Positions 1-64,000 of a DNA stretch of 64,000 bases are shown piece after piece. The notes under the pieces were generated by a model. It searched no databases. It saw only the letters and a program-made list of their open reading frames with translations, and was not told where the DNA came from. Source of the stretch: Buddleja alternifolia (Eukaryota; Streptophyta; Magnoliopsida; Lamiales; Scrophulariaceae); assembly GCA_019426215.1 (NCBI GenBank), contig CM033396.1, forward strand, positions 24,815,101 to 24,879,100, in the 5' to 3' direction. Position numbers and translations under genes: made by a program. How positions within the stretch are numbered: the first letter of the stretch is position 1; the number at the start of each line of letters is the position of its first letter.

Positions 1-1046
1 CTTGGGCTGATCAGGATAGATTGCGGGATAAAGAATATAGCGTCTTCGCGCTCTTCGGTACTTAGTGCCAGTTGCACATCTTCCGGTAAAGCAATCCCTG
101 AAGTATAACGTTTGAAAAATTCCAAAATCAACGGCATGAGCGCTTGAGCTGCGTCTCGGTCCACTGGCCTAATCAGCGAGATCATCTTGGCCACTTGAAT
201 GTTGGATTCACTAAAGAGCACAGGGTGTAGAGTATATCCTCTGAAATTGTAACACCCGGAAAAGTGATTGAAACTGCTGTCCAGCGCTTGGGCATTTTCA
301 AAGACGACTCTCATAGTTCTGTGGAACTCAGCAAACTCAGCGTGTTCTGTTGAAACATCAACACGAATCTGACTCTGACCGGGAATAATTGGTTGTTTAC
401 TTGACAAAGCGTCATCGTTTAGGTAAGGAAAGATTCTTTGAACAAAGTCTGCACGAGGATGGAAGACGTAGCGTCCGCCCTGGCTGTATAAGGCGAGTTG
501 TTGGCGAATATAGCTTTCGATTGGTTGTCTGTATCGTGGCAAAGCGCTAACATTCCCTGCAATAATCTGACGTTGTTGAAGCAAAAAGGATGCATATCCT
601 CGGCGTCTGTATTCTATCCCAAACTTAAAAAGAAATGGGTATCTTATAAGTTCTTCTAGGGTATAGAAATGCAGAACAAATTCTTCCGCCCATCTGGCTG
701 TATTCATCATCCATCGCTTGCCCAACTTGATAGCTTTAGCTTGATCTTTTCTAGCGGGAAAAAATTTCTCAAAGCGTTCCATTTCTTCTTCATAATCCTC
801 AGCCCATAATCTGGCTAGATATTCTCGAGCCTCATCTTCGATCCACGAGTTGACCGGATTTGGACGCTCAGCAACAATAGGTCCTTTTCCTTTCCATAAC
901 TTAAGTGGATTAGGAGATAAAGCATTTTGAGGAGATTTGACGATGGAAGGAAGAGCTGAATATCCTATGTTGTTGAGTTCTGCCTCATCTGGATCTTTGT
1001 TGCAATCACCCATGTGGGGATTTTCGAAAACAATCTGGTTTTGGCG
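1..1046 (-). pseudogene. unidentified reading frame, downstream part, open to the window edge
   Basis: On the minus strand an open frame runs from before the ATG at 1013 to base 1 with no stop, about 337 codons from that ATG, and continues off the window. The product is soluble-looking, rich in charged and aromatic residues, with an acidic stretch near residues 50-75 (motifs WIEDEAREY and EDYEEEMERF) and later blocks RGYASFLLQQRQ and NFRGYTLHPVLF. I see no zinc knuckle, protease, RT or integrase motif and no membrane segment. The frame also continues upstream, across solo LTR S, into 2276-2497, so the ATG at 1013 need not be the true start. I do not recognise the family. It could be a repeat-derived or virus-like ORF or a host gene killed by insertions. 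Confidence 0.5.
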
Positions 1047-2270
1047 TGTTAGTGTGCATTTTATGCATATTTTACATAAATTTCCTTTATTCTTTTATTA
1101 GTATTTGAGTTTAAATTATAGATATTTATTACGATTTTTATTTTGATAGGTGAAATTTGAAAGAAGAAGAAAATGAAGAAAAAGATGGAGAAAAAGAAGA
1201 AGACACATGAAGTTGTAGGAGTCTTCCCATCTTGTAGGAGGTTTCCTATTTCTTTTAAGAGTCTTATTAGTATTTTATTCTAGTAAGTAATTATTTTCCT
1301 TCTTCCATTATAATTAGAGTTTTATTTAGTTAGGAGTCTTTTGGCTAGGCATATATAATTAGATATTGCTGGAATTTTATTCCTTCTTCTAGACTTTAAT
1401 CACTATTCACGTTTTGTACATGGAGAGGAGAAGAAAATTCTGCGTTTTTATTTCTTTCAAGATGTATTGCTAAAAACTCAAGTTCTAGCCAAGGATTATT
1501 GAAGTTTTGATTCTACAAAAGTTGTGAGATCTAATTTGTGTTTATTCCTTTTTTGTTCTTGAGTATTTGCATATTTTCTGTGTTTGTTGAAATTATTATT
1601 TTGATTAATTAAATAATAAGGGCCCGTTATTTGATTGTCGGAATAGTAAATAGCCATTTAGAATCCCAAATCCGTAATTGTTTGGTTAATTCTAATATTT
1701 GTGGCAGTTAATAACATTGATTATGGACAAGTTTTCGATTGTTGTTATGGGAATATGTGATCTAATCTAAATGAACCGAGCTTGCGAGTTTGTTGGTTAG
1801 AATTGGTGTTTCTCTATTTCTTAATGCTATTGTTAAATTAAATCCTAAGAGCTTATTTAGGGTTGTTTAATCAATAAGAGAAGTAATCAAAGAGCTTGTT
1901 TTGGTTATCGATAAATTAAGGAGAAACTAGGTTGTTAGAGCTTGTTAATAACTATAGCCAATTTATTCATGAATATTGAATTATCTTTGCATCAAGGATC
2001 AACTATTTGAATCAAAACGGAGATAACTCCTTAGGCTAGAATCTCACTACATATTGATTTATTCTACTTGTTTAATTTTGCATCTCTTGATTTTAATAAT
2101 TTTTGTTATTTAGTTTAATTTTAGTTTAATCGATTATTAAAAACCCTCCATTTATTTTATTCGTTTATTGAGAATTATATCTAAACCAATCTCTGTGGAT
2201 TCGACCCTGCTCATCGCTATCTACAAATTTAGGAGTAGGAATTATTTTTGTTTGGATTCGACACCCATCA
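1047..2270 (+). mobile_element. solo LTR S (Gypsy-like), TSD TGGCG
   Basis: The LTR begins TGTTAG and ends CATCA, and is flanked by the perfect 5-bp duplication TGGCG (1042-1046 and 2271-2275). No internal region follows, so it is a solo LTR left by LTR-LTR recombination. The plus orientation is inferred from an AT-rich TATA-like stretch near 1347 and a U5-like end with the phrase TCTGTGGATTCGACCCTG, typical of plant Gypsy LTRs. It interrupts the minus-strand frame whose two halves lie on either side. Confidence 0.85.
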
Positions 2271-2275
2271 TGGCG

Positions 2276-2497
2276 CAGAGGATAAAAGGACTCTTCTGAG
2301 CGACCGGTGAAATTGAATCGCTTCTCGTCAAATTCTGATCTGTTGAACGCTGGTCGACTAATATACTAAAAGCGTGAATGAAGACGCGCTAAACTGTACA
2401 GACCAAGATTGGCAAGCGTTTGAGTGTCACGTTCTCTGGTGGCATAATAAAATTCAATATCTGAAGAGTATCCGCGCGGGAAGAAATCAATGACACG
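2276..2497 (-). pseudogene. unidentified reading frame, upstream part
   Basis: This continues the frame at 1-1046. When solo LTR S and one copy of its TSD are ignored, the minus-strand frame passes through the insertion point without a shift. The part reads about 70 codons, with motifs VIDFFPRGY and RERDTQTLANLGLYSLARL, and holds one in-frame TAG at 2366-2368. Its upstream end is lost where X-family LTR sequence begins near 2498. Product unknown. The internal stop, the LTR insertion and the truncation show it is dead. Confidence 0.5.
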
Positions 2498-3971
2498 AGG
2501 AGGGTCTAGAGGGGGGGGGGGGGTTTGAATAGACCCTGAAGTCTTTTTAGACTTCAAAAATTTTCGTATCACTTAAATATTTTTGAACGCTTGGAGTACT
2601 GAGCGCTTGGGTCAAACGCTTCAGAGTAGTTAACTTAGACTTAGTGATTTCAGCCGTTTACCAAAGTAGGGCAACGCTTAGATCGCTTAATCAGGGTTAG
2701 CACAACGGAAATGATTTTTAGCATTCTTTTAGATAATTTAATCGCTTTGCAATTTTATTTGTCTTTTTCAGAATAATATAATGTGATGAATATAAGACAA
2801 TAAAATATAGATGACACAATAATTTGTAAGGTTCACTGGGTGATTTAATCCCAGCTACGTCCTTCTTCTCCTTTTTCACTTGGAGCAATTTACTATGATG
2901 ATTATCAAAGAATCACACAGAAACTTCTACAAAATAGTAACAGGTGAAAATGATCTTGGGCTCCTTGATCACACAGACTTCAGCACCAATGAAGATCGTC
3001 TTCTTCAAGCTTCTCTCACTCAGAAATACTGCCTGAAAGGGGTACAACAACTTTTCTCACTCAGATGAAAGGTTGAAGGTTATCTCTAGGGTTTTGTTTG
3101 TTTTTGGAAAGATCAAACAACTTGTAATATCTCAAGTGGAATTTGGATTTCTTCTTTAGAAGATGTTTGAGATATTTTGGTGACTGTTTGGAATGTATGT
3201 AAAAAGCTTGAAGATTTTGGCTATGGAGTTTCAAAGCTTTTTCACAGCAAGAGTATATGAATATTTTTCAAATAATAGTTTTCTCGCGTGTGTCTCTTAA
3301 GGTTTTGTTTGGGTGGTATTTATAGACACTTTCTTGAGATCTGTCCGTTGGACACATGTAGGAGCGTGTCATTCACGCGGAGAGTGAATATACCCAAGTT
3401 CTGACATTCCTGAAAAACTGCTGGGGCCGATTGGACGGGAGCAGTTTTAATCTCTGAAATTCTGACAGTCTGAGTAAAAAAGGTGGCTTGTCCACAAGTC
3501 ATAGTAGCTTATCACATTTAATGCTCTTATCAGGCATTTAATGCATTTGAATTTATTTCCCGTTGGAAATAAATGTCCGTTGAATGATTGCATTTAAGTC
3601 CTTCATGACTTGAGGATTTATTTCAGGTGAATCTTACATCCATCGCTTGAGACAATTTGAGCGCTTGATCCATGTATCCTGAAATAGGTTCCTTTAGCGT
3701 TTGACGAATGCTAAGAGACAAATCTTCATCTCTGGTTGAATTCAGACGCTGGTCTTCAACTTCTTCTCTAATAGACTCACCTAGAATTCTACTAGCGATT
3801 CAGTTACTAAGACTTAGTCTAAAATCTACAAAGATAAAAATTACAAGCCTAAACAAAGTTACAAACTTTCAAACGCTTAAACAATGAAAACATAAACTTA
3901 CATTTTTTTGGGGTCTAACAATGATTCCTATCTTGTCATCATCAAAACATCTAACATGAAATTTCCTAACA
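2498..3971 (-). mobile_element. truncated LTR of Copia-like family X
   Basis: The segment aligns by eye along its length with the complete solo LTR X at 42168-43704: the same GGGTCTAGA start area, the same Asn/Thr-rich-looking AT blocks, the same end CATGAAATTTCCTAACA. Its first bases (family end TGTTGGTCCC) are missing, so one end is truncated. In minus sense it starts TGTTAGG and has a TATAAATA at about 3320. Repeated CAAGCG-type words (2580-2660 and 3650-3760) match those of the other copy. It contains a run of 13 G at 2511-2523. Confidence 0.75.
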
Positions 3972-4596
3972 AGGTCGAACTTTGGGTACGCAGTAAGCAT
4001 AGAAAAGAGTTTTGAGGATAACCCGGGCAAAGTGCATTTGATGCCAATGATTTATAGTCTCATATACTTTGGAAGGAACCAAAGATATGCTTTTCGAATA
4101 TGAGAATGGATAGATGAAAGTGAACGGTTTTATGGACTCAGACTTTGAATTTGACTTCAATGACCATAAGTTCACTTTTGGGTATGTATTCACTTTTTTG
4201 AGCGGTGGAGCACTGTCTTGGCGGACGCCATCATTAAAGCATGAATATGTGACTTCCTTAGAGGTTGTTAAGAAAACTGTTTGGATCTAGAAGTTCATGG
4301 TGAAACTCCAAGTACTCCCTAAGCTTGGAGCTAGCGTTGCCACTTTGATGTGACATGAAAGGAGCCATTGCGCAGGCTGCGGAGTCAAAGGTCTCATGAA
4401 AGGTCCGAACATAGAGATACTACATCATTTTGAATGGCCTTTGGAAAAGGCAATATTGCCATTTAAAAAATAGCCATAGCCGAAATCATGGATGGACCAC
4501 TCGCTAAATCTAATACCATAGGCGGTGCTAGAATGTCATCCTTAGAGGATATGTATTAGATACACTAGCAGTTGGCATTGAGTACGAGTAGGAAAT
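3972..4596 (+). pseudogene. Copia K: remnant of RNase H end of pol
   Basis: Broken frames encode the end of a Copia RT/RNase H region: a match to the usual NPGKxHW...LKGTKDMLF stretch, then a V(N)GF-DSDF-like motif (second RNase H aspartate area), GYVFT..GGALSW, and a decayed TEAEY region. Several stops and shifts interrupt it. It ends in a decayed polypurine tract (4580-4596, GAGTACGAGTAGGAAAT) directly before the K LTR. The 5' part of K is absent: X-family LTR sequence abuts at 3971. Too decayed to be coding. Confidence 0.75.
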
Positions 4597-5626
4597 TGTT
4601 AGGTATGTTTCCTCGATGCCAACAATGAGTTAAAACTTGTAGGGCATTGATTTATATTGTACTATTCAATAAAGACATTTGTTTTTGTTCATATCAATCT
4701 TGATGGCATTATTATAAGTATTGAACAAATAAGCCCCAAATAATCAAGATGGAGCCTCTACTCCTCAATGGTTAGAGGAGAAGGACACTAGATGTATCGT
4801 TTCCTTGTTTACTTAAACTAGAGTTCGCAAGTCGACTAGTCTTAATTGGACATTAAGACCAGACTTGTATGACACAAGCTTTGACAAGGAGTGTCAGTTG
4901 GTCACTTTGGATGGTGGGAACTTGGTCATAAATATAGCAATGGAATTGATATATTCGGACATGGCTCGCCATAATTCAATCACATGGGTAATTACTCTTG
5001 GACTTTCAATGATTGAATTACTGGTCACGGTAGTGTGCGTGAGCCTTAGACCTGACGATTTACGAAGATTAGACTTGTGACACTAAACGAGTTAGCAGAG
5101 TAGATAGATCCAATTCACCCTTTGGGGAGATCAACTTTTAAGTGCAGTTCAGAAAAAAAGTGGCAATTGTTCGGTGAGTGCCAATATGGGATTCACTGTC
5201 TCTGATAGTAACGAGTTAACGTCCTATGCGATCATATGTAAATAAAATTATAAGTCTTTGGCTAAAGCAGAAGAATTAACTTATATATAGTACATAAGGG
5301 TAGTTCGGTAATTTCATCTTACTATGATTCATAAAGCACAGGATAGAGTCCTGTGACTTTGACACAAACCATGACTCTCACTCGATCGGGATGTTACAGT
5401 GAAGAGCTTATACTCACAGGATGTTTGTGACCTAAAGGTTCATATATGATCTATTAGAATTGATCTCAATTGGGTTTTGATGTGAGTCCACGAGACTGGC
5501 TAGGTGACACTCACATCCTTGGTCTCCTACTAATGCCAATTGAGACGAACCTAGAGAGTCGCGCTTTCAAGGAATTAAGCGAAGAAATTCTTTCGCTATT
5601 GATATATGTTATTTTTACACTAGTTT

Positions 5627-5646
5627 CCCCCCCCCCCCCCCCCCCC
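5627..5646. repeat. poly-C tract of 20
   Basis: Twenty consecutive C near the start of solo LTR D. Runs this long are unstable and the exact length may be a sequencing estimate. Confidence 0.9.
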
Positions 5647-6152
5647 GTTTATCGACTTAGTTTTGATTATCTCCTTGATAATTTGATCACATATGATACT
5701 TTGATCCTTGTCTTCTCATATTTTATAGAATAACATAACATTTGGAGGAAAAGAACAAGGATTGAAGGTAAATCATGCATAAAGATACAAACTGTCTGCG
5801 CAGTGATAGAGTTTATTGAATAAAGTTCTCTACCCATGTCCAAATTACACACTTGATTTACCAATGGAAAGATAAGAGGCAAAGGTACATTTCTTATGTT
5901 GAAGACAAAGATCAGATATGTAGGGAAGGAGGTGAAAACGTCATCGGAAGAGACGTCTTACGATGGAGTTTTCTCATTCAGTGACTTGTGAGACAATTTT
6001 GTCATCTTTAACGTTTGATTTCGGCCCTAGTGTCTTCTGGAGAGTTGTAGATCTTTGTTTTAGGATTCTACAGCAACTTGAATCAGTGAATTCCGACATC
6101 GGTAGAGAAAGTTATGCGAAGTTTACCAAAACTGGCTGGAGCAGCAGGGGAC

Positions 6153-6241
6153 GAACGCCGAGGCGTTCATCCACGAACGCCGCGGCGTTCACATGCAGTA
6201 GCCAACGCCGAGGCGTTCAACAAGCGAACGCCGCGGCGTTC
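6153..6241. repeat. four palindromic words in U3 of D
   Basis: GAACGCC(G)AGGCGTTC at 6153-6168, GAACGCCGCGGCGTTC at 6175-6190, an AACGCCGAGGCGTT form at 6204-6217 and GAACGCCGCGGCGTTC again at 6226-6241. The GC/CG forms are perfect 16-bp palindromes with four CpG. The last ends 17 bp before the TATA box of D. Confidence 0.95.
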
Positions 6242-6258
6242 GAGGCAGCGGGTTGGTC

Positions 6259-6266
6259 TATAAATA
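6259..6266 (+). promoter_or_regulatory. TATA box of LTR D
   Basis: TATAAATA directly downstream of the palindrome cluster in a U3-like position; a transcription start about 30 bp further on would be expected. Confidence 0.6.
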
Positions 6267-7881
6267 CCCCTTTTAGCCATTTTTTACCCTAACTCACCTT
6301 GGATAGCAGCTGCCACACGAAAATAGAGAGAGAGGGAGCTTAGAAGAGAAGATTGAAGGTCAAAACATGGAGAATTCAACAAGGAATCCACATCTCTACA
6401 AGAATTAGGGAGTTTTTACATATTTGTTTCTTGAATTTGTTCAAATCTCCTATGACTTGTATGATTTATATTTGCACTTTTGACATGAATATGATCTAAA
6501 CTTGTTTGATTGAGGCCATGGATAGGCCATTTATGTTATTTTGATTGTTGTTTTATTGGTGTTTATTGGATTAATTTTGATTTTAGCTATGTATTCAATA
6601 TTTGATCTCAATGCTACATTTGCTTGATCACCAAGTGTTTGATAAAATGCCTAGGTTAGAGATCGAGAGATAATAACCTAGGGAAGATATAAACATTGAA
6701 TACCCTATAGTTAAACCGACTAGAGATAGACTCGGTTTCTTTAGGTGGCTTTCCATTCACGTGGGGAATTCCTAGACCCTAAATGCATCCTCGTTAATCG
6801 GGTTTTCATATAGAGATATATAGGAAATCGTTACCAAGGGTAGGGTTGCTATGCCAAGAGATTGGGTAGTACGTACGTTAAGAAATTTGGCCTTAGCTAA
6901 ATCAATCTAATAATCCAATAGAACCTAAATCACAATCGAAATGCATAATTGGTTGAACCATGTGCCTTGATCGCTTCTCTCTATTGTTTCCTCCCTTTAT
7001 TTGGTGTGACGTTGCCTTAGTTTATTTTCTAGTATTTATTAATTAGTTAATCAAGCTTTTATCGACCGATTTAACTTAGAATTGAGTAATATAGTAGTCT
7101 TGGTACTTAGATTATAGTTGTCCCTGCGGATACGATAACCCCGGACTTAACCATCCACTTTACTACTTACGCGACCTAGTTCTCTTGCTAGGATTTTGTC
7201 GTGTCAGCTATCAAATAACATAAATTAGGCAATTTGTCATTTGATGGTCAAATTAATTTTTTTGATTAGTTCGATTAATGGAAATAAATTAATAATAAAT
7301 AATTTGAAGTATTTATTATGGTCATCCTATTCTAAATTAATAATTAGATTATTTAATTTAGATGATTATGAATTAATATCATATTTTAATTAGATTAAAA
7401 TATGTTGAACTTAATTAATAATTGGACTAAGTTGAAAGTCAACTTGGCCCAATTTTAGATGTGTTAGGCATGTACATGGGAGTTTGATAGACTCGTGGAA
7501 TTAATTAATCCAAGCCCATCACTCCTTATATATACCTAATTACGTAGATGAGAAACCTAAGTCACTCATAATAAACTTGGCAACAAAGAAAGAAAAAGAG
7601 AAAATATTCTCTCTCCCCCTCCCTATAGCCATTGGCCATGGTGAGCCAGAGGAGGTGAATTTTCTACAAGTCTTACTTCCGGTGTAATATCTAGATGCAG
7701 GAGTTCCCGGGATTGCTGCTATGTAGACGGTAGATCGAGAAATGAATCATGCTTCGATGATGGTAAATCATTGTGTTAATTATTTCTGTTTATGTAAAAT
7801 TATTAAACACCATAAAGTGATCCGGCGTTAGGAAGCCACGATTGTTCGCCTTCCGTTGTGCATCCGACCGGATTCTTAACA

Positions 7882-8125
7882 AGCCTTAGTCTACAAATTT
7901 AGCTACTAATAATGTAAAAACAAACTAAAGAATTCATGAAAGTAATAAGTAAATAATAACAAAAACTCCCTATGACTGTGTAGAAAATCTTCTTCTTCTT
8001 CCTCTACTTGCTATTGAGAATTACAAAGGATAAAACCCTAATCTAAGTCTCTCTCTCAATATATATGAAGACGGAAAATCTATTGGAGAAGAACTCTAAG
8101 AATGCTGCCCTCTTAACCCTACTGT
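7882..8125 (-). mobile_element. 3' LTR of C, first fragment
   Basis: Matches 44028-44276 of the 5' LTR of C (for example the shared phrase CTTAGTCTACAAATTTAGC and the CTTCTTCTTCC stretch). Left end cut by K, right end cut by insertion of H, whose TSD is ACTGT here and ACTGC at 22074-22078. Confidence 0.85.
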
Positions 8126-8854
8126 TGTTGGGTAAAAATTGCATAAAATAAAAAAAACGCAGCGGAAGAATATGTTTAAATCCCAGTGGCTCATCTCTAT
8201 TTCTCGTATTTTAATTGGGTTTCGAATTCAATTACCGTTCTCGCGTATGTTGAATTCTGAACCAGTTTTGCAATCCCTTCTTGAACAGCAAATCCGTCGC
8301 TGTCTCGAAATTGCCACGCCGAAGTCAAAAACGAAAATCTTCTTCTTCTTCTCTTGAGGAAGACGGTTAGAGAGAAAGAGTTTGGATGGAGAGTTTTACT
8401 TGGAGAGAAAATTTGTGTTATTATTCACTTAGGTTAATTTTCTCTAAGTAGTATATTTATACTACAATGAAACAATAACCTAGGCTAAATTACCCCCTCA
8501 TGTGGACGCCCACTTTATGGCCTTTTCAGCCATCGGGCTTTAGCCCAATTATGCTTATTTAATTAATTAAATAATTAATATTATTTAACCAATAAATAAA
8601 TTAATTAAATAATCAATTAAATCCATGTTAATATTATAATTAAATTCCTCTAAGGAATTAATTAACTCATTAACTTAATTAATTAATAATATCATCTAAT
8701 GATTAATTAATTAATCATTATATCCAATACCGAAAATTCTCTCAAGTCTTCTCCATGATTTTCACTTTGCACTTCCTTTAAGCGCGACTCTTTAGGTTCG
8801 TCTCAAAAGGCAATTGGGAGGAAACCAAAAGGATGTGAGTAACATCTAGGCATA

Positions 8855-10200
8855 TGTTAGGTCTTAAAAGTAACATTGATTTAGTATGTTTTAGCTCACA
8901 GTTGACTTGAATTCATACCTTGAGTTGATCTTTTTAGTTGTTTTTATTTGTATTTGCGTATTTTGGCTTCTAAGTTGTTTAAATGCTTTTATAGGCAAAG
9001 GACGATTGATTTGGCTAGTAAATGAAGGGATTTCTAAGCAAAGTGAAGAAGTCAACTAAGATACTTAAAGAGGGAAAAAGAAGAGTCCAAACGAAAAGAG
9101 TTGAGTTGAAGAAAAAGTGAAGAAAAAAAAGTGGACAGCAAAATTCGCACAGTGGTGCCAATATTCAACACCACAGTGCAGCGCAGACTTCAAAAATTCT
9201 GGCTGGGCTTGGATTTTGGTCTTTTTGTTGGAATTTTTGTAATTAGAAATTCTATATAAGTATAAGAAGTCGGAAAAAATAGAGAGTTTTTAAATTCTTT
9301 AAAGGAGAGCAGACGCTTTTGGGAGAGAGAAGGAGAAGGAGAGAAAACTTGGAGAGAAAGAAAAGGAAGTTTTTGAAGAGATGAAAGAGAAATCTTGATT
9401 CTTGCCATCAACATAAGGATTCTTCTTGGTTTTTCATGAATTCTTCTTCTTCCCCAATTGTTCTTATTATTTTCCACCATTGTTAAACATGAGATTTCTT
9501 AATTTTATACAAATTATTTCTTCTTCTTGTTCAATTATGCGTAGCTAAATAATTTTCTAGGGTTTAAGATGTAGTCTTGAGTATTATTATGGATTGTTGA
9601 TTTTCATTGGGCTATTTCTTGCTTTAATTAATCTATCAATGATAGCTTAATGCTTGTAGATGATTGGCCACCAAATACATGATTTAAGATGAATTGAGAT
9701 ATACCGGGGGGTGAATTAGTTCATTAGTTCAGATTTGATAGACGTGTTTAAATTACTCAATAGGAATATTAGTAATTGTGCATGAGGCTAGCTAACGAAT
9801 TTCATGGAAATTAATGGATTCATCTAAATTAGTTATTGATCATGGGAGTGACGAGAACGAGTTTAGTTGGATACTCATGGAGATCTCGGGAGAGTATCCA
9901 TGTAATTAAGGAAATTTGGGTCTTTAAGGAATGCAAGAATATACAATCCAATGATGTTCATAATCCATAAAAATACCTTGACGAAGTCTTAATCCCTAGG
10001 CTTTCCATTTAGGGATTTTTCGTTTATTTAATTCTGCTTTTATTAATTTCTGCTTTTAATTAGCTAAAATCTTAAATCTTGCTAATCGATAGTCTAAATA
10101 ATAGGATAAACTTCGTTTGGCACTTGATAACCTTCCCTGTGGAGATGATCTTACTTACTCTTTATTATTTGTCGATACCGTGTTGTTACGGGTGTTAACA
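8855..10200 (+). mobile_element. 5' LTR of A
   Basis: 1346 bp, TGTTAGG to GTTAACA, followed after three bases by the primer-binding site. Its last 240 bp recur at 13536-13779. A TATA-like CTATATAAG lies at 9252-9260, just after two palindromic words. Confidence 0.9.
9147..9180. repeat. palindromic words in U3 of A
   Basis: GCACAGTGGTGCC at 9147-9159 and CACCACAGTGCA at 9169-9180, two copies in opposite orientation of a GGCACCACTGTGCC-type word. They end about 70 bp before the TATA box. The same word recurs in the 3' spacer of A at 13021-13034. Confidence 0.75.
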
Positions 10201-10203
10201 AAT

Positions 10204-10221
10204 TGGCGCCGTTGCCGGGGA
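10204..10221 (+). promoter_or_regulatory. primer-binding site of A (tRNA-Asp)
   Basis: TGGCGCCGTTGCCGGGGA, complementary to the 3' end of plant tRNA-Asp; three bases after the LTR end. Confidence 0.93.
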
Positions 10222-10340
10222 AGTCAACAAATAGTCAATATCAATAACAAGTTGATTCTTATTAGTTTAGACATTTTTTTTATTTTTATTTTTGATTTTT
10301 TATCTGTTTGAATTTTGATACTTGAGATTCTAGTTTTAGA

Positions 10341-11842
10341 ATGGCTGTGGAACAGAGAACTCTCAGGGATTATGCTACACCGACATATTAGAGTTTTACT
10401 TCGAGCATAGTTGTGCCTAATGTTTAGGCAAATACTTTTGAGTTGAAGCCAGCCATCATTCAGATGCTACAGAATAATGCTTTTGAAGGAGACATTGAGA
10501 GGGAAGATCCTCATTCCCATCTGCGGAATTTCTTGGAGATATGCAGTACATTTAAGATGAATGGAGTCACAGATGACGCTATACGACTGTGGCTGTTCCT
10601 TTTCTCTCTATCCAAAAGAGCAAAGGAGTGGTTGAAAAATCAGCCGGCAAATAAGTTCACTACTTGGGCAGATTTGTCGACTGCATATCTCACCAAATAT
10701 TTTCCAATGGCAAAGACAACTCAGTTGAGGAATGCAATCACAAGATTCATTCAGGGAGATGGAGAAACACTTTATCAAGCATGGGAAAGATATAAAGAAC
10801 TACTAAGAAAATGCCCCCATCATGGTATTCCTAGTTGGATGCTTGTACAAACCTTCTACAATGGTTTGTCATATGACATCAGGATGACTATCGACGTAGC
10901 TGCAGGAGGTATTTTCATGGGAAAGAATCCATATGATGCACTCGCGCTCATAGATGAGATGACATCCAATAACTACTAATGGGCGAGTGATAGTCGGTCC
11001 ATAAAGAAAGTAGCTAGTATGTATAATGTTGATGAACTCACCATGCTCAATGCTAAGATGGATGCACTAGTGAAGAACTTCGAGGGACTCAAGTGCAATA
11101 TCAGTGCCATTTCTCAGCCTACCATAACCTGTGAAGTTTGTGGAGCACCTCACATAGCTACAAATTGCCCACTCATGGAGCAAGCTCAGTATATCTCTAA
11201 TCAGAATAACCAGTCGGGAAATCCATTCTCCAACACTTATAATTCGGGGTGGCGAAATCATCCCAATTTTTCTTGGGGAGGTCAAGGAAACCAAGGGGCT
11301 CAAGACTTTCCCCAGGTTTCAAACAGGGCCCTCAAAACTTTCAGCAGCAACCTCCACAGCATCAAGGACCACCACCTCAAGAACAAAGACAGCCACAACC
11401 TTGGGAGCTTGCTATTGAAAATCTCGCTAATGGAACAACAAAACGGTTCAAAAATCTTGAAGCAAAAATTGATTTGGTAGTGGGATCAACAAAAAATTTG
11501 GAAACACAACTTGGACAATTGGCAAGTTCTGTGAATTCGAGGTTGAAGGGTACACTACCTAGCCAAACAGAGGAGAATCCGAGAGAACAGTGTAATGCAG
11601 TGACTCTGATAAACAAAAATACAATTGAAGAATTCGAGCCACATGCTGAACACAGAAAAGAACTTATGATGAAGGATAATTTAGTTTTTGAACCTTCAAA
11701 CATGATTGAACCGAAAAAGAATACCCCGAAGCTATATGTGAAGCCGTATGTTCCTCCAATTCCATTTCCCCAGAGCTTGCAATACAAGAGGTTGGACAAA
11801 CAGCAAGAGAATTTCTCCAAGTATTTAGACAGTTGCACATAA
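10341..11842 (+). pseudogene. gag of element A
   Basis: Gag would start at the ATG at 10341 (MAVEQRTLRDYATP), as in other Athila-type elements. Two in-frame TAG codons follow within 90 bases, then an open stretch 10443-10979 with the retrotransposon gag fold (WADLSTAYLTKYFP, YQAWERYKELLRKCPHHGI, VAAGGIFMGKNP). A stop at 10977 is followed in the same frame by 11019-11480, which contains a zinc knuckle CEVCGAPHIATNC (C-x2-C-x3-H-x4-C). A frameshift near 11320 moves the remainder into the frame of 11249-11842, which holds a Gln/Pro-rich stretch, a coiled-coil-like segment and the LPSQTEENPREQCNAVTL motif that normally precedes protease. The protein capsid function is lost through these breaks. 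Confidence 0.85.
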
Positions 11843-12564
11843 ACATTCCATTCGTAGATGCTCGAGCTCAATTGCCTGTCTATATGAAGTTTCTCAAAGA
11901 GCTGTTGAGCAATAGAAAAAAATTAGAAGATGTGGAGACAATCTCGTTGAATGAAGAATGCAGTGCAATACTCCAACGAAACATTCCTCCAAAGCTAAAG
12001 GATCCATGGAGTTTTTCACTTCTTTGCACTATTGGCAAATTTCAATTTGATAAGGCACTTTGTGATTTAGGAGCTAGTGTTAGTCTAATGCCTTATTCAA
12101 TTTGCAGGAAATTAGGCTTTCAAAAGCTTAAAAACACAAAGATGTCGCTTCAATTGGCGGATAGGAGCATAAAGTGCCCCATGGGAATCTTAGAAGATGT
12201 GTTTGTGAAAGTGGACAAGTTCTACATCCCATGTGACTTCGTGGTGCTTGAGATGGATGAAGATTCAAAAATACCAATCATCCTTGGAAGACCATTTCTT
12301 GCAACTGCGGGAACCGTCATCGACGTGAGTGCTCGCAAGCTGGCGTTGAACATTGGAGATGAGAAGGTGGAGTTCGACTTAAATAAGGTGATGAAATCTT
12401 CATCTTTTGAAGAAACATGTTATTCGGTGGATGTGTTTGGAGAGGCCATCAAAGAAGAAATTCCTCAAGGTAAAAGAGATCCATCAGAGTCATATCCCGT
12501 AATATCCTCTACACTGAAGGTAAAACTTAAACCTCTTTCTACATCTCAAGTACGTTTTTCTTAG
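11833..12564 (+). pseudogene. retropepsin-like protease region of element A
   Basis: 243 codons open in a frame shifted from the end of gag. The aspartic protease motif is CDLGASVSLMP, with Asp at about residue 78, and the flap/second-half signature IPIILGRPFLATAG follows at about residue 150. As in element E1, Leu stands where classical retropepsins have Thr or Ser after the catalytic Asp. The frame ends at 12564 in the linker that would lead to RT (KLKPLSTSQV), then passes into unrelated sequence, marking the deletion of RT, RNase H and integrase. Confidence 0.85.
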
Positions 12565-12798
12565 CAACAATGAATTTTTACCTGTTATCATACATACTAC
12601 ACTTTTTACACTTTAATTGGACCAATGGTTTAATGAATTGCAATGGAAGAAAGAGGGAATAGGTTGGCATACGTTTGATATAAAAGGGATTCACCATGCT
12701 TTGTGTTTTGTAGATGATGATATTACTTGAGGGGAAACAATTTCCCTCACCGACCCTCAACATTGATTTAGTCTAAGTCGAGGTAATGGCTTTAAACA

Positions 12799-12823
12799 AG
12801 CGCTGCTTGGGAGGTAACCCAAG
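12799..12823 (+). promoter_or_regulatory. conserved post-pol hairpin of A
   Basis: The motif AGCGCTGCTTGGGAGG is followed by TAACCCAAG; CTTGGG (12806-12811) pairs with CCCAAG (12818-12823) around a six-base loop. Its position directly downstream of the pol region matches elements B, C and E1. Confidence 0.7.
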
Positions 12824-13535
12824 GGTTTCTATAATTTTGTTTTCATTTGAGTTTCATTGTCTTTATTTTATATTTGTTTCTGTTAAATTTTTCTCATACT
12901 TTCTTGTTTCTCTAATGTCACTCTAATGCTTTTTATGTATGCTTTCAGGACAATTCAAGCATATGGTGATGCCAAAAAAAAAAAAAAAAAGAAAAAAGAA
13001 GTGGCAGAAATAGGCAGTTTGGCACCACTGTGCCGAATCCCCTGTTAAAAAAACAAAAAGGAAAAAAATGGTGTGGCTGATGGGAGGTCAACATTTATCC
13101 ATTGGTCGACGCCACCTCACTCAACCATTATCCACCACCACCTCCTTTCACATGGAAACCACCCTCTCGACTCCCGAGACATCATACTTAATTATAGGAG
13201 AGTTTCTCTTTCACCCTCTTGTTTTATTTCAGTATCATTATGCTTATGCCTCTACTTATGTGTGAATCTATTGAGGATAATGTCTTTTTAAGTGTGGGGT
13301 GTGTGCGTGTTTATATTGTTGAATGACTCAAGTGTGGGGTGGTGTGATCGATAAAACTGGTGAAAGAAAGGACATATACATATATTTGTTGAATTGTTGA
13401 TTGATTTGGTGACTTGTTTGCAACACTTTAGTTCCCATATTAGAACTCGAGACTGGCATTAACAAATAGACCTATTTTCCGTAATATGGATACTTTTTGC
13501 GAGTTACTCTTTTTTTCTAAATTTTGTGAAATTTG
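12824..13535 (+). other. 3' spacer of A, no gene seen
   Basis: AT-rich, with a poly-A run at 12975-12990, the palindromic word GGCACCACTGTGCC at 13021-13034, and two GTGTGGGGTG polypurine-like tracts near 13292 and 13331. No open frame with recognisable similarity. The sequence joins LTR sequence abruptly at about 13536, where the first ~1.1 kb of the LTR is missing. Confidence 0.7.
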
Positions 13536-13779
13536 ATATGCATCCATAAAAATACCTTGATGAAGTCTTAATCCCTAGGTTTTCCATTTATTGATTTATC
13601 GTTTATTTAATTCATCTTTTATTAGTTTCTGCTTTTAATTAGCTAAAATCTTAAATCTTGCTAATCGATAGTCTAAATAATAGGATAAATTTCGTTTGGT
13701 ACTTGATAACCTTTCCTGTGGAGACGATTTTCCTTACTCTTTATTATTTGTCGATACCGTGTTGTTACGGGTGTTAACA
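13536..13779 (+). mobile_element. truncated 3' LTR of A
   Basis: Matches 9961-10200 closely, ending GTGTTAACA. Only the U5 part is left. The start is a deletion junction (ATGCATCCATAAAAATACC against TCATAATCCATAAAAATACC). Confidence 0.88.
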
Positions 13780-14669
13780 CCAGTCACGTGGTTTACATCG
13801 TATGCCAATTGAGAACGAATGAATAGGATCATTCCAAACAATATACGCTGTGAATACTGTACGAGTATAAACCTTTTATTCTTAAATCTCAGTCAAGTGA
13901 GAGTCATGGTTTTAGTCAAACTCACATGACTTGACCATATGCTTAGCTCATAATGAATCGAGGTCATTTTTCTGCTTTGGCCAAAGATTTTTAACCTCAC
14001 TCAGTCATGACTGTATAAGATATTTAGCTCATTCACTTATGAGAGAATAAATCTCATTTTGCTAATTAGTTAACAATGCTACTTGCCCATCAAGTCACAC
14101 TTCGAGGTCGATCCCACCAAAGGGTGATTTGGATCTAACTACTCTAATGACAGACTTTATGTCACAAGTACATCTTCAACTCGATTCCTCAGGTCTAAGG
14201 TTCATGCGTACCTATCACAACTTATCAGTTTCATCATTGACTGTTAGTGAGTGAATACCCATGTGATGAAACCGATGCGAGCCATGTTCGAACGTATTAG
14301 TCTAACTAATATGTCCATTACATAAGTTCCCACTATCATTCCCATAGTGTTGGACTGACACTTTCTTTGTCAAAACTTATATCATGCAAGTCCTTGTTCT
14401 GTATTGATGTCCAGTCAAATACTTTCTTAGACTTGCGAACCCTATTTAGAGAATAAGGATCAAAACCCTTCTAGTGCCATTCTTCCTATCCCATAGGAAG
14501 TAGAAGGTTTGCCTTCATTTTCAAGAACTTTACGTTGTTTATTAACATCTTACAAATGCCTCTAAGAAAACAACAACGCCTTATATATAATAAAAAGATA
14601 TTGTCTAGTTATAAGTTAATGCCCTATAAATCTATCCTATTATGGCATTTGAGGGCATACACTCTAACA

Positions 14670-14692
14670 ATCTCCCACTTGCACTCAATGCC
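14670..14692 (-). promoter_or_regulatory. polypurine tract of H
   Basis: In element sense GAGTGCAAGTGGGAGAT next to the 3' LTR, the usual plus-strand primer form of plant Copia elements. Confidence 0.85.
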
Positions 14693-14750
14693 ATTTGCTA
14701 TGGTATTTAATACCCATCCCTTCGAGATGTTTTTCTAGCACCACTTGTGA

Positions 14751-16484
14751 TTATGGCTTAGTCAATGGATCAGCGACATTATCCGCTGAGGCTATTTTTT
14801 GAATAGATATTTCTCCTCGTGCAACAATCTCTCTTATGATGTGATATCTCCTCTCGATATGTTTGGACTTGTTATGAGATCTAGGTTCCTTTGCTTGCGC
14901 TATTGCTCCAGTGTTGTCACAGTAAAGTGGCAACGATAGCTTTATGTTAGGAAACACTTGAAGTTCTTCTATGAATTTCCTTATCCAAACAACCCCTTTA
15001 GTTGCCTCAGAGGCAGCTATGTATTCAGCCTCTGTAGTGGAATCTGCGGTTGTGCTTTGCTTAGAACTTTTCCAAGTCACCACCCCACCATTGAGGGTGA
15101 ATACGAATCCTGAGGTGGATTTTCGGTCATCGACATCAGATTGAAAATCCGAATCAGTGTACCCATCCACTCTCAGGCTACCACTCCCATAGATGAGAAT
15201 CATATCATTGGTTCTGTTCAGATACTTTAGGATATTCTTCACAACTATCCAATGTTCCTTGCTTGGGTTTGCTTGAAAATCACTAACAACGCTTACCGAA
15301 TAAGCAATGTCAGGTCTAGTACACAACATTGCATACATCAGGCTACCCACTACTGATGCATAGGGTACAATGCTCATTTCCTTTCTATCTTCCTCACTTT
15401 GAGGAAACATAGATTTTGAGAGATGTATCCCATGTCTCATTGGTAGGAACCCTTTCTTAGAATCCTCCATCCTATATCTCTTGAAGACCTTTTCTAAGTA
15501 AAGGGCTTGAGAGAGCCCTATCATTCTATTTGTTCGATCTCTGTAGATTCAAATCCTCAAAATATAAGTTACCTCTCCCAAGTCTTTCATGGAGAAAGTA
15601 CTTGAAAGCCTCTTCTTTACAGTAGTGAGCATTCCTATATCATTCCCTATGAGTAATATGTCATCTACATATAACACAAGGAATGCTATCTTGCTCCCAC
15701 TAACCTTCTTGTAAACACATGGTTTGTCTTCGTTCTTCATGAAGTCAAATCCTTTGACAGCGTCATCAAAACGTAGATTCCAGCTACGGGATGCTTGCTT
15801 GAGTCCATAAATGGATCTCTCAAGCTTACACACCTTATGAGTATGCTCTTCGGATACAAAACCTTGAGGCTGTTCCATATTGATATCCACTTCTAGGAAT
15901 CCATTTAGGAAAGCAGTTTTGATATCCATTTGCCATATTTCATAATCTAGGTGTGCGGCTATTGCAAGTAGAATCCTTATTGATTTGATCATTGCCACTG
16001 GTGAAAAGGTTTCTTCGTAGTCAGTTCCTTCTTTTTGACTAAACCCTTTCGCTACTAGCCTGGCTTTGTAGGTGTCAACCTTGCCATCAACCCCAATCTT
16101 TCTCTTGTAAATCCATTTGCACCCGATTGGTTTTACCCCTTCAGGTTGGTCCACAAGTTTCCAGACTTGGTTTGCATGCATCGAATCGATCTCAGTTTGC
16201 ATAGCTTCACACCATCTAGTAGCATCCACATCCACCATTGCTTGATCAAAAGTGGAGGGATCATCTCCTTGATCATCCTCTAATACAGAATGAAGATCCA
16301 ACTCCCTCTATACTAGATATCCGTACCTCTCAGGCAGTTGAGGTACTCTACTTGATCTTCGCGGTTGTGGTTGTGTTACAAAAGGTTCGGTCCTCAATTC
16401 CTGTGTAGATGTATCCACTGGAGTCTCATTTTGTTCTTCTAGAACAATCTTTCTACCCGCTCTTCCTTCTTGGATGAACTCATC
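14751..16484 (-). pseudogene. Copia H: reverse transcriptase and RNase H
   Basis: Two open stretches in the same frame, 16301-15549 and 15524-14751. The first carries RT: NQVWKLVDQPEGVKPIGCKWIYKRK at its start, WQMDIKTAFLNG with a catalytic Asp, and the YVDDILL active site. A single TGA at about 15547 interrupts ILRI-IYRD. The second carries the end of RT and RNase H with YTDSDF, STTEAEYIA, YCDNTGAI and ADNVADPLTKP, so all four RNase H acidic residues are kept. Upstream at 16302-16484 the linker to integrase contains two more stops. Otherwise the domains have normal length. Confidence 0.92.
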
Positions 16485-17542
16485 TTAAAGAAAGTGGGCT
16501 TGTAAAGCTACAATGATCCTTTGATCATCGTGCAGGTAAAAGAGGTATCCCATTGAATTCTCAGGATATCCAACGAAACATCTCTTCAAGGATTTGGCCT
16601 CCAACTTGTCCACTTTGGTCTTTTTGACATAAGCCGAACATCCCCAAATCTTGATGTGATTAAGACTTAGTTTTCTATTCCTCCATATCTCATAGGGAGT
16701 CATGGAACCAACTTGGATGGACATCTATTTAAAATGTGTACAGTTGTAAGCAGCGCATGACCCCACAGTGAAATGCGTAAGTCAGTGTAGCTGAGCATAG
16801 AGCGAACCATGTCCAACAAGGTTCGATTCCTTCGCTCTGCTACTCCATTTTAATGTGGTGTCGCTTGAGGAGTGAGCTGTAATAATATACCATTCTCTCT
16901 GAGGTATACATTAAACTCGTCGCTCATATATTCTCCTCCTCGATCCGATCGAAGGGTCTTTATGTGTTGACCAGTTTGATTTTTCGCTAAAACCTTGAAT
17001 TCCTTAAACTTTTCGATGGATTCAGACTTATGCCTCATCATGTACACTAGACCATATCTTGAATGGTCATCAGTGAAGGTGATGAAGTAAAGGAAACCTC
17101 TTCTTGCCATTTCTCCAAATGGACCACAAACATCAGTGTGCACTACGCTTAAGATTTGTGAGGCTCTTTGACAAGTCCCTGTGAAGGGGGATCTAGCTAT
17201 CTTACCTTTGAGACAAGATTCACAAGTAGGATAGGTATCCAATCCCAATGGACCGATTAGTTCATCTTTCTCCATTTTGTGAATTTTATGTTCGCCGGCA
17301 TGGCCTAGTCTAAGAAGCCAAATCAATCTTTGGTTTATTCCAAGCCTATAACATTTCCTTTATATAGTATTCACAGAACACTCATTTTGGACATTAAGGT
17401 AATACAATCCATTTATTAAAGAAGCAAAGCCTACTAATTTATTACCATAATAATTGTTGCATCGTTCATCAATAAAACGGAGAGTATAACCAAGTTTAAC
17501 TAAAACGGGAATAGAAACAATGTTTTTAAGCTCATTGGGCAA
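16485..17542 (-). pseudogene. Copia H: integrase
   Basis: The frame 17542-17360 holds the protease-integrase linker, stops at a TAA near 17360, and continues in frame as 17326-16850: an integrase zinc site (LGHAGEHKIHK then CESCLKGK) and the catalytic core with HTDVCGP (first Asp), TLRSDRGGEY (second Asp) and VAERRNRTL (Glu). A stop replaces one residue just before NGVAERR, and a one-base change near 16735 shifts the frame into 16724-16485, which encodes the C-terminal part (MTPYEIWRN, WGCSAYVKK). The enzyme would join cDNA to chromosomal DNA; this copy cannot be made. Confidence 0.9.
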
Positions 17543-18606
17543 AATTAAAACATTATCCAGAATAGTATATGTCCAGAATTTAAAAGCAATGAAGTAGATC
17601 CAATTGCAGTAGTTGCGATGCTATTCCAGCTGCCTACTTTTATCTTCACCTCATCAATGTCTAGCTTCCTTCCTCACACCAGATCCTAATTCATACAACA
17701 AATGTGAGCACTAGCTCCAGAATCAAGAATTCAAGATGTGGAGAAGACGGTCATAGAACAATAAGTTTCATGAACATAAAGTTCCATACCTTGTGCTTCC
17801 GGCCCCATGTTCGGACAGTTCCTCCTCCAGTGGCCCAGCTCACCGCAGTGTAGGCATTTGTCTTTCTTTTGTGGCCCCTTACGCTTGCGATTCACGGGAG
17901 CTTTCCCTTTTCCTTTTTCGACACCACTCTGCTTCTTGGCTTTCTTCTTCTTATTCTTCGCCCATTTGGGCCCAGAAGAGATAACCAATCTAGTTTCCTT
18001 TCCCTTGGGCTTCAATTGAGATTGTGTAATGTTTAATTTATTCATTAGCCCAGCTAAGTTGCATTCAATCTCATTGCAATTGAAGTTCATGACAAATTGG
18101 GAAAAAGAATCAGGAAGAGACTGCAAAATAAGATCTGTTTGAAGATGTGGGTTCATTGTAAAATAGAGAGCCTCCAATCTCTCGATCCTCGAGATCATCT
18201 TGAGGACAGGATCCCTAACTTTCTCACCTTCTCTCATTTTGGCCCCGAAGAGCTCTTTAGATATCTCATATCTAGCAGTACGGCTGTGCTCATCATAGAG
18301 CTCGACCAAGTGTGCCAAGATAGCCCTCGCTGTGGTCATCTTCTCGTGGGACCTTTGAAGCTCGTTTGTCATTGAGCCAAGAATGTACCCACGCACTCGA
18401 ACGTCGTCCTTTGCCCATTTTTCATGAGCTTGGACTTCTTCCTCGTTGGCACGTGTTCTAGCAGGAGGAGCAGGGATGTCTGTGTCCAACACGTATCCCA
18501 AGGACTCCATGTTGAGAACTATTCTCAAGTTCCTTAGCCAATCTACGTAGTTGGGTCCGGTAAGGATGTTCTTTTTGAGTAAAACAGAAAGTGGGTTGGT
18601 AGTCAT
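17543..18606 (-). pseudogene. Copia H: gag and protease
   Basis: Gag starts at the ATG at 18606 (MTTNPLSVLLKKNILTG), typical of Copia Gag, and runs 291 codons. It ends with a basic stretch (KNKKKKAKKQ) and the zinc knuckle CLHCGELGHWRRNCP (C-x2-C-x4-H-x4-C). A TGA at about 17731 stands where Trp is expected in STSWILDSGA; the protease motif DSGASAH follows in frame at about 17713-17724, then decayed protease to 17543 with a frameshift. Gag alone could be expressed if the LTR were active. Confidence 0.9.
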
Positions 18607-20448
18607 TTTCTGTTTTGAGAGAGATAAATCAAATATAGCTGTAGAAAATAAACCAGACTTTATTAGACTTGTGTAACTAAACTAAAACCAAGTTTAAAAT
18701 CAAGGACTTCGACTTATAATTTGGCTCCCAATACATTTTTCGAGATTCACACTCCCACTGTGAAAGATGGAAGTGATCGTTGCATTGTACTTTGTGGTGG
18801 GGATTGATTTGTTTAATTAATCTGATGGATGGCAACCCTTTAATGATATTTGGTCCATTATTTAATTAAAGTGATGTCCAACATCAATCTATCCAATAGA
18901 TGGTTCAATCTGCTTTTTCCCATAATCCATTAAAACTGCAACCTTTTAACGATTTATAAGCTTTATGGATTATCCAAGTTTACTCCCACTAACTCCTCAT
19001 AATCTAACATTTGAATTTCACCTTACAACCCTTTAACGATATTTGGGGTGAAATATGTCTCGATTAAGCCATCTAATGCACTTAATAAAATTCTAGAATT
19101 AAATCTTGATATACGACCCCCAGTTACTGGGAAGATGCCATATACTAGGTTTAATACTTAATTTTATTAAGTTTAGTGGAGGAAAAGGATGCCTAGCACC
19201 CCTTACTAACTTAGTATAATTTTGTTTGGGAGAATTCATGTTCTAAACATTTATCTAGTTCTCACTTTGCACATTATTCATTTTATATAGCGCATATTGA
19301 TAACATACATGCTTCATACAACTAATGAACATGCATCGAAAGTAATAAACCAACACATATGTCCATGGGCTTTATCTAGAGGGCCTAAGCCAATGGGCCA
19401 TCATTAAAAGGAAAAATAAGTCTAGCTATTCTTTGTGGGCTCCAAGCTCCTCTTCTTTTGGATTGATCTCCTCTTGAAAGACCTATTTTATTTCTATGTA
19501 TTACATAAGATTATTGAAGAACCTATACATAATTCTAGAAATAAAATAAACGGGCTCAATTCCGGCCCTTACAACTCATAAAAAGAAATACAATCAAAAG
19601 AAATAACCTAAGCCCATGGACAATGTCACCATCATATAATACATGCTCGCGAAAAGTAAAGCAATTATGTTGGAGATTAAGTTAATAATTAACTAGTCCA
19701 ACTAATTAACTTCCTCAATAAAATTCCAAATTTTATTGATAATCATGACAATAAACCATTTAGTGAGAATCTTTAATTTAAACAAATAACTTAATTAAAA
19801 ATTCTCCAAGAACCATTATGTAATTATTTCACTTAAATTAATGATGTTCAATAAAAACAATTAGGGCTTGATTTCATAAAATATAAATTACCAACCATTG
19901 GCATATTTAATTTTAATTAATTAGGCCCAAAACTAATTTATTGAAGAGTCCATAATTTTAATTAAAACAATTTGGGCTTATTTAATTAAATTCAAGTCAT
20001 CATCCTTTAGACCCACCCGGATAATTAAAATAGTCCAAAACTCATTCATTTAAAAAATTGGACTCTAGGAAAAAGAACCCGACCTGCTAGGACCCGGGTC
20101 ATGGGCCCACAAAACAGGGCCCTCGTGCGCCCAGTGCACGGCTTTTGAGCCTGGCCGCGCTGAGCGCCCAGCGCACGGTAGTGGGCTGGCCGTGCGCCCA
20201 GGTCCAGCTCACGACGTCGTACCCGAAGGCCACCAGCTGTGTGCACAGCGCGCAAACTGCGGGGTTTTTTAGACCCGATTCTCACAAAAATTAGATTTTT
20301 CAATTCAGAAGTCATCATACTACAACATACATGAATTAAACGCAGAAAAATCATGGATTACTATCATGAAAAACATTTTCAAAACATGCTTCAAAAACAC
20401 AAAAAAATACATAATCGCGTAATCAATTAAATACAGAAATCAGAGATT
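18607..20448 (-). other. long untranslated leader of H
   Basis: About 1.84 kb between primer site and gag, AT-rich, without a convincing ORF. It holds three copies of a motif close to CAACCCTTTAACGATATTTGG (near 18832, 18938 and 19025; a fourth, related copy is in J at about 52455) and a GC-rich patch at about 20090-20240 with repeated GTGCGCCCAGTGCACGG-like words. The 102-codon frame across that patch is not similar to anything I know and is probably chance. Confidence 0.7.
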
Positions 20449-20461
20449 GGCTCTGATACCA
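20449..20461 (-). promoter_or_regulatory. primer-binding site of H (tRNA-iMet)
   Basis: In element sense TGGTATCAGAGCC, complementary to the 3' end of initiator tRNA-Met, one base from the 5' LTR. This is the standard primer site of plant Copia elements. Confidence 0.93.
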
Positions 20462-20462
20462 T

Positions 20463-22073
20463 TGTTGGGTCAAGATTGCATAAAATCAGAAAAATGCAGC
20501 AGAAGAATATGTTTAAATCCTAGTGGCTCATCTCTATTTCTTTTATTTAAATTGGGTTTCGAATTCAATTACCGTTCTCGCGTATGTTGAATTCTGAACC
20601 AGCTTTGCAATCCCTTCTTGAATAGAAAATCTGTCGCTGTCTCTAAATTGCCATGCCGGAGTCAAAAACAAAAATCTTCTTCTTTTTCTCTTGAGGAAGA
20701 CGGCTAGAGAGAAAGACAGAGGATTGAGAGTTTTACTTAGAGAGAAAGTTTGTGTTATTATTCACTTTGGTTAATTTTCTCTAAGTAGTATATTTATACT
20801 ACAGTGAAACAATAACCTAGGCTAAATTACCCCCTCATGTGGATGCCCACTTTATGGCCTTTTTAGTCCTCTTATGCTTATTTAATTAATTAAATAATTA
20901 ATATTATTTATCCAATAAATAAATTAATTAAATAATCAATTAAATCCATGTTAATATTATTATTATAATTAAATTCCTCTAAGGAATTAATTAATTCTTT
21001 AACTTAATTAATTAATAATATCATCTAATGATTAACTAATTAATCTCGATATCCAATACCGAAAATTCTCTCAAGTCTTCTTCATGATTTTCCTCTTGCA
21101 CTTCCTTTAAGCCCGATTCTTTTGGTTCATCTCAAAAGGCAATTGGGAGGAAATCAAAAGGATATGAGCAGCACCTAGCAAGTCACGTGGCTCACATCGT
21201 ATCCCAATTGAGAACGAATGAATAGGATCATTCCAAACCATATACGCTGTGAATACCGTACGAGTATAAACCTTTTATTCTTATATCCCAGTCAAGTGAG
21301 AGTTATGGTTTTAGTCAAACTCACATGACTTGACCATATGCTTAGCTCATAATAAGTCGAGGTCATTTTTATGCTTTGGCCAAAGACTTTTAACCTTACT
21401 CATTCATGACTACATAGGATATTTAGCTCATTCACTTATGAGAGAATAAATCTCATTTTGCTAATCAGTTAACAATGCTACTTGCCCATCAAGTCGCACT
21501 TCAAGGTTGATCCCACCAAATGGTGATTTGGATCTAACTACTCTAATGAAAGACTTGATGTCACAAGTACATCTTCAACTCGATTTTTCAGGTCTAAGGT
21601 TCACGCGTGCCTATCACAACTTATTAGTTTCATCATTGACTGTCAGTAAGTGAATACCTATGTGCTGAAACTGATCCGAGCTGTGTTCGAACATATTAGT
21701 CCAACTAATATGTCCATGACATAAGTACCCACTATCATTCCCATAGTGTTCGACTGACACTTTCTCTGTCCAAGCTTATATCTTGCAAGTCCTTGTTCTG
21801 TAATGATGTCCAGTCAAATACTTTCTTAGACTTGCGAACCCTATTTAGAGAATAAGGATCAAAATCCTTCTAGTGTCATTCTTCCTATCCCATAGGAAGT
21901 AGAAGGTTTGCCTTCATTCTCAAGGACTTTACGTTGTTTATTAACATCTTAAAATGCCTATAAGAAAACAACAAGTTAATGCCTTATATGTAATAAAAAG
22001 ATATTGTTTAGTTACAAGTCAATGCCCTATAAATCTGTTCTCTTTATGGCATTTGAGGTCATACACTCTAACA
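20463..22073 (-). mobile_element. 5' LTR of H
   Basis: 1611 bp, TGTTGGG to CTCTAACA on the plus strand, bordered by the primer site on the left and TSD ACTGC on the right. In element sense a TATA-like GTATAAATATAC lies near 20789-20800. The block 20880-21050 is very AT-rich (TTAATTAATTAA-type). Confidence 0.92.
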
Positions 22074-22425
22074 ACTGCATTAGTTTGTATTTATAGGCGT
22101 GGTTTGAGAAGAGTTCGTGTAGGTGTAGAGTTTGAAAATTTCCAAAATTGTTCTGCCGACATCAACGTTCGAACGTTCTCTTCCTGGCATCCGTGCGTTG
22201 GCTCTCTCATTGTTCGTGCGTGAGACCTCAGCACGTTCGAATGTTCTGCTCCTCACATTCAAACACTAGCTTCAGCGACTTTCTGCTCTGAAATTCCATC
22301 TTACTTTTTCTTTCATCCTTTTGTTTCAAATGCTATGATTTATACCTGGATACTCAAAATAGACAGATTACACGCATATGTGGTATAAAATCATACTTAA
22401 TTCTATGAAAATCACACAACTAAAC
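22074..22425 (-). mobile_element. 3' LTR of C, second fragment, with palindromic words
   Basis: Matches 44277-44620. Contains AACGTTCGAACGTT at 22164-22177 and a CACGTTCGAATGTTC form at 22232-22246. A third site at 22253-22265 reads CACATTCAAACAC where the other LTR has CACGTTCGAACGC, that is, its CpG sites have become CpA. A TATAAATAC (element sense) sits at about 22085-22095. Right end cut by B at TSD TAAAC. Confidence 0.85.
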
Positions 22426-24156
22426 TGACACGCTAAAAACTAACGTGGTATGATAGCAAGTGCACTAGACGTGTGTAGTAATAAGTGGACAAAAAGTCCG
22501 GGTTGTCGAACCACAAGGACTTGAATTCTAGTTAATGATTTTCGATAAAAGAAAAGACAATTAAAGTAAAGTGCAAGAAAAAGATTAAACAAACGAAGAA
22601 CTAAAGAGAAACGTACTATAGATTAAATCTCACGTATGATAAAATGACTAAGGCACATGCTACAACCGAATCTACTCGTCAATATATATGAGCTACTCCT
22701 CGAATTATTAGACTCCTATTGCTTTGGTGGAAATTCCTTAGATAATTATTACCCGATGTCTCGGCACATAATAATCCTATGATTAATTGATGGTTCTCTA
22801 AATATGTCTATCCGAGAATCTAATCAATAACCACGCATTAACGTTCTAGAGTTTCCCCGGATAAATCCGGCTAACTGCACCCAAAAATCTTTACCTATGT
22901 CTAGGGGCAATTCCACATTAGTTTCGGATGATGAGTTGATTCCATTGAACCCTAATCTATCTTCTCTCGAATGACTAGACTAGGCAAGATAGCAAGCATA
23001 TGGTGATCAAGCACATGATTGTAATAAAAGCTCAAAATCAACACACAAAGCAATATGAGAATTAATACGAAAATTCACTTCACATATATTGATTCATAAA
23101 TTGGCTTTCACATGGCCTTAGTTCTCTAATATTAGCCTCTCATCAAGGCCTTAAGAAAATCTAATACAAACATATACATACTCATGGAAATAAACATGTA
23201 AATGCAAGTAATTAAAACTCCCTCAATTGATTGATGATGGATCCTTGCTTTTGAACTTCAATCCTTAACTCCTCTCTCTCTTGTTCCCCTCCAAAAGTGA
23301 TGAAGAATGGTGATGAATGATGATGGGTGAAGAGTAATGGCCAGCTGCCTCCTCCTCCAAGATGTCTCCTTTCCAAAGTGAAGAAAAATGCCTTAAGAAG
23401 ACCAGAAATTCTGAGCTCCCTAGTGTGTGTCTCCCCTAGTGTGTGTCTTCCACTACTCTAAAGTGAGTAGTATAAAATTCCATAAGTAGATCTACTAAGA
23501 AACATACTTATGACATCCCCTCCATACATGTGATGACCTTTTGGCTTTAAATGTTCCATTCCCCCATCAAATGATGATCTTTTGGCTGAAAGGAATCAAA
23601 ACTCGGGTGTGGTCACGCCTAGGCGTGGGCATTACGGCGCTTGGGCGCCACTGACAGAATGCTGAAATTAAATGCAATGTGTCCTGCGCAGCAATCGTAT
23701 TTCATTCATAACTTTCTCCACGAAACTCCGATTTGGATGATTCAAGTCCTCATTTGAAGCTAACATATATTTCTACAACATTGTAGAAGGGAACTTCATC
23801 CAATTCGGTCTCTAAACATACGGAAATAGCACTCGAACGTGGAAAGTGGTGCAGATACGGCGCCTAGGCGTGGACAGGACGGCGCCTAGGCGTGGACAGC
23901 AGAATGTTGACGTTATTTGCATCTTGTCCGGCACCTGGGCGTGGTAATACTGGTGCCTGGGCGTGGACGAGAGAAGCAAATTGGCCTGAACTTGTTTTAT
24001 ACGTCGTTTTTCGCCTCGTTTCTTCGTATGCTCAAATTTATCACCTGTAATCACTTAACACCCCGCTAAAACGCAAATGTGGCATGATTTTGTCAATAAA
24101 TGAATCCATAGCATAAGTCCCATAGGCTTAAAAACACGTAAAAATGCCTCTTATCA
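22426..24156 (-). mobile_element. 3' LTR of B
   Basis: 1731 bp, TGACACG to CTTATCA on the plus strand. Words of the GGCGCCTAGGCG type at about 23607-23650 and 23858-23965. Against the 5' LTR it has an extra CCCCTAGTGTGTGTCT segment near 23435 and an extra CT pair near 23278. CACCTGG and GTGCCTGG here replace CGCCTGG forms in the other LTR, again loss of CpG. Confidence 0.93.
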
Positions 24157-24170
24157 ACACCCCCACACTT
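24157..24170 (-). promoter_or_regulatory. polypurine tract of B
   Basis: AAGTGTGGGGGTGT in element sense, directly against the 3' LTR. Confidence 0.85.
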
Positions 24171-24327
24171 ATCAATTGATCGTCCTCGAGCAATAAGAGT
24201 TTTAAGATAAGGAAACATCATCAATCAAAGAGAGAAACAAAAAGAAAACTACCTAACTCACTTTCGTGGAGTAAACGGTTGCATTTAGCGAATGCAACAA
24301 GCCTTTGAACCTTTGAGTTACCTCAAA

Positions 24328-24379
24328 GGACGAGTTATAGTCTCGTGAGGGTTTGCAGACGATATACCCACAAAATCGA
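24328..24379 (-). promoter_or_regulatory. conserved 3' noncoding block of B
   Basis: About 50 bp nearly identical to 35688-35737 (C) and 60599-60646 (E1), with core GTGGGTATATC, AAACCCTCACGAGACT and AACTCGTCC in element sense. ACGAG and CTCGT can pair around a 6-7 base loop. It lies about 170 nt from the 3' LTR. Confidence 0.75.
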
Positions 24380-25780
24380 AAGATTTTCAACCCCGATCAC
24401 TCAACGTAAATTACAATGATTAATAGCACATAATGGTACGAATTCACTTGTTTAAGCTCAAGTTACATATATATACACGTCACCCAATTGCTCATGTTAC
24501 GCCTTAACATCGAAAAGATCATCTTAAGGGTGTAGTGTAATAAATCTCAAGTATTATAATCGAGTGGCATTCTTACCACTTTTCAAGCATTAACCCCATA
24601 TTTATCAACTTTTGATTATTCACATGGTACGAGAATTGAATACAACTTCATAGCCACTTAAAAATTCATCACTTCATTCCACTTTCGACTTTAACTTATG
24701 CACTTTCAACTCGAAACATTAGAGGCTAGACCATGTGCAATGTTCGATCCTCTTAGGCTTTCTATGACACCCGTGTAACGAGCTTTAGGCCAATAACTCC
24801 TAAACCAGACGGCTTTCGGGTATCAAATGTAGAAACATTCCTAAGGGCTTAATCGCTCGAGTGTCAAAGGCCACAAAATCAAACTAGGTCCTTATTTACT
24901 TAACACTTGTATTGGCTTGAGCTCTAGCTCAAATTAGCTTAATAGTACAGTATTCTAGGCATGGTGCTCTTTGCCCCCAGTATCTATTAAGCCTGACTTT
25001 TTCAGTCATACCAATGTTCAACCTCTTTTTATTATTATTAAGCACACGAAGTTAACGTTCTCAACTCATAACACATGTGAAAATTCTAAGTTGATATTTC
25101 CGGGATCAAGCCTTTAAGTGTTTCAAAATGGTTGCCCACTCAACTCCTCTACCCTCGATTTATGTGCATATGTGAATCATCTTAAGGTCAATCTAGTCTA
25201 GTTAGGGTCTCACAAACAAGGAATTGCGTGTATAGCCATTAAAAACCAAATTGAAAACCAAATTGATAGAGAATGCGTACCATATATTCACGTTAACCAT
25301 GCTCAATTCATCAAGTGACGGGTTGAAATTCTATCCCAAAAAAAAATAAAAAAATAAAAAATTCACAAAATGCACAAGCTCACATGTAGATGTGTGCCAT
25401 CCCCCAAACTTGGACTGAGTTATCTAAAACACTCCCCCCAACTTAACATGAACATTGGCCCCAATGTTTGAAAGAAAATAAGGGTAAAGTACACATCACC
25501 ATAGGGGAGCTGAAAAGCAAACCCGAGTCCACTTAAGGCAATCGAGTCCAAGGATGGCAATCACTGTGTCGATCACTACATAGGTAAAAAAAATGCTAGC
25601 CATACAAAGCATCAAACATTGGATAGAATAGAAAAAAACAAAACGAGACGAACAAAAACAAGAAACATGCATGGAAAGAAAACATCAAGCATCCAAACAT
25701 AAAACATAAAATATCCAACAACCCAACAAAAGATAACCAAAAACAAAACGAAACATGCATGGAAATAAAACAAGATAAGC
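24380..25780 (-). other. 3' untranslated region of B
   Basis: About 1.4 kb with no gene seen. Low-complexity A-rich run near 25337-25362, two C-rich (element-sense G-rich) tracts near 25401-25443 resembling additional polypurine tracts. Resembles the corresponding part of C (35740-36900) in scattered blocks. Confidence 0.6.
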
Positions 25781-27099
25781 CTAATCTGTAGTGCCAAAAC
25801 GGTCAATGTAGTCCTCATCCGTTCCGCCGAGATCATCCAAATCAATCAACGGGCTACCCTCATCATTATGAGCCTCATCATCACCTCCTACAGGAACGAG
25901 AGCACCTGACTCGTGCAAATCTGCGGGCTGCTGAGGCGGGGGGTGCGGGTAAGGTGGAGGAGTAGAATAATCAAACGGCCCCCGACCGACAAACTCATTA
26001 TGCTCGACAAGAAGCTGACGGAAATAAGCACAAGTGTCGGACATGACCACCCTCATCTCATCTCGCAACTCATCCCTCAATTCATCCTTTAATTGTCTAA
26101 TGGCGGCGGCATCCATAGGTGGAAACTGTGGGAACTAGTAGACCGGTATGAAGACGGGCGAGGCCTCTTGGAAGTAGCTGGTGGTGGAGGAGCCTGGGGG
26201 TCGTCATCTACCACGGCGAGATAAGAACCAGGGAGCTCAGTACGCTCCATAGGAAATGTGGGAACCTTAGCTGCTTTGCATAAAACTGTGATCAGTGACG
26301 GGAGAATGATGGGATTCTTCCGAGTGGGACCTTCGCCCTTTTGCTTAGCCAATTCTTTGTTAATCAACGGCCTTAACTCATTCTTCAAATTCCTAAAGTG
26401 GTCCGTCAAAGACTTGTGGATCACCCGGGCAAAGTCCACAGCTTTCTTGGACATAATAACATAGATGAGGGTGGCCCGTTCCTTGTTTGCCTCTGACCGA
26501 TTGGTACTCGGTATTAAATTGAATCGGATGAAGTCGAGCCAAAAAGCAGCCTCGGGAAGTAGAGCCCTACGGGAGACAAGAGCTTCTCCGGGTACCCACT
26601 CCCACCCCTCTCGGACAATAACCCGCAAAATATCCGATAGGCTAACCCGGAGGCGCCCTGCATTGTAAAGAGTGGTGAACTCGCATGTCTGAGGGGTGGG
26701 GGTGCCTATGCTCTCCCTAATCTGTCTCAACTCATAATCGACATGTTTGCCCCGTACCAAAAGGGTACTCCCCAGCCATCCTCGCGTCTCAATCTCATCA
26801 TAAACCCCGGAGCTGAAGAATTCCAGGACCCAAGGAAGACAGATGGCCTCGGGCTTTTGACAAAAAAACTGTAAGTGATGGAACTGTATCAATTCGTGCA
26901 CAGAGGGCTGTCCCCGGGTGGTCAAATAGTGCTGTTTAATAAGGGTGCGGGGGGTGCTCAAACTCTGACACATAATTTGGACTTTGGGGTTTTTGAAACG
27001 GGTATTATCGGGAGTCTCGGGCTCATTAGAGGAACCCTCACCCACTTTTTTCTTACCCTTGGACGGTTTGTTGGTAGTTCTCGTCATTTGCAACAACAA
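25781..27099 (-). pseudogene. ORF3 of B, putative plant transposon-associated protein
   Basis: ORF 27099-26089 (336 codons; the ATG at about 27084, MTRTTNKPSKGKKK, is the likelier start) followed by 26116-25781 in a frame shifted by one indel near 26115. The first part has a basic N-terminus, then a conserved globular region (RGWLGSTLLVRGKHVDYEL, WEWVPGEALVSRR, AAFWLDFIRFNLIPSTNRSE, RATLIYVIMSKKAVDFARVI). The second part is charged and coiled-coil-like (LKDELRDELRDEMRVV), then Pro-rich and acidic. This corresponds to the family often labelled putative plant transposon protein, found downstream of integrase in Athila-like elements. Its role is unknown; no membrane segment is apparent, so an envelope function is not supported. 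Element C has a diverged homologue. Confidence 0.8.
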
Positions 27100-28038
27100 T
27101 GGTTAAAATTATCTCAATTTCTCAACTACTCAAATCAACCCGAATGCAACCAACCCAACACAACAATCGTCAACGCCCAACAACACACCAAAATCAGAGA
27201 GCAACCCACAATCTAGCAACAATCCACGATCAACAGATTCCTCAATTTTAAGCAACAATCCACAGATTTAACAACAATATAGCATCCAATTCAACAACAA
27301 CAACCCCCAAATTCGACTACAACCCACAAATTGATAACAACCCACAGATTTAACAACAATAGAGCACCAAATTCAACAACAACAACCCCAAATTCGATAA
27401 CAACCCACAAATCCAATAAAAGTCCTCAAATGCAACAAAAAACACAATCGGACGAAATCCCCAATTAATCCTCAAAATATAACGTAAGGCACCTACTCGT
27501 CGGCTATGAATCGGAAATGGAAGAAGGGTAAAGCCAAAACTCACCTTTTATCCCCAAAATTATCGCACCGAGTCGATGTGAAAGAGGAGCCACTTGTGCA
27601 GCGAGTTCTGTTGATGGAAAGTGGCGGTGAAACACGGTGGAAATGGCCGGAAATGGTGAGAGTGTCGCCGGAAATCGCGTGGGAGAGGAGTTGTGAAGAT
27701 TTTGTGAGAATTTTGACCGTTTTGATCCACAGATATGTTTAAATCAAAAACGGGCGCCTAGGAGCGCGACACAGCGTACCTGGATTTTTGAGTGACACCT
27801 TCCGCGCCTAGGCGGGAGTTTTTCGGCGCTTGGGCGGCCCTTTCAGCAATGGGCGCCTAGGCGCGCGTCGATAGGCGCCTAGGCGGGCTTTTCAGAAATA
27901 TTATGTAAAGAATTTCATTTCCTGTTTCAAAAGGGGAAAGACAAAATACTTAAAACACAAACTAACAAAGATTTAAGACTAGAAAATAAAGCAACAAATG
28001 GGATAATAAGAAAAAAAGAAAAGGAAACGGAAAGAAAA
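27100..28038 (-). other. spacer between pol and ORF3 of B with palindromic words
   Basis: 27230-27420 is a run of CAACAA-rich low complexity. 27748-27890 carries at least four words of the GGCGCCTAGGCG type (for example near 27848-27862 and 27869-27883) plus decayed forms such as GGCGCTTGGGCGG. No gene seen. The same word occupies the U3 of the LTR and the gag-protease linker of this element. Confidence 0.8.
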
Positions 28039-28063
28039 CATGGGTTGCCTCCCAAGAAGCGCT
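28039..28063 (-). promoter_or_regulatory. conserved post-pol hairpin of B
   Basis: Element sense AGCGCTTCTTGGGAGG then CAACCCATG. CTTGGG faces CCCATG, five of six pairs, with the same six-base loop position as in A, C and E1. It begins about 35 nt after the pol stop. Confidence 0.65.
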
Positions 28064-28098
28064 AGTTTAGAGTCATTAGCTCGACTAAAAGCGAAGAA

Positions 28099-29317
28099 TC
28101 ACGAAGGGTCCGCGAGGATGAAGGACTCTTTGTCTCTCGGTCCATCCATCCCTAAGTAAGGTTTTAGACGTTGAGCGTTGACCAAGAAAGTATGTCCTTT
28201 ATCTGTTGTAAGCTCGACGGCGCCGGATGGATAGACATGGGAAATAAAAAATGGGCCCGACCATCGAGACTTAAGCTTCCCGGGGAAGAGTCGGAGTCGA
28301 GAGTTGTATAGCAACACCCGCTCTCCCTTGTGGAATTCCCGGGGGAGAATATGTTTGTCATGCCACATTTCGGTCCGCTCCTTATAGAGTTTCGCGTTCT
28401 CATAGGCAAGATGACGCCATTCTTCGAGCTCGTTGAGTAGTAGCAAACATTGTGTACCTACACGTTGAGAGTCAAAATTTAGAAACTTAATGGCCCCAAT
28501 AAGCACGATGCTCAAGTTCAACGGGCAAGTGACATGTTTTGCCAAAAACAAGACGATACGGGGACATGCCAATTGGGGTTTTATAGGCGGTCCGATAAGC
28601 CCAAAGAGCATCATCCAATTTAAGGGACCAATCCCTTCTTGATGCGTTGACAGTTTTTTCTAAAATATGCTTAATCTCCCTATTCGAGACCTCCACTTGG
28701 CCACTAGTTTGTGGGTGGTATGGGGTCGAAATTTTATGCTTCACCCCGTACTTGGTCAATAAAAGTTCAAACTGCTTGTAGCAGAAGTGGGTGCCCCCAT
28801 CACTAATGATGGCTCGGGGAGTTCCAAATCGAGTAAAAATATGCTTCTTCAGAAAACGAGTGACAACCCGAGCATCATTAGTAGGCAAGGCCACGGCTTC
28901 CACCCATTTGGAGACATAGTCTACCGCAACAAGGATATATTTATTTGAACAAGAACTGGGGAAAGGGTCCATGAAATCCACACCCCATACATCAAACAAC
29001 TCACACTCTAACATGCTATTTAAGGGCGTTTCATGATGTTTAGAGATGTTCCCCATTCGTTGACAGCGATCACAAGATTTGACATAATGATGTGCATCTT
29101 TAACAAGAGTAGGCCAGAAGAAACCTGATTGGAGGATCTTAGCTACCGTTTTGGAAGGCCCAAAATGGCCACCCACCGCCATATCATGACAATGAGATAG
29201 GATAACATGCACGTCCGTTTCGGGTATGCAACGTCGAATTAAGCCATCTGCACAAACTTTGAATAAAAAGGGTTCGTCCCAAAGATATTGCTTCACATCA
29301 AATAGAAATTTTTTCTT
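28099..29317 (-). pseudogene. integrase and pol C-terminus of B
   Basis: Continues the pol frame after a TAA at 29318-29320. Integrase zinc site: [13 protein letters not shown] then CDRCQRMGN (HHCC). Core: [13 protein letters not shown] (Asp), [10 protein letters not shown] (Asp), [10 protein letters not shown] (Glu), all catalytic residues present. At about 28490 a run of four G where three would keep frame shifts the sequence into 28614-28099, which encodes the C-terminal part: [39 protein letters not shown] (a chromodomain-free, GPF-type end with GPFFISHVYPSGAVEL). The stop at 28099 ends pol. Apart from this one-base insertion and the upstream stop, the enzyme looks complete. Confidence 0.92.
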
Positions 29318-32300
29318 TTAATGAAAAGTGATATCCGGGGGAAGACGGCCCGTAACAATGTAATTGGCAAAGTTAGCATACCAAGGTGAAATTTTGTCAG
29401 AAATAGCAAGGAGGTGTTCATCCGGGAATTCCTCACGAATTGGTATCTCATCTAACGGATCATGCACTAGCTCTAATCGTGAGAGGTGGTCGGCTACTAC
29501 ATTTTCGGTGCCTTTCTTGTCTTTTATCTCTAAATCAAATTCTTGGAGTAACAAAATCCACCTAAGAAGTCTTGGTTTAGCATCTTTCTTGGCAAGCAAA
29601 TATTTTAAAGCCGAATGATCGGTGTAAACTATCACTTTGTTTAGCACGAGGTAAGAGTGAAATTTATCGAATGCAAAGACTATGGTTAGTAATTCTTTTT
29701 CCGTGGTGGCATAATTCAATTGTGCATCGTTAAGAGTTTTACTAGCATAGTAAATGGTTCGAAATACCTTCTCCTTCCTTTGGCCAAGGACCGCTCCAAC
29801 CGCAGTGTCACTCGCATCACACATCAACTCGAATGGTAAGCTCCAATCGGGGGGTGACATGATAGGGGCGGAAACTAAGCGTTCCTTCAAATCAAGAAAG
29901 GCCTGCATACAAGAAGAATTGAAATCAAAAGGTGCATCTTTGACAAGCAAATTAGACAACGGTTTCGCAATTTTAGAGAAATTCAAGATGAATCGCCTAT
30001 AGAAACCGGCATGCCCGAGAAAACTCCTAACAGCTTTTACCGAAGTGGGCGGGGGAAGTTTTTCAATGACCTCAATCTTGGCTTGGTCCACTTCGATCCC
30101 TTTTTGAGAGATCTTGTGGCCAAGCACAATCCCCTCCCGGACCATTAAATGACATTTTTCCCAATTCAAAACAAGGTTGGTTTCCTCACAACGTTTAAGC
30201 ACAACATTTAAATGAGCAAGACAAATATCAAAAGTTGTTCCGAATACAGAAAAGTCATCCATAAAAATTTCAAGGAAATCTTCAACCATATCATGAAAAA
30301 TAGCCATCATGCATCTTTGAAAAGTGGCCGGGGCATTACACAAGCCAAATGGCATCCTTCTATAAGCAAATGTGCCATAAGGACAAGTGAAAGTGGTTTT
30401 CTCTTGGTCCTCGGGATCTATGGCAATTTGATTATAGCCGGAGTAACCATCTAGAAAACAATAGAAATCATGCCCGGCTAATCGTTCAAGCATTTGGTCA
30501 ATAAAGGGGAGGGGGAAATGATCCTTACGGGTGGCATCATTCAACTTACGGTAATCTATACACACACGCCACCCACTAATTATACGAGTTGGGATTAGCT
30601 CATTATTCGCATTCTCAATTACCGTTATCCCCCCTTTCTTAGGCACCACTTGGGTAGGGCTCACCCACGCACTATCAGAAATAGGATAGATTATACCTGA
30701 GTCGAGCAGTTTAATCACTTCCTTCTTTACTACCTCTTGGATTTGTGGGTTTGACCTCCTTTGGGGTTGGCGTGTAGGCTTGGTGGAGTCCTCCATAAGT
30801 ATTTTGTGCATACATATCGCTGGACTAATGCCTTTGATGTCCGCAAGTTTCCACCCAAAAACCCGTTTGTGAGATCTCAACACCGTCATTAATTGCTCTT
30901 CTTGTGATCCTGAAAGAGATGAGGAAATGATCAATGGGAGTGTTTCGTCGTTGTTCAAGTACACATATTTAAGGTGGGAGGGGAGGGGTTTGAGTTCGAG
31001 AGAGGGGGGTTCTTCAATAGATGGGCGAGGTGCTCCTGACAATGATCTATCAACTTTGATGAATCCTCCCGAATGAGAGAAAGATTTGTACTCCAAGCTT
31101 AGAACCCTTTCCACTAGATCATCTTTCTCCGAGTCCACTTGCATGGATTTCATAAGAGCCTGTTCGAGAGAATTTTCAACTGTATTGTCCTGTAAATACT
31201 CAACAATCAACTGGTCAAATGTATCAATTCGATAACACGAGTCATGATCAATAGGATGTTTAAGGACTTTGTAAACATCAAAGGTAACTTTGTCATCGCC
31301 CACATTCAAGGTAAGCTTACCATTAGCAATGTCAATCACCGCCTTACCTGTGGCTAGGAATGGTCTCCCTAGGATTAATGGTACCTCCACATCTTCTTCC
31401 ATGTCGAGTACCACAAAATCAACGGGAAAATAAAACTTGTCGACTTGGACAAGAACGTCTTCGATTATCCCCTTGGGCCTCTTGATTGATCGGTCGGCTA
31501 GTTGAAGGCTCATTGAGGTCGGCTTGGGATTTCCAAGGCCTAGCTTTTTAAATAGTGAGTATGGAAGAAGATTGATGATGGCCCCCGAGTCACATAACAC
31601 CTTCTTGAACGATAAGGACCCAATCGTGCACGGGATTGTGAGGCTCCCGGGATCTTGGAGCTTAGTTGGCAATTTATTGAGCAATACGGCGGAGCATTCT
31701 TTCGTGAGGCACACCGCCTCATTCTCCTCCCACTTCTGCTTGTTGGAGAGTATGTCCTTGAAGAACTTCACATAATTCGGCATTTGGAGAATGACGTCAA
31801 TAAACGGAATATTAATTCTCACTTCCCAAAGGATTGCCAAAATTCGAAGAAAGCTCGGATCCATCTCCTTTTTCTTCTTTTTGTGAGCATTTGGGAAAGG
31901 GAGACGAACTTCGATAGGGGGAGAAAGCGTTGGATTAGACGGATGAAAACCCACTGAAACAGTAGGCGGCGCCTGGGCACGTATATTGGCGCCTAGGCGC
32001 GGATCTGTAGGCGCCTGGGCGTGCATGTTGGGGCGCTCGGGTGCGGGATTCAGAACAGATGCATCTGGCAGGGTTGCGGGTGGCGCCTGGGCGCGTATAT
32101 TGGCGCCTAGGCGCGGATCTGTAGGCGCCTGGGCGTGCATGTCGGGGCGCTCAGGCGCGGAAAACAGAGAATTTTGTCCAGAGCAGGGGAGATCTGGCGC
32201 CTGGGCGTGCATCTCGGGGCGCTCGGGCGCGGATGTATTGGCAATGTCACTCTCTAATTGTTTTCCACTTCTCAAGGTTATGGCATTGCATTGAGCCTTC

Positions 32301-32371
32301 GGGTTCTTTTTCGTGTCACTTGGGAGAGTCCCCGGGGCTCTACCGTTAACCGCATTAGATAGTTGCCTCAC
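29318..32371 (-). pseudogene. protease, reverse transcriptase and RNase H of B
   Basis: 1017 codons open between two in-frame TAA codons. Residues 40-140: a linker built of repeated APERPxMHAQAP and TDPRLGANIRAQAP units. Protease: CDSGAIINLLP, Asp at about 261, and PLILGRPFLA at about 331. RT: WRVCIDYRKLN at 601, CFLDGYSGYNQ at 638, EIFMDDFSVFG at 701 with the catalytic Asp pair at about 705-706. RNase H: Asp 852 (MCDASDTAVGAVLG), Glu 891 (TTEKELL), Asp 918 (YTDHSAL), Asp 961 (VADHLSRL). All catalytic residues are kept. The stop at each end sits where related elements have a Gln codon, so each is most simply CAA changed to TAA. It joins gag in the same frame upstream and integrase downstream. 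Confidence 0.93.
31965..32235. repeat. palindromic word array inside the B gag-protease linker
   Basis: About nine GGCGCCTAGGCG, GGCGCCTGGGCG or GGGCGCTCGGGCGC words within 270 bp, with an about 110-bp segment (31972-32050 and 32080-32160) duplicated. They stay in the reading frame that avoids the TAG inside CCTAGG, giving PRLGA and AQAP in the protein. Confidence 0.9.
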
Positions 32372-33613
32372 TTATGTTCGCAAATCCTTCATCTCCATAC
32401 ACATATCCTTTATCATACCCCGAAGTTCGTTGAAAGATGTATCGGACTTTTTCATGTGAGCATCTAGTTTCTCATCGATTGTGGGAGGTCGCATTTGCAC
32501 TTGACCTTGACCTTGTCCATTGAAATTGCCTTGCCTCGGAGGTGGGTTATTGAAAGGTGGCCGTGGAGCTTGATAGATCCCCGGTTGATAGATCCCCGGT
32601 TGTGCGTTCTGTGCGGGGTTGGGCTTTTTTGGAAAATTCTCGGGTATATGAAAGTTCACCCGAGGTTGATTTTGATTCCCCACATAATTAACGTTTCCAA
32701 CCTCCGGTTCCAAGACTGCTACTCCCTCAACTACTTCCTCAATACAAGCAACCTTTTTAGAGGATGAGGCCTCTTCATCGTCGGGGTAAAGCTCGTCTTC
32801 TCGGGCCAACTGTTCGACTTTGTCCCATACACTTTGACAGTCTAACCCAAGGAGATCTCCTCCCGCACCCGCGTTGAGTCTATGCCGAATACGTGACCTA
32901 ACCCCATCATAGAAATGGAGTACTTGTTCATTCAACCCAAAATTATGATCGGGACATTTACGGAGCATGCCCTTATATCTAGTCCAAGCCTCGGCTAAAG
33001 ACTCATTGCTCCTTTGCCTAAACCATTTTATATTACTCCGGAGCTCATTGATTTTGGAGGGTGGAAAGAATTTATTTGAAAAGGCATCGACCAACTCACC
33101 CCATGTTGTAATAGATTGTGGAGGTAAGGATTTGTACCATGTTGTCGCCCTATCCTTCAATGAGAAATGGAAAACTCTTAGACGAATTGCATCAAGATCC
33201 CGTGGTTGAAATTGAATGGTCACAAGAGCATCGTCTATAGTCTCTAAATGAGCGTGAGGTGATTTGTCCGGTTCTCCATAGAAAGGTTCTCCTTGCACCA
33301 TATTAAAAATGTGAGCCGGAATGTGGTAGTTTGGTGTGAAGAAATTAGGCAAGACTACGGGCCCCGGAATGGTATGGACCCTAGGTGGTAAGCTACCCCG
33401 AACCGACGGGAGTTGTGGAGGAGGTACCGCTTGCATGGCTTGTAGAACACCTTGTAACCACTCCCTAGTTTCCAGTGAGTTCATGTCCGGGAAATTTCCA
33501 TTCGGGTTTTGGTTGAGATTATTAGCCATTTCTCTTGCTCGCCTACTAGTCCGAAGAACTCGTTCAATTTCGGGCTCCAACTCGTATAGAGGCTTGTTTG
33601 AGGAGCGGGTCAT
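32372..33613 (-). pseudogene. gag of B
   Basis: Likely start at the ATG at 33613 (MTRSSNKPLYELEPEIERV); an upstream ATG at 33685 adds a hydrophobic leader that other members lack. 413 codons to a TAA at 32372-32374. Residues about 90-290 form the gag capsid-like region (YHIPAHIFNMVQGEPFYGEP, TWGELVDAFSNKFFPPSK, AEAWTRYKGMLRKCPDHNF, LNAGAGGDLLGL). The C-terminal part is Pro/Gln/Asn-rich with a doubled PGIYQ. No CCHC zinc knuckle is visible, unlike A and E1; C also lacks it. The stop lies within a coiled-coil-like segment (MKDLRT) and the same frame continues into pol. Confidence 0.9.
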
Positions 33614-33749
33614 GCACCTCAAGAACCTAACAATTAAATACAAGAACAAAATTAGACTAAACACAAAAAAATAAAAGAGAATCAAGAAATAAACAAAAAC
33701 TAAGAATTATAAAAAATGTAAACGAAAATCAAAAACTAAAATAAACAAG

Positions 33750-33767
33750 TCCCCGGCAACGGTGCCA
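33750..33767 (-). promoter_or_regulatory. primer-binding site of B (tRNA-Asp, one mismatch)
   Basis: Element sense TGGCACCGTTGCCGGGGA, one base different from the site in A and E1; six bases from the LTR. Confidence 0.9.
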
Positions 33768-33773
33768 AAAACT

Positions 33774-35487
33774 TGACACGCTAAAAACTAACGTGCTATG
33801 ATAGCAAGTGCACTAGACGTGTGTAGTAATAAGTGGACAAAAAGTCCGGGTTGTCGAACCACAAGGACTTGAATTCTAGTTAATGATTTTCGATAAAAGA
33901 AAAGACAATTAAAGTAAAGTGCAAGAAAAAGATTAAACAAACGAAGAACTAAAGAGAAACGTACTATAGATTAAATCTCACGTATGATAAAATGACTAAG
34001 GCACATGCTACAACCGAATCTACTCGTCAATATATATGAGCTACTCCTCGAATTATTAGACTCCTATTGCTTTGGTGGAAATTCCTTAGATAATTATTAC
34101 CCGATGTCTCGGCACATAATAATCCTATGATTAATTGATGGTTCTCTAAATATGTCTATCCGAGAATCTAATCAATAACCACGCATTAACGTTCTAGAGT
34201 TTCCCCGGATAAATCCGGCTAACTGCACCCGGAAATCTTTACCTATGTCTAGGGGCAATTCCACATTAGTTTCGGATGATGAGTTGATTCCATTGAACCC
34301 TAATCTATCTTCTCTCGAATGACTAGACTAGGCAAGATAGCAAGCATATGGTGATCAAGCACATGATTGTAATAAAAGCTCAAAATCAACACACAAAGCA
34401 ATATGAGAATTAATACGAAAATTCACTTCACATATATTGATTCATAAATTGGCTTTCACATGGCCTTAGTTCTCTAATATTAGCCTCTCATCAAGGCCTT
34501 AAGAAAATCTAATACAAACATATACATACTCATGGAAATAAACATGTAAATGCAAGTAATTAAAACTCCCTCAATTGATTGATGATGGATCCTTGCTTTT
34601 GAACTTCAATCCTTAACTCCTCTCTCTTGTTCCCCTCCAAAAGTGATGAAGAATGGTGATGAATGATGATGGGTGAAGAGTAATGGCCAGCTGCCTCCTC
34701 CTCCAAGATGTCTCCTTTCCAAAGTGAAGAAAAATGCCTTAAGAAGACCAGAAATTCTGAGCTCCCTAGTGTGTGTCTTCCACTACTCTAAAGTGAGTAG
34801 TATAAAATTCCATAAAGTAGATCTACTAAGAAACATACTTATGACATCCCCTCCATACATGTGATGACCTTTTGGCTTTAAATGTTCCATTCCCCCATCA
34901 AATGATGATCTTTTGGCTGAAAGGAATCAAAACTCGGGTGTGGTCACGCCTAGGCGTGGGCATTACGGCGCTTGGGCGCCGCTGACAGAATGCTGAAATT
35001 AAATGCAATGTGTCCTGCGCAGCAATCGTATTTCATTCATAACTTTCTCCAAGAAACTCCGATTTGGATGATTCAAGTCCTCATTTGAAGCTAACACATA
35101 GTTCTACAACATTGTAGAAGGGAACTTCATCCAATTCGGTCTCTAAGCATACAGAAATAGCGCTCGAACGTGGAAAGTGGTGCAGATACGGCGCCTAGGC
35201 GTGGACAGGACGGCGCCTAGGCGTGGACAGCAGAATGTTGACGTTATTTGCATCTTGTCCGGCGCCTGGGCGTGGTAATACTGGCGCCTGGGCGTGGACG
35301 ACAGAAGCAAATTGGCCTGAACTTGTTTTATACGTCGTTTTTCGCCTCGTTTCTTCGTATGCTCAAATTTATCACCTGTAATCACTTAACACCCCGCTAA
35401 AACGCAAATGTGGCATGATTTTGTCAATAAATGAATCCATAGCATAAGTCCCATAGGCTTAAAAACACGTAAAAATGCCTCTTATCA
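33774..35487 (-). mobile_element. 5' LTR of B
   Basis: 1714 bp, TGACACG to CTTATCA on the plus strand, TSD TAAAG to its right. Near-identical to 22426-24156. A weak TATA (TTTTATACTACT in element sense) is at about 34795-34806, downstream of the word cluster. Confidence 0.93.
34945..35295. repeat. palindromic words in U3 of B
   Basis: CACGCCTAGGCGTG at 34945-34958, GGCGCTTGGGCGCC at 34967-34980, then GGCGCCTAGGCG at about 35190 and 35212 and GGCGCCTGGGCG at about 35261 and 35284. In element sense they precede the TATA-like box. Confidence 0.92.
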
Positions 35488-35523
35488 TAAAGCACTATAA
35501 AACACGTAATTCTCAACTCTATC
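35488..35523 (-). mobile_element. 3' LTR of C, last fragment
   Basis: TAAAG...CTCTATCA matches 44616-44651. Followed at once by a polypurine-like AAGTTTCGAGGAGT (element sense, 35524-35537). Confidence 0.82.
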
Positions 35524-35687
35524 AACTCCTCGAAACTTATACATTGATCGTTCTCGAGCAATGATAGACATTAACACAGTCAAAAGTAACAAAAACAAAA
35601 CAAACAAAGATAAACTCACTTTCGTGGAGTAATCGATTATACTTAGCATGCGTAGCAAACCTTTAAACCTTTAAGTTCCCAAAAAAG

Positions 35688-35737
35688 GACGAGTTATAGT
35701 CTCGTGAGGGTTTTTAGACGATATACCCACAAAATCT
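35688..35737 (-). promoter_or_regulatory. conserved 3' noncoding block of C
   Basis: Near-identical to the blocks in B and E1, about 165 nt from the 3' LTR of C, with the ACGAG/CTCGT pairing kept. Confidence 0.75.
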
Positions 35738-37236
35738 TGCAAAACTTCAATCCAAACCCAATCAATACACACCAACATAATTAAAAAGAATAAATGGCAC
35801 AAATTCCTCCTTTGAAGCTCAAAATTATATACATATCAAATAATTTCGCTCATGTGACACCAATACTCAAAAAGACTCCATAGAGTGTAGTGAAAATAAA
35901 TCTTTGGCATTATAGACGAGAGGCATCCTTACCAATTTTTGGACATTAATCCCATCTTTATCAACTCTCGATCAAACACAAAGCACAAGAATCATAGCAA
36001 ACTCCATAGCCATTTAAATTTTATTACTTAAACATTCAAACTTAAATTCATATGAAACTTCCCATTTAAATTCATAAAGGCTAGATCATGTACAATGTTT
36101 TATTCTATTAGGCTTTCTATGGCACCCATGTAACAAGCTTTAGATCAATGACTCCCAAACTAGATAGTTTTAGGGAATTAAGTATAAAGACACTCCTAAG
36201 GATTTAATCACTCGAGTATCAAAGGCTACGAAACAAAACTAGATCTTTTAACAATTAAACTTCTTTTTTGTGTGAGGTTAGCCCAAATTAGCTTAATAGT
36301 ATAGTATATGTAGGCTTGACGCTCTTTACCTACAAGACATATTAGCCTAACCACTATTGGTCATACCAAAATTCAACCTTTTTCATGCATTGTTAAGCAT
36401 ACAAAATTAACTAATCATCTTATAACCTTACGAAAAATCTACGTTAATGGTTTTGGGAAAAATTCCTTAAGTGTCTCAAGATGGTTATCCTCTCAACTCC
36501 TCTACCCTCGACGTATGTGCAATGTGAATCATCTATGGAAATCAATCCCAGTCTAGGGCCTCCAGTAGCAATTTCAAAGATATATATTTTTCATTAAATT
36601 CACATTATTCATAGAAATCATGCTATTTTTCCAAGTTAATCAATCTCAATGCATGAATTGGAAGGACTAGATTTTTTTTAATACTTGATTTTTTCGTAGA
36701 AGCTTATAAACATGAAAACATAGAAATTTCCCCCCAAACTAAAGCTAAAAATTAGTATTGCATTTTAACAAAGTAAGTACTGCTCTACCCCCAAACTTAA
36801 ATCCAACAATGCCCTCAATTTTGTTATAAAACAATCATAGAAAACGGTAAAAAGAACACTTACAAATAAGGATGTTGAAAAACATCCTTAAACTTCCAAT
36901 GCATCCTATATAGCTCCAACTCCTCTCAAGTAAAATAAGCATCTCCAAACAGGGGTCCAATTTTGCATTATATCTAATACTTTATCTCAACTAATCATCA
37001 AGCATAAGGAAACATACATACCAAAAGTGGATGTATCACAAGAAAATAACAACACAGAAAAACAACCTAACTAAAAACGAAAAAGAAACCGAAAAGAGAA
37101 AAAAAATGAAAAAGAAAAAGGTAGGATACAAAGTCATCAAGACCGCACCCCCGTCTAGGCGGATGCGGGATCCTCATCATCGGTGTCAACATCATTCTCC
37201 TCTTCATCATCGGTGTCAACATCATTCTCCTCTTCA
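35738..37236 (-). other. 3' untranslated region of C
   Basis: About 1.5 kb, AT-rich, no gene seen. A C-rich (element-sense G-rich) CCCCCAAACT motif recurs near 36733 and 36789. At 37176-37245 a 30-bp unit (TCTTCATCATCGGTGTCAAC plus ten bases) is repeated in tandem twice; on the minus strand it would read as an acidic Asp/Glu-rich tail of ORF3. Confidence 0.6.
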
Positions 37237-38512
37237 TCATCGGGCAAATAGTTTAATGCGGGTACCAGTGGATAAGGAGAATAAGGCCTGCCCTCCGAAC
37301 GATCCATGACAAGGGCTAAGTCCCTTTGATAGTGCTAACATCCTCATATTCTCCATCATCACGGATTGTGTCGCCCCAATCCCTTTTTGTGCTTTCCTCA
37401 TAAAGTGAAGATCATGTGATATAGTAGCAAGAAAAATAGGTGTGCAGGTCCTTTTTGAGCTCTCTCCCCTCTCTCGGGTAAATCTAGGCATCAGGCCTTG
37501 TCTTTCTTTTTTTCCCTAAAAGCAATATCCACTCTCGGTCTCTCAAATCCCTCATCACTTTCCCACCTGACCCCTTGCTTTATGCATAATGTGCTAATCA
37601 AGGATGGAAAAATTAGTGGAATTTTCATGGTAAGGCACAGGTTAACCATCTCACTGCCTATCTTCCTCACTTGGCTCAATAAAGTATCAAAGATGAGAGT
37701 TGATAAATCAACCATCTTCAAGGTCATAATGCAATCTATTAGAAGAGCTCTCTCTTTGTTAACCGAAGACCAGTTACTAATGGGTAAAACACAATATCAA
37801 ATGAATTCAATAAATCTCTCGGTGGTATTTCTCTCTTGTTATCACAAAATTTTGCTCCTTCTATTGCAATTTCCTTCAAGACCATATCTCGGTCTAAGGT
37901 ATTTGCCTCCTCTTGATCCACTAACGTTTTGTAAGCACACTTTGAAGGAACGGGGAGGTTCATATACTCCTTCAACTTTGATTTTGAAAAATCGCCTTCC
38001 ACCCCTCTTACCATCACCTTGTACACCCCATTTTGTAAATTTTCCCTAGACTCCGTGCTTGCACTATTTGCATAAAATTCCTTCACCCAAGCACGCACTA
38101 TCATCCTTGAGGTAGTAGCAATGTACGACAAAAATAAGTGTTGCCTTGTAGCTAGCACGAACATCTTTTTCACTCCTATTGATCTCTCTTTGTGTAGCTC
38201 ATATCCTTCAAGTCTTTTGCAGAATTGTTGGGTATCTTCCTCTTTCCTCAGAGTGTTTGCCTCTTGCTTATCACTTTTATCCTTTTTCACTCCCGAACTC
38301 TCTCCTCGACAAAGATTTTCGAATCTCAATCTCGCCATAGAATGAACACAACTCCAAATCTCCCGAAACTCGTCCAATACAATCTCTCCTCGGATCAACT
38401 CAACCACTACACCACTACAAAAAAATACCAATACCACAATACACAATAATAGCAGAAAAAGCCCCACACGGCTATCACAAATAATGAATAAAGAAGGGCT
38501 CAAGCTAATCAC
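37237..38512 (-). pseudogene. ORF3 of C, homologue of B ORF3
   Basis: Frames 38512-37739, 37727-37491 and 37491-37237. The likely start is the ATG at about 38339 (MARLRFENLCRGESSG). The conserved region follows: LSYIATTSRMIVRAWVKEFY, then after a one-base shift near 37775 NKERALLIDCIMTLKMVDL, which aligns with NKERATLIYVIMSKKAVDF in B, then IPLIFPSLISTLC aligned with PIILPSLITVLC in B. So this is the same family, much diverged. The C-terminal piece has the Met-rich/helical HFMRKAQKGIGATQSVMMENM. Function unknown; broken by at least one frameshift and stops. Confidence 0.78.
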
Positions 38513-39228
38513 TTACAGCGTATGCAGCGCAGAAAGTAGAACCCACGTCTAGAGACGTAAATTCGAACGTTGGGTTTGTCGCCTTCGGACGTGAGTCACG
38601 CAATGTACTGTGTACTCTTTCTTTTTCTTTTGTCGTGCTGGATGATAAACCCTTGGTCTAATAGCTACTGTGTAATTTTTCTATGTGAGATTATGTTAAT
38701 GGGTTTGTATTAGGCATGAGTGTTTATGGTGTGTGATATATGGGTTTAAATAGAAAAATTCCTTGTGTGTGAAGAGTTTTATATGGAACAGATAGTGATA
38801 ATGATGGAAGGATTTTGTGATATGGAAGGATTTTATGGATGTTTTGGAATTAAAAGTTTGATTTGGAAACGTATGATATATTTGGCGCGAGTATCTTGGA
38901 GAAGAGAGTATTTTGAATGGAATATGAGTTTAAATCAGTTAATTCTTTTCTGACGGGATCCATGTTCGAACGTTGAAGGTGGTACATTCTGGCGTACGGT
39001 CTGACGTAAATATTTTTCTCACAAACTCACGTTCGAATGTCTGACACTCCACGTTCGAACGTCACATGCTACATGTTTAAACTTCTGATGTTCCACGTTC
39101 AGGCATGTTGTTTGAAGACTTCATCAGAATTTTACCATTTTTCTGCCCAAAAACAAAGACACAAGATCAAAAGACAACAAAGTAAAACAAAACCTAACTA
39201 AAATAAAAATAAAATACAAATTAAACAG
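38513..39228 (-). other. spacer between protease remnant and ORF3 of C, with palindromic words
   Basis: Words of the C family at 38553-38566 (ATTCGAACGTTGGG), 38962-38975, about 39030-39062 (CACGTTCGAATGT and CACGTTCGAACGT) and a decayed CACGTTCAGGC at about 39095. No gene seen. The position equals the word-bearing spacer of B (27748-27890) and of A (13021-13034). Confidence 0.8.
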
Positions 39229-39253
39229 CTCGGGGTGCTTCCCGAGAAGCACT
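39229..39253 (-). promoter_or_regulatory. conserved post-pol hairpin of C
   Basis: Element sense AGTGCTTCTCGGGAAG then CACCCCGAG. CTCGGG pairs with CCCGAG. Compared with CTTGGG/CCCAAG in A and E1, both strands of one pair have changed (U-A to C-G), which preserves the stem. Confidence 0.72.
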
Positions 39254-39343
39254 TCTATAAAGTCATTAGCTTGATTTTGCAGAATCGGCTTAAGTTGCTG
39301 AATCATGGAGTGGACTAGAAGCCTTGTCCAATCTCCCATAAAT

Positions 39344-40109
39344 TCATTCATCATGTTTCAATTCCGTGGGTTTAGTGACAGCCACTTGGTCCATCATATT
39401 GAGGTTTCCAACCTCGTTAGCACTCGTATCTTTCTCGCTTTCTCCACTGCTCGAGTCATCAGAAAAATGTTCCTGCAATTCTTCATCCTCAAAAAGAGTA
39501 AAAGCATCTAGTATAGAACAAGTATTCTCAGAAAATGAATGCTTAAAACTTCTATAGGCATTTAAAGTTACCTTCTTATCCCCTGTATTCAATATAAGGG
39601 TACCATGCGCCAGATCTAGCGTAGCTTTACCTATGGCTAGGAATGGTCTTCCTAGGATCAATGGGACATCAAAGTCTTCCTCCATTTCAAGTACTACAAA
39701 GTTGATTGGAAAGTAGAACTTGTCGACAATTACTATAACATCTTCAGTCACTCCAATGGGATTCTTGACAATTTTGTCTGCGAGCTGCAACCGCATAGTT
39801 GTGGATTTTGTCTCTCCAAGGCCTAACTTCTAGAAAAGTGTGTAAGTCATCAAATTGATCCCGACCCCGGAATCACAGAGAACTCGGTCGAACATCATAT
39901 CCCCAATAGTGCATGGAATGGATATGCTTCCTGGATCCTTGCACTTTGTTGGCAAATTATTCATCACAGCCGCCGAACATGCTTAGATCAAGCATACAAT
40001 ACCCACTTCTTCCCATTTCTGTTTGTTTGATTGAATTTTCTTAAAATGTTTTGCGAAGTTATGCATCTGCAAAATAACATCTATAACAGGAACATTAATG
40101 CGCAATTCC
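39344..40109 (-). pseudogene. protease region of C
   Basis: 39796-39344 is open for 150 codons and contains MRLQLADKIVKNP, VDKFYFPINFVVLEMEEDFDVPLILGRPFLA and IGKATLDLAHGTL, the second half of the retropepsin-like domain. The catalytic Asp region upstream (about 39860-39900) is decayed by stops. Downstream the frame runs into a charged linker and stops with no RT, in a place where B still has about 4 kb of pol: an internal deletion. Confidence 0.8.
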
Positions 40110-41696
40110 TCAACTCTCAAGAATACGAAGAAAACTCTTATTATGTTCAATATTTTTAATCTTGTGAGCTAGGGGAAAGGGAAAATGTACTTCAATAGGG
40201 GGAGAGGGATCAGTAACAGTAGACTTATAACTGAACGTCAGGTGGGTCCACGTTTGGACATTGATGATGCAATATTCAAACGTTATCTCCTTCATGTTCA
40301 GATGTCTGAAGTGGGATATCCACCGCCTCTGGAATCTCATTAGACATTCAAACATCGGGTGCATCACGTTGGGGCGTCCTCTACGCATTTTTCACTTTCT
40401 TCCCACTTCTGAGTGTTACTGCAAAGTACTGTTCCTTTGGGTTTTTCTCAGTATCACTCGGCAATGTACCCGTGTTTCTCCCTGAAAGACTATTTGAAAG
40501 TTTCCAAATGTGATGTTGCATCTCCTTCATTCCCGTAACGACATATTTCAACATCAAGTGGAGTTCTTTAAAAGACTCATCTGACTTGCAAATGTGTGTA
40601 TCGAATCTATCAACAATGTTCATAGCTCTTCCTTGGCCTTGTTGTTGAAAATGCACTTGTTGTTGGGTGTTGTTGGACTAAAACGGTGGTCAAGGTGCTT
40701 GGTATGCTCCAGGATTTCCATATGGCGGAGTATATGGCTTTCGAAGGAAATTCTCGGTTCCGTCAATAATAACTTAAGGTCTGTGCTGATTCATATAGTT
40801 GAACTCTGTCGTGGCCTCTGGCTAAACTCCTTCTTCAAACTCTTTAACTGTCGCCACCTTCTTTGGTGTAGGTGTGATCTCATCTTTCTCCTTGGGGTAT
40901 AATTCATCCTCCCGAGCTAATTGCTCTATTTTCTCCCAAACAGATTTATTATCAAGACGTAACAAGTCGCCCCCGGCTCCAGCATTGAGTTGGTGTCTAA
41001 TAGTCCTTAGTCCATTATAAAAGTGTTGCACTAATTCATCTTGAGTAAAGCTATGGTCTGAACACTTCCTAATCATTCCTTTATGCCTATCCCAACCATT
41101 TACTAATGACTAATTCTTTCTTTGCCTAAACCCTTAAATAATACTACGAAGCTCATTTATTCTTGAAGATGGTAAAATTTTATTTAAAAATTCTTCAACA
41201 AGCTCTCCTCAAGTGGTGATTGATTGTGAGGGTAATGACTTATACCAAGAAGTTGCTTTATCTTTAAGTGTAAAGTGAAACAACCTAAGTCAGATAGCAT
41301 CCAGGTCTTTGGGATTAACTTGCATGGTCAACAAAACGTATTCAAAGTTTTCCAAGTGATCATGTGGTGATTCACTGTTTTCTCCATAAAAAGGGTCGTT
41401 TTGTGCCATACTAAAAAGATTTGATGGGATGTGAAAATTTGGTGAGTGAAAAGGTGGTATGACAACAGGACTAGGTAAAATGTGTACCTTAGGTGGTTGA
41501 CTACCTGAACAGATGGTAACTGAGTCGATGTTGCCGGCTGCATTGCTTGTTGAATATTTTGGAGTCATTCACAATTCTCCGGATGGTTCATATATGGAAA
41601 CTCAGATGTTATGGCTCGATTTCTGCGGTCTGCTCGAATTGTTCGTTCAATTTCTGCATCAAATTCCTCAAGATCTCCGTCACAAGATCGCGTTAT
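40110..41696 (-). pseudogene. gag of C
   Basis: Homologous to gag of B from its first residues: the start codon position is ATA (41694-41696) where B has ATG, followed by TRSC and AEIERTIR. Open pieces 41568-41290 (FHIPSNLFSMAQNDPFYGEN), 41076-40822 (MIRKCSDHSFTQDELVQHFYNGL, LNAGAGGDLLRLDNKSVWEKI), 40656-40381 (LPSDTEKNPKEQYFAVTLRSGKK) and 40388-40110 (PPIEVHFPFPLAHKIK). No zinc knuckle. 40230-40380 carries decayed C-family words (CACGTTTGGAC, ATTCAAACGTT, CATTCAAACAT, CACGTTGGGGCG), the same linker position as the word array in B. Confidence 0.85.
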
Positions 41697-41797
41697 AAAC
41701 CTTAAAAAGATATCGAACGAAAAAGTAAAATAAAGACAGAATTTAAACTAAAACAAATAAAAGTTTGAATTAAAATAGCTATGCTAAAACAGACAAA

Positions 41798-41815
41798 TTC
41801 CCGGCAACAGCGCCA
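41798..41815 (-). promoter_or_regulatory. primer-binding site of C (tRNA-Asp, two mismatches)
   Basis: Element sense TGGCGCTGTTGCCGGGAA, five bases from the 5' LTR. Confidence 0.85.
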
Positions 41816-42167
41816 AAACTTGATGCATGAAAACCCAATAGTGTATTTCACAGCAAGAGGACGGATCGTGTGTAGTAATAGAGTGGACAATTAAATCCAA
41901 GATGTCAAACCCACAGAGATTTGTGTTATAGCGAAAATAGTAAATTAACTCAAGCAATTACTAACTTAAAGGAAAATCAATCATAAAAATATCAAAAACA
42001 ATAATTAAAGGTAGGCGAAAACCAATGAATAAAAACAACTAAAACACATGCGTCGATACAAATTAATCAATTCTCGTTATTTCAGTATTCTCGTATTTCA
42101 GATAAATATTGGTAAGGTGGAAAATTCCTTAAGATTATTACAACGCGGATCTCTCTCTCATGATAAC

Positions 42168-43704
42168 TGTTGGTCCCAAGTGGCATACGAAAGGGTCTAG
42201 AAGGGGGGTTTGAATAGACTCTGAAGTCTTTTTCGACTTCAAAAAGGTTTCGTATTAAAAAGGTTTTGGACGCTTGAAATGTGAACGCTTGACTGAGCGT
42301 TTACTTAGAAATATAGACGCTTAGATTAAACGTCTGATGAAGACTGTTTTTAGAGAGCTAACTTAGACTTCAAGATTTGAATACTTTAACCGAGTGGGTT
42401 TAAGCGTTCAGTTCTTTAATCAGTGTTAGCACAGCGGAATGATTTTTCTAGTCTTCTTTTGAAAGCTTTAGCGTCACCAGAAGTTTCTTAGTTGCTTAGC
42501 GTTTGATTGTATTTTACTTAATCAATTTATGCAATGATATGATATGAAAGAATTGACTGAAAAGTAAATAACACAATATTTGTAAGGTTCGTTGGGTGAT
42601 GTAATCCCAACTACGTCCTTCTTCTCCTTGAACACTTGGAGGCAATCCACTAAAGTGATTCTCAAAGAATCAAACAGAATCTTCTACACAATAGGGAGAG
42701 ATAGATGTCGATGACTTGAGCTCCTTGATCACACAGATTTCTGCTCCAAATCACTTCAATCTCCTTGCTTCTTTCACCCAGAAATGATGCAAGTATCCAA
42801 CTTCGACTTCACACAGATCGTGAGGCTTGGATGGGTTTTTCTAAAATGGTTTGTTTGATTTTGGTGAAATTCAAACAACTTGGAAATATCTCAGTAGGAA
42901 AGTGGTTTCTTCGAAAAGAATGTTTGAGATATTTGTTGACTGTCTCAGGATTGAAGAAAAGCAGAGGGAGTGTTTTCTTGAATATTCTGACTTTTCTGAG
43001 AGTTTAAGGAATGAGACTTCAATGCAACAGCAATTCGACATGAAGATTAATTCTTGTATTTTGTCTTGTTGTTGAGGTCCTATTTATAGGCATTCTTGGA
43101 GAAAGTGTCCGTTTGACCCATGCACAGGCGCGTGTCTCTCACTTCCGCGAGTGAACAACTTTTGTCCTTTTTCCTGAAAATCTGCTGCACAAAAGTTGGT
43201 GCTGCAGTCTGAGATAGTTGACCGTCCAATAGGGTGGCTTCTCCGTACGTCTGAAAGTGCTTATCACATTTAATGCTCTTATCAGCATTTAATGCATTTG
43301 AATTAAATACCCGTTGGTACTTAATGCTTTGAGAATATTTGCATTAAACTCCTTCTGGACTTAGAAATAAATTCAGGTGAAATTACTTTTGTCCCATAAA
43401 GAAACGCTTGATGTAGCTGGTCAATTGGACGCTTGGAGACTTTTATCTTCTTTCAGAAATCAGGCGCTTGAGTCTTCGAAGTTTACCACTGATAAACTCA
43501 CTCAGAAATTATCAGACGCTCAGCCTAAGACTACTTAGCCTAACAATCTAAAGTAAAATAAAACAAAGCCTAATAAGACTATTACAAAAATTAACGCTTC
43601 AAAGCTTATACAAATTTTCTACTAAAATCAAACATACATATTTTGGGGTCTAACACAAAGTCCTAATGGTCATCATCAAAACATCTAACATGAAATTCCT
43701 AACA
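42168..43704 (-). mobile_element. solo LTR X (Copia-like), TSD ATAAC
   Basis: 1537 bp, TGTTGG to CTAACA, between perfect ATAAC duplications (42163-42167 and 43705-43709). In element sense it begins TGTTAGGAATTTCATG, continues ATGTTTTGATGATGACC, the look of long Copia LTRs of the SIRE/Maximus kind, and has TATAAATA at about 43083-43090. No internal region. A GACGCTTGA-like word recurs at about 42249, 42269, 42311, 43404, 43430, 43464 and 43513. Confidence 0.9.
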
Positions 43705-44357
43705 ATAACCTATACTAGATTGGGTGTAGCAATCTCTCTTATATGCATTAAACACCAGAGTTTTCCCTAGATTAATTCAGATTTCCTCTAAATAAATCCG
43801 GCTAACAACATCTAGAGTTGTACAACTAACTTAGAAGATGTTATTAATCCTTTTTTCACCTTAATTTACTTTCTCCGTAACAGATAAACTAAGCATTAAA
43901 TCTTATATATGTTGGCCAAACACACAAAGCATTAAGAACAAGATTATAACACAAAGCAATATAAATCATTCATACGAGAAATACTTTCTATAATTCAAAA
44001 ATCATAATTCAGCCTAATCATGGCCTTAGTCTAAAAATTTAGCTACTCATAATGTAAAAACTAACTAAAGAATTAATGAAAGTAATTAATAAATAATAAC
44101 AAAAATTCCCTATAACTGTGTAGAAAACCTTCTTCGTCTTCCTTCAATCTTCCCCTGCTTGCTATGGACAATTACAAAGGGTAAAACCTTAATCCAACAC
44201 TCTCTTTCTATATGAAGATGGAAAATTTGCTGAAGAAGAACTCTAAAAATGCTGCCCTCTTAACCCTGCTGCATTAGTTTGTATTTATAGGCGTGGTTTA
44301 AGAAGAGTCCATGTAGGTGTAGAGTTCGGAAATTTCCAAAACTGTTTTGCAGAAATC

Positions 44358-44460
44358 AACGTTCGAACGTTCTCTTCCTGGCGTCCGTGTGTTGGATCTC
44401 TCAACGTTCATGCGTAAGACCTCAGTACGTTCGAATGTTCTACTTCTCACGTTCGAACGC
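44358..44460. repeat. palindromic words in U3 of C
   Basis: AACGTTCGAACGTT at 44358-44371 (perfect palindrome), an ACGTTCGAATGTTC form at 44427-44440 and CACGTTCGAACGC at 44448-44460, with a partial CAACGTTCATGCG at about 44403. In element sense they lie 70-170 bp upstream of the TATA box. Confidence 0.92.
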
Positions 44461-44651
44461 TAGCTTCAGCGACTTTCTGCTCTGAAATTCCATCTTACTG
44501 TTTCTTTCATCCTTTTGTCTCAAATGCTATGGTTTATACTTGGATACTCAAAATAGACAGATTACACGCATATGTGGTATAAAATTATACTTAATTCTAT
44601 GAGAATCACACAACTAAAGGACTATAAAACAGATAATTCTCAACTCTATCA

Positions 44652-45097
44652 ATTATCAATCCCATCCCTCGCTCATGATAACCTATAATAGATTGGGTGT
44701 AGCAATCTCTCTTATACGCATTAAAAACTAGAATCTTCACTAGAAGATGTTATTCATCCTTTTTGCACCTTAATTTACTTTCTCCCGAACAAATAAATTA
44801 AGCATTAGTTCATACATATATTGGCCAAACACATGAACGTCAAGCACAAGATTAAAAGACAAAGCAATATAAATCATTCAAATGAAAAATACTTTTTATA
44901 ACTCAAAAATCATAATTCGGCCTAAGCATGGCCTTAGTCTACAAATTTAGCTACTCATAATACAATAACTAACTAAAAAAACCTCATCAAAGTAAAAAGC
45001 AAACAATAAAAAGAGTATGATTGTGTCAATCTTCTTCTTCTTCCTTCAATCTTCCGCTACTTGCTATGGAGAATTACACAAAACAAAATTCTAATCT

Positions 45098-45134
<37 letters not shown>

Positions 45135-45273
45135 GTATATGAAGACTGCTGGAAAAGAACTCTCTAAAGCAGCCCTTTTAACCCTACTCTAGCAGTTGTA
45201 TTTATAAGCATAATTTGAGAAAAGTTCGTGTAGGTTTAGAGTTGAAAATTTCCAAAACTGTTCTACTGACATA
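44652..45273 (-). mobile_element. older C-family LTR fragment (C2) hosting C and J
   Basis: Resumes the same LTR sequence seen inside C (GCTCATGATAACCTATAATAG, CTTAGTCTACAAATTTAGC, TTGTATTTATAAGC), so C inserted into an LTR of its own family. The right end is cut by J. A (TC)n microsatellite occupies 45100-45131. Confidence 0.85.
45100..45131. repeat. (TC)16 microsatellite
   Basis: Uninterrupted TC dinucleotides where the related LTRs have only CTCTCTCTC. Confidence 0.9.
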
Positions 45274-47180
45274 TGTTAGGAATCCTCGGGTAAAAACGTA
45301 GCGGAATAAAAAAATTTATTGGATTCCTAATCTCGGATTACTTTAACGAATTAATGATTTTAATAGTTTTCTAAAAACTAAAATGAAATTGTTTACCTTT
45401 TCAATTTCGTATATTTCTTCTGTAATAGCAACTCCTCGAGCTCCTATCTCTAAAGATGCACGCGAAACGATGTTGCGATTCGATCTAGCGGATGAAAAAT
45501 TTGATCTGATTCACATCCGCGAATCCAATTCGGGGATATTCATGATATTAGCATATAGATCAATTAACGAAAGTTGTCAAGAGTAATTGAATTAAGTTTT
45601 TCATCAATTGATTCTTGATTTATCAGCAGCAGCCCCGGACTCCTGCCTCTAGATAATCACTCGGAAGAAAAATTCTCCAAGAAAAGCTCGATCTCCTCCT
45701 CACCAACAATTGCAGGCGGCTAGACAGATGGAGAGGGAGTGATTTTTCTTTCCTAATGCTCTAGGTTTATTTTGGCTCAATGTCAGATTCTAAAATAATG
45801 ATTTCTCTGTATGGAGTTCTGACACTGACTGAATTGTTATACCAAGTAAAAGACACCCCCAGGGTTAATCAGTGAGGGGCGGCCGATCCAGGCCCTGGAG
45901 ATGGGCTTCAGGCTTTGTTTTTCACTTAGCCCATGTGTAATTAATGAAACCAAGCCCAATCAAATTGGTAATTAATTAATTACATTTATCCAATTAATAT
46001 TAATCCAATTATTATAATTCAACTTATAAATTAATTTCCAATTAATTTAACGTATGAATTAATATGATTTAATTAATTTATTTAATCAAATTAAATATCT
46101 TTAATTAAATAATGCCATCTATTTTGTCAGATAATTCACATTAAATGTGATTTTACCAAAATACCCTTAGCTTAAGGAAGTATTCCTTTTCTTCACATGC
46201 GACTCTCAAGGCTCGATTCAATTGGCAATGGGAGGATTCCAAAGGATAAGATTGTCACCTAGCTAACACCGGGGAACCAAATCATAACCCAATTGAAAAC
46301 GAGATGATCATGTCATCACAAACCTTGACTACGAATCCCATATGTGTATAAACTCTTCACCGACATGACCCGATCAAGTAAGAGTCATGGTTTAGTCAAA
46401 CTCATAGAACTTGATACTGTACTAAGAATCATAATAATGTAAAATTACCAAACTACCCTCAGTGACAATCATGGGATAGTTTATATGATTTGGTAAAAGA
46501 CTTATAATTTCAATTACTTACGATCATACAGGTCACATACTCGTTTACTATTGAGACAGTGTATCCCATTTTGGCAACTTATCTTATAACATCTAATGTA
46601 CTATTGGATCGTACTTCGAGGTCGACCCCACCTATCAGGTGATACAGGTCTAACTACTCAGATAACATATCTAATACTACAAGTATGTTATAAATGACTC
46701 CTCAAATCTAAAGTTCACACATACTATCGCAATCATAATCCTGATCATTGACTATCAAATAGTAAATATCCATGTGATCAGATTAATGCGAGTCGAGTTC
46801 AAATATGTCCATTCCATTAATCATATTCATGACACCAACTCCCACTATCTAATCAGTGTACGACTAACACTTCTTTGTCAAAGAAGGTGTCATATGGGTT
46901 GAATATTAATGCCCAATTAATATTCGTTAACTCACGAACTCCCAGTTTTAGAGATTAAGTACTGGACTGTTCCAGTGCCTCCTCTTGTCCATAAGAGGTG
47001 GAAAGGCTATCTTGAAATCTCTTGGACTAATTTAAATTGTTCAATACATTCATTAGATTTATATGAACAACATCACAACCTTTATTCTATAAATAGAAAT
47101 ATCAAACGTTTTGTACAAACAACTTATCTAGGCCCTATACAATCTAATTCCTCATAGGCATTGAGGGCATACACCTAACA
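45274..47180 (-). mobile_element. 3' LTR of J
   Basis: 1907 bp, TGTTAGG to CCTAACA on the plus strand, with the PPT (element sense GCAAGTGGGGGAT, 47181-47193) beside it. 45970-46130 is very AT-rich. The 67-codon plus-strand frame near 45383 has no recognisable features. Confidence 0.87.
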
Positions 47181-47258
47181 ATCCCCCACTTGCACTCAAC
47201 GCCAATCGCTATGGTATTTGATTCCCATCTTCTCAAGATGTTTAACTAGCACCGCCTA

Positions 47259-48660
47259 TTATAATGGCTTAGTGAGTGGGTCAGGCTCATTTTTGGCTGA
47301 AGCTATTTTTCGCACGGCTATATCGCCTCTTTCAATGATTTCTCGTAGTATATGATATTTCCTTATCACATGTTTAGATTTGTTGTGAGACCTTGGTTCT
47401 TTAGCTTGCGCAATTGCTCCGTTGTTCTCACACCATAGTGGCAACGACATTTCCACTCTAGGAACCACTCCAAGTTCGGCTATGAACTTTCTCATCCAAA
47501 CAACTTCTTTAGCTACCTCAAAGGTTGCCACATATTCTGCCTCCATTGTGGAGTCTGTAGTTGTGCTTTGCTTGGAACTTTTCCAAGATACTGCTCCTCC
47601 ACAGAGTGCGAATATGTACCCAGAGGTAGATTTAAGGTCATCCGGATCAAATTGGAAATCTGAGTCGGTGTAACCATCCACCCTCAATTCTCCATTCTCA
47701 TATATTAGTAGCATATCTTTAGTTCTTCTTAAGTACTTTAAGATACACTTCACTGATGTCCAGTAAGACTCCCCCGGGTTAGCTTGAAACCTACTGACCA
47801 TGCTCACAACATGTGCCAGATCTGGCCACGTGCATAACATTGCGTATATGAGACTGCCCACAACGGATGCATAGGGTATATTCCTCATTTTCATTCTATC
47901 CTTATCCGTTTTGGGACTCATAGATTTGGAAAGATGAATGTCATGTCTCATGGGCAAAAGTCCTCAATTAGAGTTATGCATTTAATATCTCTTAAGGACT
48001 TTCTCTAGGTAGAGTGCTTGGGAGAGACCAATCATTCTATTTGCTCTATCTCTATTAAGTCAAATTCCTAAAATGTAGGTCACTTCTCCCAAGTCCTTCA
48101 TGGAGAATGTACTTGAGAGCTATGTCTTGACCGAAGTCAATAAGCCTATGTCATTCCATATAAGTAGTACGTCATCTACGTATAGAACCAGGAATGTTAA
48201 CTTGCTCCCACTTACCATTTTATAGACACACGGTTCATCTTCATTCTTGATGAAGCCATATTTCTTGGCTTCTTCATCGAACCTCAAATTCCAACTCCGA
48301 GAGGCTTGCTTTAGTCCATAAATGGACCGATTAAGTTTGCAAACTTTAAGAGAGTCGGCTTCGGACATAAATGGACCGATTAAGTTTGCCCGACTTCATA
48401 GTCTAAGTTTGCAGCTATGGCTGGCAGAATTCTAATAGATTTGATCATGGCTACTAGAAAAAGGGTTTCCTCTTAGTCAATGCACTCCTTTAGACTATAA
48501 CCTTTTGACACTAGCCTGGCCTTATAGGTGTCCACCTTGCCATTCAGACCAATCTTTTTCTTATAGATCCATTTACATCCAGTTGGTCGTACTCCATTTG
48601 GTAGATCAGTAAGAGTCCAAACTTGGTTAGAATACATCGAATCAATCTCTGCTTTCATAG
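47259..48660 (-). pseudogene. Copia J: reverse transcriptase and RNase H
   Basis: RNase H in 47957-47259: GYTDSDF and STMEAEY are kept, but the third acidic site reads WCENNGAI (Glu for Asp) and the last reads SAKNEPDPLTKPL (ADN changed). RT is in 48658-48473 (NQVWTLTDLPNGVRP, GCKWIYKKKI) and 48368-48120 (GLKQASRSWNLRF, YVDDVLL active site). Between them the catalytic WQMDVKTAFLNG region is missing: a 24-bp stretch at 48317-48340 is repeated at 48366-48389 in its place. Clearly inactive. Confidence 0.9.
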
Positions 48661-49719
48661 CCTCAAGCTACTTAGAGGAATCTATATCCATCGTTGCTTC
48701 ATCATAGTCAAATGGATCATCTCCATGGTTTCCTTCTGCAACGACATACAAACAATGCTGCGTTTTGTGCAGATAGCCATATCTATTAGGCGGCTGAGAT
48801 ACTCTGCTAGATCGTCGCGGTGACGGTTGTGTCAAGTTGGGTTGAAATTCTTGAACTGATGTCTCCAAAAGGATGTTATCTTGTTCTTCCAGAACAATCA
48901 TTCTACCTACACCACCTTCTCGAATGACTTCTTCTTCAAGAAAGTGGTCTTGCAAGGCCACAATGATCCTGTGATCATTTTGCAGGTAAAAGAGGTATCC
49001 GATCGCATCTACGGGAAAACCGATAAAATGTCCTTTCAAGGATCTATCCTCTAGTTTCTCTACCTTGGTCTTTTTTACATATTCTGGGCAACCCCATATT
49101 CTTATGTATTTCAGACCAGGCTACCTACCGCTCCATATCTCATATGGTGTAGTGGGAATAGATTTCGAGGGACATTTATCCAGAATGTGCGCAGCTATAA
49201 GCAAGCATGTCCCTACAACGAGATGGGTAAATTAGTGTAGCTAAACATGGAGCGTATCATGTCCAACAGAGTACGATTCCTTCTTTCTGCTACTCCATTA
49301 AGTTGTGGGGTTGCTAGAGGAGTTAGTTGTAATACTATGTCTTGTTCTTTTAAGAACTCGTTAAACTCGGCACTCATGTATTGCCCAGTTTGTTTATCAG
49401 CCAAAGCTTTGAATTCCTTGAATCATTCAAGTGCTTCGGATTTATACTTCATCAGATAAACTAGACCATACCAAGAGTGGTCATCTGTGAAGGTTATAAA
49501 GTACTGAAAAACCTCCAAGGGCCGCATCCTTGAGGGGCCCACAAACGTCAGTGTTGATTAATCCTATAACTTCATTTGCACTTTTGAAATGTCTAGTAAA
49601 CAGTGACCTAGTCATCTTGTCTTTGAGGCACGATTCACAAGTCGGATATGGGTCAGACCCAAGTGGACCAATGAGTCCACATTTTTGCAATTCGTGAATC
49701 TTAAATTCACCGGCATGTC
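48661..49719 (-). pseudogene. Copia J: integrase, C-terminal and core part
   Basis: 49039-48668 is the region after the core (FYLQNDHRIIVALQDHF, SPRRSSRVSQPPNRYGY). 49404-49213 holds LQLTPLATPQLNGVAERRNRTL with the catalytic Glu. 49690-49481 holds YPTCESCLKDK (zinc site) and TDVCGPL (first Asp). Frames are shifted relative to each other. The chain continues beyond solo LTR G at 50977, where LIWHLRLGH of the zinc site is found. Confidence 0.88.
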
Positions 49720-50971
49720 TAACACGTGTTTATCCTAGCAAGTATACTAGGTCGTGCAAAGTAATAAAGTGTACTATTTAGCCCGGGGTGTATCGTCTCC
49801 ACAGGGACAATTGGATTCAATTCTCGTAATTGCTATATTACCTATTTCTAAGCTAAATCAATTTATAACATGATAGATGATTATACTTATGAAAATAAAC
49901 AAAGGATAACTAAATGATAAACAAGGTAATAAATCAAATGGAAAGAGATGATTGGGCTATGATCCTACTATGTTCTATCTTATGTTCATAAACTCTAAAT
50001 TACCCGGATTTTTAGAACACTCTTGTTATGGCGAAACCACCTAATGTATTCATTACTCAATCTCTTGAAATAATGATCCTATACTAGTTAACACTTCCCA
50101 TATCTCTATAGCGAAGATTGAATTAACTAACATGCATTAAGGTTCAAAGGGATTCCTTGCTTACGAAGATCCTACATTCACTTGGGTCATCTTATCACAA
50201 AAGGCCACACAACGCAATTGATTCTATCTCTAGTCAATTGTTACGTTATGATATTTGATTTTATGATCTACCTTTATCTATCTCCTCTCGGTCTCAAGAC
50301 AAAGCATTAAATCAAACACATGGTGATCAAGCATTAAGCATAAAAATCAAACATGCAACAAGAATGTAATAAATCCGAAAACTAGGAATTCATTAAACAC
50401 AAAATATCACAAAGTATTCACATAACCCAACCACAAAGATACTTACCTCATACTTGCAACAAAAGATAATCCAATATTTCCAAAAGACATAGTTGATATA
50501 CTAATCTAAGAGAAAGAGTTGAATTACTCCCTATTACAAAGTGTGATTCCAAGATTTATGATGAAAAATGACTCTTCAAGCTTCCTCGGGACTTGTCATG
50601 GCTTCCTGGGACTTGGAGAGCAACAATCCTCCTTTTGGTAGGTGAAAAGTGACTTATAAAGACCAAAAATGGAGGATATAAAACTAGGGCACGGGAAAAT
50701 GGACCGCTGTCTGAAACGTGGCAGACCACGGTCCACTGGCGTGTAGGACCACTGTCCAATAGGACTGCGGTCCAGAAGGACAGATTTTAGCCTTTCATTT
50801 GCTTTGTGTCTTTTCTTCGGCCTTCTCACTCGATATTTGATCTATTCAACTTGAATCCCTGCACACATGAAATGACAACAAATCAAAGCAACATGCGGGA
50901 TTGTCATTACTAAACTATGACAAAAATACCTATATAAAGGGGATAAATAATTGTAAAATGTGAACTTATCA
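49720..50971 (-). mobile_element. solo LTR G (Gypsy-like), TSD ATGTC
   Basis: 1252 bp between perfect ATGTC duplications (49715-49719 and 50972-50976). It starts TAACACG, apparently TG changed to TA, and ends CTTATCA. The start resembles B and D (ACACG...AGCAAG...TAATAAAGTG) and CCACAGGGAC marks U5 in minus sense. It splits J integrase at the zinc site. Confidence 0.87.
50700..50785. repeat. palindromic words in U3 of G
   Basis: GGACCGCTGTC at about 50701, GACCACGGTCC at about 50724, GGACCACTGTCC at 50746-50757 and GGACTGCGGTCC at 50762-50773. All are GGACCnCnGTCC-type near-palindromes. In element sense a TATA-like TTTATATCC or TTTATAAGTC follows within 50 bp. Confidence 0.85.
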
Positions 50972-50976
50972 ATGTC

Positions 50977-52250
50977 CTAGTCTAAGGTGCCATATGAGTT
51001 TTTGGTTCATTCCATTCATACTACGTTTTCTAGTCACAGTATTAACCATACATTGATTTCGGACATTCAAATAGTATAAACCATTAATTAAAGATGCAGA
51101 GCAAACACATTTATTTCCAAAATAAATATCGCAAGAATTATGTTTAAAATTACACAAATATCCTTTCCTGACTAATACAGGAATATAAATAATATTCTTG
51201 AGCTCATTGGGCAAAACAAGGCAATCATCTAATCTAATTTGATGTCCAGAAATTAATGAAACAGAAGTAATTCCAATGTGAGTCATAGCCACGTTATGTC
51301 TGCTTCCTACATTGATCATTACTTCGTTCTCATCCAGCTTTCTACTTGTTTCCAGATCCTGGTTCAAAACACAAATACGAGCATTAGCTCCGGAATCTAG
51401 AATCCAATAAGTAGAAAATATCATCATAGAATAATTTGTTTCAAAAACATAAAGTTCTATACTTGATTTTAGTACGGGACAGTCACGCTTCCAATACCCA
51501 AATTCCCAGCAGTGGAGGCAAGTGTCTTCATCCTTCATGCGCTTAGTCCTAGACTTTTTCACCTTGGATATGATTGATTCTCTGCCTAGCCAGTGGTGTG
51601 ATGCTGCTTCGGTCCTTTCTTAGAGGACAGAATAGGAACTGTGAAAGCACCAAATCTTTTCTCGATTTGTGACTGTGCTTTGACCAGTTTGTCCAACAAG
51701 AATGACAGTGATCCTTCAATGGCATTTATACCGAAGTTGATGACGAAGGCAGAGAATGAGTTAGGGAGCGACTGGAGAATGAGATCCACCTAAAGGTGGA
51801 AATCCATGTAGTAATCCATAGAGCAGAGTTTTTCTAGGATGGATATCATGTTCAAAACATGATCAGCAACATCATCTCTTTTTCTCATCTTATTGTTGAA
51901 AAGCTCCTTCAATACAAAGTATCTAATGGACTTTCCCCGTTCCCTGAACAGTTCCTCCAAGTGCAGCATCATAGACCTGGGACTATCCTTGTTTTCATGT
52001 GTGCGTTTCAATGCAGTGCACATGGAGTTCAACATATAATCCCTTACTTTTCTTGCATCTGAGATCCAATCCGAGTACGCTAGTATGACAGAATCTTCCT
52101 CATTGACCCGGGCCTTTGTGGTCGATCCATCTCTAGTTTATATTAAAGTGATTCCTCATTGAGGACCATTCTCAATGCTCTAATCCAATCAGAGTAGTTT
52201 GGTCCAGTGAGGACATTTTTCTCAAGTAGTGTTGTCAAAGGGTTTGTCAT
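50977..52250 (-). pseudogene. Copia J: gag and protease
   Basis: Gag start at the ATG at 52250 (MTNPLTTLLEKNVLTGPNY), homologous to H gag. Pieces at 52035-51790, 51789-51586 (DLILQSLPNSFSAFVINFG) and 51562-50969. The knuckle reads CLHCWEFGYWKRDC, so the zinc-binding His is replaced by Tyr. Protease follows at once with WILDSGANARIC and is open to the G insertion. Several stops separate the pieces. Confidence 0.88.
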
Positions 52251-52490
52251 TGTGATGGAAATAAACTACAAAAAATTTAACCAAGATTTTCGATTAGATG
52301 TGTTATTATGTACTTTCAAGTAAAATCAAGGATTTCAATATTTACTTGACTCCCACTATTTTTCTCGAAATATTGCACTCCCACTACAATAATCGGAAAC
52401 CTCGTTAGATTGATTTCATATTGAGTGATTGATTTCCCCAACGATCTATACAAGTTGCAACCTTGAACGATATATGGCTCGTTAGATCAT
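52251..52490 (-). other. leader of J, truncated
   Basis: Resembles the start of the H leader, including one copy of the GCAACC..GAACGATATATGG motif near 52455. Cut by the 5' LTR of E1; the putative TSD of E1 is ATCAT (52486-52490). Confidence 0.7.
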
Positions 52491-53932
52491 TGATAAGTGC
52501 AATATTTATATATTTTATTACCTCTATCTTTAGCATTTTATTGTGATTATATGGCCATTGGAACTGATTTTATCTCATTTTTTGATTTAGGCAAGATTTG
52601 GAGTGCAAAATATCAATTTCAATCAAAATGGCAGATTTGGCGATGTTTTGGAAATACTGATATATCTGGAGATGCATAAGTTAGTTTCTATCGAATCTTA
52701 TCCAGTTGGAAAGCTAAGACAAATGCCTACATTTCTTGTGAAGACGTCCAGGCCCAGCTCGGAATTTTAAGGGCCCAAAAGTGCTCAAGAACAGAAGATT
52801 TCTGTTATGGACTGGACTGCGCAGCTGTGGTGAAAAATTCATAAATAGAGTTATGTATCCTGGATTTAGTCAAGGCCCATTGGAATTGAAAGATAACACA
52901 CGGATCTACAACTTTCTAGAAGGAGTTGAAGTCAAATTTGAGGGTTAATTAGAGACAATTCAAGTTGTAAAGGGAAGAATATATTCTCTATGCTTTTAAT
53001 GCAAAAGAGAAGAATATATTCTCCATGTCTTGATAAAGGAAGAGAGAATATATTCTCTCCATGATTATAGCATCCTTTCATTGCCTATATATATGTCTTG
53101 CAAGACTTGAAGAGAACAACAACAAAAACAAGAAGAAAACAAAGAGAAGATAGTTAGAAAAATAATATTTTCAAGTTTTATGCTTACAATTATGAGTAGC
53201 TAAGTTTTTATTTCGATTCAAGGGAGTTCATTTTGATTCACATGTTGTGAGACACAGAGCTTCATCTATCTATCTACGGTTTGATTATCTTTTGTTTCTT
53301 ATCTTAATGTTCATGCTTGTTTAGATAATAATCTAAGGTGCACATTAGTTGATTAGCTATTACAATCTATTGCTAACAAATCTTCATAATCCGTAATTGT
53401 TATGTTTGATTTGTGCATGTAGCAATTAGGTTTTCATGATTAGGATCCCAATTTTCGTTGATAACCTAAGGGAAACATTAGAGTAAATTAAATAGTTGGC
53501 GCTTGCTTAAACTATTGTTTATCCTTAGTCGCTTCTAATTTGTTATGCTATTATTAACATGATTAGGATTGCTTAATACCGAGTCAGTTGATAATAAGAA
53601 TTTAACCGGGTGCTGGGCTTTGGTTAATGATATACGGAAGTTAATAGGGATATAAATAGCTGGTTATTTATGTTCTTGGCTAAGTAATCAAAGAATAGAT
53701 AGTATTTTAGGTGTCTATGATCAACTTGAATTGAAGAACGAACTATCCTTGAATCGATGCTTTACATTTATTGAACTTCCTATTTAATTCCTGTCATTAT
53801 TAATACATCAAACAAACCTCCCCATTGAATATTATTTTGATCAACCAATCTCTAGGGTTCGACCTGGACTTACAAGTACTACAAATTCTTGTGAGAACAG
53901 TAATTATATTTTGGTGCATTCGACACGTACCA
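52491..53932 (+). mobile_element. 5' LTR of E1
   Basis: 1442 bp, TGATAAGTGC to CACGTACCA. TATATATAT at 53088-53096, U5 with AATCTCTAGGGTTCGACCTGG. It has three AGAATATATTCT words where the middle LTR has four. Confidence 0.92.
52977..53059. repeat. palindromic words in U3 of E1
   Basis: AGAATATATTCT at 52977-52988 and 53011-53022, and the perfect 18-bp palindrome GAGAGAATATATTCTCTC at 53042-53059. The last ends about 30 bp before the TATA box. Confidence 0.93.
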
Positions 53933-53937
53933 AATTT

Positions 53938-53955
53938 TGGCGCCGTTGCCGGGGA
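53938..53955 (+). promoter_or_regulatory. primer-binding site of E1 (tRNA-Asp)
   Basis: TGGCGCCGTTGCCGGGGA, five bases after the LTR end. Confidence 0.94.
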
Positions 53956-54139
53956 TTAGTTTTCGATCAAAATCTTATTTTATTCTAATTATTATTGTAA
54001 TATATATAGGCTGTTAGATTTATATATTTCTTAGTTTTAAGTTTTATTGACTAGTTTGTGCATTGAAAAAAAAAACTGTTTTTCGAATTTGGCCACGAAC
54101 TCTATATCAATCTTGAAGGAAACATCGTTTTAAAAACAA

Positions 54140-54163
54140 CTCAGCATACTTTAGTATGCTGAG
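54140..54163 (+). promoter_or_regulatory. perfect hairpin in the E1 leader
   Basis: Arm CTCAGCATACT (54140-54150), loop TT, arm AGTATGCTGAG (54153-54163): eleven uninterrupted pairs, 185 nt after the primer site and 134 nt before gag. Preserved in E2. A candidate dimerisation or packaging signal by position only. Confidence 0.8.
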
Positions 54164-54297
54164 CACCACCCTCGCGGGCCCAAATTCCATCGTTTACTAG
54201 TTGTTTTTTGCGTTTTTGTGTTTTTAGTCGGTTTTTAAGTTTTATTTTTATTTGTTTTCGATATTTCTATACTTTAGCTTGTTAGTTTTTGTGTTTT

Positions 54298-55389
54298 ATG
54301 ACCTCTAAGAGCCAAGAAATTGATCCAGAGATTGAAAGAACGTTCCACAGATTAAGAAGAGAGGCCAAACGGGCAATTGAAGAGCAAAACTCAATACCTG
54401 AAGAGTCAATCCCTTCTCCAAAGGGAAGCACCGAATCTCTGCACCTGTTTTCAAGTGATTCAGACGAAGAGGAAGTCATGGCAGCCAACAATAGGACTCT
54501 AAAGGAGTTGGCTGCTCCAAATTTTAATCAACAACCTTTATGCATTGAATACGCTACTTTAGATGTTGTTTTTGAATTGAAATCTGGATTGATTCACTTA
54601 TTACCTAAATTTCGTGGTCTTGCAGGAGAGGATCCAAATAAACATCTGAAGGAGTTCCATGTTGTTTGTTCAAGCATGAGACCAACTGGAGTGTCAGATG
54701 AGCATATTAAATTGAGAGCTTTTCCATTCTCCTTAGCTGATGATGCAAAGGATTGGCTCTATTATTTACCGTCGGGGACGATAACAACATGGAATGAAGT
54801 GAAGAGGCTGTTTTTGGAAAAGTACTTCCCAGCTTCAAGGGCTGCAAACATAAGGAAAGAAATTTGTGGCATAAGGCAGTACAATGAAGAGTCATTATAC
54901 GAATACTGGGAGCGTTTTAAGAAGTTGTGTGCAAGCTGCCCCCACCACCAAATAAGTGAGCAATTGTTAATTCAATATATTTATGAAGGCTTACTGTATA
55001 TGGACAGGAACATGATTGATGCAGCGAGTGGAGGAGCGTTTGTAGATAAAACCCCCACAGTTGCCAGAAATTTGATTTCCAATATGGCGGCAAATTCACA
55101 GCAATTTGGCATGAGGTTGGACCACACACCTAAAGCAGTTAATGAGGTAAGTACATCTAACCTTGAGCATCAAATTTCTGAGTTAACGTCATTAGTTCGT
55201 CAGATGGCGGTAGGAAATATGCAAGTAGCGAAGGTATGTGGTATTTGTTCAGTTACAGGACACCCCACTGATGCGTGTCCTACATTGCAAGAAGAAACGA
55301 ACCAGCAAGCCAATGCCATTGGAGGATTCCCAGGTCAGCAACAAAGAAAGTACGATCCTTATTCCAATTCATACAATCCAGGTTGGTGA
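54298..55389 (+). pseudogene. gag of E1
   Basis: Start at the ATG at 54298 (MTSKSQEIDPEIERTFHRL); 363 codons to a TGA at 55387. N-terminal acidic/Ser-rich segment, then the gag region (HLLPKFRGLAGEDPNKHLKE, AKDWLYYLPSGTITTWNEVK, FLEKYFPASRAANIRKEI, YWERFKKLCASCPHHQI, MIDAASGGAFVDKTP), a coiled-coil-like stretch (HQISELTSLVRQMA) and the knuckle CGICSVTGHPTDAC (C-x2-C-x4-H-x4-C). The same frame continues after TGA at 55387-55389 and another TGA at 55456-55458 into protease; each lies where CGA (Arg) would be expected. Gag itself looks complete. Confidence 0.9.
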
Positions 55390-55482
55390 GATCACCCCAA
55401 TCTCAGTTATGGAAATCAAGTTGGACAAAATCGCTATCAAAATTCTTTCCAGCCTTGACAGCAACATCAAACGAATCAATCT

Positions 55483-56826
55483 TTGAATTCAGGTATGGCT
55501 TTAGATGAAATTGTTAAAGCTCTCGATAACAATACCCAAAAATTTCAACAGGAAACAAGAAACAGCATCCAAAATTTAGAGAAACAGATAAGTCAGTTAG
55601 CAACTTCGATGAGCAAGATGGAAGCTCAAGGTTCGGGCAAATTACCGTCCCAAACAATCATAAATCATAGAGAGAATGCCAGTGTAGTAACTTTGCGGAG
55701 TGGAAAAGAAATTCAGAGCCCAACTCAAAGTGTGCCGGAAGAAGAAAAACCCACAGAAGCTAAAACTAGTCTCGAAGCTCCTAAGGTAAGTTTTCCTTCA
55801 AACATGCATAATTCCACTAACACTGTTCCTGTTTCCATCCCTTTTCCGAGCAGGTTAAGTAAATCCAAGAAACAAAATGAAGAAAAGGAGATATTGGAGA
55901 CATTCAGGAAGGTAGCAGTAAACATTCCACTGCTTGATGCTATTAGTCAGATTCCGAGATATGCGAAATTCCTTAAGGAGCTATGCACCACGAAGAGGAA
56001 GCTACGAGGAGACGAAAAGATTAAAGTGGATGAAAATGTGTCTGCAATAATCCGGCGAAAACTGCCACCTAAGTGTAAGGATCCAGGTACGTTTACTATC
56101 CCTTGTGTGATTGGTAATAATAGATTTGAACGTGCCATGTTAGATTTAGGTGCATCAATTAACGTCATGCCTCATTCAATTTATGCATCTCTTAATTTGG
56201 GTCCCTTGAAACAAACTGGTGTTATTATACAATTGGCGGATCGATCTAATGCATACCCCGAGGGGGTGCTTGAGGATGTGTTAGTGCAGGTGAATGAATT
56301 AATCTTTCTAGCTGATTTTTACGTTCTGAATATGGAAGATAATGGATCCCCAAATCCTGCCCCGATCCTCCTAGGACGCCCCTTCCTCAAAACAGCAAGA
56401 ACAAAGATTGATGCTCATGATGGCACTTTATCAATGGAGTTTGATGGGCAGATTGTCAAATTTAGCATATTCGAATCCATGAGGTATCCCCCTGATGTGA
56501 ATTCAGTTTATTCTATTGATATTATTGATGTGTTAGCCCAGGAGGTTTTTGAGAAAAATCAAGTGGATGCATTGGAAGTAGTACTCAGTCATGGTTTATG
56601 GCAATTCGGGGAACATCTGAATTTTAGTGATGAAGTTGAAGAGATGATTATGGCTTTGCAGTCCTTACCACCAGCCCCTAGCAGGTATAATGTATCAAAA
56701 ATTGAGTTATCATTTAATCACACAAAATTGTTGCCATCTGTGTTGCAGGCACCGAGTTTAGAACTTAAGCCCTTACCCGAGCATTTGAAGTATGTGTACT
56801 ACGGTGCAAGAGGAAAGACTCGTTAG
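55483..56826 (+). pseudogene. gag C-terminus and protease of E1
   Basis: 447 codons in the gag frame. The first 150 residues are the linker (QETRNSIQNLEKQISQLATS, GKLPSQTIINHRENASVVTL). Protease motif LDLGASINVMPHS with Asp at about residue 221, Leu replacing the usual Thr/Ser as in A, then ADFYVLNMEDNGSPNPAPIL and LGRPFLKTARTKIDAHDGTL. The frame ends in LKPLPEHLKYVYYGARGKTR: compared with B about 20 codons just before RT (the NNDETLPLIISS-type stretch) are deleted and the frame shifts. Confidence 0.9.
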
Positions 56827-58036
56827 GATGCTTCGAGATCATAAGACAGCAATTGGATGGACTATAGCAGGCATCAAGGCAATTAGTCCTTCCATGTGCA
56901 TGCACCGGATTTTGTTAGAGGATGACTCAAAACCAAGCAGAGAGGCTCAAAGGAGGTTGAATCCATTGATGATGGATGTAGTAAAGAAAGAAATCCTGAA
57001 GTTGTTGGATGCAGGAGTTATTTACCCAATTTCAGACAGCAAGTGGGTCAGTCCTGTTCAGGTTGTACCAAAAAAATCTGGAGTGACGGTAGTGCAGAAC
57101 CAGAATAATGAGCTAGTTCCTACGAGGATTCAAAATGGGTGGCGTGTTTGCATTGATTACCGCAAGCTGAATGCAGCAACGAGAAAGGACCATTTTCCTT
57201 TACCTTTTATTGATCAAATGCTTGAACGATTAGCCGGTAAATCTCATTATTGTTTTCTTGATGGTTACTCAGGTTATAACCAGATTGTGATTGCTCCTGA
57301 AGACCAAGAGAAAACCACATTCACGTTTTCGTTTGGAACATTTGCTTATCGGAGGATGTCGTTTGGACTTTGCAATGCACCAGCCACTTTTCAGCGCTGC
57401 ATGATAAGTATTTTCTCTGATTTAATCGAAAAGTACATTGAAGTTTTTATGGACGATTTTACTGTGCATGGGGATTCATTTGATTCTTGTCTTGAAAATT
57501 TATCTCGTGTGCTTGATCGTTGCATTGACACAAACCTTGTTTTGAATTTTGAAAAATGTCATTTTATGGTAGAACAAGGGATTGTATTAGGACATGTTAT
57601 TTCATGTAGGGGTATTGAGGTAGATAAAGCTAAGGTAGATTTAATTGTGAACTTACCCTACCCCACATGTGTGAGGGATGTGCGATCTTTCCTTGGCCAT
57701 GCAGGTTTTTATCATAGATTCATCAAGGATTTTTCGAAGATTGCATTGCCTCTATCCAAGTTGCTACAACAAGATGTGATTTTCGAATTCACCCAAGACT
57801 GCAAGGATGCTTTTGATAAACTGAAATCAGCGTTAACCACTGCACCTTTGATGCAGCCACCAGATTGGTCTCTTCCATTCGAAATAATGTGTGATGCGAG
57901 TAATTATGCAATGGGAGCAGTTTTAGGACAACGAGTTGGCAAACAACCTCATGTGATCCATTATGCTTCCCGGACCCTTAACGCGGCTCAGTGCAATTAT
58001 TCAACTACTGAAAAAGAACTTTTGTCTTTAAGATAA
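56792..58036 (+). pseudogene. reverse transcriptase and RNase H start of E1
   Basis: Open 414 codons. QEERLVRMLRDHKTAIGW opens the RT linker; WRVCIDYRKLNAATRKDHFP at about 117, CFLDGYSGYNQ with Asp 157, EVFMDDFTVHG with the Asp pair 221-222, then the RNase H start MCDASNYAMGAVLG (Asp 368) and STTEKELL (Glu 407). A small deletion and frameshift at about 58025-58035 separates it from the rest of RNase H. All RT catalytic residues are present. Confidence 0.93.
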
Positions 58037-59600
58037 ATTTCGTTCTTATCTACTTGGATCTAAAGTGATTGTATTTTCTGATCATGCAGCTTTAAGACAT
58101 CTTTTGGCGAAGAAAGAATCAAAACCGAGGTTAATGAGATGGATTCTTCTTCTTCAAGAATTTGATTTGGAGATTAAAGATAAAAAGGGGGCTGAAAATT
58201 TGGTGGCAGATCATTTGAGTCGATTAGTGCGAAAAGAAAATCTGGTGCCACTACAAGAATTCTTTCCGGATGAGCAATTGTTTGCTCTGCAAGGTATGGT
58301 TCCTTGGTATGCTGATTTAGTGAATTATTTAGTTTCTAGAACTTTACCTGATGATTTGAGTAGAGCTAAGAAAGATAAAATTAAGAGTGAGGCAAAATAT
58401 TATGTGTGGGATGATCCATACTTGTGGAAGTTTTGTTCCGATCAAATTATTAGGAGATGTGTGCCTGATTCTGAATTAGAGTCTGTCTTGAAATTTTGTC
58501 ATGCTTATGCGTGTGGTGGTCATTTTGGACCTAAGAGAACTGCTAGAAAAGTGTTAGATAGTGGTTTTTATTGGCCTACTTTATTCCATGATGCTTATGT
58601 CATGTGTAAAAATTGTGAACAATGTCAAAGGACTGGGAATTTAAGTCATAGGAATGAAATGTTTCAAACGCCCATACTTGTTTGTGAGATTTTTAATATA
58701 TGGGGTATTGATTTTATGGGACCTTTTCCTTCCTCCTTTGGTTTTGTTTATATCTTACTTGCAGTTGATTATGTTTCAAAGTGGGTGGAAGCTAAAGCCA
58801 CCCAAACTGACGATTCTAAAGCTGTTGTAGGTTTTCTCAAGTCTAACATTTTTAGTAGGTTTGGCATACCAAAAGCATTGATAAGTGATCAGGGGTCCCA
58901 TTTTTGTAACCGAGCTGTGGACACTTTGCTAAAAAAATATGGAGTGTTTCATAAGACATCCACACCTTATCACCCTCAGACAAATGGGCAAACCGAGGTG
59001 TCCAATCGAGAAGTCAAGTCCATCTTGGAAAAAACTGTAAATCCTAATCGAAAAGATTGGAGTCTTCGACTTGAAGATGCATTATGGGCGTACCGGACAG
59101 CCTATAAAACACCTATTGGGATGTCTCCATATAGGTTAGTCTTTGGTAAATCGTGTCATCTTCCAGTGGAATTGGAACACAAAGCGTTTTGGGCTGTAAA
59201 GAGTTGAAATTTAGATAGAGATCAAGCTGGTATACATAGGAAGTTGCAACTACAAGAGTTAGAGGAGATTCGCCTTGATGCTTATGAGAATTCCCGAATT
59301 TACAAGGAGAAGACCAAGTGGTTTCATGACAAGATGATCTCTAGGAAAGAATTTGTGATTGGACAAAAAGTGTTGCTTTACAACTCAAGACTCAAATTAA
59401 TGCCTGGTAAGTTACGTTCTCGTTGGTTTGGACCTTTTGTTGTGATTAATGTATTTTCTTATGGTGCAGTAGAGATTCAAAGCTTAGAAACTAACAAGTT
59501 GTTCAAGGTAAATGGACATAGACTTAAACCTTTCTATGAAGGTTTCCAAGAGCATACAATTGAAGAAGTTTCATTGATCAATCCAACTTACTTGGATTAA
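58037..59600 (+). pseudogene. RNase H end and integrase of E1
   Basis: From 58065: [12 protein letters not shown] (RNase H Asp) and VADHLSRL, then integrase. Zinc site: H146 and H153 ([12 protein letters not shown]), C184 and C187 (CKNCEQC). Core: [11 protein letters not shown] (Asp 216), [10 protein letters not shown] (Asp 275), TEVSNREVK (Glu 311), with 35 residues between the last two. A TGA at 59205-59207 interrupts; the same frame continues to 59600 with the C-terminal domain ([59 protein letters not shown]). Stop TAA at 59598. Confidence 0.93.
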
Positions 59601-59608
59601 AAGGCTGC

Positions 59609-59660
59609 AAAGTCGAGCCAACGACTTTAAAAAAAGGCGCTGCTTGGGAGGCAACCCAAG
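59609..59660 (+). promoter_or_regulatory. two conserved hairpins after pol of E1
   Basis: Hairpin 1: AAAGTCG (59609-59615) with CGACTTT (59622-59628), seven pairs. Hairpin 2: CTTGGG (59643-59648) with CCCAAG (59655-59660), in the shared motif GGCGCTGCTTGGGAGGCAA. The first starts 8 nt after the pol stop. Confidence 0.75.
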
Positions 59661-60598
59661 AGTGGCTGAACGACCACCATCAGATTTGCTTTCTTTTTCC
59701 CTATCTCTTTTAATTTCGTTTGTTCATTTTTTTTTTATTTTCATTCTGTGTTGCATTGAGGACAATGCAGATTTTAAGTGTGTGGGAAATGGTTAGTTAT
59801 TTGTTTTATGAGTTTAAAAAAAAAAATTCTTTATTGTGCAGCCAAGTAAGGTAGTGAAAAATTATTTTCCTTCATCAGTGGTTGATTGAAAAATAAACTA
59901 GATTCAATAGAGAAGTTAAGTAGTGTTTAAATTGTTATGATTGTTGAAGTACAGGCTTTTACAGAAATTCGTGTGAATTCGTAATTTAGCATAACTTTGT
60001 ATGTGACTTTTGACTTGCTGAAATCCCTTCAAATTCCTCAAGGTTAATCTGGTTGATAGTGACTTAAAATAATAATGGATGAAATTCCTCGGTGTAAAGC
60101 TTGAGGCGTAAATTGCGTAATGTTGAAGATATAGTATAGCGCCTGGGATTATCTACACTGAAGGGATTAAGCCTGAGGAGTTTTCAAGCTTGGTAACCTA
60201 AGACTATCTAGTCTGGGATCTATCGGCCCAAACCTGTTACTGTGTTGGAAATCTAATAGGGCTATTCAAAGTATGTCCAGAATGAAATGATCCGCTTGTT
60301 GAGTAACCGGGTGCATTCATGAGTAATGTTTGTATTCGCGTCAAAAGACAAGTGTGTGCTATAAAATGTTGCTCGTTTTAATTTATTATTTATGATAGAG
60401 GAAATATAAAGGGATGATGTTAAGTTAGATGTTGCATTAATAGTATAGTGGTTACGAAATTAAGTGAATTCTTGAGAAGTTTGTGTGAATGCAAGAGTAA
60501 TGGTGGAGACATGATAGACCTTTCTATCGAATTTTGTTACGAATTGATGTTTGGAAAGAAAATTTTATGAACTTGCTTGTTTGTACATTGAGAGATTG
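59661..60598 (+). other. 3' untranslated region of E1
   Basis: About 0.94 kb, no gene or ORF3. T-rich at 59700-59750. Includes TTTTAAGTGTGTGGGAAATGG (near 59772), a second polypurine-like tract. No family palindromic word is seen here. Confidence 0.6.
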
Positions 60599-60646
60599 AT
60601 TTTGTGGGTATATCTTCTGCAAACCCTCACGAGACTAAACTCGTCC
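60599..60646 (+). promoter_or_regulatory. conserved 3' noncoding block of E1
   Basis: Counterpart of 24328-24379 (B) and 35688-35737 (C): TTTGTGGGTATATC, CTGCAAACCCTCACGAGACT, ACTCGTCC. The ACGAG/CTCGT pairing is kept. About 155 nt before the next LTR. Confidence 0.78.
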
Positions 60647-60784
60647 ACTAGGGGTAACCAAGGGGTTTAAAGGCTTGTTGCATATGCTAAATGCAATCGT
60701 GTTACCTACGAAAGTGGTTGGCTTTAGTTTTAGTTGTTTTTTTTCTAGTTTCTCTTTATCTTTGCCCGAGGACGTGCAAGAGCT

Positions 60785-60799
60785 AAGTGTGGGGGAATT
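60785..60799 (+). promoter_or_regulatory. polypurine tract of E1
   Basis: AAGTGTGGGGGAATT directly before the LTR start at 60800. Confidence 0.88.
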
Positions 60800-62275
60800 T
60801 GATAAGTGCAATATTTATATATTTTATTACCTCTATATTTAGCATTTTATTGTGATTATATGGCCATTGGAACTGATTTTATCTCATTTTGTGATTTAGG
60901 CAAGATTTGGAGTGCAAAATATCAATTTCAATCAAAATGACAGATTTGGCGATGTTTTGGAAATACTGATATATCTGGAGATGCATAAGTTAGTTTCTAT
61001 TGAATCTTATCCAGTTGGAAAGCTAAGACAAAGGCCTACATTTCTTGTGAAGACGTCCAGGCCCAGTTCGGAAGTTTAAGGGCCCAAAAGTGTTCAAGAA
61101 CAGAAGATTTCTGTTCTGGACTGGACTGCGCAGCTGTGGTGAAAAATTCATAAATAGAGTTATGTATCTTGGATTTAGTCAAGGCCCATTGGAATTGAAA
61201 GATAACACACGAATCTACAACTTTCTAGAAGGAGTTGAAGTCAGATTTGAGGGTTAATTAGAGGCAATTCAAGGTGTAAAGGGAAGAATATATTCTCCAT
61301 GCTTTGATGTTAAAGGGAAGAATATATTCTCTATGCTTTAATGTTAAAGAGAAGAATATATTCTCCATGTCTTGATAAAGGAAGAGAGAATATATTCTCT
61401 CCATGATTATAGCATCTTTTCATTGCCTATATATATGTCTTGCAAGACTTGAAGAGAACAACAACAAAAACAAGAAGAAAACAAAGAGAAGAGAGTTAGA
61501 AAAATAATATTTTCAAGTTTTATGCTTACAATTATGAGTAGCTAAGTTTTTATTTCGATTCAAGGGACTTCATTTTGATTCACATGTTGTGAGACACGGA
61601 GCTTCATCTATCTATCTACTGTTTGATTATCTTTTGTTTCTTATTCTTAATGTTCATGCTTGTTTAGATAATAATCTAAGGTGCACATTAGTTGATTATC
61701 TATTACAATCTATTGCTAACAAATCTTCATAATCCGTAATTGTTATGTTTGATTTGTGCATGTAGCAATTAGGTTTTCATGATTAGGATCCCAATTTTCG
61801 TTGATAACCTAAGGGAAACATTAGAGTAAATTAAATAGTTGGCGCTTGCTTAAACTATTGTTTATCCTTAGTCGCTTCTAATTCGTTATGCTATTATTAA
61901 CATGATTAGGATTGCTTAATACCGAGTCAGTTGATAATAAGAATTTAACCGGGTGCTGGGCTTTGGTTAATGATATACGGAAGTTAATAGGGATATAAAT
62001 AGCTGGTTATTTATGTTCTTGGCTAAGTAATCAAAGAATAGATAGTATTTTAGGTGTCTATGATCAACTTGAATTGAAGAACGAACTATCCTTGAATCGA
62101 TGCTTTACATTTATTGAACTTCCTATTTAATTCCTGTCATTATTAATTCATCAAACAAACCTCCCCATTGAATATTATTTTGATCAACCAATCTCTAGGG
62201 TTCGACCTGGACTTACAAGTACTACAAATTCTTGTGAGAACAGTAATTATATTTTGGTGCATTCGACACGTACCA
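60800..62275 (+). mobile_element. shared LTR: 3' LTR of E1 and 5' LTR of E2
   Basis: 1476 bp, near-identical to 52491-53932 except for one extra ~35-bp unit carrying an AGAATATATTCT word (four copies: near 61284, 61319, 61353, 61384-61401) and scattered substitutions. Preceded by the E1 PPT and followed by an E2 primer site. Confidence 0.93.
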
Positions 62276-62280
62276 AATTT

Positions 62281-62298
62281 TGGCGCCGTTGCCGGGGA
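62281..62298 (+). promoter_or_regulatory. primer-binding site of E2 (tRNA-Asp)
   Basis: Same 18 bases and same 5-base spacing as E1. Confidence 0.94.
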
Positions 62299-62482
62299 TT
62301 AGTTTTCGATCAAAATCTTATTTTATTCTAATTATTATTGTAATATATATAGGCTGTTAGATTTATATATTTCTTAGTTTTAAGTTTTATTGACTAGTTT
62401 GTGCATTGAAAAAAAAAACTGTTTTTCGAATTTGGCCACGATCTCTATATCAATCTTGAAGGAAACATCGTTTTAAAAACAA

Positions 62483-62506
62483 CTCAGCATACTTTAGTAT
62501 GCTGAG
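62483..62506 (+). promoter_or_regulatory. perfect hairpin in the E2 leader
   Basis: Identical arms and TT loop to the E1 leader hairpin. Confidence 0.8.
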
Positions 62507-62640
62507 CACCACCCTCGCGGGCCCAAATTCCATCGTTTACTAGTTGTTTTTTGCGTTTTTGTGTTTTTAGTCGGTTTTTAAGTTTTATTTTTATTTGTTT
62601 TCGATATTTCTATACTTTAGCTTGTTAGTTTTTGTGTTTT

Positions 62641-63732
62641 ATGACCTCTAAGAGCCAAGAAATTGATCCAGAGATTGAAAGAACGTTCCACAGATTAAGA
62701 AGAGAGGCCAAACGGGCAATTGAAGAGCAAAACTCAATACCTGAAGAGTCAATCCCTTCTCCAAAGGGAAGCACCGAATCTCTGCACCTGTTTTCAAGTG
62801 ATTCAGACGAAGAGGAAGTCATGGCAGCCAACAATAGGACTCTAAAGGAGTTGGCTGCTCCAAATTTTAATCAACAACCTTTATGCATTGAATACGCTAC
62901 TTTAGATGTTGTTTTTGAATTGAAATCTGGATTGATTCACTTATTACCTAAATTTCGTGGTCTTGCAGGAGAGGATCCAAATAAACATCTGAAGGAGTTC
63001 CATGTTGTTTGTTCAAGCATGAGACCAACTGGAGTGTCAGATGAGCATATTAAATTGAGAGCTTTTCCATTCTCCTTAGCTGATGATGCAAAGGATTGGC
63101 TCTATTATTTACCGTCGGGGACGATAACAACATGGAATGAAGTGAAGAGGCTGTTTTTGGAAAAGTACTTCCCAGCTTCAAGGGCTGCAAACATAAGGAA
63201 AGAAATTTGTGGCATAAGGCAGTACAATGAAGAGTCATTATACGAATACTGGGAGCGTTTTAAGAAGTTGTGTGCAAGCTGCCCCCACCACCAAATAAGT
63301 GAGCAATTGTTAATTCAATATATTTATGAAGGCTTACTGTATATGGACAGGAACATGATTGATGCAGCGAGTGGAGGAGCGTTTGTAGATAAAACCCCCA
63401 CAGTTGCCAGAAATTTGATTTCCAATATGGCGGCAAATTCACAGCAATTTGGCATGAGGTTGGACCACACACCTAAAGCAGTTAATGAGGTAAGTACATC
63501 TAACCTTGAGCATCAAATTTCTGAGTTAACGTCATTAGTTCGTCAGATGGCGGTAGGAAATATGCAAGTAGCGAAGGTATGTGGTATTTGTTCAGTTACA
63601 GGACACCCCACTGATGCGTGTCCTACATTGCAAGAAGAAACGAACCAGCAAGCCAATGCCATTGGAGGATTCCCAGGTCAGCAACAAAGAAAGTACGATC
63701 CTTATTCCAATTCATACAATCCAGGTTGGTGA
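62641..63732 (+). pseudogene. gag of E2
   Basis: 363 codons, with the same translated product as E1 gag over its whole length. It ends at the same TGA (63730-63732), so the copies separated after that stop arose or the stop is maintained. Preceded by a leader that differs from E1 by only a few bases. Confidence 0.9.
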
Positions 63733-64000
63733 GATCACCCCAATCTCAGTTATGGAAATCAAGTTGGACAAAATCGCTATCAAAATTCTTTCCAGCCTTG
63801 ACAGCAACATCAAACGAATCAATCTTTGAATTCAGGTATGGCTTTAGATGAAATTGTTAAAGCTCTCGCTAACAATACCCAAAAATTTCAACAGGAAACA
63901 AGAAACAGCATCCAAAATTTAGAGAAACAGATAAGTCAGTTAGCAACTTCGATGAGCAAGATGGAAGCTCAAGGTTCGGGCAAATTACCGTCCCAAACAA
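63733..64000 (+). pseudogene. gag C-terminus of E2, cut by the window edge
   Basis: Continues the gag frame after the TGA, contains the second TGA at 63799-63801 as in E1, then the linker (GMALDEIVKALA, where E1 has GMALDEIVKALD) to the end of the window. The rest of E2 is not visible. Confidence 0.85.

Follow-up and report, generated by a model that had tools for sequence, protein, structure and literature searches.

What purpose do the short palindromic words serve that stand iterated before the promoters of several retrotransposon families at this locus, and does each family own its word? The window, by which we mean the whole 64,000-nucleotide stretch that was analyzed, is a nest in which a minus-strand element, C, was entered by element B and by the copia element H, and H in turn by A. 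A preliminary description of this DNA had proposed that six LTR families (A, B, C, D, E and G) each carry an unrelated, family-specific word at a common place, as would befit sites co-evolving with a family-specific factor. The elements are laid out as follows.

44651 to ~41820 (5' LTR), 41798 (PBS), 41762-40516 (gag), 38512-37739 (ORF3), from ~35529 (3' LTR), minus strand: C element
22424-35489, minus strand: B element, with flanks TAAAC and TAAAG
22424..24153, minus strand: B 3' LTR, with words at 23614-23894 and the PPT at 24160
33774..35489, minus strand: B 5' LTR, with the PBS at 33750
8125-22074: H, a copia element inserted in C and itself entered by A
5613..7206, plus strand: D LTR, solo in the window, its start placed from the related locus L024

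The D LTR matched both LTRs of L024 (3462-5056 and 7880-9473) at 97.8-97.9% over 5642-7206. The two B LTRs were 97.5-100% identical in eight 200-bp bins (22420-24019), and the bin after these, which spans the LTR boundary, showed 89% identity and 37 gaps; a B LTR of 2.8 kb common to the C element was ruled out by this binned identity, by the PPT and by the near-TSD TAAA(C/G). Pfam showed the gypsy arrangement of domains in both B and E, with gag PF03732, RVT_1, RNase H PF17917 and integrase core PF00665, and D carries RT, RNase H and integrase arranged likewise, with its gag recognised via similarity to that of B; the C gag was recognised by similarity only. Gypsy domain order together with a sense 3' ORF of PF20167 type was found in B and D and, with a weak PF20167 match, partly in C. 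The PBS type we take to be Athila/Tat-like. Our use of the name Athila-type rests on the preliminary description, on this PBS type and on the placement of the ORF3 family in the part of one paper available to us (PMC11728184). Several neighboring structures were seen in passing: E forms a tandem LTR-internal-LTR-internal array (52491-64000, continued in L006:1-6618) that extends past the window, with repeats ~99.5% identical over 2.7 kb; D elements in L007 and L008 likewise stand in tandem, repeating every ~5,863 bp; and K, an unrelated LTR with relatives at ~2518-3972, is inserted in the C 5' LTR (42200-43700).

The word arrays and TATA boxes of the LTRs are listed here, with the number of shuffled sequences that matched each array in brackets; the TATA boxes were read from the sequence.

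6153..6241, plus strand: D word array, four copies of (G/C)AACGCCG(C/A)GGCGTTC (0/500)
6258..6266, plus strand: D TATA box, CTATAAATA
34945..35296, minus strand: B U3 word array, comprising CACGCCTAGGCGTG, GGCGCTTGGGCGCC, two GGCGCCTAGGCG and two GGCGCCTGGGCG (0/500)
44358..44461, minus strand: C U3 word array, three sites, in the C 5' LTR that is interrupted by an inserted LTR (0/500)
44282..44289, minus strand: C TATA box, TATAAATA on the minus strand
22164..22245, minus strand: C words in the C 3' LTR, two sites
52975..53057, plus strand: E word array, AGAATATATTCT, three sites (1/500)
53085..53095, plus strand: E TATA box, CTATATATATG
61284..61399, plus strand: E word array in the next LTR, four sites
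50701..50773, minus strand: G imperfect array of GGACC type, four sites (0/300, looser test only)

Upon scoring iterated palindromes in each U3 against 500 dinucleotide shuffles, with a perfect word of arm 5 or more required, we found the score to be matched by none of the shuffles for B, C and D and by a single one for E, while a copia LTR taken as control was matched by 9 of 500. The A and G U3 regions scored 0, as neither held an iterated perfect word of arm at least 5. A second, looser test, devised after the strict one had failed for G, accepted arms of 4 with a spacer of 0-6 and no more than one mismatch. It found four GACC-NN-GGTC sites in G, a result that none of 300 shuffles reached, and two sites in A, a count reached by 81 of 300; for the K and J LTRs the corresponding figures were 169 and 131 of 300. 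The array claimed for A (9147-9260, plus strand) was rejected on its strict score of 0 and its looser result. Hence, of the six families proposed to carry iterated palindromes, B, C, D and E stood the strict comparison with shuffled sequence, G did so only with imperfect words under the looser one, and A dropped out; as the LTRs of J, A and K lack an array, not every LTR here has the feature. A de novo scan of the window, which has a G+C filter below which the E word falls, returned eight arrays, whereas 40 local Markov simulations gave 0.1 on average and never more than 1. Seven of the eight consist of B, C or D words, and the other is AT-rich and lies in a copia LTR. When clusters were ranked on palindrome density alone, an AT-rich one (45951) led the window and D came second.

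The arrays occupy a recurring place with a word that differs between families, much as had been described, apart from A. Of the four D 16-mers, at 6153, 6175, 6203 and 6226, two match GAACGCCGCGGCGTTC exactly and the other two have a central A; the last of the four ends 16 bp upstream of the TATA box. Placement before a TATA box was likewise borne out for C and E; in B no canonical TATA box was identified in the window, and L020, a relative of B, has CTATAAA 20 bp past its last word. Within families the arrays vary: the B 3' LTR is without the two GGCGCCTGGGCG sites of the 5' LTR, and exact GAGAATATATTCTC occurs once per E LTR, the remaining E words starting AAGAA. In exact counts over the 853.6-Mb genome, the D word occurred at 2834 places against 0 for a reversed-word control, the B word GGCGCCTAGGCGCG at 2725+2523 against 0+0, and the C word CACGTTCGAACGT at 719+863 against 4+5. 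On contig C1, the listed places comprised 85 distinct C-word sites, 39 of which had another exact site within 500 bp, where 0.2 would be expected at random. Beyond the window, most element copies were retrieved by the word itself, and all come from a single genome. Three further palindrome clusters were noted: a D-word array of three sites (L016:7070-7137), one of several D-word arrays that were not assigned to an element, iterated TTGGGCT..AGCCCAA palindromes (L006:8079-8320) beside sequence matching window 45473-47181, and five TGCACAACTGTGCA palindromes with A-rich runs between them (L019:7899-8213).

The words turned out to be less family-specific than had been described. In part they do differ between families, but B and D share CGCC-NN-GGCG, and the C word is common to unrelated LTRs: ACGTTCGAACGT is iterated before the promoter in two Athila-type LTR families, C in the window and C' (L029, L022, L033), and in one Ty1/copia LTR family, M (L031, L034, L035). 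The U3 arrays of C words in L031, L033, L034 and L035 were each matched by 0 of 300 shuffles. L033 was assigned to C' at 88.6%. The three M LTRs resemble one another at 68-76%, with no detected similarity to the Athila-type LTRs compared, and a copia-type gag was found in one of the three M loci (L035, downstream, E 2.5e-15). After the M array the promoter motif is CTATAAATA in L035, CTATATAAA in L034 and only a weak CATAAAAATAG in L031. A further locus, L032, has four C words in an element that was not assigned. The converse was found as well: three LTRs resemble the B LTR at 76-84% over hundreds of bases, and of these L020 carries B words, C' (L029 with L022) carries the C word and J (L027, L023, L026) carries none. 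The C-word loci were picked by the exact word, so that they are evidence of sharing and not of its frequency; L020, L022 and L023 were picked by nearby D words, and L026, L027 and L029 extend them. As the same word stands in unrelated LTRs, and homologous LTRs have different words or none, the words behave as exchangeable modules. By eye, a block TTGTAGA..CT..TTGAATCA..AAGTTATG appears common to the D, B and J U3 regions (6040-6120; 35020-35140; L027:8100-8210), with the rest differing.

We found the words to be iterated a second time inside the elements. In all three families in which ORF3 was found (B, C and D), the family's own word recurs between integrase and ORF3, and in B it is also found within coding sequence.

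27753..27887, minus strand: B word array between integrase and ORF3, five sites (0/300 shuffles)
26089..27102, minus strand: B ORF3, PF20167, E 2.8e-26
38961..39063, minus strand: C word array upstream of ORF3, three sites, with a fourth, weaker one at 38558 (the four sites together 0/300 shuffles)
37739..38512, minus strand: C ORF3, PF20167 at E 3.8e-08, its 33.9 bits falling short of the curated threshold of 45
31968..32209, minus strand: B word array within the gag-pol linker coding region, eight sites

The D copies L010 and L013 have an ORF3 of PF20167 type (E 2.6e-42 and 6.2e-42) preceded by six and five sites of the D word, each array matched by 0 of 300 shuffles, and in the D copy formed by L012 plus L013 the word, sought with an exact core and one centre base free, is confined to the two U3 regions and the region before ORF3. 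The match between the two places is specific, in that, of the four words tested, only the family's own occurs in the pre-ORF3 regions of B, C and D, which makes the matrix of words by places diagonal. A TATA-like sequence follows within ~10 bp of the pre-ORF3 array in L013 and L010, and is weak in B and C. Two copies of an 82-bp tandem repeat (27254-27438) lie between the B array and ORF3; the array in the B gag-pol frame encodes a repeated peptide, ~PERPxMHAQAP..NIRAQAP; and in L035 four degenerate C words precede the copia gag domain (2175-2365, 0/300 shuffles), in parallel with the B coding array. Among 75 B-word clusters built from the first 100 places listed, on contig C1 only, 14 same-strand pairs stood 4.0-4.7 kb apart, a band set after inspection, compared with a random mean of 0.2. 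In the window the gag-pol array of B stands at a similar distance, ~4.1-4.3 kb, from its pre-ORF3 array, and both internal B arrays therefore probably recur in other copies.

The second array strengthens the earlier suggestion that the word is a recognition site for a factor acting in trans, and it raises the possibility that this factor is the element's own: ORF3 would be a nuclear, sequence-specific regulator or anti-silencer that, like VANC, binds its own word in U3 and before ORF3. The word precedes ORF3 in 3 of 3 families with that gene, whereas neither of the two families in which ORF3 was looked for and not detected (E and J) has any of the four tested words after integrase, and J lacks U3 words too. 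The pol identity of B and D is 84.6% and their ORF3 identity 23.6%, so that ORF3 diverges along with the word; from the accessible portions of two papers, a sunflower Athila PF20167 protein has a predicted nuclear localization signal (PMC11728184) and antisense ORFs of Retand have predicted DNA-binding capacity (PMC11963269). Nevertheless, gag is divergent between B and D as well (35%), the C word serves a Ty1/copia family, and words occur where ORF3 was not detected, namely in E and in the D-type copy of L014 with L025, which has LTR words, no recognised 3' LTR and, in L025, no D words at up to two mismatches. Searching Pfam at E up to 10 with ORF3 gave PF20167 and one weak unrelated match, with no DUF1985/DUF287 and no DNA-binding domain; the sequences in PDB gave no significant match, none of 3198 candidate homologues in the protein database reached E<=0.001, and a structure model (pLDDT 31.5) was unusable. 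We thus consider an ORF3-encoded factor unlikely. Its fuller form, in which ORF3 would be a regulator and not an envelope, the word would co-evolve with it in a self-regulated circuit, and copia and ORF3-less elements would borrow the word so as to be activated by that protein too, appears to us distinctly doubtful. Co-evolution with a family-specific factor, which the preliminary description had favored, is weakened by the sharing of the C word and by the different words of homologous LTRs.

The way in which the words change bears on two other explanations. Among 172 D-type words (84 with a perfect core), CpG decay was the largest substitution class (84 of 195), and the centre dinucleotide was freer than the core. 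Across six D copies, word columns were 84.7% identical compared with 65.5% for other U3 columns, as delimited by a mask from one sequence only and with a bias that remains, since all copies except that of the window came from loci picked by the exact D word. Mirror-compensatory changes were seen in 2 of 17 two-mismatch D words, against ~1.5 by chance, and pairing in RNA thus leaves no trace here. In the D pre-ORF3 array the U3 spacer GCAGTAGC lies in reverse orientation, indicating that it was probably copied and inverted, and D-word number varies among close copies, with two in the U3 of L010 and six in that of L013.

In one of these the words would act in RNA, as hairpins in U3 or internal RNA serving packaging or dimerisation, as small-RNA precursors or as silencing targets, a role that has been proposed for the palindromes of maize Sireviruses. 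Each of the nine word strings tested could form a short hairpin (-2.4 to -9.7 kcal/mol with flanks), and both array places lie within the genomic RNA; palindromes are, moreover, small-RNA hotspots in maize Sireviruses, according to the part of PMC5311732 available to us. The lack of excess compensatory change speaks against such a role, however, as do the opposite orientation of the D internal spacer relative to U3 and the weak hairpins of C (-2.4) and of one E string (-4.0), and we think it very improbable. Alternatively, the arrays might be functionless, owing their expansion and spread to replication slippage and template switching, and persist only through the youth of the copies. The differing copy numbers in L010 and L013, the shared reversed spacer, the predominance of CpG decay and the presence of arrays in coding linkers are all in line with this, and arrays could be maintained by recombination alone. 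Yet slippage would not predict a recurrent placement before both promoter and ORF3, nor palindromy, nor the same word in unrelated superfamilies, and we regard an absence of function as quite unlikely.

We favor, with a probability of about 0.5, the reading that the words are sites for dimeric DNA-binding proteins encoded by the host, arranged in an LTR array and an ORF3 array that act as portable modules. Repetition, dyad symmetry, occurrence in either orientation, sites before two (putative) promoters and conservation of the word point to arrays for a dimeric factor, and a host factor would, with about even odds, be its simplest source because one word serves both copia and gypsy elements. 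Dimeric host proteins, most simply transcriptional activators, would bind the iterated words, and the array in U3 would act as the upstream activating array of the LTR promoter. The second array of the same word, in the interval between integrase and ORF3, would probably drive a separate ORF3 transcript from an internal promoter. Arrays would be gained, lost, inverted and exchanged between elements, presumably by recombination or template switching, and such exchange would leave related LTRs with different words and unrelated LTRs, of Ty1/copia and Ty3/gypsy elements, with the same one. A role before promoters accounts poorly for some of our observations: it leaves unexplained the M words before the gag domain and the B words within gag-pol coding sequence, the TATA-like sequence after the B and C pre-ORF3 arrays is weak, and the B U3 is without a clear TATA box.

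The maize Sirevirus palindromes were reportedly described as small-RNA hotspots by Bousios et al. in 2016, and one published study is said to have found LTR retrotransposons inserting at palindromes. The statement in the preliminary description that no system of this kind had been described was wrong as to kind and holds at most for Athila, given that the Sireviruses have an equivalent layout. According to the portion of Bousios 2010 available to us (PMC2829016), their RM boxes are iterated palindromes upstream of the TATA box in the LTR and upstream of env. In that portion, too, the word is short, palindromic and element-dependent, iterated in the upper LTR before the TATA box, with extra copies upstream of env where env is present and none in env-less elements, just as, among five families here, B, C and D have the internal array and E and J do not. 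The differences from that account (PMC2829016, same portion) are that Sireviruses are Ty1/copia elements, whereas B, D and E have a Ty3/gypsy-type pol; that the LTRs counted here have 2-6 copies, compared with 3-14 in their Table 3; that the CGG-CCG core is absent from the words here; and that one word is here common to copia and gypsy elements. Family M is copia by the gag of one locus, which does not imply membership in the Sireviruses. The palindromes of maize Sireviruses, as far as the accessible part of PMC5311732 goes, likewise lie in the LTR cis-region, but they belong to Ty1/copia elements and concern host small RNAs.

For a self-encoded factor, the targets of VANC in the VANDAL anti-silencing system are the nearest functional analogue. 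As described in the available part of Hosaka 2017 (PMC5735166), VANDAL transposons also have iterated short noncoding motifs that differ markedly from one related element to the next, and an extra protein that evolves fast alongside them; however, they are DNA transposons, the motif of VANC21, YAGTATTAY, lacks palindromic symmetry, and VANC has DUF1985/DUF287, whereas ORF3, the candidate factor here, has only PF20167. Changing noncoding arrays of the VANC type were found here, although arrays here also lie in coding linkers. Sunflower Athila 14 shares an extra sense 3' ORF with a Transposase_32 domain (PF20167), predicted to be nuclear, but a palindromic array is not mentioned in the part of that paper available to us (PMC11728184).

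The architecture is thus known in kind, and our literature search on Athila and gypsy elements found neither an equivalent one for Ty3/gypsy, as in the Athila-type version here, nor a word shared across superfamilies. Our results extend the promoter layout of Sireviruses to the other retrotransposon superfamily and place one word in both superfamilies within the same genome, a pattern suggesting that genomic parasites of unrelated kinds draw on a common control factor. They yield the testable claim that a few host (or element) factors are common to unrelated retrotransposons via interchangeable modules. The second array, in turn, offers a handle on the expression of ORF3 and on its role in plant Athila-like elements.
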